The notes below the pieces were generated by a model. It was given only the letters and a program-made list of their open reading frames with translations, was not told where the DNA came from and ran no database searches. Positions 1 through 64,000 of a stretch of 64,000 nucleotides of DNA are shown piece after piece. Each line of letters begins with the position of its first letter. The first letter of the stretch is position 1. The stretch comes from Malachius bipustulatus. Taxonomy: Eukaryota; Arthropoda; Insecta; Coleoptera; Melyridae. The stretch lies in contig OU342635.1 in assembly GCA_910589415.1 (NCBI GenBank), positions 12,028,001 through 12,092,000 of the forward strand, in the 5' to 3' direction. The position numbers and the translations under genes are program-made.

Positions 1-3000
1 ACGGCGCGTAGCTGTGTTTTAATTACCTTACCTAATTCTTTCACTGTTTGCTTTTTCGATTTGGGCTGATTTAATGAGGCCGAAGGAAATATTTTCCTTC
101 TCATCCTACCTAGGTGCGATCCATTTCAAAACATACTTCACTGGTCCATTAAAAGTCGAATAAACCTCGCGCAATTCATAAAATTTTTGTGCTTTAAGTA
201 TAATATCTAGATGGCTGTACTAATGCAATAATATTAAGTAATGTGCCTGTTATCACAACACATGCGATTCCTTTAATAAAACTCTTTAAACATTCGTTTA
301 AATACTATTTCCTTGTGCTTCGTAAAAGATTTCGTTTATAAAACTTGTAGCTGTTTCCACGTAGTCTTTTGATTTTAATTCTACCCTAAAACGAACTCTT
401 TTACGATTTTTTACTTTATCAAGTCCCGGCAAGGTCTGTGTCTCTTTTTTTCTTTTATAAAAGCCCGAAACTTGCGAGATCCCCGTTACGAAAGAAGAAT
501 AACATTCAATAACTCGAATACTTGCCCTTAAAACTTAAACCTAAAACTTATAAAAGGCATAAAGTTTCAAGTTATTATTTCTTACAAAACTTCCTTAATA
601 TAATGCTCAGACTAGCTAGACTTTTTGGCCGATCTTGTCTCGGAATTCTAGAGAATTCCATAATTAAGTTGGATTAATAATAATCGTTCTCTCTTGTTTA
701 GTTCGGCTGTTAAAAATACAATGACTAGAACGCCTTTTAAAAGATTTTGCCTGAAAACTTTTCATAATATCTCTAATGGAATATTTTGTCGCTTTGAAGT
801 AGGTACACAGGTATGTAGTAACAGAGCTCTAGACACCGGCGAGAGATAAATTTGATTACCTCTGAGAATAAACAAGCAAAGTTCTACAAGAGCATAAATC
901 ACAAGCGGAGTTTTATTTAATTCCCCTGGAAACTATATTCGGTTTTAAAGAGGTTTCCGCAAAAAAGCAATAAAGTGAGAAATGAAGGGCCATAAACTAG
1001 GAAAACTTCCTCCATCAGTTTAGAGCTAAATTAAGGTTCACCTTTCCATCTCTTCCAACTAGGTCGAGCCGCCTCGCCAGAATTTACATCCTAACAATTA
1101 GCTGGAGGACCAAGTATCTTTCTGACGTTCCCTGAGGGGAGGAGAAAACATTCGGGCCACCACCGAGTCTGTAGTTCCTATGGGATACCGCTGGACTGAG
1201 ACGGGACATTATTATAGCAGCTCGGTTCTAGTAGATCGGTTCCTCTTCTATGTCAACTCGAGAATGTTTAATTAAACAGTTCACTCTTATAAAGCGAGTG
1301 GATTGAACTATAAATTATTTCATGCAGAGTTCAGTGACATAATTCCCTTTTAGCCCGTGTTCCGGGAAAAAAACACTCAACTAAAATAACCTCCCATCAC
1401 TGTCAGGGACTTTGAGAGTTATTTTAATTAAAACAGTAAAACGGACGAAATTGTGAAACGTTCTAGTATTTATTTTCTACATCGAAAAAAAATTCTCATT
1501 TCATACGTCTGAATTTAAATTGCTATAAATTCAGCACGAGTCTGGATTGATTGAATGACACAATAATAGATGGGACGAAACGAGTGCGCAATTGAAGCAG
1601 ATAGACACTAGATGCATTATTTGAATCTCAAAGTGCACCTGGTACTGACTAGTGGAAATTGGAGAGAAATAAAGTTCCATTTGAAAGCATTATTACTGAA
1701 AATAATAGTATACCTATGTAATGGTCCTTCCATTGACAACACGCTTGAATTGGACAGAATCGCAATTAGTGAATAAGTTAATTATAAGTTCATGTCTCGC
1801 AGTAGACTCCTTTCAGAACAAGATAAAATTATAAAATCTACGTTTAATGATATCCCGAGGCCTGGGGGTTGGATAGCCAGGGGTATCTCAAAGCCGGGCA
1901 TGGAGTGATTTCTATCTTTCTCTTTCCTCCATTCCCTTCCGCGTCTGTTTTCCAGTTCCTCACAGCTTCTCTCTGCTCTGTTATTACTCCAAATTAAATT
2001 CAAACTAGTCTAAAAGACACTGGGATATAGCTTAACCAAGATAGTTAATTGGACCAGATATATTCCAGTCAGCCAACTCAGCTAACTTTAAATAATGCAT
2101 GTGATATTAAATTGGGGAGCTACATTGCTGTGAAGCCAATATTTTCTTTATTAAAATTCTCGTTTCTCGACGAGAGTCACCATCGTCTGGAAGGTTTTCT
2201 TATGAAAATAAAAAGGGAATATGATAAGAGTTAATAGAATGAGTTGCTAGGTATCTAATGAAATTTTCATTTTATCTCTGATTTTTTTTTTGATCGTATT
2301 GCTTCTCTTTTTTATGGTTTTCACTATAAAATGCCGTTTTTATCAAAAACGGTTCACATTAGTGCTTTTTACTGAGAGCACTAAAATTACAATTTTCGCA
2401 GTGCCCGAGAAATTTGAAACAAAAAGCATCTTTTGCCACCCTTTTAATCTCCGTTGGCATCATAGAACAACAAATTGAACCAGCGCTCAAAAAGTGGCTA
2501 ATATCAATGATAAGCCATGTATCAAAGAGGAGTCCTGTATCTTAAACGATTCCTGAGATATTATCAAAATATCATTCATTTTTGACACATATCTCGAAGC
2601 ACGTGTATATTTGATAAGTTCTTTACCCAAGCAGGCGTTATACTTTTATACTGCCCGTAAAGCGTCTTTGTGGCCAGTTTGAATGATCTCCCAAGAAATA
2701 AAAGCTCACTTAATAAAACATCATCCAGGGATTATCTGATTATAACGGCACACGTTACTCAAATTCAAGCTTCTTTTAAAGGCGAGTATAATATTGATTT
2801 GTCATGGAGCATTGAATAAAAAGTTAATTACCAATATCACGGTGTTTTCAGTTTAATAACGACGTACATTCCTCAGGCCGAATTCATTGTACATACATTC
2901 GCGGATAGGAGCCAATCACAGCTAAACATGTGAAATAATAAAGAAAAAATCACGAGTCAGAGCTAATTACAGCTTTACAGGTTCAAAAAAGCATAGAATT

Positions 3001-3835
3001 GGAATACGTGGGATGTTAAACAATATTTTTAAAGCTGTATAATAATTTTCTCATAAACTTGTAGAGAAAATAGCTTCTTCTTCCCGAAGATAATTACCAT
3101 TATTCACTTAGACGTTACATCTCACGCCTACTGCTCTGTTGAAGGTCTTCCTCGTGATATAGTTCTCAACCCAGAAGCGGCGACATCCAGAACGGTCACA
3201 ATCTGTCAAAATAATAAAACACAAAACAACTTGTGAGTAAAAATTATCGCTTTATATCATTTATTTGAAAATAAAATATATGAAAAGATATCTGGGAACA
3301 TGATCGAAACAAGAACTTTGACTATTAAAAAAATATCCAAGGTACAACTTTATCTCATATTCCCCTGCATTCAAGAACAATTTTCACGAGAAGTAAGTTT
3401 TGAGTAAGTTATGCAACTCAGAGTCTATTTCCTGAAATCACTGTACTGGACAGCACTCTGGACTAGTGGCAGCATTATAACAGGGGCTGTGGTAGAGTGA
3501 TACGGTCACCCATAATGCTTTGTGTCCGGCTTCGTCGCCGCGTTATCGGTTTGGGCGTCAAGTCTGCTGCACTGACCCTCATCCCCGTCGTTACTGGTGA
3601 TAATTTGGAGATTTTCCCGATTATCGGCAGGAAATATTTTTTACTGAATATCGTTGAGGCAATCGGTTCACGAATGAGTAAACAAGTGCAGAAAGTCACT
3701 TTGTTCCACGTTTCTCAAGGTGCTTTTGCATTGTATTTTTATATTTAAATATGGAAATGTTTAACGAAACCATGGTGAGGTGGAACCTTAATCAAGTAGA
3801 AATGATTTTACAAGATTTTCATTTATTTAGGTTAA
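1..3835. other. AT-rich sequence without recognisable genes
   Basis: No reading frame here resembles a known protein, and the short open frames overlap on opposite strands as expected by chance. The block at 3490-3720 is richer in G+C and open on both strands, but I could not match it to any family. A small perfect hairpin (CCGTTTTT, 3-nt loop, AAAAACGG) lies near 2333-2351. I see no tRNA, rRNA or intact mobile element. Confidence 0.5.
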
Positions 3836-3965
3836 TTTAATTCAATATCGGTGACTCGGTAAAATTGTTTCGAATTAAACAGTCATTTTCAAGAGTGGAA
3901 TCTTTAATCTTGAAAATGACCGCGTAGGTTGGAACAATTGTCGTGGCTCCGATATTAAATTTGAG
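3836..3965. repeat. Degenerate short foldback element (MITE-like)
   Basis: The segment is an imperfect inverted repeat. The left arm contains AATATCGG, AATTGTT and GTCATTTTCAAGA; the right arm contains their complements in reverse order (TCTTGAAAATGAC, AACAATT, CCGATATT). The arms are interrupted by mismatches and the loop is only about 15 bp. It carries no coding sequence. I infer an old non-autonomous DNA transposon; no target duplication is clear. Confidence 0.5.
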
Positions 3966-4236
3966 AAATTAATTACCATTAGATTATTCTGCTATGTTTT
4001 AAAGCGACATGATCAATAATAATCGGGATCATATGTAAATTAACATTAACAGTAACATTTCTGTTGAATTAGTCGCAAACTTCAGATGGAGCTTCCTTTA
4101 CATTTACTTTAGTACTCTGTTGATCTTCCTACATATTTATTAAAGTAGCGCTAGTAGAGAAAGTAGGTCCACAAGACGCCATTGTGAAACCTGGTTTCCC
4201 CTTGGAGAGCTCTCTTGGGTAATTCCATTCCCCTTA

Positions 4237-4401
4237 GGCCCGTATTCATCAATAAATATAACCCCTGGGGTTATATTTTGGAACATGTCATTGGTTTAAA
4301 ATTCGTAGCGTTCGTAGGCTTTGAGCATTAGACCAATCAGCTGTCAGAAAATTCAAAATATAACCCCAGAGTTATATTTTGAAGTTTGATGAATACGGAC
4401 A
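4237..4401. mobile_element. MITE, CCCGTATTCA family, subfamily A copy 1
   Basis: This 165-bp inverted-repeat element begins GGCCCGTATTCATC and ends GATGAATACGGACA. Inner arms carry TATAACCCC(T/A)GGGGTTATATTTTG-type sequence facing each other. It is flanked by TTA at 4234-4236 and TTA at 4402-4404, a 3-bp target duplication typical of PIF/Harbinger elements (TWA sites). A second copy in the opposite orientation lies at 25009-25173. It has no ORF and is non-autonomous; no transposase source is visible in the window. Confidence 0.85.
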
Positions 4402-4739
4402 TTAGAGGTACAGTTGAAAGTCATAAATAACATCAGAAAAATTCTTATCAGAAAAAAATTTATCTGGAAATGGTTGTGTCTTTAGCAGGAAAGTTGTGGG
4501 GTGGTTTTAATGTCTTTAATTCTGTTTTTTTTTCAGGATGCTAAATCTGAACAAAATTTCATTATATAACATTGAAAAAATACAGAAAAGTTTAAAAAAG
4601 CTCACTTTATGGCCTTGATTAATAACCTTATTATAACTTGGAAAAAGTTAAATGACCTTTCTATATTCAAACTCAAAGACACATAAAATTTCCTACAAAT
4701 TTCATCACTTATATTTTTTCTTCGACAAACCGTTAGGGC

Positions 4740-5279
4740 TCAAGCGCTAGTTTAAAATTGGCGCATTTCCATTCTATCAGCAAAAACCCACTCTTTCAAA
4801 AACCCATGTCTACAGCTTGCCTCCGAAGAGACAGAACCAGTGCTGTTCTGTTGCCTTCTCTGCATCGTTCCACCCGTTAGATATTGCCAGAAATTCACTT
4901 TTGAGCCAAAACTGTTCCCAGGTGCTACACTTGAAGAGTGCTTCATCTAAGAACTGTCCAGAATTTAGAGTTTATTCTCGAAGTTGATCTTCATCTCCTC
5001 TACAAGCAGTTTTGTTTTCTGTTTCACTCGATTTTCTACCAATTTCACTTCATCGCGAACAGGGTTGACTTCTTCACTAACCTCTTTTTCCACTTTATTT
5101 AGTTCACTAACATAATCGTCTTTTTGTTCTGAATAACTTTTAGCAACTACTCTTCACCGTTTTCTGTTGCTGCAACAGCTTTTCTTCACTGTCTTCGAGC
5201 TTCTTAATGATATTTTTCTGCTTTCCTGGCGGTCTTCCAACTTATTCAAGATTTTCTCTAACATTTTCTCAGACATACT
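4740..5279 (-). pseudogene. Gypsy-like retrotransposon gag relic
   Basis: Read on the minus strand from an ATG at about 5276 (MSEKMLEKILNKLEDRQESR) the translation gives a charged coiled-coil region rich in Lys and Glu, including KLEDSEEKLLQQQKTVK and NKVEKEVSEEV in shifted frames. Further on, TWEQFWLKSEFLAISNGWND resembles the capsid start of Gag from insect Ty3/gypsy-type elements (a W-x(3)-F motif followed by an NGWxDxEKA-like motif). At least three frameshifts and several stops break the frame, so it is dead. No protease, RT or LTR is attached. Family assignment is inferred from motif style alone; a Gag-like domain of another retroelement is possible. Confidence 0.5.
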
Positions 5280-6204
5280 ACAAAGAGCGGCGGTCGCTCA
5301 AGGTCGTAAACTAGGAACATTAATGAGGACACTGAACTGTACAAATCTAAAAAAAAATGTAATCTACTCCTTGCCCTTTTCTAGGGGAAGTCAAATTTTT
5401 TTGTCTTCAGTGACTGGATTATAAATGACATCCTTATGTCATCCTTAAATAATAATTTACGGGAGGTTATTTACGAAAATTCTGTTTCCGAGTTAGAATA
5501 ATTTCTTAACTTTTTTTTATCAAAAAATGTTGCATCACGTAATTTTGTTAGTAAACCTCAGACTCGGATTCAGCAGCACAAAAAAATATAACGGGAAACA
5601 CTACCCCACAACTTTATTTCTAGGGGCGGTTTAGAGCATCAATTGAGCACGTTATGGCTAAAATCATGAAACCTGATAGGCCAAAGTACAAAAAAATACG
5701 ATTCCACTTTATTAGAGCATTCTTTAATATTTACTTATACGGTCAACATTTTCTTTGACACTTCGCATCGTTTTCATACCGCATCGATTAGATGATACTT
5801 AACTATAAGTGGATTTAAGTTTGAAATAGGAAATAGACAAAGAGAATATTTTCCGTTAACTTTCTAACAACCTTCTTAACTTTACCCCAGTCTTTAACTA
5901 GCTCGTAACTTTGAACGTAAACTTTCCTTGATTAGGCCGGTAAAAAAGTAGGTAAGTACACTCCACTTTCTTGGCATCCTTTTACACATCTGGCGATAGA
6001 GCTTTTTTCCCGCACTAAGGCGGATATAGAACTGCAGGAAATATAAATTTTGTGTTCCTCTGTATTAGACGACTACTTTTTGAGGAACTACTCGATCCTT
6101 AAATTTTTTACGTCTGCAGTTTGATTGTTTCAATTCTCGAAGAACTCTTCATGTGAAAAGTCTAATTTCCGCCATATACAAATAAATAAATATTATAATA
6201 TTTT
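5280..6204. other. Sequence without recognisable features
   Basis: AT-rich, with no ORF of note and no inverted or tandem structure that I can support. Confidence 0.45.
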
Positions 6205-6712
6205 TGCAGGTATTTGCAGGGTCTTTCGTTAAGGTGGGCGAGCGGCCATATCTTTGGAACTATTAGTCCCAGAACTCAAAAACAAAATTATTTAGACATA
6301 ATATGTGACCAAGAGAAATTCAAGGGAAAATTTTCAAAATGATCGTTCTCCCGTAAATACAAGAAGTTGACACCTACTTTGTTATTTTAACGGGATCAGA
6401 CTGTATATTATTATACTTTAGGTAGGTAGGTACAACTGAAACTTAGATTAAGTAGTTTATGAGTTATAAACAAATTAAGATCGCAATTACCTTTGAAAAC
6501 AGTGTAGATCGAGAACGGCTGAAGATATCGGAAAACTACCTGCATGTAGGTGGTTTTCAATAACAAAGTAGGTGTATAAGCTGCCGGTATTTGCAGAAGT
6601 GTCCAGGATTTTCTCGTGGTCACTTATGTCTAAATAATTTTTTTTGAGGTTCTAGGTCCAATAGTTCCCAAGATATGGCCGCTTACTTACGGCACTTTAT
6701 TCCACCCGAATT
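6205..6712. repeat. Degenerate foldback element of the TACAGGG palindrome group
   Basis: The left arm (GGCCATATCTTTGGAACTATT near 6243 and TTATTTAGACATAA near 6288) recurs inverted on the right (TTATGTCTAAATAA near 6624, AATAGTTCCCAAGATATGGCC near 6658). The middle carries words also present in the cores of the palindromes at 8934 and 33524 (GAGTTATAAACAAAT, then GATCGCAATT, then AACGGCT-AGATATCGGAAAAC). The arms are badly diverged, so this is an old copy or relative. Confidence 0.55.
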
Positions 6713-8933
6713 TACTTTATGCACTCTTAATGATAATCATACATTTTATGAACTTGGAAACGTCTAAACAAGTGCATTTTATGAATCACTCGTAGATAAA
6801 GCTAATATTTCGTTCTACTCATAATTACAAATTGGTCATGAGTGTTATGATTGGAAAACGTAATTTAGCTTGTAGCGGGGTCTAAAAACACAATAAATTA
6901 TAATAATTGTCCTCTGTTCTCTGTGAGACTAGTTATCAGCGCTTCACTCGATCTAGAACTTACTACAAACATTTTAATTTAACCTGCGGAATGCATAAAA
7001 AAATTGAACTGATACATTATTGGTCCTTCGTTACTCAAATGACATCTCCTACATTCTTGTCAGTTTATATACTAATTTTTTATTATTACTATTAGATCTC
7101 TCTATTTATTGCTGGAGTCCAAATGATATTATTTTAGTTTTTTTTTATTAACTCGTTCTGTTGTCTATCTGTGTGCTTAAATCTTGTATTCGATTTTAAA
7201 TTAACTTCCCGAAGAGCTAGAGACTTGAAACTTTTAACATAGCCCAGTACTCGATGACAATGCAAGCTTAGTTCTTTTTCTTATGCGTTTCTTGGGCTGT
7301 TCGTCGCAAATTTTGTAAAAATCCCTAGCGGCAAAGAGACTTTAAGTGAAGCCAAATTCAGACACGACAAGAACGTGAACGTCTAGAGGCCACATAATTA
7401 AAATGAAAATAAATTCAGTATGTTGCAAATAATTTCAATATATTGAAAAACATACCTTGAATTTCTCATCTAGCGAAAACACAAATAAGTAGGTAAGTAC
7501 AATTCCCGTTATGTAGTATATTATATGTATACAGGGTTATCCTAAATAGTTTCAAGCTTTGGTTTGTATTGACTAATTCAAATCATTACGTGAAGAAGTT
7601 GAAAAACATTCTGCTCAATTTTATATAAATCTTTTACAAGAGTTGAAAGAAAGTTGCAATCACTTTCCCAGTTCAGAACTTGATAAATCTAAATGAAGGT
7701 AAAATGAAGGACTTTCCGTTAAACTTGTTTTTCAAATCATTAAGCAATATTTGCTTTTTTTTTGCAGGAAGATTTTGATCAAACTTCATGTGAATGAAAC
7801 ACTCATAAGAAGTGGATCTATAAGTAGTTATGCAAAATGTTTTTATAGAATATTTATTAGAAAACATTTATTTCTCGTGATACTTATTTTATTGTTAATT
7901 ATTTGTCTATATTTCTTAAAATTTATGTATTATAAGAACATGAATAAAAAAAAATGTCATGAAAAATACGGAATAGTAAATAGTATTAAAAGCCCTACAA
8001 CTAACAACAAATATAACATAATATAGAAGTAACAGTACAGCTAATTCTACTGATGTAAATAATAATAACTGATGAAATAATACCAAGCAATAATAATAAA
8101 GAATCACTTTTTGTCCTAGTCTGGAGAGATTCACTGGCGAGGCGACACTAGGCCGCCCAATAAAAAATCAGTGAAGCAAATAATGAAATTACAGGTACCT
8201 ACATCATTGAAATAATTTTCAATATAATTTATTATCGAAAAACAATAACGTTTTCTGAACGACACATTTGCCCTAACGGTATGGTGAAGACAGAGACATC
8301 GATGTTTCAATGGTTATTTTCATCTCATCAGTCTGTCACATCACCACCATCAGAGGGAGTGCACCGAACAGAAAGAAAACCAACATACGTTTTTTTTCGC
8401 TTTTTTTCCGACAAATCAATATGCTTAAGTATGCTGGTTTTCTTCCTGTTAGCAAGAAGCTAGAAAAATGGACGCTCAGAAGTATACATGTCCAAAACAC
8501 ATAACTAACCTAAGTCCAGCAAGTGGGAAAAAAAAATGGAATACTTGCCAGTTTAAAAAATACTCAATTCCATCTTTTTTCTCTAACTTATATGTTTCCA
8601 ATTTCATTCATGATGTATTTGAAAAAGTGCTTATTTAAAATACTTGTACAAATTTATATTAAAATATGTGTAATTAAAGAAGCTGTTGAAAAACAATGCT
8701 GCCTGAAAAATGTGGTTTTTGAACTTGGGCTATTTCTGTTTTAAAGTAAAGATTTGCAACATTTAGAATGAAAGAGGGTAAAGTTTATTTAAACTAGGAA
8801 GTCACCGTTCCATTTGAAAAAAAATAATGCATAATCTATTACATGCGCCCCATGCGCGTTTGTAGTTTTAAATCTTTCCATTCCATTGGTAATAATTATT
8901 ATTAGTTTATGCTTTTTAGTACATACAGGGTGG
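6713..8933. other. AT-rich sequence without genes
   Basis: Only low-complexity reading frames occur here. An isolated TATACAGGGTTATCC at about 7529 resembles the terminus of the palindromic elements found elsewhere, but no partner end is visible. Confidence 0.45.
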
Positions 8934-9779
8934 CCAATTAGTGCGACAAAGGTCAATATCTCCTGTACCATTGAAGATAGCGGAAAACTTTTTTCAAGAA
9001 AGTTATTAAGGATTAAGAGATGCATCTTTTAAAATTATTTTCGACTATACAGGGTGCTCCATAAAGGCGGGACGGTAAAAAGTTCATGTTTTTTAAATGG
9101 GACGCCCTATATTTTATTGCATTTTCAGATTGTCTGAGAAAATGTAATAACAATAATGTTTATAGTTGCATTTTAAATTGAGTAGGCTATGGAGTTATAA
9201 ACAAGTGAAAATCGCAATTTTCCAACTTTAAACCCATTTACCACAAAAACGGCCCATAATATCAAAAAACGGCTTACATGTTCCTATCTTAACTTTTTAT
9301 AAGGCATCCAATTATGCAGTTGAAATGTTTATACAAGGTGGTGAAAATTATCAGATTTTCCATCACCCTGCATAAACATTTAAACTATACAGTAGGATAC
9401 CAGATAAAAATTTAAGATAGGGTCATGTAAGCCGTTTTCTGATATCTTGAGCCGTTTTTGTGGTAAATGGGTTTAAAGTTGGAAAATTGCGATTTTCACT
9501 TGTTTATAACTCATAGCCTACTCAATTTAAAATGCAACTATAAACATTATTGTTATTACATTTTCTCAGACAATCTGAAAATGTAATAAAATATAGGGCG
9601 TCCCATTTAAAAAACATGAACTTTTTACCGTCCCGCCTTTATGGAGCACCCTGTATAGTCGAAAATAATTTTAAAAGATGCATCTCTTAACCCTTAATAA
9701 CTTTCTTGGAAAAAGTTTTCCGCTATCTTCAATGGTACAGGAGATATTGACCTTTGTCGCACTAATTGGCCACCCTGTA
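8934..9779. mobile_element. Layered palindromic transposon 1 (846 bp)
   Basis: Almost the whole element is one large inverted repeat: TACAGGGTGGCCAATTAG at the left edge and its complement at the right edge, with TA on both sides. Inside, a second pair of ends (TACAGGGTGCTCC at 9048, GGAGCACCCTGTA ending 9655) bounds a second shell. Within that lies a core (about 9109-9594) that starts with an ACATTTTCAGATTG-like word and is shared with the element at 33524-34380. It has no transposase frame. I infer a non-autonomous Tc1/mariner-group element, because the TA target and TACAGG(G/A)TG-type termini match the element at 11328-13028, which has a recognisable transposase. Confidence 0.8.
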
Positions 9780-9813
9780 TGTGTAAAAAATGTGGCTTTT
9801 CAGTGAAATTAAT

Positions 9814-10429
9814 TATTTTTTAGCGCATCGCCTCTGAAAGACAATTTTTCAGTAGCTTAGTAGCCGGCGGAATGACGCATATTGCAGCCTACATGCGATA
9901 GCAGCTCTCTTCCAAGCGTACAAAATTTTCCAGCCCGCAACGAACGTTTTTTCTGGCCCTAGGGCGGACAGATTTAGTCGTTACTATAACAACTAACTGT
10001 TATCAGTTAGTGATTAGCCGGCAGGTATTCAGCGCTCGGCAGCGAAATTCAACCACACAGCTGACAACTACCGAGACTGCGATATATACGCGCATATTTC
10101 AATCAAGTCTAAACGAGCTGGAAATATAATAACAGGTAGGTACCTATCTAATTATAACGATTAACGGGGGTTACTAGTTTCTGAGGTTTCGTCAATAAAG
10201 AAACAAAATGAACGCTAGACAGTAAAATGACACTGACAGTGAATTAATTTGTACGCCACCACATATTCGCCAACGATCTAACAAGGCAAAGTATTCAGTG
10301 TTCTAACGCGATGCGCTAAAAAATAGAGTCTATATCTCGGCCGGATCAGAAGTCCATTTCAACTCGTATTCAAAAACTTCATACTCGCTGAAATGAACTT
10401 CTTTCCGCCCTTGATATAGAATATACTAT
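9814..10429. repeat. Tandem duplication, unit 1
   Basis: The unit starts with ATTTTTTAGCGCATCGC, and its complement GCGATGCGCTAAAAAAT lies at 10308-10324, so 511 bp are bounded by a perfect 17-bp inverted repeat. A further 100 bp follow and form an imperfect hairpin (GAAGTCCATTTCAACTCGTAT against ATACTCGCTGAAATGAACTTC). The whole unit recurs 611 bp downstream. It is moderately GC-rich with no credible ORF. The origin is unclear: a small DNA transposon plus flank duplicated together, or one larger hairpin-ended repeat. Confidence 0.75.
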
Positions 10430-11090
10430 TTTAGCGCATCGCCTCTGAAAGACGATTTTTCAGTAGCTCAGTAGCCGGCGGAATGACGCATATTGCAGCC
10501 TGCATGCAACAGCAGCTCGCTTCCAAGCGTAGAAAATTTTCCAGCCCGCAACGAACGTTTTTTCTGGCCCTAGGGCGGACAGATTTAGGAGTTACTATAT
10601 CAACTACTGATAGTGTTATCAATTCGTGATTACGCGGCAGGTGAGAGCGAAATTGAAGCACACAGCTGACAACTAAACCGAGACCACTATACCTACGCGC
10701 ATATTTCAATCAAGTCTAAACGAGCTGGAAATATAATAATAACAGGTCAGGTCAGGTCACCTATCTAATTATAAGGATTAACGGGGGTTACTAGTTTCTG
10801 AGGTTTCGTCAATAAAGCAACAAAATGAACGCTAGACAGTAAAATGACACTGACAGTGAATTAATTTGTACGCCACCACATATTCGCCAACGAGCTAACA
10901 AGGCAAAGTATTCAGTGTTCTAACGCGATGCGCTAAAAAATAGAGTCTATATCTCGGCCGGATCAGAAGTCCATTTCAACTCGTATTCAATCGACCCTTG
11001 CTCCGCTACGCTCCGCTCCGCTCCGCTCGGCCCGATAACTTCATACTCGCTGAAATAAACTTCTTTCCGCCCTTGATATAGAATATACTA
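10430..11090. repeat. Tandem duplication, unit 2, with extra CTCCG-rich loop
   Basis: This is a second copy of the preceding unit with scattered substitutions and short indels. It differs mainly by a 46-bp stretch at about 10991-11036 made of CGCTCCG/CTACG microrepeats. That stretch sits exactly at the tip of the terminal hairpin, where unit 1 has only two bases. Either unit 2 gained the loop or unit 1 lost it. Confidence 0.75.
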
Positions 11091-11327
11091 ATATTGTTTT
11101 TCAGAGTCTTACAGTCAGTAAGCTTTTTTTTTATCATTGTTACTTAATTCTTAAGTCCGAAAAATAACAAAGTGATAATATGTTGTATTAACTTGTAAAA
11201 AATTAGCACAATTTATTACAAAACCTCGAAAATTGTGTCTTAAATTTTATAAAACTATACTTTATAAGTGACGTGTCATGTAAGGAAGGAACACTATACA
11301 ATTATTACCTTCCGTTAGACGAGATAA

Positions 11328-13028
11328 TACAGGATGTCCCGTAATTAGCGTGCAATACTGAAACATCAGATTCTATTTTCAAAAATATGAAAAAAAGTTC
11401 CTATAAAAATAGGTCGAGAAATGCTTCCTAAGGAGGCTACAGCCCCCGAAAGGGGAGCCCATGAAGATGGTTTTTATTTAATACCTCCGAACCCGTTCAA
11501 GATTAAAAAAGTGAAAATTTGGGAATTTATCAAACTTTTTATGGCCAATAAAATTCAATTACAACAATTTTAATATTTCTATTAGGGGGGTCAGATAGGT
11601 GAAGAGTGAGGTTAAAACCACCCTAACTTTTTTTGTACGTACTTCATGCCAGGATTTGATATCAGATTATGAAATGTTGAAGTTTTGTACACAAAAAAGG
11701 TCGTCTTCTTGAATTTCGATAACATGCACCGTTTTCGCTTAAAATCGATTTGGAAATTACCTTGCATGGCATAAAAATTCATAATGAAACACAACTAGGG
11801 GAAAAGTTTCTATTAGAAAAATATTCAACGTAGGCCGTGGATCACGGGATGTAATAAGTGACAGGTTGTTTGAAAATTGTGTTTCACACTAATTAAGTAG
11901 AATAAAAAAAAATTTATTGAGTACTGTTGGCTGAGCATGAATACCGACGATGATTTCCAAACCGAAGAGCTCCTACACGTCAAATGTTCACCCGCATACG
12001 TCAACGTTTAACGGAAAATGGCAATTTTAGACGTGCTCGCGGTCAGGGGAGACCTCATCATAGGAATCATGCAGTTGAAAATTTTTGGGCCCATGAAAAT
12101 CCGTGATTAGTATGACGGAAAAGCGTCCAACGTAGATTTTCAGTGAATTTATGGGCTGGAATAATAGGAGATCAACTAATCGGTCGAATAGAACTCCCCA
12201 ATCGCGCCTTAATGCGAATGGTTACGTGAACTTTCTCGAAAACAATCTCGGTAAACTATTGGAAGATGTTCCGTTGAATTTGAGAAACATAATGTGGTAT
12301 CAGCATGATGGGGCCCCACCTCATTATGCGGGTCCATAGCTTTGCCAGCCCGATCTCCCGACTTAAACCCTCTAGACTTTCATTTTTTGGGAGAATCTAA
12401 AAATCGAGATAAAAATGTAGCTGCCAATGAAATTAAAAGGAACCGATTCCAAATTTTGAGAGCTTCTAGAGCTCTGAGTCGTCGGGCCCGATTATGCGTT
12501 GACCAAAATGGAAATCATTGCTCAAGTAAAAAAAAAACCGACCAGAAACTTTTTCTCTAGTTGTGTTTCATTTTAAATTTTTATGCCATGTAAGGTAATT
12601 TTAAAATCGATGTTCAGAGAAAACGGTGTATGCTATCAAAATTCAACAAGACAACCTTTTTTATGTAAAAAACTTCAGCCTTTCATAATCTGATATCAAA
12701 TCCTGGCACGAAATACGTACAAAAAAAGTTAGGGTGGTTTTAACCTCACCTTCACCTATCTGACCCCCCCCTAATGGAAATTTAAAAATTGTTGTAATTG
12801 CATCTTATTGGCCATAAAAAGTTTGATAAATTCCCAAAATTTCACTTTTTTTATCTTGAACGGGCTCGGAGATATTAAATAAAAACCATCTTCATGGGCT
12901 CCCCTTTCGGGGGCTGTAGCCCCCTTAGGAAGCATTTCTCGACCTATTTTTATAGGAACTTTTTTTCATATTTTTGAAAATAGAATCTGCTGTTTCAGTA
13001 TTGCATGCTAATTACGGGACAGCCTGTA
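11328..13028 (+). mobile_element. Mariner-like element with ~480-bp inverted repeats
   Basis: Termini are TACAGGATGTCCCGTAATTA and its near-complement TAATTACGGGACAGCCTGTA. The inverted repeats run 11328-11809 and 12545-13028 and remain easily alignable by eye despite many substitutions. They contain GC-rich words such as GGGGGCTGTAGCCCCC. Between them is a degraded transposase on the plus strand. This is the only element in the window that links the TACAGG(G)TG-type ends to a transposase, so it is the best clue to the class of the other palindromes. Confidence 0.85.
11920..12540 (+). pseudogene. Mariner/Tc1-type DDE transposase, degraded
   Basis: Fragments of the transposase remain in shifting frames. 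An N-terminal helix-turn-helix part reads RQRLTENGNFRRARGQGRP near 12001-12055. The catalytic region includes WAG at about 12154, then an NGYVNFLENNLGKLLEDVP stretch at 12204-12278. It continues with the motif HDGAPPHYA near 12304-12330 (which carries a conserved catalytic Asp of the family) and ARSPDLNPLDFHFLG near 12346-12390. These motifs are typical of the arthropod mariner-like group. Stops interrupt at about 12105 and 12338, frameshifts are present, and the region is shorter than the ~350 codons of an intact transposase, so it is inactive. Its long flanking inverted repeats are unusual for classical mariners, which have ~30-bp ends. Confidence 0.8.
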
Positions 13029-15299
13029 TTGTTATTACAGCTTAGCTGATGCAAGAACTCTTTAATAAGCTTCTTGGAAAGGTAAAAAGAAAATTATAAT
13101 TTACTATATTATAAACTTTTAACTAGCTTTATAAAAAGTTAAACTGGTTAAGTTTGAATAAGTAAAATTAAATATCAAAGTGATATTCATGTTTCATGGA
13201 CTCTTGTTTCAATTTACTTGAAAAAAGAAAACTATCGAATAAAGGCTAGAAATTCGTGAATGGCTATACTTATAAAAATGTAAAACTTTTAATTAGGTCC
13301 CTACATACTTTTTTGGAACTTATTTATTTAAAACTTTAAATTGGATTCTCTATAGGTACTAATCAAAAAAATATATATGCATATGCCGCATAATAAATCT
13401 TAAATGCAAACAGTTTTCTTATCGGGACCTGTCAGGAGTTTTGTGATTGAATAAGGGTAGTGATGACTTTCATTACCCAGATCACGGCCGGCGGAGATGA
13501 TCGTCTTTTCCACGACCTCATCTAGTTTCCCGGTTTGGGTTCCCGCAGACCCCTATAATACGACCCTTATAAAACGTTGCCACTTTAATCCCTTTGCCAG
13601 AATAGCTCTTTTGAAACAACCTGCAAGAAAATATATCTTTCGATTATGATCAAATTCTATAAACCTTTAAATATAACACAAACTCATTAATATCGTTTGA
13701 ATTATTGTTGGCGCGAGGCTGCTGTTAGGGTCTAGTTGCATTATCCCATTTTCTTGGTGAAGGTAGTGGAGTTGGCAACGTGACACCGGCGCAGGCGTCG
13801 CGATGCTGGGGTTGAAGCGCCGGGCGCCATCCAGTCTGCCCAAGACGCCAGCGAGGACGAACTGACACCTCTCGCTGATTTAGTGCCCCAAGTGACTGTG
13901 TCAAGTGTAAAGTGTCCGTGTGAGTGTCCCCCGCCTATCCGCCTCCTGAATTCGGGTGTTTATTTCTTGGTAAAGTGTTGAAGGGGTTGAAATAAACTTC
14001 CAGAGGTAGGTGACTTATTCGATATTTTGAAACAACATAAGTATTATTATTATATTATTACCTCTCAAGTTTATTCTGAAGGAATTCATTAAGAAAAAGA
14101 CACAAGATTTTAGGCTCAATTTCTAAACTTATTTAGCTGTAAAAATGTACTTACATTCGAAATTTAGTTGTAAAGTTTGTGCGTAAGTTAACTTTCCGAA
14201 ACTTTTTTTTACATAAAACCATTTTTATAAAAAATTATTTATTTTTATTTCTTGTTTGTTAAATTAAATAACAGCAGATTACAAAAACATTTTCCAACGA
14301 TAAGTGATTAAATTATTATTCACACTTTTATTCCCTTAATCCTAAAATAACGTACCTACTTTTTTTTAATGCGCTTAAACTGAAAAAAAATATATATTTT
14401 AACTGTTTGGGTCCTTGATAACTCGTGGCAATAACAAACTTCATTCATTAGACATGGTTTCTCGGCCTTTCATTTTCCTTGGAGTTTTCATTATTATGAA
14501 ATGTAATAATTTTTTTTAATATTATACACGTAGATACCTATTATAATAGCGGGACCAACATTTATATATTCGATGACATTACTTTATGCCCTCTAGAAAT
14601 AAAGCAGGCTTTTTCTGACAGCAATATTACAATAATTTATGGGTGTGAAAAATGAAAACTGCCAGTTCTGGATTAAAATTTTTATTACATCGTTAGTACC
14701 TATTACCTATTCCTTTTGCTTCGCTTCGCTTACTGATATATTGTTTTGGCGAATGTGATAACAACCATTTTATCCCTTCGGAGATGAATGTGGAAAAATT
14801 TTGGCCTTAATGGTACTCTCGATGGCACAATGAGCGCCCTTATATCAATTTAATAGCAGCTGGACAATTATATGAGAAATAAACTGCCCAATTTCCGTCT
14901 TAATAGAAGCACCGCTTGAAAATGTTCCTTCTAACTCTTATTTTTGAAAAGTAAAGATATTTTCCCAACTTTCAAGGCTCTAGCTTTTGTAAAATCTTTA
15001 AATTCAGTTGAATTAATACCGAGAATAAATTCTAACATGTGACATATTATTATCTGCTCTAGCAATTTAAGTCCCATCTCTAGGGAATTCCGAACCTAAA
15101 CTTTAACACTTAATTTTATCTCGGAATTAATTACTAAAACGTTTTTAGCAGATTAAATCTACCACGAATGGAGCATTTGTGCTGAACTCGTGTTTTTTTA
15201 ACCGCTTGTTGGGGGGGAATTTAAGAGAACAATATTTTTTAGTGTCCGGAATCGATTTCTACGAGACATTTTTTCATAAATATTTTATGACATACATGA
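13029..15299. other. Mostly unannotated; contains one GC-rich block
   Basis: AT-rich sequence apart from the GC- and CpG-rich block at 13740-14005, listed separately. A run of CTTCG/CGCTT microrepeats lies at about 14718. No protein match was seen. Confidence 0.4.
13766..14005 (+). other. Possible untranslated first exon
   Basis: A 240-bp GC- and CpG-rich island stands out from AT-rich flanks and ends in a splice-donor-like CCAGAG/GTAGGTGA at about 14006. It has no TATA box and no long ORF. This would fit a CpG-type promoter and 5' UTR of a gene whose coding exons lie outside the window to the right. It is inference only; a GC-rich repeat would look similar. Confidence 0.25.
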
Positions 15300-16790
15300 C
15301 AGACAACGGACTCTAGCACAGGATACGCGGATGACAGGCTGGCTCTAGTTCCTAAACATTGCCTGCGATCGCATGTAGAAATATCAAAACATTGAAGAGG
15401 CTGATTTAACCATTAATCCTGCAAAAACAAAAATTGTTTTCTTTACGAGGATTTAAATCACACCATTATTTTGTAAGCCATCAATTTGCACAGGGAGGTT
15501 GTAAATATCTTGAAGTGATGAGGCACGAGAAACTGACCTGAAAGCCACAGATTGACAGAATAGTCACGAAAACTGTAACAGGCTCAATATAACATTTTCA
15601 AAGGGCAATTGGCAAAGACTGGAGCCTTCCTATGGTGTAAATGCGCCAACAGTAACAAACAGGCTGACCAAACTAGAATGGTTTACCAGTCTGTCAATAA
15701 TCAGCGAACAAGAACTACCTCTTCAGCTGCCCGGAATGCCATTCTGGAGCTGACCCCGTTTTCCATTTGGATAAAAAATAATAATACGAGGAAGCAGCCT
15801 TCTAACCAGGTGGGCTAATCGGTTCCAGAAATGATAATAGTTATACATTGGAGCAGGACCTTACGTGACAGAGCAAGAACTGGGAAGATCATTTCCCCTG
15901 GGATCAACCACTATGGTCTTTCACGCACAGGCATAAGCGATAGATCAGCCAGGATAGAAGAGGTAATATTATTCATGCAGAACGCAATTTATATACTCAC
16001 CGATTCCTATAGCCAAGCTGCTACAAAAGCGCATAGCTCACACAGGATTGCCTTAAGGTTGCCTTAATTCTAGGTAAAAAATAGGAAAAAAAAATGAAAT
16101 ACTCCCTCTTAGTTCAGGATAGGGAAAAAATGGACAACGGAGGAAGTAACCTTCAAACCAGGAGGACTCCAGAAATGAAAATAGTTAGGTACATTGGAGC
16201 AGGACTTTACGCCACTGGGTAAGAACTGGGGAGTCCATTTCTCATGGGATCAACCAAAACGGTCCTCCAAGCAGAGGTATATGACAAGCAGCCAGAATGG
16301 AAGAGCTAAGAATGGCCACAAGCCACAGAGAAGGCAATTTATATATGCAGCTGCCACAAAAGCACTGCGGCTCACAAAGGATTAAGTTCTCCGATGATCT
16401 AGAAACGTGCCGAGGCTCTGGACAGACAAGCTCACAATCCGAAGTTCGGGATCAGGTAAAAGTTTTATGGGCAGAAGCCTGGTCTTGGTCTAACAAAAGG
16501 CCTTCTAGCCGAGGAAATATAGAATCCATAGGGTGTCAGCACCAGGCTGCGGAGAGACCAGACTGCTCCTAACCAGCTCTGACAGAAGTAGGCTGGGCAA
16601 CATCATCGAAGTAAACTGAAAAGAGCTTAGACTATCAGTCTAGGTCCTCACTGGTCGTAACAGACAGACTATAGGGACTTCTATACCACTACAACCGAGG
16701 TGTATGAGAGGCGTTTTGACTCAGGGGCACTACAAAAGAAATAAATGGGACTCTAGCGTAAAGGGTCCTTGGATACCTAAACGCTTGTGT
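15300..16790 (+). pseudogene. Non-LTR retrotransposon relic (RT thumb and RNase H)
   Basis: Frame-shifted plus-strand translations show the end of a reverse transcriptase. INPAKTKIVFFT-like sequence at 15414-15445 is followed by KYLEVM and KPQIDRIVTKTV, matching the KxLGVxLD...LxWxxHI region, and then a DWSLP segment and an AILELTP-like segment. RNase H-like sequence follows twice: GAGPYVTEQELG...FPLGSTT at about 15850, with YILTDS at 15992, and again GAGLYAT...FLMGSTKTVLQAEVY at about 16195. The RNase H part is therefore tandemly duplicated with a period near 350 bp. Many stops and shifts make it inactive. RT plus RNase H points to the R1/LOA/I/Jockey group; the same architecture recurs at 51130-53540. 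Confidence 0.7.
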
Positions 16791-16815
16791 ACATAAACCC
16801 ATACCACTATACTTA

Positions 16816-17488
16816 TACAGTATGTCCCCGGATCGACTTTAAAAGAGGAAAAACTTTTTTGTTTTTGATTTCTCAGAAAATTTCACTCTTGATGATCTAG
16901 CCTGCTTGATTTCAAATCCCCAAAACAAAAGTTACTTTTTAGATAACTCGAACGGTTCTTGAGATAATATAATTTTTCTTCAATAATTGGAATTTTTTTC
17001 ATAATGTAATTAAATTTTTTCTGAAGAAATTCAAATAATCGTAACATGAAATGAAATTCTCAAAAAGGACAACTATTAATTTTCTATTCGAATAATGCTC
17101 CTCCTTTTTCTGCACAGATTTCAATGCGAGCTTTCCCAGTTCCGTAACATTGAATTAGATAAATTCTTTGTTGTAAAGTCAACATTATAGCATACAGTAG
17201 ATTAATTTGCAGTTCAATTGATTTGTTAGATTTGACAACTGCTGTCAGTGTTGTTTTTCAATGAAATCATCATACCAAGCTTACGTCTAAAAATTACGAA
17301 AAAAAATTTAAGTGCAATTATTGAAGAAAAATTATATTATCTCAAGAACCGTTCGAGTTACCTAAAAAGTAACTTTTGTTTTGGGGATTTGAAATCAAGC
17401 AGGTCAGATCATCAAGAGTGAAATTTTCTGAGAAATCAAAAACAAAAAAGTTTTTCCTCTTTTAAAGTCGATCCGGGGACATACTGTA
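16816..17488. mobile_element. Palindromic element with transposase remnant (673 bp)
   Basis: Inverted repeats of about 174 bp (16816-16989 and 17315-17488) start TACAGTATGTCCCCGGATCG. They are nearly identical, so the insertion is fairly young. The 325-bp middle keeps the last codons of a minus-strand transposase (listed separately). This identifies the element as an internal-deletion derivative of an autonomous mariner-like transposon. Confidence 0.85.
17084..17149 (-). pseudogene. C-terminal scrap of a mariner-like transposase
   Basis: The minus strand reads CYGTGKARIEICAEKGGALFE followed by a stop codon at 17084-17086. The pattern Arg-hydrophobic-x-x-Cys-x-x-x-Gly-Gly-x-x-Phe-Glu before the stop is the usual C-terminus of arthropod mariner-like transposases. 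Only about 21 codons are convincing; the rest of the gene was deleted. Confidence 0.55.
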
Positions 17489-17854
17489 GATTGTTTTGAT
17501 ATTAAAAAAATTGTTTAATTTGTTATAAAGTAAAAGTGTTGCCAAATAAACATCGAGGAAGACTCTCAATAATTTTTATTGTTGCTGGTAAATTCATATT
17601 GATATAAATTCGATCGTAGCATTCAAGAAACGGCAACTTCACGCCAAAAGGATTCACCATTTAGAGGAAATAACTGATTTTTTTATAATACAAAAAATGC
17701 AACAAATGCACACCTTTATCTTTAAAATAAACGTAATAAGAACACTACGAATTGCCGAAATAACATTATATGGGCTGGATTTAGATACGCGGAGAATAGG
17801 AGGAACAAAAAGTGCATGAATAAGAGAAAGGGAGACTTATTTGACAAGAATGGA

Positions 17855-17857
17855 ATA

Positions 17858-17890
<33 letters not shown>

Positions 17891-18690
17891 GAGCCTTTAT
17901 TACTAAGCATTGTGATATACAATACCTATTACTATGCAGGAGGCGAAGTCTAGCATAAGCTATTCTACTTAACCTCCTCTATTCTAAAACTATGATATAC
18001 CTACACCTATAATTAATAACTAACATTACGATAATAATACAACAACTAATACTACACTAATCTAAATCAGAGAAAAAAAAATCCCACAGCCCCCTCCCCC
18101 ACACTCCCTTAAAAAAGACCCCAAAACAAACAACCAAATTAATGCAAAACACAAATATTAACAAATATGGTGTATACATACGAAAACACAAATAACAAAT
18201 TTACTTAATGGCCACTATGTAACAATATTATGAACTTCCCTGCTTAACTAGTAATGATAACTTTACGTGATTTCTAAAATAACTTAGTGACCTCATTTTA
18301 ACATCCAAAGGAACTTCATTATAGACAAGTACAGCGTTAAATGTGAAGGAACGACGAAACATGGCCGAACTAAATTTAAGCAACATAAGTGTAAGACGAT
18401 GTCTAATATGCACACTATGTACCTCTCCGCGAAAAACTAACTTCTCCCTTAAATTCTTAAATACGATGGCGAGGAGGATGATAATATGCGGAAGACCATC
18501 ACCGACATATGAAGCTTGAAAAGATTCTCAACCCTAAGCCACTGCAGTTCATTTATTTTGTTTGAAACGTGGTCGTATTTTCTCAAGCTGTAAGTAAATC
18601 TGCAGCAAGCGTTTTGTATTTTTATAATTATTATTATATTATAAATAAGAAGGGGGATATCACACAACGAATATAAACTTCAAATAATTT
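17855..18690 (-). pseudogene. 5'-truncated CR1/Jockey-like retrotransposon (RT C-terminus and 3' UTR)
   Basis: On the minus strand, 18667-18449 reads through IQNACCRFTYSLRKYDHVS and NELQWLRVENLFKLHMSVM, and 18413-18228 through FRRSFTFNAVLVYNEVPLDV and FRNHVKLSLL. These match the thumb/connection region of CR1/Jockey-type reverse transcriptases (the R-KYDHVS-INEL-WL core, then F--S----A---YN-LP). A frame change separates the two parts. A ~340-bp 3' UTR follows, ending in a (TTA)n tail at 17855-17889. Upstream RT, endonuclease and ORF1 are missing, as is usual for target-primed copies that stopped early. Confidence 0.75.
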
Positions 18691-19689
18691 GTATTTATAT
18701 ATTTACATTGTTATGGTACCCGCAGTTGATTGGGTCGTATTCGTGAAAATCGTAAGAAAATTCGCCATCATATTATTTCATTTATTTTTTTGAGCTTTTC
18801 ATCGAAAAAAAATAATTGAATATATTATTGGTTATTTGATCGTCATGAAACTCATCGTAATCGTCAATTAGTCGTTAAAATCATCGCATCGTACTCGTTA
18901 ATTAGCCCTATATGACAATACATGGATGCATTTCATTATAAACAGGCCATTCGGCCGTGTTGTTTCAATGATTGCACTCACCATTTGGTTGTCTACGTTA
19001 ATTATTGTTGATGGTAAGATGATTTAGTCGAAATTACTCGAAATCTATAACATATCAGGTATACTTGGAAGCTATTTTACCGTGCCAGTTCTGATAGTCT
19101 TTACTCATAGGCAAAGTGAAATTAATATTGGCTATGATAAGTCATATGATCAGTCGATTTTCCAAAGATCCAGAACCTGAGAAGAAGTGTATTTTGCAAT
19201 AAAAAGAGATAACTTTTATTCTAAAAAGTATGTTGTATAAATTGTTCTCATATACATATGTGTAAGAAATATTTTATAAATTCAGATTTTCTGATTTGTG
19301 ATGCAGATTTGTATTGAACATTCGACATTTTGAATAGCTGATCTCCATGGTCCATGTAGTCACAGCAGAGCCGCCTACTTAAATATCTTGGCGGCGTAGT
19401 ACTCATCGAAGTACAACCAACTGATTTATTTACTAAATCATAGCTTTATTTACTTAGACTTAGTTTATAGTTAATTAATCGATACGAGTAATTTATGCTA
19501 ATAACCGAATGACCTGCAGAACTCTATCATGAGATGTTCCTACTAAGAGCTACTTCTATCCAATATTAACTGATTGAATACTTTTTCTCAGTAATTATTC
19601 TTCTCAAGCTCAAGAGTACCTTCAAGACTAGCATGAATTCTTTAGTCAATGCAATCTTTATTGAGACAATCAGGCTTTTAACTGAAAAT
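18691..19689. other. Sequence without recognisable features
   Basis: AT-rich; no ORF, RNA gene or inverted repeat that I can support. Confidence 0.4.
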
Positions 19690-20490
19690 CGATACGTCAC
19701 CTTTGAATTTGGTCCGCCACCTTGGGAAAACTGTCAAACATGCAAAGTTCTAGACATGTTTTTTTTTGAGGGTAGAACACGTTACTCGAATGTTCACAAA
19801 AATTGTTTCGAGAAATTTTTCCCGTCGTAAAAATCTGCTTTGCGCATACTTTTTAGCGGATTTTTCATGTTTTTTTCAAGCTTGCGTCAGTCTCGGAATT
19901 TCGATTGACGAATGGTCGCGCGTGCACCATTTGAAGTTTTTCTCCGATTTTTTTCACCCTTTCCGAAATACCCTTTAGAAAATTTCGATTTTTTTGCGAT
20001 TTTATTTTTGCGACGTTGACGGTTCTAAGGATCTGCGACATGTCAATATCCAACGACCCAAAGTACCCAAACCTGAAACGTCAATTTGACGGTTCGACGT
20101 TTGACAGTTTCTTCAAAAATAACCTCCGCTTACTCTGTAGCTCCGTCCTATGCAAATCCCTCCGATTAATTCGTCGCACTTCATTTTCATTTAGCTCCTA
20201 CGGCGTGTATCGGAGTGCATGGACATCGACAAAGAACGGCAAAAATTGGAACGGTTCGGGTTCGATCGGAAAGCTTTGAAAACGGATAAAAGCGCGACCT
20301 CCGCCGGTCCCAGACGCTTTGTTCTCGAGTTATCGACACTTGAAATTTTGAACCGAAAAAAACCAGAAAAATCGGTCTTTTTGGCCGCAGGCCGTGATGG
20401 TTACGATCTCCGAATTTTTAGCACAGAGGCAAAAAAATGATGAAGACGTTTTACGTGATAAGTCTTCGCGGTTCGCCTGTCCGTGTCTTT
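19690..20490. other. CpG-rich block of unknown origin
   Basis: About 800 bp are richer in CG dinucleotides than both flanks, with recurring words such as TTTTTTGCGATTTT, TTTCGATT and TTTGACGGTTCGACG. Open frames of 60-87 codons exist on both strands but none resembles a known protein. The composition contrast and edges suggest an inserted repeat, but no terminal repeats or target duplication are evident. Confidence 0.35.
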
Positions 20491-20672
20491 CATTCAGATT
20501 CCTAATAAGTATAATATTGTGAAAGTTTGTATAATTTAACCGACCTTGTAGCTGTTACCCTTTCCAAGATCCCAACCGAATTAATAACCACCCTGATGTA
20601 CATATACCCCTCTCCGATAAATAAATAAATTAGTATTGATTTCAACAATATTTTAAATATCAATAGTGAAAG

Positions 20673-20686
20673 CCCCCCCCCCCCCC
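20673..20686. repeat. Poly-C tract (C14)
   Basis: A run of 14 cytosines, rare in this AT-rich setting. It may be unstable in replication or sequencing. Confidence 0.9.
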
Positions 20687-20689
20687 TCA

Positions 20690-22369
20690 ATAACTTTCAA
20701 TAATTAGGAGCACCACAATAAGTTCAGTACTTATAACAAATAATTTAAAAGAAAATTCATTCAAGAAAAAGTAAAAATGTTTCTTGTAAACTTTCAAAAG
20801 TTATGAGTTGATACTTGACAGGAATGCTCCACTCGTGACCTAGATACCCTCTAGGTTTAGGGATTTGAGCCCCTTGGCGCTCTCTCTCAAGAGATAAGAA
20901 TTTTAAAGCAATTTTTTGTTTACATAGGTGGAGATCCTAAAAATAGCGCTCCGAAATCTTTGAACTTTGAAGCTGGAACTACACAATGAAATAAGATATT
21001 ACGGTTTTGTCGTGAGAGTGTCCAACTTGTTTACAGTCGTCCTACAGGTGACACTTTTAAAATATCTCAGCTGGGCACTTATTAATTTTTGTCATCTCGC
21101 GATTCAATGAAAAGAGAAACTAAAATAATGTATTAAATAAAAAGAGACCCTTCCTACCAAGTATAATAATCATGATCAGAGAGTTTATCTCTAAGTAGAA
21201 GTTACAAGGCATGAATTAATGATTTTCAAACAATAGGTAAATGTTTTCTCTCAGTATAGGAAAGTTCTGCTAATGGATAACTCCCGTCACTCGAAGACCT
21301 ATTTCAATCGGCTTAAATGGTTTGCTAATTCAAATAATTAAAAAAAACTGGGTTGAGCAGCTTACACTTACGTATGCTTTGCTTATACGAGTATCAGTAT
21401 AGTTGAGAACATTCCCTCAAGTTTTCTGGTCGGACAAGCATGATCTGTCTGATACGTTTGAGAGTAAGCTCTTTCAAGAAAACTCAACATAACACGTTGA
21501 CTAACATCTTCCTTTTATTTAGCATTTCAGAGCTTTAACTACCCTCTCGGAGGTGTTCGTTTACTCCTGCACGCTTATCATATTATAGAGGAGCTTTTTT
21601 AAGAATTGACTATTATTTTTGTCTTCAGAAGGTTGAATCAGTTGTTATTTAGATGCCCTATATTATATGAGCTCGTGTGCCCACAATACCTTAAGGGTGA
21701 GCTAGCTGAAGACAATAAAACTGAGCGTTTGCTAGACGGCTCTATCTCCACGCGTAATCTAAGAACGATTTATTATTTTCTGAGTAACGTGTTGAAGTTC
21801 CTCGTTTATATTGAATTAATGGTGTGTAAGTGAAAATAGAGAAAGTTATATTAACAAGAAGTGAAGACCTAAAACATTCATTTAGCTACAGTTTAATTTA
21901 ATTATTGCTCTCTTCTTTTTATTTTTGATGCCTACAAGTTCGTCGCAAATATCTTCAAAAAATTCAAAAAAGGCAAGAATAATAAAACTAAGGTTGAAAA
22001 TTCATTTTGACCAGAAAAAAAAAACCAAAAAATAGAACGAATAATGTGAGAAACGGAAGAAAAGGTCTACAAACTAGGCCGATAAAATTGGTAGGGCCGC
22101 CATGTGAAAACCATCCAGGACTGACCGGATCGTCATTGATAACTTAGAAAGAGTGAAGGGTCTCAAACGCCTTAAAACGATAAACTTGAGCTTGACTAGT
22201 GATGATCGATTGTTCTTACATCTTGATTGATTGCCTTACTTAATTCATCATTCTGCATGCCTAATTGACTTAACGAGTCGTAATTCATTTGCCGTTACGC
22301 ATTCTACAGTATTACCCATTTTACCCATTATTCTATATCACACATTATACAGTTTTGGCCTTGACAGTA
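20690..22369. other. Sequence without recognisable features
   Basis: AT-rich, with only chance-level reading frames. The last 140 bp may belong to the RT relic that follows. Confidence 0.4.
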
Positions 22370-22755
22370 TAGGTACACTTATATCTTCCGATATCCTGGA
22401 TGCGCGAACGTTTATCATCGACGCACATTATCGCACAGAGAAAGAAATCTCAAAACTTAACAAACATCTACAAAAGACTCTCGTTTGAGGCGATAAAAAT
22501 CAAGTCTAGTTTAATACTGAGAAAGACAAACCTGTTATTTTCTCCAAAAAAGGGCAACGTCTTGGAGTCAGATATGGTAATGGTGGGCCGCTCTCTTCCT
22601 CCATCGACATCTATTCGTTTGCTTGGTGTGAGCCTGGAAGCGAACATGTCTCGGTATGACCATTTTGCAGGTTGGCGAGGAGTGCTAAAACAAATAAAAT
22701 AAAAAAACAAATAAAAAACAAAACAACAAAAAATAAAAATAAAAAGAAATTATCA
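22370..22755 (+). pseudogene. Reverse transcriptase scrap with A-rich tail
   Basis: Plus-strand frames give EKEISKLNKHLQK, then RKTNLLFSPKKG, then STSIRLLGVSLEANMS. This is the segment just after the YxDD box in CR1/Jockey-type RTs (a helix, a KTxxxxF motif, and the I-x-L-G-V-x-L core). At least two frameshifts occur within 300 bp. It runs into an A-rich stretch (22688-22753). No YxDD is readable upstream. Confidence 0.6.
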
Positions 22756-23780
22756 CACAAGCTTCTCTACATATGTAGTTAATTTCGGTTAGAGTACACA
22801 ATATTGTGAAGTGATTGAGAGGGCGTCAGCATTTGGGAAAGACCCAAGACAAGAAAAATGTGCCAATGGCTGAACGCCATAGCCAAATAAGACGAAAAAC
22901 AACAACAAATTGAACTGACTTCACTAGTTTCTGATAGCACTCTCCAACTTATCTATCTTGTATTTTATAACATCCCAAACTATACTGAGTGTGCGCTTCG
23001 ACGACCCGTCTCCTATACATCCTGACAGGTGACGAGAGTGACGTTCTAGACGGACGTTTCCGAATGTCAAACGTCGCGAAGATCGAGAGCCACAGATCAT
23101 TCTAGAGTTATTCTGGAAAATCAACCTACAAAATTATTATAGAACAACTGGCACTTCATGCAAGCTAGCTAGAAGAGCTGTAGAATGTTCCATACGAAGG
23201 CATTTCAGAATCTAGCAGACCAGAATCTACACACTCAAGAGCAACTCATGAAGAATAAATCATCTGTGTTAATTCAAACTCGTTCTTAGCCAACCTGAGG
23301 CTTGATTTCATTTGGAAAGTAAGCTCATATAGAGTATAATTAAATTTCTTGTTTGTTTTGGTAGTATACAGGAGGTCTTAGAAATAACTTGAAACATATT
23401 TGAGTTGAGTAAGTAATTATTATTGTACTCGATATAATTGGCAGATGAATAATTGTTTTGGTAGTTGTGTGTAAGTAGCTATCTTCACTGTTTTGTCTGC
23501 AGTTAATCAGTGTAAGTTATAGCTAGAGGAGTAGTTTGTTCTTAATGCTCGAGTTTACATGAAATTTCGAATAGAATTAACGCTTCTTATGAACAGTCTG
23601 CTAGTCGAGACATTCTATTGAGGCATAGACGAACTTGGAGCCGATTAGTGTTCGATGTAAGTATACACACACACAAAATGTAAATTTTAGCAGTCTCGGT
23701 CCAATGTATGCGCGTGTTAAAATCCCTAATAAGGGAGAATATGGTAACATTATTCTAAAACAATGTATTGAAAATGGTTG
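22756..23780. other. Sequence without recognisable features
   Basis: No supportable gene. A GC-richer patch at 22980-23100 has no identifiable content. Confidence 0.4.
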
Positions 23781-24983
23781 TACACCGTGTTTTATATTAA
23801 GTCGGCACTATTGCTAACTTCGTTATTATTTAACCTAGAAAGTCGGTTAAATTAGCAAACTAGTAGTATTTTTTCTGCTGAATAAAATGGCGAAAACAGA
23901 AAAACAATTGAACATCGCGATTTCGAGATATTTAAAAAAATGTACCTTTTTTAATGGAACACCCTATATATTTTTGGATGGATCGGTTGCAAGTTTTTTT
24001 TTAAAGGAAAAAGTCTCTATGCACTATGATCCTAAAATAATAAATTCATTAATTATTCATTATTTTATTACTCCCAAAGTTGGCTGCGACAATTAATGTA
24101 ATTTAGTGTACCTACCTACGTAATGTAAGGTAAAAAAATATATCGTCCTCAATAGTGTATTTTTCAATAAAAAAATACACAAAAAAAGGAGTTGTTATAT
24201 GGAAAAGGATTTAATTTCAAATAAACAAATAACAGAACTTGTATGTGTTCTAAAATAAGTCGGCACTATTGCTACCTTCGTTATTATTTGAGCTAGAAAG
24301 TCGGTTAAATTAGCAAACTAGTAGTATTTTTTCTCCTGAATAAAACGATTAAAACAGGAAAACAATTGAACATCGCGTTTTCGATATATTTAAAAAAATT
24401 GATATTTTTTATGGAACACCCTGTATATTTTTAGATGGATCGGTTGCAAAATTTTTTTTAAAGGAAAAAGTCGCTATGCACTATGATCCTAAAATAATAA
24501 AATTTTACACACAAACAAGTTCTGTTATTTGTTTATGTAAAATTAAATCCTTTTCAAGGTAACAACTCTTATTTTTAGTGTATTTTTTTATTGAAAAATA
24601 CACTATTGAGGACGACATAATTTTTTTACCTTACCTACATTACGTAGGTACACTAAATTACAATAATAATTGTCGCAGCCTATACTTTGGGAGTAATAAA
24701 ATAATGAATAATTAATGAATTTATTATTTTAGGATCATAGTGTATAAAGACTTTTCCCTTTAAAAAAAAATTTGCAATCGATCCATCTAAAAATATACAG
24801 GGTGTTCCATTAAAAAAATTACATTTTTTTAAATATCTCGAAAACGCGATGTTCAATTGTTTTTATGCTTTCGCCATTTTATTCAGGAGAAAAAATACTA
24901 CTAGTTTGCTAATTTAACCGACTTTCTAGGTTAAATAATAACGAAGTTAGCAATAGTGCCGACTTAATATAAAACACGGTGTA
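23781..24983. mobile_element. Large palindromic element with an extra internal arm copy (1.2 kb)
   Basis: The left arm (23781 to about 24245) and right arm (about 24506-24983) are inverted copies with ends TACACCGTGTTTTAT and complement. Each arm starts with a 188-bp block (23781-23968 and 24796-24983) that is itself bounded by TACACCGTGTT and ...GGAACACCCTATA, i.e. by inverted TACAGGGTGTTCC-like ends. Between the arms, about 24255-24505 is a third, directly oriented copy of the start of the left arm. TA flanks both edges. There is no transposase. I infer a non-autonomous mariner-group foldback element that suffered an internal duplication. Confidence 0.8.
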
Positions 24984-25008
24984 TATCGTTTATGTTTAGT
25001 TGACTAAA

Positions 25009-25173
25009 TGTCCGTATTCATCAAACTTCAAAATATAACTCTGGGGTTATATTTTGAATTTTCTGACAGCTGATTGGTCTAATGCTCAAACCCTACGAAC
25101 GCTACGAATTTTAAACCAATGACATGTTCCAAAATATAACCCCAGGGGTTATATTTATTGATGAATACGGGCC
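25009..25173. mobile_element. MITE, CCCGTATTCA family, subfamily A copy 2
   Basis: This copy matches the element at 4237-4401 in reverse orientation, starting TGTCCGTATTCATC and ending GATGAATACGGGCC. It is followed by TAA and preceded by TAAA, consistent with a TAA target with one extra base. It sits only 25 bp from the large palindrome. Confidence 0.85.
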
Positions 25174-25179
25174 TAATAC

Positions 25180-28100
25180 TGATTTTTTTTAAATTTAAGA
25201 ATAACATTTAATTTCTGACGTTTATCTCGAGATTCGAATATTTTAAAACTGAATAAAATGGCGAAAACACTAATTTACCCAGCGTTATCGGCTAAAATGG
25301 AAACCCTTAACTCCCTACGTTGTGTTTTGTGATTTGGTATTTTATACCAGAAATGAAGCATAAAGCGGGAGATTTGAGATCAATGAAACGAAAGACACAG
25401 TCCTAACAGTGCCGTAGTCGACCTGACCTGGAACATATCGAGAAAAGAGCCCGACAGAGGAAAAACTCGGTCTCGTTTCCAAATATGGAAACAATCAATT
25501 TTGTTTCTGAAAAACAGATCAATAATTTTAACAACTGTCACCAAATCTAATGAGCTCTCTCTCACACAGTGACAAACCCACCCTCCCGCTAACCATTCGC
25601 GTGAATCATTTTAAACTGAAGGACATTATCGTTGAAATCTAGGTCTATAAGATAACAGTGACAATAAAGGGTCCGTTAGACTAGCCGTTTGCATAGAAGG
25701 TAACTAAGTCCTATACAGGATGCTACCAGTCTAGAGGTGTGAGGGTCCCATTTCCGAGGTCGTATGCATGTTGGTATCCGTTGGCTGTTCAATTGGCACT
25801 CATGACAAGAACGAAAATGTTAGTTAGATTCACCAAGGCCCGTACATACCCGAATTTACAATAACAATGATAAATCGTACCTACTGTTTCTTCTATAGAA
25901 TTCTCTTTCATTAGTGTCTCTCACCCCTAACAACATTGATGCCATTATAAAATCATCTACAATTATTACTTTAAGTGAAGGTAATTGCCTCGCGTTCCGA
26001 GTAGTTCGCGGTTTGATATTAAGATGCTGCAGATTGATGTTTTATGACTGAGTCTACAGTGAAAGCGCGGAGGCTTCCAATTCAGTCTCCAGAGAGACGT
26101 TCTCGGGATGAATTCCGTCGCAGTTGTATACACCTACACACCTCTCCACTCGCACTCCACTCGCATTAACTTCGTCTTGTCTCTTCTTCAATGTAAATTA
26201 TATCCTCTTAGTGTGATTGATGTAGAGTTTTTTTACTTAATGTGTTTCTTAAATTTATGTTACTTCAGGTCGTTTAGAGAGATTAGCTTTTTCAGCGCAT
26301 TAAGATCGAGTAAAAGCTCGTTTACATTTAACTGATTGATGAATGTAACTATTTTAGATGTGGCTGCGACGATTGCTTAAGCAACATCTTGGTTTTCTTT
26401 CGGGTGGTAGGTATTTGGCTGTATTCTTATTTGGATTTCATTGATTCATTAGCGTATGCGTATAATATGAATTGACTCAAAGACTCTTAATTTACGTGAG
26501 CATTTTTTATCGCATTGAAGAAGTAAATAAAATGTTGACAATTGGTGATATGTATACTATGATGCTCCTGACAAAGATATTGTTGAGGACAAGAATCATG
26601 CTAGTTGATTGATCGACGCATCTCCGCCAATTCTCTCTTCGCCGGTGGTTGAACTACTCAAAACCTCCTGACCACGAACATGTTGTCTTTTCTGAGACTG
26701 CTGAGAGAAAAAATAGGATTCCTGTACACTGTGATAAACTAGTTTTGTTACTAGATCTTGAATTATTTCTTCTTAATTGATCGTAATTCCTATGCTTTTA
26801 TATAGCCGGTCAATGCCATTTTGATTGAACACACCAATAAATCACGGTCACTGGTTGTTGATGACAAATAACATTCCTTTTAAATATTATTATACTCTAA
26901 ATATGTTAATTACATAAATGAACTATGGCACTCACTAGTGCCTTCACGGCTTTTACAGTAAGCCGAGAAAACATTAATAAAACCCAAATAAGTATAAAAC
27001 AGGTATTCGAGTGGGCACTGTTTCCACAGTCTCTACAGAAACGAGTCACACATAATAGGCAATCTTACTAGAAAATTGCTCCATAATCACATTGATATGA
27101 CGCAGCCGATTTTTCACCACTTTATATTTACTTAAAAGGACTCTGCTCCGTAAATCTTTCTTCTATAATTTCCCAGGTCGCCAGGCCAGACAGAGCCACG
27201 CACGTCAAACCAAGACAGCATATCAAAATATCATTCAGCTTCGTGCTTCCAGAACTTATTGCCTTGTTCGTGCATTCATTTCTAGTCTCCAGACTCTGGA
27301 AGACCGTCCTACCGTCCATCTCATGCTCCAGAGAACCCTAACTTGCAACTCATTCAATTCCATATTTAACAACTTCCCCGCCTACTCTCTAGATATCTGC
27401 TACGGTATATCAATATTTAGGGATACACAGCCACAGGTCGTAGTTCTCTCACAAAAAGTTATTGACAAACAGTTATGCTAGAGAAAGTGTTTTTCACAAA
27501 TTTTCTAGTTTCGAATATGTACCGTATTTTTTCAACACCTTTATGCAGAACTAATAAATACCAATTACGAATTATAAACGTGAAAACGTGAAATTCGAAA
27601 TAATCCATGCAATTTCTGTAAAAATATCACGTTCCTAATGCGTATATTACACTTAGTTCAACGCATTCTAGTCGTTATTTTTTATTTGTTATGACACGCC
27701 GTCAACATTTACGAACCATTCATTTTCTTGAAGAATAGCTACATCCACTTCAACGTCATTTATTTCAATTTGAAGATAATTTTATATATTTCTTCTGATA
27801 TAATATTGTACCGTAATTTTGAGACATAAAAATAAAACGTGGAAACAAAAACAGCAGGTATCATGCAGTTAACGAAGGCTTAAAATTTTAATAAGGGCGG
27901 CTTTAAACTGGTCAGACTTCGTATATAATTCAGGTTTTCTCGGTTGTCTCCTCACTCAGTTATTAATGCACTTTCATTTTTTCTCTTTTGCGGAGCTTTC
28001 GCATCCGAATACACCCACGATGCACAATCTTGGAAATAACTCCCGCTTGAAAGCTTGTAATGTCTGAACAGTACAACTTCACACCTGATGCTACCCATTT

Positions 28101-28485
28101 CTCACATCTAAAACCTTCACAGACGTAGGTAGGTGTAATGCCAACCTATCACTTATATTCTGATTGAAGGGATGGGACGAAATAGATAAAATTCAATTTT
28201 TGCCTCGTCTACTATTTTATTTTATGCTCCCACATTTTAAGCTACACTTTACATAATGTACGTGAAGTAAAAGCTCCTCTATATGTATAGGTGACGTTGA
28301 TTGAATAGAAAAAGGCTGTGAAGCATTTCCATTTTCTCTTATGCATTTTCTAACCGATAACTTTTAAAAAGGTCACTTATAATAGATGTCATTTTGATTA
28401 GTGCTGCCACTTTCACGCTTTTTAAGAGTGAAAATAAGGGCAATTTAAATTCCATCCGCGAATTCTACGTTGTGTTAAATAGATA
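25180..28485. other. Long stretch without recognisable features
   Basis: AT-rich sequence. A minus-strand frame at 27128-27319 (63 codons, relatively GC-rich, with one hydrophobic segment ILICCLGLTCVALSGL that could span a membrane) is more protein-like than its neighbours, but I cannot assign it. A short palindrome GGCACT-CACT-AGTGCC lies near 26927-26942. Confidence 0.35.
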
Positions 28486-28604
28486 TCAGCAAAAACAAGA
28501 CAAAGCGAAACCCTGAATGGCCAGCGATGATTCCGAAAGTCCGAAACGAACCCAGGGGTCCAGCCAATACCGTCTTAACCATTGGACTAATAGGGCCCAG
28601 GGGG
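28486..28604 (-). mobile_element. Possible tRNA-derived SINE
   Basis: On the minus strand the sequence has an A-box-like TTAGTCCAATGGTTAAGA (from 28590 down) and a B-box-like GGGTTCGTTTC (28553-28543). The spacing is about 48 nt, as in tRNA genes and tRNA-derived SINE heads. A short unrelated body follows. No clear target duplication or tail was found, so this is a candidate only. Confidence 0.4.
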
Positions 28605-30179
28605 GGGATAATTTCGGGTTTATTATAAAAGGGTACACTACAATAATAATAATTAAGAGAATTTTAATTGTCACTCTTCCTGCTTCTCTTGCACTGAAGA
28701 TTTATATTATTCTCTAATAAAAGACGTGCCTACATTATAAATGTGTAAAAATTCACGAAGTAAAAGTAGAAACTAGAAACAATGGAAAAGGTTTCTTTTC
28801 CTCTCTTTTACAACTTTGCCTCGTAAATACGGGCTACTTTCAGAAAATTCTAGTAGCGGATGTACTAAATCGACTTAGTAGAGTTCTTAGACGAAGGTAT
28901 AAGGTTTGTATTAGAGGTTCTCATGAACACAAGCTTACAAGCTTCTCGATCTGAAGTTTCATTTTAAAGGGTATAGACAATAATGTTATTTATGAGTTGG
29001 TAATTTCATTTTTCATTACATATTCGCTAATTTGTGATTATTAAACCAGACTGTTACTATTTATTAAACACACAGAAGGAGCGCAGAAATTCTCTCTTTC
29101 TATTTTTCTTCTCGATTGTTAGAGAGAGCAAAGATGGTGTTTATACAGTCAACTAGAGCACAAATTAATGAAATAACTGAAGACGACTAGAACTCTGATG
29201 ATAACTTCTGTTCTATGAAAACTCCAGCAAGACTACTATGGCTAATTAAACATAGCTGTAGACTCGCCGTTATCTGTTGTTGAGACAGTCGTTTGGATCG
29301 TTAGTTCTGGGCTGCATCCTCGCAAATGCGCGGTGTCTCCATCATTGAAAAGTCATTATATCCAAATAAACGCCCCTATAAAATACGAAAAATATTGTTG
29401 TCGATTTTTCTTCTCCCACCCATTAGGGAGGGGGTCACTTACGCACTTACTAGTGGTAGTTTAATTCAAAATCGCGATCCGATCCGAGGTACGCGATTTC
29501 GATTTTATGAAAATATGTTTTTGTTAGATTAACTGAACCATTTTCATATTATTGGGTAAAAATCTTCTATTATTTTGAGCAAAATTGCAGAAATTTAATT
29601 TGTAGGATATTCAATTCCCTATAAAACTTTGCTAACTACCTACAGTATTTTCTCCACGATCTATATTTTGCGATTTAAATCTTAAAAAAGCGGGGAAGTA
29701 GGTAAAACTATACTGCATTAAGGGATAAATTAACATTAAGAAACTTGGGGAATTTTTTTAATAATTTGGCCTTTTCTTTTGGTTTTGAGTTTCCTTTTTT
29801 TCGACGATGATCTACCATGTCGGTTTCATCTTTCGAAACTTAGATATTTCCTGTTTAGGAGTATAAGTGTGAATTTTGATTTATTCACGATTATCATATC
29901 ATCATCCAGGTATGAGCCAAGGAACACCCTGTATAAAAAAATGTTACGTCAATAGAACGCAAATTAAATTCAAAAATTGATCTGCTTCTGTTTTTTTCTA
30001 ATTCTACAAATATAACTTTCAAAATGAATTACCGTTACTTTTGAGAATGTATATGATGAGTAACGATGATGAGTAATAATAATAGGTGTACCCTCTGAAT
30101 TTCAAGATTATTGGGTATAGGTACTAAATTTCAAAGTACCTAAAGATTATTGTTTCAAAGTATTAAAACGGTAACAATA
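28605..30179. other. Sequence without recognisable features
   Basis: AT-rich. A lone GGAACACCCTGTATA at about 29921-29935 is the terminus typical of the palindromic elements, without a partner. Confidence 0.4.
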
Positions 30180-30340
30180 TTTGCTCTAACGGCTAGCACG
30201 GTTGCCGCTCCTCTGGGGACATGCGAATCCGCAGAGGCAGTTTCGAGGGTTTGATCAGTGTTGTGCTTCACCTACGGGATAGAACATTCCATTCTACGCA
30301 CATCCAGGTTATTGTATTACTTGATGGAAGCATCCCTGCT
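30180..30340 (+). mobile_element. Possible tRNA-derived SINE
   Basis: CTAACGGCTAGCACGGTTGC at 30186-30205 resembles a tRNA A box with D-loop, and GAGGGTTTGATC at 30245-30256 resembles a weakened B box, about 55 nt apart. The following 80 bp would be the SINE body. Divergence is high and no tail or target duplication is clear. Confidence 0.35.
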
Positions 30341-31569
30341 GACTGATGGGACCCTCATAATGTTGTCCAACATCGGCAAAATGTGAAGTAATTCTATTTA
30401 CCGCCTGTCTGATATGCCTGGGAAAGCTTATAGCCGATTGAGGTAATTTGTTCGTTGCTGTTTCAGGAACAGGCCAGAAATATTTTGGACTTATGCGGGA
30501 CTATTTTAAATAGAACTGGATTCAGAGTTTGCTCATAAAAAAGAAATTTTGATAATATTTTATTCAAATGTCTTCATTAAAATTTTATTAGGACATATTT
30601 TATTTTAATGAATAAAAAAACAATATAAAATGAAAAAATTCAAAATATTAAAACAAATTAAAAAAGGGTGTAGTTTGAGGGCGATTCCTCAACCAATTTA
30701 GTACATAAAAGTACTGAACATAGTTTTAATGAACATAGGTCCTCAGAGCTACGTGAAAATTACGAAAAATCGAAAAGACTCGAAAGCTGGAAATTTCGAC
30801 CTACCACTCTTGTTATACCTACTTAACAACTTTCTCTCTAAACTAAAGAAAGGTAGTAAGTGAGAGCTCTTACTGTTTTACCGTGCTTTTGGATTAAAGG
30901 TCACATTTTCAAGGATGATAGTTTTGTGCTTACCCTTCAGAAAAGTGACTGCTAAAGTCGGCCGTTCTATCGCATGGTCGCGTCCTAGATCTGAAGGGAA
31001 GTTTTGCACGTTACCCGATGTAGGTAATAAAAAATTTATGTACCTACTTATAGGAGCTACACACACTCGTATGTTAACTCAGGGAAGATACCATAGAAAA
31101 CCTTTACAATTCTTGTCACTGTGGCAGAGCCAGGATAGTCACGGCAATTTTTGGACATAGTTACTAAGTTTTGAAAAGGAAATAAATGATAATTAAAATT
31201 ACATATTTTACTTGATCAGAAGTCAATGAAATTGCACAACTTCGAAATACTGCATATTTAATTTTTAAGCAATATTAAGCGTTTTGAACGAAAAGCAAAC
31301 TATTTAACTAGCCCATGAAACAACCACCGCGGCAAAAATTTAATGACGCTAGCTGAATTTTTTAATGTAACGCTGACTGCAGAACGATTGGTAAACTGGA
31401 ACAACTCGCATGGTTGTCATTTCCCTGTCAGAATGCACCTTGCTTTTGTTTACCTACGTCAAGTAACTGGACGACCGGTAAATAAAAGTCAAAGTGGCAA
31501 CACTCCAGTGGAAATTATACATTTCGAAACCCGAAAAGAGTAACTGATTTGGAAAGGGGTTTAGAAACC
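30341..31569. other. Sequence without recognisable features
   Basis: An 81-codon plus-strand frame at 30915-31160 overlaps a 62-codon minus-strand frame; neither resembles a known protein. Confidence 0.35.
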
Positions 31570-31731
31570 AAAAAGTTAGTGGTGTTTCGGGGACCGAAGA
31601 GGACGGTCAGGGCGTTCGCGCGAGAATTTAAAGTAAACGCGAGTGAGTGATTTCTGGCTTTACGGGGAGGTACCCAGCAGAGCTGCAGTCAGGGTTACAA
31701 CAGAGAGGACAATCCAAGGTCTACATCTAAG
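31570..31731 (+). other. Possible untranslated first exon
   Basis: A GC-richer patch with several CpGs (GTTCGCGCGAG, AACGCGAGTGAG) ends at a strong donor-like A/GTAAGT at 31732. It is preceded by GTGGCAACACT near 31492. This would fit a TATA-less promoter and first exon, but nothing downstream confirms a gene. Confidence 0.2.
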
Positions 31732-31739
31732 TAGTAAGT

Positions 31740-32160
31740 CGATGAGACTAACACTAGGACTTTACTGTTTTTCCGTTCGAAAGATTTTTATTAGTTTTTG
31801 AATTTTGATTTAAAGAAATTTTTTTTTTATTATTTTTTTATTAACGTCACCTGTGAAACTAAAATTAAATTAATCAGATCAGGTACCGCCACAGCATACT
31901 ATTCCCACAAATAAAATGGTAGTTGATTAGAGTCAGATTGTACGTAAGATAGCTTTTTCCCTAAAGTTTGTTTTTTTCTCTTTTTTTTTTCTAAAATTAA
32001 TTTTTTCTGTTAAAATTCTAATGAAATAATTAAGTTTATATCTCAGTAGTGTATTTTTATTTTTTTTAGTAAATAATTTTAATCATAACTTTGGTGTTCA
32101 TATTTATCACCCTTGACCACCCTAACACTGGATTTCACATAAAGAGGGCTCTACTCTTAG
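31740..32160. other. T-rich low-complexity stretch
   Basis: Repeated runs of eight or more T, with no coding or structural signal. Confidence 0.5.
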
Positions 32161-32300
32161 CAGCCCCCGAATCTGCGTGCCTCACACCTCTCTGACCACT
32201 ATCATTGGCAAACCGCTCGGCCCACTTGATAGCGGTCCAACCCCTTGACAGCCAGAAAGAAGGTGAGTCTACAAAAACTGGTGTCAAGAGGGTAGGCACC
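32150..32300 (-). mobile_element. Possible tRNA-derived SINE (Ser/Leu-like head)
   Basis: The minus strand has TGGGCCGAGCGGTT (32223-32210), close to the A box of tRNA-Leu/Ser, and GCAGATTCGGGGG (32176-32164), a weak B box. It sits in a GC-rich island within T-rich DNA. The spacing is short for a class II tRNA, so this is a degraded or chance match. Confidence 0.3.
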
Positions 32301-33523
32301 CGCCTCATCACGCATGCCATCTATACAGATATATGTATAACCTACTTAAACGTAAATGAAGGTGACGACGTGTCTTTGCTGTCCTAATAATGTAAAGTCT
32401 AGACGAAGATCAATCACGCTCTAGGATTGTCTCAATCAGTCTGCTCATTCTGTATTCCCTATTCAGACTAATAGAGCGCGTCTGTCCGTCTGTATCTTTC
32501 ACTTTCAGTCAAGTAAAAGCGGTAATATCTTAGCTATTGTTAATGTAGAGGATAATATGACTCTAAGTCGGCCCAGAACGCTTTTACATCAGAACCGAAA
32601 TCTATTAAACATAACAGCAAGTTCGCCCATGTATAAACCCCACTCAATAACGCCCGTTAGACGAGGGTCTAACGTCGAGTCAGTCGGAACAGCAGCTGGT
32701 CTTCAGCTCCAAGATATATGTTAGTTGTCATCAAGTGTTTTATACTTTCTGTCATAAGTAGCATAATCAGGGACACATATAGTGGAAGACAGAGAATAAC
32801 TGGCTAACCGGCGAGCAAGCTGTCGATTGGGGTGCGTAATAGACCTTCTATCCTATATGGCGAGTAGTCATGTTTGTAAAAAAAGGATAATTCGCAGTCC
32901 CTCGACTTGTCTATGTTACTAACACTGTCGTTTTGACGCTGACGCATTTCTCTTATACTTCGTGTCTTTTGAGTTCTCTGCTATTGATGTTTTTCCGATA
33001 CGATGTTTACTTACATATGCGCCAATTAGGTACTTACTACAGAACTCGGTAGATCACTAAGTTCCTTCAAAGCTTTACCTATTTAATCGCTCCTCTCGTC
33101 TGAATTTCTTGCTCTGACCTTATTCATAATATTATGTGAATCGATCATCATGTTTCTCTGCCACTCAGTTCGCCACCCTGTTGGGAGCTCTATCTTCAAT
33201 ATATGTCTGACTTTATCAAATTAAGACGAATCTACTTAGTAAAGAAATTTTAAAATGATTACTAATAACGAAACTTAACACTCTTGAAAATATATGCTCG
33301 AATCTACGCAGTTTTCTCCAGTTTTCGCGGCCGCCAGTCTTTATTGGGAGTCTATTCCTCCGGGAAATTATATCTAGCAACTTTCCGTGTATAACTTGAG
33401 CCACATAATTGTAGTTCCGTAGTAACTATGTGCCTAAGGTAGGTAACTCAACGAAGAAACGTGATACGCCAGGTGTCAGTGAAGTTGTTACAGGGAAATG
33501 CAAAATTAACGGCTTCCATAATA
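32301..33523. other. Sequence without recognisable features
   Basis: No supportable gene, repeat or RNA. Confidence 0.4.
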
Positions 33524-34380
33524 TACAGTGTGGAAAAGCCAAATGGAATAAATTCGATAATAAATCAATGGAGATGGGTGCCAAAAAACGCTCGGACACA
33601 TCGATTAGTATTTTTGGTTGCGCATTTTTTTCAATGAAAACTTTTTATACAGGGTGTGTCGTGTAACAGTGCTCAATACCAACTTTCTTCTTTCAAATCA
33701 AACACCCTGTATATTATTACATTTTCAGATTGCCTGAAAAAATGTAATAATAATGCTGTTTATAATTCAAATTTGTAACGAGTGATTTTTGAGTTATAAA
33801 CAAATGAAAATCGCATTTTTTAATTTTCAAAAAAGTGTGTACACCGATAACGGCTCAAGATGTCGGAAAACGGCTTACATGTCCCTAGCTTAACTTTTCA
33901 TTTAGAGCCCTATTAGGTAGTTTAAATTTTTATACAGGGTCATGAAAATTACCAGATTTTTAATCACCCTGTATAAAAATTTCATCCACACAATAGGATA
34001 CTATATGAAAAATTAGGATAGGGACATGTAAGCCGTTTTCCGACATCTTGAGCCGTTATCGGTGTACACTGTTTTGAAAATTAAAAAATGCGATTTTCAT
34101 TTGTTTATAACTCAAAAATCACTCGTTACAAATTTGAATTATAAACAGCATTATTATTACATTTTTTCAGGCAATCTGAAAATGTAATAATATACAGGGT
34201 ATTTGATTTGAAAGAAGAAAGTTGGTATTAAGCACTGTTACACGACACACCCTGTATAAAAAGTTTTCATTGAAAAAAATGCGCAACTAAAAAAACTAAT
34301 CGACGTGTCCGAGCGTTTTTTCGCAACCATCTTCATTGATTTATTATCGAATTTATTCCATTTGGCTTTTCCACACTGTA
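33524..34380. mobile_element. Layered palindromic transposon 2 (857 bp)
   Basis: The outer ends are TACAGTGTGGAAAAGCC and its complement, with TA flanks. A second pair of ends (TACAGGGTGTGTCG at 33648; its complement ending at 34256) encloses a 64-bp block that itself ends in CCCTGTA (33705-33711), mirrored at 34193-34256. The core 33712-34192 is shared with the element at 8934. At the centre a 41-bp mini-palindrome (33933-33973) again has TACAGGG...CCCTGTA ends. The outer shell shares GCTCGGACAC-TCGATTAGT-like words with the element at 43927. There is no transposase. Confidence 0.8.
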
Positions 34381-34497
34381 TGATAAATAGCAGTGCGGAA
34401 ATGAGAGTTTATAAGGACGAGTGCGCTCGTCGTGGAGTAGTTTAAAAGTACGAATCTTGTTACGTAGACGGGGGGAGGGGAGGGGGGGAGCGGTCAG

Positions 34498-35340
34498 ATG
34501 AATCAAAGCATTTTTAAAACTGGAAAAGTTACTCCAATTTTTAAAAATAACGATCCACAACTTATGGAAAACTATTATAGACCGGTAACTGCTTCATGCA
34601 CATTTTCTAAAGTCATATTGGACAGTTTCTTGGAGAGGTTTGATGTAATTTCTGAGAACCAACATAATTTTCGTAACAACTCAACACAGGCTGCAATTCT
34701 TTCCTTCTACAATAAAGTTATAGAGAGGATTGAGGAGGGAGAGTGTCCTGCTGGGATCTTTTGTGAGTTTAGCGGGGCAATTGACTGCGCCAATCATAAA
34801 AAGGTGATAAAAACTTTTAGAGATTATTTGGCATAAGCGGAGTTTCTTCGAAATGGTATAGAGTCTCTCCTGCATGGCAGAAGTCAGTATGTCACAGTGC
34901 GATTCTCAGACACTATGGGTAGGAGACAACAAAGATCTAACTGCTCGAGTGTTGAGATGGGAGTGCTCCAAGGCTCCATCATAGATCCCTCTCTTTTTAC
35001 TTAAATTTCAACGATTTTATTTTCAATTATGACAATTATTATGTGATAATCTTTCGGTTGTTGTCTCGGATGGTTCCCAAGGCGACTTGATTGTTAAATG
35101 TGGTGACGTACCAAAAATATCTTTTGCTTTTCGAGGAAACAGCATATGTTCACAACAGTCACAACAGACAAAAACTTTGACAGGTTTTTGTAGTAGATCG
35201 CAATATGGTGGAAAATGTTTCCGATACAAAGTTTTTGGGTGTTCACCTTGTTGAGTTTCTCAGCTTGAATATCACTCTGGGATTCTCTGGTCTCTAAACT
35301 TAGGTATACATAGACCAAGCAAATAGAAGTTTTTTGTTGA
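34498..35340 (+). pseudogene. CR1/Jockey-like reverse transcriptase relic
   Basis: Plus-strand frames cover much of the RT palm and fingers. KTGKVTPIFKNNDPQLMENY (RT box 1-2) is followed by ENQHNFRNNSTQAAI, FCEFSGAIDCANHKK (the first catalytic Asp box, normally D-x-S-K-A-F-D; the first Asp is lost), and VEMGVLQGSII (box 4). A degenerate YxDD box follows (YYVDN near 35037) and then TKFLGVHLVEFLSLNI. Stops, frameshifts and the altered YxDD show it is dead. A C-terminal RT scrap of the same group lies at 36700, possibly from the same element. Confidence 0.75.
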
Positions 35341-36699
35341 TGAAAATACTAACAGAATACCGCCGGTGCCATCACAAGCGAAATAGTCTTCAGGTCTTAA
35401 CTGCGCAGTTATCTACTTGAGTTTGCCATTTTCTTTATTTTTATTCCTTTCAATTTTTTTACTTTTTTTTTATTTTATTATTTATATTTATATTATTTCA
35501 GAAGTCCTTTCAACCATATTTTACAGCGAGGTTGGACGCTCTGGAGGTCGTCCCATTTGAATTTATCAAACGGACAATCCTCGTTTTCCATTTAAATGCT
35601 GAAAATACTGTCTGTACACTGAGAGTTGTCTGTTGTGATAACTAAGGATACATCATCTCGTTATGTTTCTTACTCCTTCTATTGCATTGCATAGTCAATC
35701 GAGTTAAAATGGGACGTATTGTCAGAAATACGTTTGAATCGTCAGCAATTCTAAAAAGATGAGCGAGAGTGAGACGGTAGTACCGACTCGCGTCTTGACA
35801 CGCTTAGATTGATACGATATTACGATAAGATTGTCGTCCAGCTGATCGGCTACTTGTCAGTAGTGTCAGTGACAGCCCTAAATATACAAACTACGTTTGT
35901 GTTGTGATTTGAAACGTTTTTAATACGAAATTAGCAGAATTACCTGTAATATTGTACGGTGCGATAAACTATGAGTAACTTATTAATTGCGCGAATGCCT
36001 AAAAATCTATTTCCTTGCTTTGCCTGGGAAACGATTGAACTCCCTAGTACGTGGTCTTGTGGTTAAATTGCTGGAATATTTTACTTGCATAATAAGAAAA
36101 CGGAGGTGTTATTCTTTCTTTTAAACGGCAACCAGCAGGTAGGTGACATGATATTTCTATCATGATGATAACAATAATTATTATCATTCTTATTTACTTG
36201 CATTATATAATATTTGTTATCAAAAAGTTGCAAGGCTCTACTTCGTCAATAACTTGTCGAAATAATATATTTGTAGGATATTCATTATTCCTCAACACAC
36301 GCCACTGACACGAACTGCTATACCACATCTGGTTCGACTTAGAAATAAGTGTACGAATCAAATCGAATTAAATGAAATTGTTTAGTCAGAATCAGTGTGG
36401 CATGACAACGGACAACACTCAGTGGACAGATAGTAGATAAAAATAGAAAACATGAGAGAAAACGGTCGAGCGCGCTATTAGAGTGGTTGTGGAGTGGGGG
36501 TCGAATAAGGGAAGGCGCATAAATAATAGCAATACATATAATAATATAGTAATTAAGACAGCCCCACCGGTTGCTGAGATAATCAAATTTGAGGATTCAT
36601 TACTTGCGTGCAACGCGCTTGTATTACTATATTCATGCACATTCCCCTCAATTGCTGTTCTACCTCCATTCCTATGTTGTAGAAATAAGTAAACTGGAC
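35341..36699. other. Sequence without recognisable features
   Basis: T-rich at 35430-35500, otherwise ordinary AT-rich DNA. It separates two RT relics on the same strand and may be diverged element sequence or a later insertion. Confidence 0.35.
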
Positions 36700-36915
36700 T
36701 TGATGTGTGTAGGCCAAAATAATTCCAATGTTAGGAATAAGCGTAATTTTGTAATTCCCTTTGCTAAATTAAATAAGAAAATGGAGTCTCCAAACTATCT
36801 TGGTTGTAGAATGTTTAATGATAAATTAAGATTTCAAATATGATAACTATCTTTAGGGAGAGGTTAAAGGATTATCTTCTGGAGAAGTGTTTTTACTTTT
36901 TTTTTTAAAGTGTTA
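36700..36915 (+). pseudogene. RT C-terminal scrap, CR1/Jockey-like
   Basis: The plus strand reads NVRNKRNFVIPFAKLNKKM and SPNYLGCRMFNDKL, then, after a frameshift, FRERLKDYLLEKCFY. This is the characteristic C-terminal tail of CR1/Jockey-type ORF2 (a TRNK-x-F motif, then YN-LP, then FK--LK-YLL---FY). No tail or 3' UTR boundary is clear. Confidence 0.65.
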
Positions 36916-38824
36916 AGCTTGAGCGTATCTAATAATTTGACAATCGTTATTATTTTAATTTTTTTTATCGCAAAGGAAGATGTGTGAATGAAAAAATAAA
37001 TGTAAGGGAAAGGATTCCGGGGAAGGACCGGACGATTTATGAGGCGGCATTTACAGAAACGTTCCCAAAACGTCGGGGATCGTGTCCAAAATAGCGGCGT
37101 GATAACTGAATTAAAATACGCCATAGCAATTATTGGGCTACTCAATAATGAAAAGGTTATCGGCACAAAGTAGTGTTCTGAAGACTGGAGCGATTATTTG
37201 AACAGCTAAAAGCATAGTTAATTTTAATGCTTTCGTTAAAAATATATTGACTTACCTATTAAAAATTATCCTGCTACAGATCCCTGAGATTTGTCTGAGA
37301 GGAACAGACGGTCGCAATTAGGGTTTGAAGTAATCCATTGTATTATAAGTACAACTATGATTTCTATTTAGGATGAGATCCCACGCTTCCCAAGAAACTT
37401 TGTTCCCGTCAATTTGAACTATTTATACATTTAAAACTTTTTCTGTTGTTAAACGAGCTAGTTCTTCAAGCGAAAATTTCTACAATGAAACGAATGTACC
37501 TTATCTAAACAGTTGAACTGCGGTTCCCTCTTAAAGCAACTTTGTAATGAGAAACTGGCATGACTGTACTAGACAATGGACAAGAAAAGCAGAGTGTTCG
37601 GCATTGGCTTAAGGTGTGCTCTTTTTTATTCAATTAATACCTACCCCCCTCCATAAATGTTGTTTTAAAAGTAAATGCTTTACGAGTTGCAGGCTTATTT
37701 TAATACTTTTCACGGAACCTGTATGTAGGTATTCATATTATACTGTCGGGCTTGAGAAGCCGTGGACGTGGCAAAGTTTCCAGGTGCGGAACCTTTTGCA
37801 TGCCTACTTAAGTCTTCCCGTCTGGTCCCTATATCCAATCCTTCAAATCTCTGGTGAATTCCCATTTTCTGAACCATCGACGATGTTGTTACTCAGAGCT
37901 TGGCATACGTGGAGTGTTCAGTATAAAAATAGACCATTTAGGAATAATTATCAAGTATTAGCGTTGATTGAATGGTCTTTCAATCAACGGTATTAGTCAA
38001 TCGAGAAGACTTATTGAAGACTAATAAATAAAGACTCGATAATTAATCTGCGGATATAAATTTAATATGTTCGTCCATAGTGACTGTTTTAAAAATGTAT
38101 TAATATCCAAATCAATTAACAGACTATTTATTCTTTTTGAAGACTTATCGCGTGGTATATAAAAAAGCTGTCGCTTCATTCCACAAGCGTAGCGGTTGCT
38201 TTAAATTATATTCTTTTAAAAAGTGAGATAACACGAAGCAAAATAACAAACGGTGGGTTAATCTGAATTAGAAAATTGAAAAACTTTTGCTTCAAAGTAC
38301 TCAAACAGCGGTAGCAGGCTAATTCAGTTGTTAATTACAGAAGAGAAAACAAACTTCTTTAGCGCTTACGGGACCAGATGATTACAAGGTAAATTATTAA
38401 CATAATATGAACTCATGCCGCCGTTCTTTAATAAATAAATATTCCTAAATTAATATTATAATTATTGTTGCAACAAAATATTGCATAAAAAGGGATTCGA
38501 AAACGGCGGCCATATACCCCGTGGCTGATCATATGGTAGGATTAAGTTTAAAAAGTCAGATGTGACGTCACACTAACCGTCCGAATTAATATTTTTAATT
38601 TCACTAGAAAATGTCAAACAGTTAATTGTCAAGTTGTGAACGAGCGTAAATTATTGAAGGAATCATTCAAACAATGAATTGAACCGCTTACGTCAGTTTG
38701 AGAGCCACTGATAACTACATAAAATTTATTCACGTAATGACATTCTATCCTCTGAATTGTGCATTCTCATTCAAAACCAATGTCGACATATACTTATTTA
38801 TGCTGGATGGAGTGTTTAGACAAA
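36916..38824. other. Sequence without recognisable features
   Basis: The longest frame, 126 codons at 37616-37996 on the plus strand, has no recognisable domain and unremarkable composition. No repeat structure was seen. Confidence 0.35.
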
Positions 38825-38832
38825 CTGGACGG

Positions 38833-40096
38833 CAGTGACGGCTCGTGCTTCAAAAAATTGGGTCGGCCAGCCAATGGTGGAAATAAAATGTACGACGTTA
38901 TATGTGGGGGAGGGGGGGTCCGGGGAAAAGGCCCCCGCGGAAAATGAAATGCAGGCAATTTTTTTTTACGGTTCAAGGTCACGCGAATTCCCTTAAGTTC
39001 AAAATTTACTTATATGTAAAAATAGGAAAAATCGTCGAATAGGAAAAATAGATGACGAAGAAAGTAATAAAATAAAAATGTGCTTTTGCTTGAGTCACTG
39101 AATGAATGCAATATTATTATATGCATGCATTGACACCATATGGATGGATAACAAGCGCGGTACGGCTAGCCGACCCTGGCCCTGCATGGCTACTAACTGG
39201 CGCTGGCTGGTAGGAGTGGTAGGTATAAGGATAAAGAAGTACAGACATTGAAGATTTCATTATTATTTTCCGTTCTAGGAATTTATATCTATTGAATCCC
39301 TTCCGTAAAACGGTATTTTTAGTTTATTTTTTATTCAAAAATATTAATGAAAGTGTAGTAGGTGCGCAGTTGACTTGACAATATCGGTAATTTGCGAATT
39401 CTAATACCTAGTTATTTTTTTTATTGCATAAAATAGGTAAACAAACTCGCACACTGAGATTAAATAAATAAATTAATAAATTATTCTTAAATAATTAATT
39501 AATAAATAATAAGTCGACTAAATTAATTAAATAAATCTCTAAAAAGCAATTTGGCAAGCAAGAAACACATTTTTTGTTTCTGTTACTACAAGTTGCATTT
39601 TCTTAAAAAAATATTAATAAAAATTAAAAATGCGTTCGACACCATCCCAATAATGCAGCGAGGATCGCCCAAGAGAAGAGCGCCTGATAGATAGATGATA
39701 GATACCCAAGTACGGCCAGGAGGCTCTCGGCCGACCCTGTGTGGAATACGCTACGCCGGCCGTGCACTGTAACTCTGCGGTTGGAAGCGACACAGTTTGT
39801 GTGCCGTATGTCTTTGATTAACCAGCACTCTCGCGCCCAGCATCGGCCAGCCGACCTTACCATTTATTTTCAACTTCTGGATCACTCGCTCTATTCACTA
39901 TAGCTCTACAGTCTACACTTCTGCTTTTTGCTTAGATTTTTAGGCAAGAAAAAACATTAAAGGGTATATTATTGCAAAGCTCTCAGAAATTAAAATCAAG
40001 TTTATTTTATTATTTTCTAAAAAATAATGTTATTTTACTGGTGCAGTGGTTTGGGTCGGCCGGGCCGACCTTGCCGTCCCTGACGAGCCGTCACTG
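38833..40096. mobile_element. Non-autonomous hAT element (1,264 bp) with 8-bp target duplication
   Basis: The element begins CAGTGACGGCTCGT and ends with the exact complement ACGAGCCGTCACTG, a 14-bp terminal inverted repeat of hAT type (CAGxG start). It is flanked by the identical octamer CTGGACGG at 38825-38832 and 40097-40104, the 8-bp duplication diagnostic of hAT elements. The motif GGCCGACC or its variants recurs near both ends (for example about 38860, 39165, 39730, 39850 and 40062), as subterminal transposase-binding repeats often do. There is no transposase frame, so it depended on an autonomous relative. Reading across the duplication restores an uninterrupted empty site. Confidence 0.93.
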
Positions 40097-40339
40097 CTGG
40101 ACGGTTACTATAAAAACCACGTATATGAAACAAAATAAATCGAACTATCAAAAGGATGTGTATTCTTAATCGATACGTATTTTTTTAAAACTTTATTGGA
40201 CTATGCAGTCCTCTGTACACAGGATATTGCCTCTAATAATAATTCAAAATAGTTTCCATGTTGATTAATTATTATTGTTGCGTATTGTCAGAGTATTTTG
40301 ACATATTGTTATTAATATTATTAGGTAATTAATTACTTA

Positions 40340-40489
40340 CGCCCGTATTCACAAACGATAATTTCCTAAATAATTACGTAATCAATTATACCCATATCAC
40401 TCTAACGCATAAAAACTGCATATCTCCATCTCATTTATTTAATTATTTTCGAGATATTACAGGACAGAAACGCTTTGTGAATACGGGCC
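40340..40489. mobile_element. MITE, CCCGTATTCA family, subfamily B copy 1
   Basis: This 150-bp element starts GCCCGTATTCACAAACGATA and ends TTTGTGAATACGGGC, with TTA on each side (40337-40339 and 40490-40492). The left arm keeps the inner TTTCCTAAATAATTACGTAA; the right arm is replaced near its inner end by unrelated sequence (TTTTCGAGATATTACAGG), so only the terminal part pairs. It is related to 41952-42099. Confidence 0.85.
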
Positions 40490-40492
40490 TTA

Positions 40493-41948
40493 GACTATTA
40501 AATAAAAGATGGACCAAGACATAAACACTGAAAAAGTGTTCCGACATCCCTCTCTCTCCAAACAAGACTGTTCAAACAATGAATGCCAGATCAATAATGA
40601 AACTGGCACGTACAATGAAAGACCGCAACCTCTCCAGTGTTATTGGTGGGCAATAAACATCGATGGATCCCTTATACCCGTTTTACTTTGCTACATCTGG
40701 CAACATGAATGTTTACATCCTGTCAGACCGTTTGTTTACATAATACCATAATAAGAGTTCGTGTTTTTCAAACAGTTGTAAGTTCCTTGTTATTTATATT
40801 TTCAGCTCTAGCTTTCACTCGTTTTAAGCTTTAATAATTAATTTTTCAATTAAGTTAAAAAAAGTGGCGAAAACTTGTTGTTTTTGAGAAAACTTTGAAA
40901 GAAGGTAAGTCTATCAGTTTCCTACGTAAGCAACGCAAAGCCGTCAATCAAAACAAAGCATACATGGTCATGGGCGTAGCGTAGTGTAAGTGTTCTATAT
41001 TTTAATTTGTGGAAAAAATTATTGTTTGACAGTTTTTTTTTTTCATTTTCGAAAGCATGCTGAATACCTACTGAATACTTTGAAAAATGCAACTTGGAAA
41101 AACTATTCCATTTAAATAAATAAAAAATACTGACTTTTTGAAAGTATATTACCTATTATTATTGTCAACCTTTAATTTAAGATAATCAGAATATGGAGAG
41201 GGGGAATAATATTCAAACAATATCATCAAAGAATATGAAATAGAAGACTTTGACCCGGTTGCACGAACGTTAAAAAAATTTCAGATTATTACTAATTTTA
41301 AGGTGCAAATTTTTAAAATGTGGTGAACTTTTTCCATGATCTTTCATTTTTTATCGGCAATTAATTCTTCTAAAATTAAGACGAATTCACTCCCAGCAAT
41401 ATCAGAACAAAACTTTAGTAATACAGGGCATTTTAAAATTAGTGATTAGGTATCTGACATATTTTCAATTAGGTTCGTTTAATTTATTTTTAGAATAAAA
41501 TCAACTAAATATGTAAGAAATTGAAAAAAATATTTTAGGTACCTACTGATGTATATTGCTTTCCGACTTTCCTATCGATTTTTTATTTGCTAAATTGTTA
41601 TTATCTTTTTGTACCTTTTATTTTGTATAGGTAGGTATAAGTATATATTTTCATAATTTAATATCTATTAGTATTCCCATAATTTATGTTTTTTGTAACA
41701 AAAACTGCAAATAAAATATTAATATTATGAATATTATGATCATTATTATAATTTATGTAATTATTACATTTCCTATAACTGAACTTGAGCGCGCCACTGC
41801 CGTTGCGTTCTGTTTGTTTACGTTTTACGTCGTTCCCCTTACCCCGCCAAAAGCAGCATATGAGTGCGAGAGAGAATATTAATCAACAAACCAAAACTGA
41901 CTTCAAGCTAAGATAGGGAAGGCGCGATCCATATTTATTAATATAGTC
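40493..41948. other. Mostly unannotated; one possible small exon
   Basis: An acceptor-like TTTATATTTTCAG at 40794-40806 and a strong donor GTAAGT at 40904 bracket a 97-bp stretch, but it is not open in any convincing frame. Nothing else was recognised. Confidence 0.25.
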
Positions 41949-41951
41949 TAA

Positions 41952-42099
41952 TGCCCGTATTCACAAACGATAATTTCCTAAATAATTACGTAATCAATTA
42001 TACCCATCTCATTCTATTGCAAAAAACTGCATATCTTCATCTCACTCATTTAATTAATTACGTAATTATTTAGGAAATTATCGTTTGTGAATACGGGCA
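41952..42099. mobile_element. MITE, CCCGTATTCA family, subfamily B copy 2
   Basis: A nearly perfect 148-bp palindrome from TGCCCGTATTCACAAACG to its complement, flanked by TAA at 41949-41951 and 42100-42102. Both arms keep TTTCCTAAATAATTACGTAA. It appears less diverged than the copy at 40340. Confidence 0.9.
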
Positions 42100-42102
42100 T
42101 AA

Positions 42103-43140
42103 GGGTAATTAGTACAGGAAGACTATGCAAAAGGCCAATATCTAGAAAAAAATGCGGGCAGCAATTTTATGTAACATTTCGTTTGGGAAGCTTTAAAGAG
42201 CCCGGAGCCACTTTTTCAGAACCCCCACCCTTGAGCATTTTGAGAAAATGATTTATTTTAGCGAATAGATATAGAATAAAAGTAAATTACAATAATTATT
42301 GGTTGAGATTGAAAAGCTGCTTCTGTTGATGTAGTTATATTCTGAAACTGTTGAGCCAACTTCCAGAAAAACAAGAAAAAGTTTTCATTTAGTGTTATCA
42401 TTTTCGTAATTATTATTTCATTGACACGTCAAAATTAAAACAATATCCAATTTTAATGTCACAGTCTGTTTGGGCGGTTTTAGTTCTATTATTGAGAATA
42501 AACGCGGCAACAAGGCATCTCCATGGTAGGTACCTGGCGGAAAAAAGCGAGAGTGACAAGCGGCATTGCATTTTTGAAAACCTTTCGAGTACGTCGGGAA
42601 AGGAGTGCAATCGTTTCGTGACGGACAAAAAACGGATTAAAATATATTACATAGAAAAATCCTAGTTGTGACCGGCGGGTTGGTCCTTCGAGTCGGTGGC
42701 CGTTTTTTGGTGGTTGTAGCACTTGCACTTATCCTAATTATCCAATCTTCTATACCCTCCCCCTCATTACCAGAGTGCAGGAGTGCAGGAACAAGAGCAG
42801 CGACGGGAGAACCTGGACTTCTAAAATGAAAACGTATGAGTACCTAATTCATGCAATTGAATTTCCTTCTTAAATAACGAATGGTAATCTCCTCAAATTA
42901 TAATCGGAGGAAACATAGTCAAGCCTATTACAAAAATTACAATTTGAAAACTTTTTCTCGAATCAATAATATTATTAATTTTGACAATCAAAGATTAAAT
43001 TTTGATTGAAAAAAGAGTTGAAAAAAAAATTGTATTAATAAAACATTCCAACTATTTAACAACTATTATATTATTATTATCTGAACTACTGTGTGACTAC
43101 CCAAACTTAAACCTTTGGGCCTAACTTCTCAGCCTGACGA
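42103..43140. other. Sequence without recognisable features
   Basis: A GC-richer patch at 42480-42720 with frames open on both strands could hide an exon or repeat, but I cannot assign it. Confidence 0.35.
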
Positions 43141-43575
43141 TTATTTATTTATTTATTTATTATCAATAATTTCCAACAGGTCTTCACCCATTTATAGGAA
43201 ACATTAAATTCATGAGATACATGTGTAAAAAAAGAACATTTATACAGTATACATTGGGGTTACAATTTCAGATAGGCAGTCATCAGCCGTCATTGAATAC
43301 CTGCGCAACACACTCCGATATTAGTGAAAAGCTATCAGCATGAATGTCACAGGAGTGAGCTAATCTGTTGAAGAGCTGGCACATCATAGAGATGGGTGAT
43401 CTTACCAGTATATTAGTGCGTCCACTCATGCAGTAAAATGGTTGAGTTTGTCGCGAATTCAGACGAGGTACCATAAAATCAATTTTACTGAGTAAGTAAG
43501 TGCAATCATTCAAATTGTTAAGCAAACCATACAGGAATCGCAACATCCCAGCAACCCGTCTGACATGCAAAGAGG
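43141..43575 (-). pseudogene. 5'-truncated CR1-like retrotransposon 3' end
   Basis: Minus-strand frame 43570-43283 reads RVAGMLRFLYGLLNN, CTYLLSKIDFMVPRLNSR, FYCMSGRTNILVRSPISMMCQ and LFN. This is the C-terminal region of CR1/RTE-like RTs (a helix, LLSKI-F-VPR, then the RTN-----P---M-LYN motif). A short 3' UTR and a tandem ATAA tail (43141-43162) follow. The remaining 95 codons are uninterrupted, so the copy is relatively young. The rest of the element is absent through 5' truncation. Confidence 0.7.
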
Positions 43576-43926
43576 TAAAGTAAAATTTTTAGCGGTAAAA
43601 TTAAAAGCGGTATTTTTTATTAAAAAATACACTAAAAGCAAATTATCCCCTACTTTACAGTTTACTAGGTGAAGCTGATTGGGAGGATCTTCGAGGTGAG
43701 CACGATGTTAACAAGGCCTGTGCTATTTTCTATAACACTTTGTACAATATCTTTGAAATGTCAGTGCCAATATCTAGTATTGAGGACGACATCACTTTTC
43801 GAAAATCACCCAAACTCATCAAATGTCCACCGATCATGACCCCCAGATCACGAAAAAGTGGTTTTCCAAAATTCACCTGCCCACGATATATATATATAGA
43901 TTTATATATATTAAGTACGATTTATA

Positions 43927-44574
43927 TACAGTGCTTCCCAAAAGTAACGGATAAATTCAATAAAATCGTATGAAGACGTTTTCTTTTGTTTTGCTCGGAC
44001 ACGTCAATCGTTATTTTTGATTTGCCATCCACGCATGTCTTTTTCGACCCCCCACCCTTAATCTCCCAAGGGGTAGCTACCCCAATTTTAAAAATTCAAA
44101 TGGCAAGGTACCCCTTGCGATACCTTGATTGATAGGTTTTTTCATCCTGAATATAACAAGAAAATTTTTTTCAAATCGGTTCATAATTAATTTAATTTAG
44201 TTTAATTTAATTCAGAGAGAAAGATAGGAAAAAATTTTAATTAAATTTTAATTTAATTTTAATACGCTTATTTATTGCCTTATTCGATGACATTTTGCTG
44301 AATATTTTCGTTAATTATGAACCGATTTGAAAAAAATTTTCTTGTTATATTCAGGATGAAAAAACCTATCAATCAAGGTATCGCAAGGGGTACCTTGCCA
44401 TTTGAATTTTTAAAATTGGGGTAGCTACCCCTTGGGAGATTAAGGGTGGGGGGTCGAAAAAGACATGCGTGGATGGCAAATCAAAAATAACGATTGACGT
44501 GTCCGAGCAAAACAAAAGAAAACGTCTTCATACGATTTTATTGAATTTATCCGTTACTTTTGGGAAGCACTGTA
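43927..44574. mobile_element. Palindromic element with apparently perfect 264-bp arms
   Basis: The arms at 43927-44190 and 44311-44574 look identical on inspection, starting TACAGTGCTTCCCAAAAG. The 120-bp spacer is AT-rich and non-coding. The flanks are a TATATA-rich site, consistent with TA target choice. The arms include GC-rich words (AAGGGGTAGCTACCCC and GACCCCCCACCC), and share GCTCGGACACGTC with the outer shell of the element at 33524. Perfect arms imply a recent insertion or recent arm conversion. No transposase. Confidence 0.88.
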
Positions 44575-46060
44575 TATATATTTATATATTTCTCCAAAAT
44601 CGCGAAATTTCGATTTTAAAAACGCTCCTGTAATCTTTCAAGATTAGTAAACGAAATTTTGGATCCTTATAAAGCTTTGGAATGACTTTACATTTTCGTT
44701 GAAAAAATTTCCAAAAGTCGAATCACTTCTACAGGGTGTCCCTTCAAAATTCCCGCAATCCGGTTTTTGTGGTATCATTTCAGGTCGCAGTTTTTAATCT
44801 AAGAGGCTGAAATTTTTGTGGGAGTAAGATATCCACAAGGAGTGGTCTGGTATTGCACTTGAGCAAAATCGGCCAAGCCGTTTCAAAATGGCAGCCATTT
44901 GAATTTCTTGAAAATTTGCTATTTTTTGAGCCCCTGTATGAGCAAGATGGCAATAAAACTTTGAAATAAAATTAACAAGATTGGAAGAAAACTATTTGAA
45001 ATTTGAATTAAAGCAATAAAATTGACATTATTTATATTAATAAGCCAGTGGCGTGGGTAGGAAAAGGGTAAAAATGTCTAAATTTCTATAACCGTTTATG
45101 AGTTCATTTTTAAAGAAATTGAACTGAAAATTTCACAGTAGGCAAGTACACTAATATCCTTTAACCCTTAAAAGTTTCAAGAAGTAAATAAGAAAAATGA
45201 CGGAGATATTAATATTTTTTTCATATGATGTTTATTTCTGTAAAATTTTAAAACCGCTGCTGTAGCTTCATATTTAAGGATTAGTGAACGAAATTTTTTA
45301 CCCTTGTGAAACTTCGAAATGACATTTGATTTTCGTAAAAAATTTTTCCTAAAGCTGCGTTACTTCTACAGGGTGTCCCTCCAAATTAAAAACAAAAACC
45401 GTCTATGAGGCACGGTTTCTGGTCGCAGTTTTCAATCTAGGGGGCTGAAATTTTTTTATGAGCAAGATAGCCGCAAGGAGCGTCTGGTTCTGTATTTGAG
45501 TAAAATCGAGCCGTTTCAAAATGGCGGCCTTTTAAATTTTAGAAAAAATTGCCAAAATTTGAACCCCTATACCTACCTACCTATAAGCAAGTTAGAAAAA
45601 CAAATTTAAACCAAATTAACACGATTGGAAGAAAATTATTTTAAATTTGAGTTAATGCAGTAAAATTTGTATATTTTTCATTAATAAGCCAGTGGCGTGG
45701 GTAGGAAAAGGGTAAAAATGGCTAAATTTCTATAACCGTTTATTAGCCTTTTTTGAAGGAATTGAGCTGAAGTTTTTCCAGTAGACAGTTTTAACATGAT
45801 GTTTATTCCTCTAAAATTTCAAATTTTCGGTTTTCAAAATTTCCCTTTCACTTTTTGCGAATTTATTAAAGGTAGTGTAAAGAATAGTATTTTTTAAGTA
45901 AAGTTAGCCAGTGGCGGACACAGGAAAAGGAAAAAAAAATTAAATTTGCCAATTTTTTTTTATTTTGTTAAATTTAAAAATCCATTCTAAGGCACGTGTC
46001 CAAACTAAATGAAATGAAATTTTCTCAGTAAACCACTACGCTAATATGACCTGACTATGA
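44575..46060. repeat. Degenerate tandem repeat array, period about 640 bp
   Basis: Long words recur in direct orientation: CTTCTACAGGGTGTCCCT at 44728 and 45367; AATAAGCCAGTGGCGTGGGT at about 45039 and 45683, with a third, diverged AGCCAGTGGCGGACACAGG at 45905; and GTTTCAAAATGGC-GCC at 44880 and 45514. The array has roughly 2.3 units diverged by eye at perhaps a fifth of positions. It is non-coding. It may be an amplified old transposon or satellite. Confidence 0.8.
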
Positions 46061-46066
46061 AAAATT

Positions 46067-46909
46067 TCAGAAATCCCATTTAAAAAGCGGTGAAAATATT
46101 GATAATTGAATCGCATAAAAATACACTATTTCTGCGATTGATGCGCAAGAAGGTTTTTTAAAATTGAAACTAGACTGGGTGTTTTGATTTGTTACAAAAT
46201 TAGTCTGATGCCCGCCAACGACCCCAAACGCAATCTCAATAGTTGGATGATGATCGTCCTCGTCCACAAGAGGCTGAAGTGATCTCTCCACTCTACAATT
46301 TATATTAGAAAAAACCAGATCCAGGATGCGATCAAATTTATTAGGAATGCAGTTGTGTTGCATGAAGTTGTTAAATTCTTTAAAATTATTTATATTACGA
46401 GTAATACTGCTCCCTGAATCTGTAGCTAGGTTGGGTACATTGAAATCACCGACAATAATGACCCTGCTACCATGAACAGCCTCAACATTATTAAGCAGCT
46501 CAAGGAACAGTTCATAATCACGGACAGATGTTGAGGGCGGGATATAAACTACGAAGGTACAACATGAACCAATAGTTTCTGCTGAGATCCTAACTCCGAC
46601 GATATCAATATACGGTAAGACAGAATAAATATCACTAAGATCAATTTGCACACATTTGAAGCGATCTCGAACCGCCAGTAGCACGCCACCCCCCCTAGAT
46701 GAGGACACATGAGCGAAATCTCTATCTCTTCTAAACACAGTATAACCATCAGCAAATAGTTCTGAGTTACTTATTGCAGGACATAACCAGGTTTCGCTAA
46801 GAGCTATAATTTCACAATCACAAATAGAGACACCTGTATAAAAGGTGTCGGTCTTGGATCGCAGTCCCCGCACATTTTGATAGAGAAGATGTATTATTGT
46901 AGAGTGCAA
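46067..46909 (-). CDS. CR1-like ORF2, endonuclease domain only (truncated)
   Basis: This 280-codon frame encodes an apurinic-type endonuclease/exonuclease/phosphatase (EEP) domain, which nicks target DNA to prime reverse transcription. Visible motifs in order are YQNVRGLRSK (residues 10-19), SETWL (37-41, catalytic Glu), RGGGVLLAV (about 71-79), YIPPS, GDFNVPN (about 148-154, with Asp and Asn), ILDLVFSN (about 193-200) and EDDHHPT (about 219-225, with the catalytic Asp-His). After about residue 235 homology fades (FNFKKP), and the frame ends in unrelated sequence next to the 44575-46060 array. The reverse transcriptase is missing, so the element is 3'-truncated or interrupted. It starts 14 bp after ORF1. 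The domain itself looks intact, suggesting limited age. Confidence 0.85.
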   Translation of the reverse strand: MHSTIIHLLYQNVRGLRSKTDTFYTGVSICDCEIIALSETWLCPAISNSELFADGYTVFRRDRDFAHVSSSRGGGVLLAVRDRFKCVQIDLSDIYSVLPYIDIVGVRISAETIGSCCTFVVYIPPSTSVRDYELFLELLNNVEAVHGSRVIIVGDFNVPNLATDSGSSITRNINNFKEFNNFMQHNCIPNKFDRILDLVFSNINCRVERSLQPLVDEDDHHPTIEIAFGVVGGHQTNFVTNQNTQSSFNFKKPSCASIAEIVYFYAIQLSIFSPLFKWDF

Positions 46910-46923
46910 AATGGGTGAAGTAT

Positions 46924-47700
46924 TTAGTTTAAATGAAGGATCTTAGGAACACCATTCACATACCGAATCCTCAGTCCCTCCTCCCCGTTGGCAGTCCTCT
47001 CCATCATCTCGGCCTTCAAGCGCCTGTACGATTCCTGTTGCTTGGGTGTCTTATCGGTGGTAATGATAACAGAACTGAATCTATCATGATTCCTTAATTT
47101 ATGACGATTTCGGATGACGCCGAGAACATGAGTTTCATCTCTTAGTCTAATCCTCACTGGTCGGGCTCGTGAACCTTCCTGCGGGCTGTATCGACCCAAT
47201 CTCTCAACTGTGACACCAGAAAAATCGTTCTCGGGGTCGACAACTCCCAAAACACTGATAATCTCCGTCCTCTCATCTCTAATACGCTGCTCCCTGGAGA
47301 AAGAACTTGGCAGTTCAGGTAAATTGAAGACAATCAAGTTATTGGAACGTTTTTGCCGTTCAAACACCTCTTGAGTGACCTCTTCAAAGATGTCGGAGTT
47401 CCTCTGGGATATACTAGATCTTATATCAGCCAGTTGAGAATCAAAATCGTCCTTGATCCTCCTCAAGGAACCAGCGAACTCCTGCTGCAAATTATTGATG
47501 AGAACCTTCATGTCCCTATAGCTTGACAAATTGCCATTACAGGAGTTGCACACAACTTTGAAAGACTTTGACTTCGCTCGAGTCATTTTCACCTCGCTCT
47601 CAGAAAGGCCCACGCAAGTGTGATGTAAGGATCCCTGACAAACATCACACTGTAGACTGCTAGGTTTCCCAACAAGGCCGCAATTAACACACTGGTTCAT
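46924..47700 (-). CDS. CR1-like ORF1 (PHD-like finger, coiled coil, RRM-like)
   Basis: Taking the ATG at 47700 gives about 258 residues: MNQCVNCGLVGKP... The open frame runs back to 47835, but the extra 45 residues are low-quality. Residues 4-55 hold a Cys/His cluster (CVNCG, CDVCQGSLHHTC, CNSC) like the PHD-type finger of CR1-group ORF1 proteins. A helical, probably coiled-coil region follows to about 120 (LINNLQQEFAGSLRRIKDD). The C-terminal half (NLIVFNLPE, VERLGRY, RPVRIRLRD and a KLRNHDRFSSVIITTDKTP stretch) matches the RRM plus C-terminal domain of L1/CR1 ORF1p RNA chaperones. It would bind element RNA. It is intact and adjacent to the ORF2 fragment on the same strand. Confidence 0.85.
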   Translation of the reverse strand: MNQCVNCGLVGKPSSLQCDVCQGSLHHTCVGLSESEVKMTRAKSKSFKVVCNSCNGNLSSYRDMKVLINNLQQEFAGSLRRIKDDFDSQLADIRSSISQRNSDIFEEVTQEVFERQKRSNNLIVFNLPELPSSFSREQRIRDERTEIISVLGVVDPENDFSGVTVERLGRYSPQEGSRARPVRIRLRDETHVLGVIRNRHKLRNHDRFSSVIITTDKTPKQQESYRRLKAEMMERTANGEEGLRIRYVNGVPKILHLN

Positions 47701-47835
47701 TTTAACCAGACGCCAACAGAAGAACAAACGCTGCAATAATGTAGACACACAAAATATGTAAAATCCACAGTACTCAGCCTCCTGGAACTCGCAGAAGTAA
47801 TGAAAATGAAAAATTTGATTATAAAATTTTCTCAT

Positions 47836-48268
47836 TTCAAAAAGATTTTCAACAACTGATTTGGCAGTATAATTAAAAAATAAGATTTTACTTTGGAAAG
47901 GCTTATCGACAAACGAAAATTTGAATTTGATTAGGGGGAGAACTGCACCACGAAGTATTCAAAATTTAAAACCATATTCAGAACAAGTAAAGTGCTTGGT
48001 AATATTGTAACGACAATTCTTTACCGGAGGTTCGGAGGTAGTTCTGTTTTGCTGGATTGGAGTTAACGACGCAGAGGGGATTGACCGACCCTCATTATTA
48101 ATCGAAAAGCTGGAATTGACTGGGTCCAGGAGATTTGAATATTTTTGAATATATGTATGAAAAATAAATAAAAAAATAATTACATTTATATTCAATTTTA
48201 TACAAACCATACATTATTGTTATCAGTTTTTTGATTCTAATACTCATCCAATTGTATACGTAATATAA
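47836..48268. other. Possible 5' UTR of the CR1-like element, otherwise unassigned
   Basis: This lies immediately upstream of ORF1. No terminal motif, promoter or target duplication can be identified. AT-rich. Confidence 0.3.
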
Positions 48269-48970
48269 TATACAGGGTGATTCATTTTAATCTTTTTTTT
48301 ATCATTGGTAAGGAGCATTATTTCCGGAAAAAATATCTATTTTGGAGGTGGACATCGTTTGGAGCTAAAAACCACCTCCCACCCTTAACTCCCTGCTTAG
48401 GGGTGGGGGGGGGGGGGGCTTCGACGTCTTAAATAGGAACTCAAATTTTTCATTGCGGATTATGATTGTGTGTGAATTATAAAAAAGAAACTTTTGTCTT
48501 TTTTTTGTTTTTTTGGTACGATACAACCCTCATTCTTTAAAATACAATCCAAAAACCAAATTTTCGATATACAAATGTACTTTCTTATGACTAAAAAACG
48601 GCCTCCAGGGGAAAATTAGAGGAGGCAAAAGTGGTTTGGTTTGAAAAGGGCCATTAGTTGGACTTAAAAACTACTCTCACCCCCAATACACATTGTAAAG
48701 TCACTCCTGAAGTTTGGGAGTGGGGGTGCATTGAGAGTGGCGGTAGTTTTTGTATCCAACCGATGGCCCTTTCCAAACCAATATTGCAATTTTCTTCTGG
48801 AGGCCGTTTTTTAATCATAAGAAAATAAATTGGTATCGAAAAATCGATTTTTGGATTGCATTTTAATTGCCGAGGGTTGCATCGGATGGAAAAATGCTTC
48901 AGACAAAAGTTTCTGATTATTTCACACAAAATCATAATCCGCAATCAAAAATGGGGTACTCGTAGCGTTA
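48269..48970. repeat. Old palindromic element with poly-G tract
   Basis: The left end TACAGGGTGATTC at about 48271 is of the palindrome group. Inner arms pair imperfectly: TTGCGGATTATGATT at 48457 with AATCATAATCCGCAA at 48930, AAAAAACGGCCTCCAG at 48594 with CTGGAGGCCGTTTTTTA at 48797, and GGGCCAT-AGTTGG with CCAACCGATGGCCC around the centre near 48690. A run of 14 G lies at 48405-48418. The right outer end is lost. Confidence 0.65.
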
Positions 48971-51129
48971 CTTTTTTTATTCGTGCTTAAAAGGCTTCTT
49001 ACAACTTTTGTTACGTAAATTCAATATAAGTACGAGTATCATAAAAATTACGCAACTAAGGTAACGGAGTGAAAAATAGTTTTCTGTGTTTGTAATTTTA
49101 CAATTAGAATTTTAATTAAATCACCGTTCATTTAAATTCTCAGCAAAAGAAAATAATCGTCCGTTAGGTTTAGTACTGTAACCTTTCTCTAAAATTGTTA
49201 GCCTGAAACTGAAAAGTGAGGCACAGTTGTAAAGAGAGTTTAAACGAGCTTTAAAGTCATATGCACTGCTGGATTCTCTCATAATTTAGAATTCTAGGAT
49301 TATTTTCACCACCGCTTAGGCAATTCCGAGTAACAACTGAAATCATCCCCTTCATAATTAAATTTACGGGTTCGTAGAATTTACCAAGGAATAAAATTAA
49401 GTATGAAAAAACACGAGTGTGTGTTGTCACAAATAACAAAGATATTTTAATGCAATAGAAAGAGAATTTTGCATTATTGCAAAGGGAAAACCACCTAATT
49501 CTTTTCATTTTTTGCCCTCAAAGTTTGTCCAGATTTGAAGTACCTACCCTCGGTTTTATAAATTAACATAATTTCATCTGCTTCCCTTTGTATTTTTTAC
49601 ACATAAGTATTTTATTATGTATATACTAATGATTCCACAACATAATACAAAGAGAGCATTTTGTCCGGCACGACAAAGCTTGACGGAAGCATAAACAATA
49701 AATCTTCGTTAATCATCGAATATTACACTCCGCTAGTCTCTCTACCAATCTGAAGCGAGTGATTAAGGATTTTAGAACGTGGATAATTTGAAGAATTGGG
49801 CCTTGATTTTGTTACACGTTTTTCTTCACTGTAGATTCGACAAATAACTTGGAAAAATAACACAGAGTAGTAATTTATTTATCTAATCGAAGACACTAAA
49901 ATTAAATAAAACATTTCTCCTCTATGTATTCAGTAGTAGTCGCATCTAGAAACGACCCAGAGGAATCCGGAGAGTTCGAAAGTGACCGCGAAGGTTTCTA
50001 TTCGTTTCTAGAAAAGGGGCCATATACCAGCTTTTTCTATGAGATCTGGAATCTGGCACTTTAGCGAGTCGAGAGCGCCCAATACATAGCTTTCACCCCT
50101 CTTTCTCGACCAATCAGCTAGTCACTTCTATTAACAGCTAGCCTATCTACATGTTTGCCGCCACTACTAGTGGCAAGGTTAATTCCTCATAGCACTGTGA
50201 GCAAAGTAGCCGGAATTGACAACAAAATAGTTATAATAAAAATTATTCGGAACATATCTGCCAAGCTACTTCAAAATTAACACCTTATAGCTGATTCTTC
50301 CCATTTGTCAGTTCTTGGACAAGAATATTTATAGTAATTTAAATTAAAATTTATAATTAATCCCATTTAATATAAAATTACAATCGTTCCGTTTTCATTG
50401 CCACGAAATGTTACGAACAATTAAGCTTGAGCAGCCCGTAATAGGATAATAGATATTATCTATATGTCTTACTGAATTTCCAATATATTTTCTCGTCTAA
50501 ATGGATAGACGTAAGAGGTAATTGATGAAGAGGCTGATCCAGAATCCACTGGATTATGCATGGAGTAATTTGGCATCACTTTACCAATTTCGCGTAGGCG
50601 GAGACATTAAGGCTTCCCCATTAGCGACCTGATGTAATATTAACCGAAATCCTATCCGATATCACTGGTTTCATCTTTCTGTTTTACTGAAAGCTGATCT
50701 TGATAAGGATCAAGATAACTTCCACATTTGGAGATATCTTTCTGTCTACAATAATAAGGGTTACAAATAATGAAAATTACGTGCTCAAATATACTTGAAT
50801 AAAACAATTATTGAAGTTCGAGTACTGAGTCTTTATACAAAGGCAAATTGCAAATAATAGTGGCTATGGTAAATTGTTTCAATGGAATTGTTTGTGGCAA
50901 TATCAACAATGAAGAAGGTATCTATGGTAACTCAAACTCATTGAAATTGAGTCTAACAATGGCACTATTGGTATAAATGTTCAGTATTCAACTTAATCGT
51001 ACACAGAAATTTTCCTATGTATAAAGAATCATTATTCGCACTAAATAATAATATAACAGTATGGAAAATTCAAATGTTAATAATAATTATTATAAAAAGC
51101 ACTTTGAGTGAGTACAATTTCATATTTGG
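48971..51129. other. Sequence without genes; promoter-like motifs near 50 kb
   Basis: AT-rich overall. At 49990-50020 four 5-bp units in phase (TTTCT ATTCG TTTCT AGAAA) resemble a heat-shock element, and ACCAATCAGC at 50109 resembles a CCAAT box. No exon is recognisable downstream. Confidence 0.3.
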
Positions 51130-53540
51130 TTTCATACATTTAATAAACCCAAGCCCGACGCAAATTGGCAAGACTACACCACGGCTTTGACAACCTATAA
51201 TAAGGAAATAAGAGGGATATTTTCAGCGACTTGTATGGGAACATCAATTCAACACCTTAAGCATTAAAACTTCACAAAGAATTAGCGAAGGGCATTGCTC
51301 AGGGTACAATGTCACTCAGAAAACCAGATGGGAATTATACCTATGAAGGATGAAGAACAAAGAGTTCTACTTTTGTTAGAAACTCACTTTCCAGGCAGGG
51401 CATTGATGGGAAGTGACAGGAGCACATCCTTGAAATTTGGAAAGCCCAGAAAAGAATATTGTGACACTACCAAAACCATAACTACTCCCAAAAGGTTAAA
51501 GTGAGCACCTTTCAACCATTTCAATCACCCGGAGTGGATAGCATATTTCCGGCACTCTTGCAACGAAGGTTGGAGGATATCATACCACATCTGGTTACAA
51601 CTTTCAGAAGAAACTTGGTAATGGGATATATACCACAAACTAGAAGAAGAAGCACGGGTTAATTTCATCCCCAAAATGGAAAAAAGACATCACTTTTCCA
51701 AAGTCATTTAGACCCATTTGATTTACATCATTGTTATTGAAGACAACTGCATAAGAACTGAAACATTGAGCAGGGTTACCATTTCACCAAACTCAGTCAA
51801 TGTGACTGAAAAGATTCAGGACACGCTGAAGTACAATAATGAAATCGCCATCTGCGCCGTCCTTGATATAGAAGGTGCATTCGACAATACAGAGCACCAT
51901 GTTGTCAAGAAAGTCTTAGCTAGTAGAAGAATGGACAGAATATGCTGTCTACAAGAAAAGTTGAGACCAATGTGAGCAAGAACACCATTCAGATAAATAT
52001 AACTAAAGGATGTCCACAAGGACGAGTGTTATATCCTCTTCTGTGGAGTCTGGTCGTTCACGAGCTCCCTGGGGTACTCACCGAGAACGGAATTACCTGC
52101 ATTGAGTATGCTGAATGATGACATCGCAATAATGGCCAAGGGATCGTCATAACGGCCAAGGGCAAATTTGAACGAACATTTTGTGAAATTATAGGTACAG
52201 AAAGAGCTAAAAAATAACACTGAAATGGTGTCAGGAAGTAGGACTGTGAACATCAAACCTACAAAAACAACATTTGTATCATTCACAACAAGGACTTCCA
52301 GAAATTACGACTATCCGCTTGGGCAGAGTTGCTTTAGAATGCAAAGAAGAAGTAAAATTTATAGGAGCAACACTGGAAAAAAAACTTCTACAGAAGGACC
52401 AAGCTAGTAACAACAAGGAAAACACTAAAGAAGATCCAGAGGCTCGACTCTCTTTGCATCACAGGCGCAATGAAAAGTTGTCCAACTGCGGCGTTGGAAG
52501 TAATCTTGGATCTCACCTTATTATATTTGGTGATCGAGAGAAGAGCCGGAGAAACTTTCCTTACAATGTCAAGAACAGGAATTAGAACTGAATAGCGAGC
52601 CATTGATGACCAACTCGTGAGTGGCTGCGATAAGCTCTTTCCACTGCCAAAAGGTATATCTATTAAGACAGTCAGTTTCTAGAGTAACTTCATCAAGAAA
52701 ATGTCTACGAAAGAGAAATGGAACAACACTTCCAACTGCACTCTCAAAGAGGGTATGATTAAATGATGATTCACAGACCATCGGGGGAACAGGGGCAGGA
52801 GTCTATGTGTCTAACCGATCACTAGCTACTGCAAAATCATGGGAACGTCCCTAACCATATTTTTTCTAGCGGAACTACATGCAATAGAAGTATGTGTCCA
52901 CATAAATCTCGACAGAAACGACGAAAACAGATATTAAATTATTGATGGATAGTCAAGCAGCCATAAAGACGCTGAGCTCTTCGATCATCAGCTCCAAAAT
53001 GGCTTGGCAGTGCCTAGGAAAATAAAATTCACCTCAAATGGTCATACCAGGTCCAATCAACTACCAGAGGTCATACTGGAAAAGAGGGAAATGAACGTGC
53101 CCACACATTGGCAAGAAAATCAGCATCAACATCTGGACCAGGGACCAGAACCTTTCTGTGGCTTCGAAGACATATTCTTCTTCAAGGCAAAAAGAAGAAG
53201 TAAGAGAAATCCATTGAAGAAATAGTTGAGACAAGCCAACGAAATCCTCGGGAACTTCAACCAGAGAGAGGTCGAAGATACTACTCAACCTCAGTAGAGA
53301 ACGTATCTCAGAACAATGATGGGATTCCTGACGGGACTCAACTTGTAAGCTCAACGAACACCTGAGGAAGTTAGACACAGAAAAGAAGTCTGCAGATCTT
53401 GCAGAAAAGGAGACAAGACACTTCTTGAGAAAACACAAGTTTATCAAGGAAAATGACTTGGAAAGGGTGCTTCATTAATGGGATTCAATATCAGGGGAAG
53501 CATAATAGATCTCTTAGGTCGCAGTGATTCAATAATCCTC
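51130..53540 (+). pseudogene. Non-LTR retrotransposon relic: RT, RNase H and C-terminal knuckle
   Basis: This is the longest ORF2 relic in the window, in constantly shifting plus-strand frames. In order: LRKPDGNYTYEG; FQSPGVDSIFPALLQRRLED (box 1, about 51515-51580); FIPKM and FPKSFRPI (box 2); AVLDIEGAFDN at 51859-51890 (catalytic Asp box); KGCPQG-VLYPLLWSL (box 4); the YxDD box at about 52105-52125, broken by a small insertion after YA; KPTKTTFVSFT; VKFIGATL. The RNase H-like part follows (AELHAIEVCVHINLDRND at about 52870 and DSQAAIKTLS near 52955). The C-terminal knuckle region at 53270-53470 reads CKLNEHLRKLDTEK. This order (RT, RNase H, C-terminal knuckle) fits the R1/LOA/Jockey group. 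It is dead. Confidence 0.78.
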
Positions 53541-55457
53541 AATAGTTACAATACAATGCAATACAAGACATCTCTAGTGTCTTATGAATTCCATAAAACA
53601 TCGAAATACAGTTCACAGTCTTATTATGTTGATAGTCACGTGAATATGCTGACGTGCATTTTATTTATTGATTTTATGGGGGTGCTTCTGTATAGCTGTA
53701 GTAGATAAAATGTCGTCTAGTTTAACAGTAATTAAAGGTTCTCGTTCTATTCAGTCAAGTCATCGCATATTTGAGAGTGCATATCGATTTCCTTAGAAAT
53801 ATGAACAGTGATGCTGATGTTTGTAAGACAGTATGAATGAGATTAATTCATGAACACGTACACAAGAACACAATTCATCTTCAGTCACAAAGTGCTCTTG
53901 TGTATAGAATCGTGATCGCTTTTATACAGTATTTACATGCAGTAATAGGTACTGTCTTAAGGTTTCAATTTACACGATGACTTTTGCCGGTCTCTTTTCC
54001 CATATAGCTTGATCAAAGATCAAACAAGGTCGCAGTGATGGACTTTTGGATCTATGCCATAAAGGTAAAGTGTGGGCGGATAACGTTGAAAAATGCGAAG
54101 CCCAATAATCCTGATGAGATTATTACTTTGAGCTCTAATTCATGGTATTTAAACTCTGGAAAGTCAAGTCATATTACTTTGAGAGCTGCTAAAATAAGCT
54201 TTTCCGATAAAAAAGTTTACAGGCGTTTTCGACTCATTAAATAATGAAGAATCAGCCTACGTATTTATGACTATTATGAATAGGTATACAAAAGGCGGTT
54301 TTTTCAACGTTGTTAGGCTTTAATCTGTGATATCCACTGTTTTTTCCCACTTATTCCGTGTTAGATAATAATGTTTGACCTGAAAAATTGAAATCCACTG
54401 CAATTATTCTAATTATTATTAGAGAGGTACCTGATAGCTCTCAAATGAACACTTGTGGACAACCTGATCCGGGGGTACCCCTCCGTGAAATTTCTAGAAT
54501 TATTTACTAAAAAAGTGATGAAAAGATCACAAAAAAGCAGAATCACAGACCCTGCTCTTGTGGGCTTCAAAAAGAATATGAATTGAAAGGCGAAGCGGGG
54601 TTTCGGAAGGGTTCGGACGTGTTCCCCCAACCACCCCTCAATAAGGCGCCGCCGGATTTTTTTTCAATATCCAATTTCCTATCACTCGAAAACATTTTTC
54701 AATCTTCGAAAATTTGCCGTCGTAAGGCTATAGCCTACCTAGGCTATTCAGAAATCTGCCGCTGCTAAAATATCACTAATGCCTCTACGGCTCGGCCCTT
54801 ACAACTCTTCTACACCGTCGTTTCAAAGGTATTAACAAGCATGGGATAACCGAATCTACCATCTATGAAGGACAGAAGGACGGTCTTCCTTACGTTGTAT
54901 GTCGCTCGGACCTAGATTCTATAATGAGTCTTTCGGATGCCCTTTAAATGAAACATGGCGGGCTGTATGCGCAGTTTTGTTCTAGTTAATTAGTAACTGT
55001 CTGCATGTATGGTCTGTAAAAAGTTGGACCGCACAGCACAGATCGTAAAAAAATAATTGGAATTTTATTCAATGATAGTGACGTTTCAGATAAATTGCTC
55101 GTAAAAGTTGCTTCGGGGGTTTTTATTTCAGCGGTTTTTAATATTCATAATGCGGATACAAAGTTGTAATAAAAGAGCTCATTAGGATATTTTCCGGTCG
55201 TTCAAAGTACATATGGATGGAGTAGGTGGTTTTTTCCAGTTGATTTTTTTATGGGTTTTGTATAAAGAAAACTCGCATGTTTAATAAGAATCTTATTTTT
55301 TTATTTCTTTTGCTTCTGGTGCTTGTAACGATATACCTCCAATTAGCAAGGATGGGCTAATCACAGTTGTTATAATACGAGAAAACAACATCAAATTCAA
55401 AAAACAACAATAAGGTAGCAATTAAGCTGAAAGAATATTCACATTTACAGCCCTAAC
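53541..55457. other. Sequence without recognisable features
   Basis: Only short overlapping frames occur. No repeat or RNA structure is supportable. Confidence 0.4.
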
Positions 55458-55578
55458 CCTTTGTAACGAATTCCAAGGCATTCGTTGATTATTATTATTT
55501 ATTTTAATTAATCGAGGGGTCTATCAGAAGGATACAGTTTTTACAGCGGTGATTAGCAGGTTATCTCGCCGGCACCGG

Positions 55579-55587
55579 CTATATAAG
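55579..55587 (+). promoter_or_regulatory. LTR TATA box
   Basis: CTATATAAG, with an initiator-like GGTCAGAT about 28 bp downstream near 55607. It lies 117 bp inside the LTR and would start R-region transcription. Confidence 0.6.
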
Positions 55588-56197
55588 CAGACCCAACGGA
55601 GAAGCAGGTCAGATGGATCCGAGGAACTGACTCGAGAACCACTCTCCCTCCCTGTGAACTGAGCTAGGAGGTCTTCAGCAGGAGGCATGTAATGAGTGCA
55701 CTCCGTCCAGTACCCAGCCGGTTACAGCAGGACGATGAAATGAGTCGAGCCTAGCTGTAGCTGGACGTCGGGAGATCGATGAGAGTGAACTGAGCTCTTA
55801 TCGACTGCCGGTCATAACAGGGAATCAACCGGGGCTGTAGTGAAGTACCGGCGGATCCTTTCAGACGACGCCTGGCCTGTATTGAGGGCCAGGTAAACCA
55901 GACGTCGGATCGCAATGTAATGAGTTGTCGATCCGGCAATCCCGTCACGTCGCGTATTCCGGAGGCCGCAGCAGCAGCAGATGCGACACGCAGCGTGCGG
56001 TGGTAAAGGAGCTACTGACGCAGCGGAGCCGGAGGTGAATCGTCCGTCCGACCGACCAATTAACAGAGGTGCGTGTACCGACGCAGATATCTCCCGCAAA
56101 TCAGGCGGCCTGCAGGGGACGAGAGCCGACCCACATTGTTCAGGATTCAACAATATTAATTTAATAGGTACAGATATGTGTAACTATCGTAATTGTA

Positions 56198-56203
56198 AAT
56201 AAA
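56198..56203 (+). promoter_or_regulatory. LTR polyadenylation signal
   Basis: AATAAA about 95 bp before the end of the LTR, followed by a T-rich stretch. This is the expected position for the R/U5 border. Confidence 0.6.
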
Positions 56204-56301
56204 GATTTTTATTATTCTAATTGAATTTTCACGGGTAAAAGGGGGCAATTATCCATCCCTGGGTAATCATCTCTACCGTACCGAAAATCCCGTTACACCT
56301 T

Positions 56302-56674
56302 ATTAAAGAAAAGGAGGGTCAAAAAATATATAGATCGTCCCTTGACCTGAGCGATAGTTCAGATTTTTCCTGTTCCCCATGATGATAGTGTAGAAAAAGG
56401 GAATATCATTTGTCGTTTAGGATACCTCGATCTGAAAAGGATGAGAAACTAAATGAGCTCTATGCAGATCTTTTTTTTTTTACTCACTCAGAATTGGGAT
56501 CGTAAGAAGTGGTAGAGATACAAGGTCAGTTAAATTAGAAAAAAGCTGCACAAGCTGCTGAAATATTGTTTTAAAAAACTGTTATAAAACTGAAAAAAGT
56601 TCTAAAAACTGAAGAATTTGGATTTTTTGCGAATATTAAGAAGATTGGTGAGTTCTAGGCTCATGTTTAACAAT
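56302..56674. other. Sequence without recognisable features
   Basis: AT-rich spacer between the solo LTR and the next MITE. Confidence 0.4.
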
Positions 56675-56675
56675 G

Positions 56676-56831
56676 ATCTCACGCCAAAGACAGAGAAAAA
56701 CATTGCTGAAGACATGGATGGCCATTTCGCTTTTATTGTAGCTCATCGGCACGCCCCATCAAGTGCAATTCCCCTTCTCCTAAATGTAAATCCATGTCTC
56801 CAGCAGTGTTTTTCTGTCTTTGGCGTGAGAT
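56676..56831. mobile_element. MITE (156 bp) with ~40-bp inverted ends
   Basis: ATCTCACGCCAAAGACAG at the left is mirrored by CTGTCTTTGGCGTGAGAT at the right, and pairing continues inward (AAAAACATTGCTGAAGACATGGA against TCCATGTCTCCAGCAGTGTTTTT). There is no coding capacity. The target duplication is unclear and the family unassigned. Confidence 0.8.
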
Positions 56832-57120
56832 TAGTATTTTTTTTTATACATTTAATCAGTGATTGTTTGTACATTTATAAATAAGTCGTCAAAATATGTC
56901 TATTTGACGTTTTCAAAATTTCCAAAGTCGACTAGATCCCGGAGATTTCATAGTCACAATAATAGTCTTCTTTATTCTTATTCTTTCTTCCTTTTTCAAG
57001 TTTTTTTTAATCACAATAAACCTTCGGTAGCAGTGGAGGTGTCACATGGCCCACTCCCGAGAAATCTAATAGTCAACTTTTGTTTTTCTTATGGCCGCCA
57101 TATTATTTTTTCATGCCATT

Positions 57121-57323
57121 GAGCGTTTTCAGACCTAAACGACACGATACCGACACGACACAGGCAACTATTTTCGGTGCATGCAAAAATGTATTATTGC
57201 AATAATAAAATTGCAATAATAATAATAATTGCAATTTTATTATTGCAATAATACATTTTTGTATGATCCGATTATAGTTGTCTGTGTCGTGTCGGTATCG
57301 TGTCGTTAGGTCTGAAAACGCTC
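57121..57323. mobile_element. MITE (203 bp), GAGCGTTTTCAGAC ends
   Basis: A near-complete palindrome from GAGCGTTTTCAGACCTAA to TTAGGTCTGAAAACGCTC, with inner GACACGATACCGACACGAC mirrored. A central region of TTATTGCAATAATA-type sequence pairs with itself. ATT flanks both ends (57118-57120 and 57324-57326), a possible 3-bp target duplication. Arms are almost identical, so it is fairly recent. Confidence 0.88.
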
Positions 57324-57326
57324 ATT

Positions 57327-59357
57327 CGGTCTAAAAAACATCAAGGAAACCAAAAATCTAATAAATTAAGAAAAAATATGAAATAGATTATTCTCCTTTA
57401 AAAAAAAATATATTTTTTTTTGATAATGCTAGATGGCAATAAGCCATGTAAGTCACGATGTTACTCATACTCATACTATAATGACTAATATACATAGTGT
57501 CGCAAGACTATTATCTAAGTTCATAACATATCCCTCCTAAAGAGCTTTCGGCGATTAAAGCCTATTTAGGTACCAACTTATATTAGAAAACAGATAAGTA
57601 GAGAAAATGTGTAGGTAATTAAAAATATATACATTCTGTACTTCCCATACATTTTTATTATAAGTATATGCATAATATGTCATGGAATTTCTCACTTATC
57701 GTTTAATAAAATATCGGCGAACTTAATAAAATAAAAATAAAAGTAAGCTACATGCGTGTTGAGTTCACTTATTACAAGGTCTTAGCTAATTTAGCGACCT
57801 CGACAGGCCTCCGTTCTTAAATTACCCCCGACCTTGTGAACTTAATTTACCATCGATATGAAAATAGCTTATTCATGTGGGTACTATTACTGCATTTTTA
57901 CTCAATTTTTCATAAACGTAGGTATGTCCTCTTTTTTTCAGAGTGCCAACTCTAAAATTCTGAATTGATATATTGCAATGCAGCATGAAGGTAGAGATAA
58001 CAAAAATAATAAAATTTGATTTAAATGCTAAATATAGAAAGTGAGGATCTCGGTCAGCGATATATGCTGATCGAGAAAAGATTGATCGAACATTTTTCTA
58101 TTCTTTGTTTCATTCCCATACCATCAAAGCAATTAATTTGTATACCTATATTGATTATTTTATTATTTCTTACATGCTTGGATTGATACTCAGACAGCTT
58201 TTTCGAATCATTTAATCATTTAAAAAAATCTCAATTTATAAAATCGGAACTGTGCTAGACTGTTGCATAATATTAGACGGAGAATAATAATTATTGACAT
58301 TGTAATGATGATTGAGTATTTGGCATAAAACACTCTTGCCTGGGTGGAAAATCAAGAAAAACAGAGTATAATTTAAATTTTTAATTTAGAGATGATATGA
58401 AAAGTAATATAACTGCGTAGGTGCCATAGATGATTGGTTACCCCCCTGTAGCGCCGGCTGATGATCTCCAGCGAACTGACAAGTGACAGGGGCAAATCGA
58501 TAGCGAGCAGACTTCAGACGACGGGCCCGTTTCTCTTCGCTTATTAAATCGGCCCTAATGAGCCTTTCCATGCTCTTATATTAAATTCGGCGGTCGGGCG
58601 TACTTGTAGAGTTTCTTTGCACACTTGGCTTTATCCTTTGTTTACTCGCTTTACTTGAGTTTAATATCATCCAAGTTCAAGGAATTGATGGAATAACTGG
58701 GAGGCATATGAGCACTAGGAAGCTTTAGTCGGTGGTAATTTCCAATATCCGCATGAGGAACCCTCAAATTATTTTAATAATCAGATTTATTGAAATATTA
58801 TCGACAGAAAATAATAATTACATTATAATCATTGATTTTCATTTTATAAGTCGTTCCAGTATCTTAACTGACAGTAGTCTTAGGGCGTGATTATGACCTT
58901 TTTCGCAACCATATATTATAGCTCTCCCCCACTCCCACTGTCACGCAGTGGCTTGTCGAATAAGCTTGTAAGGTTTTGCGTGTGTAGTTCTGCGCAAATT
59001 AATCTAATGCTGTCAACATACCGCATGCGCCGCAGGCGAAAATTTTTGGCAAAAAATATGTCAAAAAATCGGCAAAATTGCGCCTATATTTCATGAAAAA
59101 TACACTAATTTATGGATTCTTTTAGGAGAAGTTTTTTAAGATAAGTAGATACCATCTGTTGGGTTTGTGATTGTGAGTATAGGAAATATGATGCAATAAA
59201 ACAATAAATCAGGCCATTATTACACATTAGAAGCTTTCTCAAGAATTTTGTTTGTATTAAAGAATTTATCAAACTCAGTTTCCCACTCTGCTTAATTTGA
59301 TATAAACTTTCAATTTTCTGTTTTAACCATTGTTATAAGTGACAAGAATTCTTCATG
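57327..59357. other. Sequence without genes
   Basis: AT-rich. A short hairpin (TCTCGGTCAGC / GCTGATCGAGA) lies at 58047-58077. A GC-richer block at 58430-58600 with a 61-codon minus-strand frame is unassigned. Confidence 0.35.
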
Positions 59358-59460
59358 TTTGCTAATTGAACCGACTTCATAACTCCAATAATAGCGAAGT
59401 TACCAACGGTAAACAGAAAATTTTTTAAATAGCCGATTTTTCATCACCCTGTTACATATT
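59358..59460. repeat. Fragment related to the 23.8-kb palindrome
   Basis: TTGCTAATTGAACCGACTT followed by AATAATAGCGAAGTTA resembles the right-arm end of the element at 23781-24983 (GCTAATTTAACCGACTTTC and AATAATAACGAAGTTAGC), and a CACCCTGTTA word follows. It is a diverged partial copy. Confidence 0.45.
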
Positions 59461-62080
59461 CACTTCACGCCCATGGAGACTTTTGATCGCCGTAAATATA
59501 TTTGAATTTCAGCAATTTTAACCAAGGGATGATCTCTATTTGATAATATGTGCGGTGTGAATTCTGAAAATTCATTAAGTCAACTTTGCTGGCAGATATC
59601 TACAGTTAGGCGACAGTTATCCAGCTGCGGCTTTCAGTGAAACCTTAAGAATTTAATTCTCTCTTAACTATGTAAAAATAAATATGCTATTCTATTTAAT
59701 TTTTTGGAAAATAATCGACATATTCCCTTACATGTCAAATAACGCCCTCTAGCGGTTGCGGTGGTAATACAATGAAAAATTCGTAAGATGCAATCGACAG
59801 AAGAAGGAAAACTCTTTTTAATGACACTAATCTTGTTAAATTGTTTCAACAAAGTTTCGACGTTCCCCTACCACTTTATTTATGAAGTTATACCCATGAT
59901 ATTTTAAATATGCCCTAATTTTGAAAAATAATGCATGAGAAAATTCAAATTTTTTATTTAGTCATGGTACGCACCCTGGCGGTCATTTTAGAAGCTCAAA
60001 AACCATTGTCCAATGAATTTTATGGGTCACTTTCCTTGGAATTTTTTTTGCCTGAGGCTGTACGACGCATTGCTTCTGAGATATTCCCGGTGACCATATT
60101 AATGACTCATCCGGGACTGGAGGTTAATGCAAGGAGCAAATTGGAAGAAAATTCAATTTGGAACCTCAATTGGAGGGGTTTTCTAGCTGCCCCCCAGTAA
60201 TTTCCTTCAAAATGGTAGATTCTTTGTGAAATCGCACGCAAATTGCAATAATTTCCAGGTGCTTTTTGCATGAACAAGAAACACGTAGGCTTCAATACTA
60301 TGCCATTACTGGCATTTGACATTCGAAAAAACCGACTACGTCATATCAAGAATTATTAATCTATGAAGTCTAAAATTAACATGGTTAAAATACGGTGGGT
60401 TTATTAACATATGCACGCCTACACACAGCACTGAAAAGCTACCAGAGCACTAAAAAATCCAGATGCATAAGTAAACACTGTTTTTACAAAAAATCCAGCT
60501 ATTCCCGTTTATATCGACCCTAATAAACCTCTAGCTCAGTCAGTGTGATCCTGATGGTCGATACACCAAGAGAATTGCTACAAAACTTTTTTCTAGCAAA
60601 CTCCTTCACTGATGGATTCATCTTACTTGATTTGATCAACTTGATCAACTTGATCAACTGAAACTGTTACGACAGTTTGACGTAATTACTTAAATTCGCT
60701 TGAGTTATATTGACTTGTGATTAAGTAACAGAACGCCAGTTGATAGTTTAAAGTAAACTCAAGCAAGAGTTGATAAATTCTCGCGTGGTAAATTCTTCTT
60801 GTGCTGACAACTTATTAAGTCATCATTGATCACGCTGAAGCCTACGATCAGTCCCAGTTCTGAGACATTCAAACTGGGAGATCTTCAAACTTTAATAATC
60901 AGAGCGCATTTCGTATTTAATATTACAGACTAGCTTAATATTAAATTTTAAATTGAAAATTTGCTACCATGCGCAAAAAATGTTCCACAAGATACAGCTG
61001 AGTTTATAAAATAGACGTTTTTTCATCAAAGCACTTCAATTTTCCTCGATTCCCTCTTCCATCGTGGCATTCGACACGCACGTCACTGAGAGTCAGTAAA
61101 AGGGAACACCTAATCTTAGAAAAGCACGAAAGAAACGATAGGTGACTTAATGGAAGAGGAATTTAACAGACAGACCGTTCCAACGATATTTGTGTCACTC
61201 TTCAAGAAAATATCCGGAAACGTATTCGCAGTTGCTGCGGAGCGAGTTCAAGATAATGTCCAATCCATTTATAGCTCAGTTCTTAAGGTATTTCTATTAT
61301 TTTTGGAGATACAAAAATACTTACAAAGGAACTGTATTTTTATCTGATCAAAAACAAATCCATCCGGGAAAGAAGATGAACGGCTAATAAAACTCCAAGC
61401 TTTTTAATTGATTTTTCACATGGGTTCGAAAGGACTTTATTCTTCGAGGGACGGTTATTCCATAGCAGATAATTGCAATTAATTGTAATTGCCTTAAGAT
61501 CCTTTTTAGGAAATTTATTAATGAATTTCTGATGATTGTTCTATGAACCATCAGGAACATATCAATCAGGTATGTAAATTGCCAATTGAGGGTAAATGAA
61601 ATTATGTGTAAAGCCGTGGCAGCTCAGAATTGAAATTTACATAAATTAAAATTTGACTAAAACCCTTCCAAAGATCAAATTATATTTTCTATGAATCTAA
61701 AAGATCAATAAAAATTTTTCATATCCAATCAAGCGATTTCAATCAATTTTTGTAGCAGATTTATATTGAGGAGCCCTAATCAGTTTTCTCAGAAAGTACT
61801 TTCCATGAAAGATGAATCATTTTTTTCTTCGAGAATCATGAAGCATCTTTTGTTGTTATTGTGATAAACTCAGTTACTATGCTAGGATCGCAATGTGATA
61901 ATCTGGAAGAAGGGTGAAAAATTAAAACACCACTTAACAATAACACTTTAACTGTATTAAGATTATTATTCTAATTTATATTCTTCATTGCGAATATTAT
62001 CGTTGATACCTACTACTGTCAATGCCATGTTGATATAAACATGCCGACTGATCGCTATCAGTTTATGCTGACGGAAATGT
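59461..62080. other. Sequence without recognisable genes
   Basis: The 89-codon plus-strand frame at 59931-60200 has no recognisable domain. A short 9-bp tandem repeat (TTGATCAAC, three units) lies at 60632-60658. Confidence 0.35.
60632..60658. repeat. 9-bp tandem repeat, 3 units
   Basis: Three exact copies of TTGATCAAC, preceded by a partial fourth. Confidence 0.85.
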
Positions 62081-62207
62081 TCCTACTAAATATTTGGTAT
62101 TTGGTATTGATATTGGTATTTTAGCTAAATGTGAGAGATGGTCTATGTGGTCCCAAACACTGAAGCCAGCGGGCTTATTGTATTTCTCACATTTAGATTT
62201 TCCTTGG

Positions 62208-62483
62208 TTAAAAGAGCTCCGTTCCTTTGACAAGGTTCAGCAGTCCGCTAACCAAGGTCTTTTCCGCTAGCAGGCTCCCGTGACTGAGTGATCCAAGAAC
62301 CGCATAGCGCGTTCGTGCGAGTGCTGGACACTCGAATATCACATGAGAAGCTGTCTCATCTTCTTCATTGCAGAGTCTACAAACTGGTTCTTCTCTGTAT
62401 ATCCCCAGTTTATGTAGGTGTACTCTTAAGTGGCAGTGTCCTGTGATTGTGCAGCTGTCGTACTCGCTGGTCTTGTAGCACTG
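62208..62483 (-). pseudogene. ORF2 C-terminal zinc-knuckle fragment
   Basis: The minus strand is open from just after a TAG (62484-62486) to a TAA at 62208-62210. It reads SCTITGHCHLRVHLHKLGIY, then CRLCNEEDETASHVIFEC, then PALARTRYAVLGSL. This is the region after RNase H in R1/LOA/Jockey-type ORF2: a TGHC--L--HLHKLG helix followed by a C-x2-C-x8-H-x4-C knuckle thought to bind nucleic acid. The fragment is uninterrupted for about 91 codons, so selection, transfer of function or simply youth has preserved it. No start codon or upstream catalytic domains are present. Confidence 0.75.
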
Positions 62484-62883
62484 CTACTTCCCTGCTAGTC
62501 CTCACAGCTGTGTGTTTCAACTTGCATAGGTTCCAGGGTGGTATGGTTTGGGGGCCTGCCACATCCTGTGAATCCATGCTAAGTTCTGAGGTTTCTCCTT
62601 GTGGAAGTCCCTCAGTTGTTTGTTTGGTTTCTTCTTTGGTTTCCACTCTGGTCCCACAAGAATTGGAGAAATAAAAATACTGCGCCATAGCCCCAATGAC
62701 GCAGCAGGCTACATACAACGGGGTGCACCAGGTTCCCCGAGGTTTGTCGCTAGTTGTAGAGCTCCCCCTCGACCATGCATCCATTGGTGAGCACAACACC
62801 GTGGAGTTGGGGAGGTTTTTATAGTGGTCCTCATCCACGCGGACGTGCGGTTAAGCCAAGCCCCCGTGCCCCTGGCGTCACTA

Positions 62884-62919
62884 CCCTGAGGCAAGTCACG
62901 ACAGTGATGTACCTCAGGG
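62884..62919 (-). other. Stable hairpin in the element's 5' leader
   Basis: CCCTGAGG (62884-62891) pairs with CCTCAGGG (62912-62919), and GTCAC/GTGAT extends the stem. It lies about 45 nt downstream of the ribozyme. It could be a leader structure or protein-binding site. Confidence 0.5.
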
Positions 62920-62961
62920 GTCGTTGTACCGCCTAGCGGTTTACGGTTTGTGCCATGTTTT

Positions 62962-63101
62962 GTCAGAGCCTTGTTAGCCGTGGTACTCACAAGTGGTACC
63001 ACGTTGCCCGGTCCCCACGGTCTTGGACGTAAGGTTGACTTATCCACCACATGACTGGAATCGCCTATGCTTTGATCAGTTGTGAGTGGACCTTAAGGAC
63101 C
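62962..63101 (-). ncRNA. HDV-like self-cleaving ribozyme
   Basis: Read 5'-3' on the minus strand, all helices of the nested double pseudoknot are present and contiguous. P1 is GGTCCTT (63101-63095) with GGGGACC (63016-63010). The J1/2 insert is 55 nt. P2 is GTCA-a-CCTT (63039-63031) with AAGG-ctc-TGAC (62972-62962). P3 is ACG/CGT with an 8-nt loop TCCAAGAC. J1.1/4 is GGGCAAC (63009-63003), P4 is GTGGTAC/GTACCAC, and J4/2 is GGCTAAC (62979-62973), whose C opposite 62977 would be the catalytic cytosine. A 7-bp P1 starting GG, GGGCAAC and GGC-AA are hallmarks of the family. The predicted cleavage site is exactly the insertion boundary. A long J1/2 is known in retrotransposon versions such as R2. 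Activity is inferred, not shown. Confidence 0.8.
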
Positions 63102-63115
63102 TCCTACTAAATATT

Positions 63116-64000
63116 ACTCTATTATAAAAATCTAATTATAGTTTACATACAAGCTCTTAAGGTCAAATGTCGCTGTAATACTTGCTTATGTAAAATAAAA
63201 TAGATAATTGAATACTTTGAATGATTCTATTATCATCCAATCTCACTAGCGCCTTTTCGGCCATTATAGCCTGTTAAAATGTCAGTTGTCATATTTTTTT
63301 AATAATGAATCAATGGCCAAATACTAGACTCATAAATGTTGTAAATAATTAATTTATTTCCCTTGTCAATACCAAAAAGGTTTGGTATGAACCCCAATCT
63401 CTAGAGCGCGATTGAACGCCCTAACAGTGGGATATAAATTCTAAATTGGAATCTGTCTAAAAAAAATCCACCTTAAAAAGTGACTCTCCTTGTTGATGCC
63501 GCGCTTTGCCATTTGTAATAATTTACATTCAATACAAACGATGTCTTCCCGAGTTGCTTCAGACCTTAAATTCATTTCACAACGTCGAGATGGCTATGTA
63601 AATCTTCCAACATGGGAATCCTCCTCAGATCGTATACTAACAGTATGCACTTTAAACTTAGCTACATCCATCATACATTATGCAACGCTCCAATAGTCAA
63701 GTAAATAATTGCGAATGCAAATTTCGATCCCTTTTGTTAATTGCCGTAAGCCAATTAGTTTTAATTGTCATTGTTGGGGCTTTCGGTTTAGGCATTCGTC
63801 AAATACAAAATGAAGGAGGTACTTATAAATTGTTTAAATTACAGTAACAAATATGGATAATTTGTAACAGTTTGTGAGTATTACAAGGCCTACATTTCTG
63901 GAATATGGCTTGGCAACTATGCGCTTTCTGTATAAGAAAGTAACTCTACCTCACAAATTAATTAAGGCTTCCAAGTGTTTTCTTTCAAATACAAAGCAAC
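63116..64000. other. Sequence without recognisable features
   Basis: AT-rich flank. The 68-codon frame at 63490-63696 resembles nothing known to me. Confidence 0.4.

Follow-up and report, generated by a model that had tools for sequence, protein, structure and literature searches.

Does the 5′ edge of a 1-kb insertion coincide, to the base, with the predicted cleavage site of an HDV-like ribozyme, and if so, what kind of element is it? An earlier note, made from the letters of this DNA, had proposed both the coincidence and a complete retrotransposon released from an upstream transcript by self-cleavage. We followed up this proposal across the whole 64-kb stretch of DNA (hereafter, the window). 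In our reading, to which we assign a probability of roughly 80%, positions 62095–63101 are a SIDE-type non-LTR retrotransposon that has a ribozyme at its 5′ end and a LINE 3′ end and was inserted by target-primed reverse transcription. In the following sections, we describe its boundaries, its two ends and its relation to known elements.

Boundaries and setting of the insertion

The insertion is read on the minus strand and is delimited by the following features.

62095–63101, minus strand: insertion of an apparently non-autonomous non-LTR retrotransposon, 1007 bp, GC content 0.50
62081–62094: target-site duplication at the element 3′ end, 14 bp, TCCTACTAAATATT
63102–63115: target-site duplication at the element 5′ end, 14 bp, TCCTACTAAATATT

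The two copies of the duplication are identical and the neighboring base is mismatched on either side, so that the match length is exactly 14 bp, as the earlier note had it. The 5′ copy directly adjoins G63101, although the element could begin a few bases farther upstream if its first bases equal the end of the duplication. Base composition sets the element apart from its surroundings: GC content is 0.50 within 62095–63101 versus 0.32–0.33 in the flanks (approximately 0.9–1 kb on each side). At the 5′ edge it steps sharply from 0.24 outside to 0.53 inside (100 bp each), whereas the 3′ edge shows no such step (0.38 inside versus 0.36 outside, 100 bp).

Direct repeats of this size are not rare. 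Under the final limits of our count (three letters, flank identity 0.5), the window holds four isolated direct pairs of 14–20 bp lying 500–3000 bp apart, compared with a mean of 1.0 and a maximum of 4 in 60 first-order Markov windows counted under identical limits. A stricter count (all four letters, flank identity below 0.45) gave three isolated pairs; it leaves out the target duplication, because TCCTACTAAATATT contains no G. Exact 14-mer pairs at the same distances number 426 in a plain count, most of which presumably come from repeated DNA in the window. Taken alone, the 14-bp repeat is thus weak evidence, since isolated pairs arise about once per window by chance; its weight comes from its position and from the content between the copies. 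The same numbers lend some support to the explanation that a ribozyme-like fold and a chance repeat lie side by side with no functional link, and so does the smooth GC profile at the 3′ edge. Against this explanation stand the sharp GC step at the 5′ edge and the exact end of one repeat at the first base of the ribozyme.

The window contains no second copy of the element (a BLAST search of the window with the element returned short chance matches only), and Rfam at gathering scores gave no match anywhere in it, rRNA families included. As far as the window shows, which covers 0.9 kb on the 5′ side of the element, the insertion site therefore lies outside rDNA.

Other repetitive features occur elsewhere in the window. 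Adjoining minus-strand frames of 344 and 291 aa at 46067–47958, of which the 291-aa frame matches Exo_endo_phos and the 344-aa frame has no Pfam match, are probably ORF1 and the endonuclease of another non-LTR element. The three longest near-palindromes (8913–9789, 33523–34381, and 43920–44581), 91–94% self-complementary over approximately 660–880 bp, are possibly foldback-type DNA elements. Further repeats lie within 9818–11090, 11326–13030, and 23781–24983, and comprise a head-to-tail repeat of approximately 0.65 kb (85%) and two inverted pairs of approximately 0.48 kb (92%).

A predicted HDV-like ribozyme at the 5′ end

The first 140 nt of the element can be folded as follows, with all parts read on the minus strand.

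62962–63101, minus strand: HDV-like ribozyme, predicted to cleave just before G63101 (descriptor and folding)
63095–63101, minus strand: P1 5′ strand GGUCCUU, paired with 63010–63016 through five Watson–Crick and two GU pairs
63040–63094, minus strand: J1/2, 55 nt, predicted to fold once P1, P3, and P4 are imposed
63031–63039, minus strand: P2 5′ strand, made of GUCA (63039–63036), one unpaired base and CCUU (63034–63031)
63017–63030, minus strand: P3, ACG/CGU, closing L3 UCCAAGAC (folding)
63010–63016, minus strand: P1 3′ strand GGGGACC (folding)
63004–63009, minus strand: J1.1/4 GGGCAA, with GG available for P1.1
62979–63003, minus strand: P4, eight Watson–Crick pairs and a 9-nt loop
62973–62978, minus strand: J4/2, sequence GCUAAC; its C at 62977 is the candidate catalytic base
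62962–62972, minus strand: P2 3′ strand AAGG-cuc-UGAC (folding)

The helices P1, P2, P3, P1.1, and P4 of the double pseudoknot thus occur in the correct order and spacing at 62962–63101. The P2 helix has a CCUU/AAGG core and a GUCA/UGAC extension beyond a small internal loop, and P1.1 could form between the CC of L3 and the GG of J1.1/4. The sequence of J4/2 supports 62977, the base singled out in the earlier note, as the candidate catalytic cytosine. U1 and G6 of UCCAAGAC occupy the positions of the reverse wobble pair in HDV-like ribozymes, so that L3 supplies the U and G expected in addition to the cytosine of J4/2. Our descriptor required neither these two bases nor the second P2 block, yet all of them fit. 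One study describes the L3 G as important in HDV-like ribozymes (PMC3774820).

The earlier note had suggested searching with an HDV-like descriptor or a covariance model, and these two checks came out differently. A strict descriptor gave a single match on both strands of the 64 kb, with G1 at 63101 and the cytosine at 62977, which places the first base of the ribozyme at the insertion edge given by the duplication, as had been proposed. It found nothing in dinucleotide shuffles (0 of 120 of the window, 0 of 5000 of the element); these zeros argue against a chance fold, but overstate independence, as the descriptor was composed after the site had been folded by hand and the comparison is a rarity test rather than a blind discovery. 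A relaxed version (looser stems, J1/2 of up to approximately 70 nt) returned one additional weak, A/T-rich place on the plus strand, with its cytosine at 29580, which looks like chance. It also returned a second P1 start at 63092. The motif GGTCC is in fact present twice at the element 5′ end (63101 and 63092, within 63088–63101), so that an alternative P1, and with it another cut site, would be conceivable; the P1 duplex is better at 63101 (−9.4 kcal/mol) than at 63092 (−8.5 kcal/mol).

The covariance models did not back the call: Rfam contains no HDV-family match to the whole window at gathering scores, nor to 62000–63200 at E ≤ 10. This silence, like the post hoc origin of the descriptor, fits a fold that arose by chance, but it may also be explained by narrow models together with the 55-nt J1/2. 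Weak matches to ACA59, TCV_H4, and lysM-Actino in 62000–63200 at E ≤ 10 fell far below their own gathering scores and were rejected. Likewise, an 18-base pattern of the ribozyme core recurred in three viral contigs and was rejected as chance, with the descriptor negative at all three loci.

Folding energetics give a mixed picture of the predicted structure. In the unconstrained ensemble, P1 (pair probabilities 0.83–0.91) and P4 (0.98–1.0) dominate, while P3 reaches 0.09–0.13 and P2 at most 0.02; the low values of P2 and P3 are not decisive, because a nested folding program cannot represent the pseudoknot. A helix between GGGC of J1.1/4 and 62966–62969 has a probability of approximately 0.75 in this ensemble. 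In the model it counts as a real competitor, since it remains when P1, P3, and P4 are imposed, and forming it would rule out P1.1 together with part of P2. The minimum-free-energy fold of the 140 nt is only moderately more stable than those of shuffles (z-score −1.8, 10 of 200 at least equally good). Imposing P1, P3, and P4 costs 2.3 kcal/mol over the unconstrained minimum, and J1/2 then forms a stem; in large HDV-like ribozymes, a structured J1/2 has been shown to accelerate the ribozyme by pinching P1 and P2 together (PMC4908430). Just downstream of the ribozyme, at 62884–62919, lies a separate hairpin with 16-nt arms (81% complementary) and a 4-nt loop.

The 3′ part and coding content

The opposite end of the element carries features of a LINE 3′ end.

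62208–62483, minus strand: open frame of 91 aa with a zf-RVT match (Pfam), read as the C-terminal end of a LINE ORF2
62125–62196, minus strand: 3′-UTR stem-loop, 15-nt arms, 93% complementary
62095–62121, minus strand: short tandem 3′ tail with a 6–7-bp period, not poly(A)

The zf-RVT domain in the 91-aa frame lies barely over its threshold (score 27.6 bits, cut-off 27.5, E = 4.8e-6), and in-frame stops stand directly upstream of these residues (frame 1). The zinc-finger tail may resemble that of the R1/LOA/I group, a candidate for the clade of the partner LINE. The fold of 62095–62210, which includes the stem-loop, is more stable than most shuffles (z-score −3.1, 1 of 200 equally good). The remaining six of the seven stop-to-stop frames of at least 60 aa within or overlapping the element, a 146-aa frame included, had no Pfam match. 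The element looks non-autonomous, because none of the seven scanned frames contains a reverse transcriptase or endonuclease. Its description as complete in the earlier note therefore holds for the two insertion ends but not for the reverse transcriptase of a full LINE, which is missing. A tRNA-derived SINE head was considered and rejected, as ARAGORN finds no tRNA in 61900–63300.

A further point against the chance explanation is that the second duplication abuts a tandem tail that stands behind a LINE-like ORF tail and a hairpin; we consider chance very improbable.

Between the ribozyme and the ORF2 tail lies a middle segment of 478 bp (62484–62961). Within the SIDE reading, this raises the sub-question of whether the ribozyme head and the 3′ part come from two different retrotransposons or from a single LINE by internal deletion. 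The R2/R1 SIDEs of Drosophila, with the same layout and 14-bp duplications (PMC3414825), give a model for a hybrid. Here, both possibilities fit the sequence equally, and we regard a hybrid origin as rather unlikely.

Searches for relatives covered collections that we take to be mostly prokaryotic or viral. The 91-aa frame gave no candidate protein relative and the 146-aa frame four, none of them at E ≤ 0.001; among contigs, none of three stretches in viral contigs and none of 459 in genome contigs was confirmed as a locus for the 91-aa frame. Exact patterns had no matches, whether taken from the middle segment (run on viral and genome contigs) or from the 3′ UTR (run on viral contigs), and phage records gave no relative. 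These blank results say little, since the element looks eukaryotic. Among the titles and abstract openings surveyed, no paper reported this element, nor any dispersed SIDE of an animal that carries an HDV-like ribozyme.

Relation to known elements and proposed mode of insertion

This architecture has precedents in the literature among R2, R1, and trypanosomatid elements. The closest parallel is with the R2/R1 hybrid SIDEs of Drosophila, which have an HDV-like ribozyme at the extreme 5′ end, directly before R1 3′ ends, carry 14-bp duplications, self-cleave in vitro and are thought to be copied by the machinery of a partner (Eickbush & Eickbush, 2012; PMC3414825). The present element likewise combines a 5′ ribozyme and a LINE 3′ end with 14-bp target duplications, and no reverse transcriptase or endonuclease. 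It differs in having a middle segment and an ORF2 tail, and is likened to these SIDEs by layout, not by sequence. Whereas R2/R1 SIDEs occupy the R1 site of 28S rDNA and are carried on rRNA transcripts (PMC3414825), it lies in A/T-rich DNA in a window with no rRNA match. The R2 SIDE of Drosophila, again comparable by layout, shares the 5′ ribozyme and LINE 3′ end, but has an R2 3′ end and sits at the 28S R2 site (PMC3414825), while our element is not at rDNA within the window. Outside rDNA, the nearest counterparts are the Pr77-bearing short elements of trypanosomatids (SIDER, NARTco, and others), which are non-autonomous and have a 5′ HDV-like ribozyme; they belong to the ingi clade and carry the Pr77 sequence, so that the likeness is one of architecture (PMC4035085). 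Its location outside rDNA is an unusual feature of this insertion.

R4, Dong, Baggins, RTE, and L1Tc are autonomous LINEs, and work by Ruminski from 2011 reportedly dealt with autonomous LINEs bearing 5′ HDV-like ribozymes. In R4, Dong, Baggins, L1Tc, and RTE, ribozyme cleavage falls at the element's own 5′ end, as is predicted here, whereas in R2 it falls upstream in 28S sequence for most species tested (PMC3774820). Unlike these LINEs, our element has no reverse transcriptase domain in the scanned frames.

For the SIDE-type element, we infer a series of steps, each of which has precedent among the elements above. A minus-strand RNA would be initiated upstream and cut just before G63101, the first base of the element. 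Such release from an upstream co-transcript, as the earlier note envisaged, would fit the sequence, and experiments on R2 and the R2/R1 SIDEs provide a precedent for it (PMC3414825, PMC3774820). By analogy, the 3′ end (ORF2 tail, 3′-UTR hairpin, and tandem tail) may be recognized by the reverse transcriptase of a partner LINE, which would copy the RNA as far as the ribozyme-made end; closure of the insertion with a 14-bp duplication would then yield a 5′-complete copy. The earlier note had the RNA copied in full, and the sequence, with both end points seen, supports a reverse-transcribed insertion that was probably copied to its 5′ end.

Alternatively, transcription could begin at G63101 from an internal promoter, with the ribozyme (intact or as a relic) serving translation or stability or having lost its activity. 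The Pr77 of trypanosomatids, described as both a promoter and the holder of an HDV-like ribozyme (PMC4748587, PMC8190864, PMC4035085), makes this conceivable, and cleavage at the present site is a prediction from modeling. A transcription start precisely at the ribozyme G1 would yet be a second coincidence, and the frames of the 5′ half contain no recognized domain that would need an IRES; we therefore consider the promoter explanation improbable, if less so than chance.

The insertion is a clean natural case of a retrotransposon junction that falls, outside rDNA, on the very base of a predicted ribozyme cut. It may, with somewhat less than even odds, represent a dispersed animal SIDE family outside rDNA, whose ribozyme would let it exploit any host transcript at its landing site, behind any promoter and without dependence on rRNA, while keeping the first copied base constant. 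If such a family is real, its many copies and flanks, sharing one predicted end, would provide a direct test of self-cleavage as the determinant of the 5′ end in vivo.
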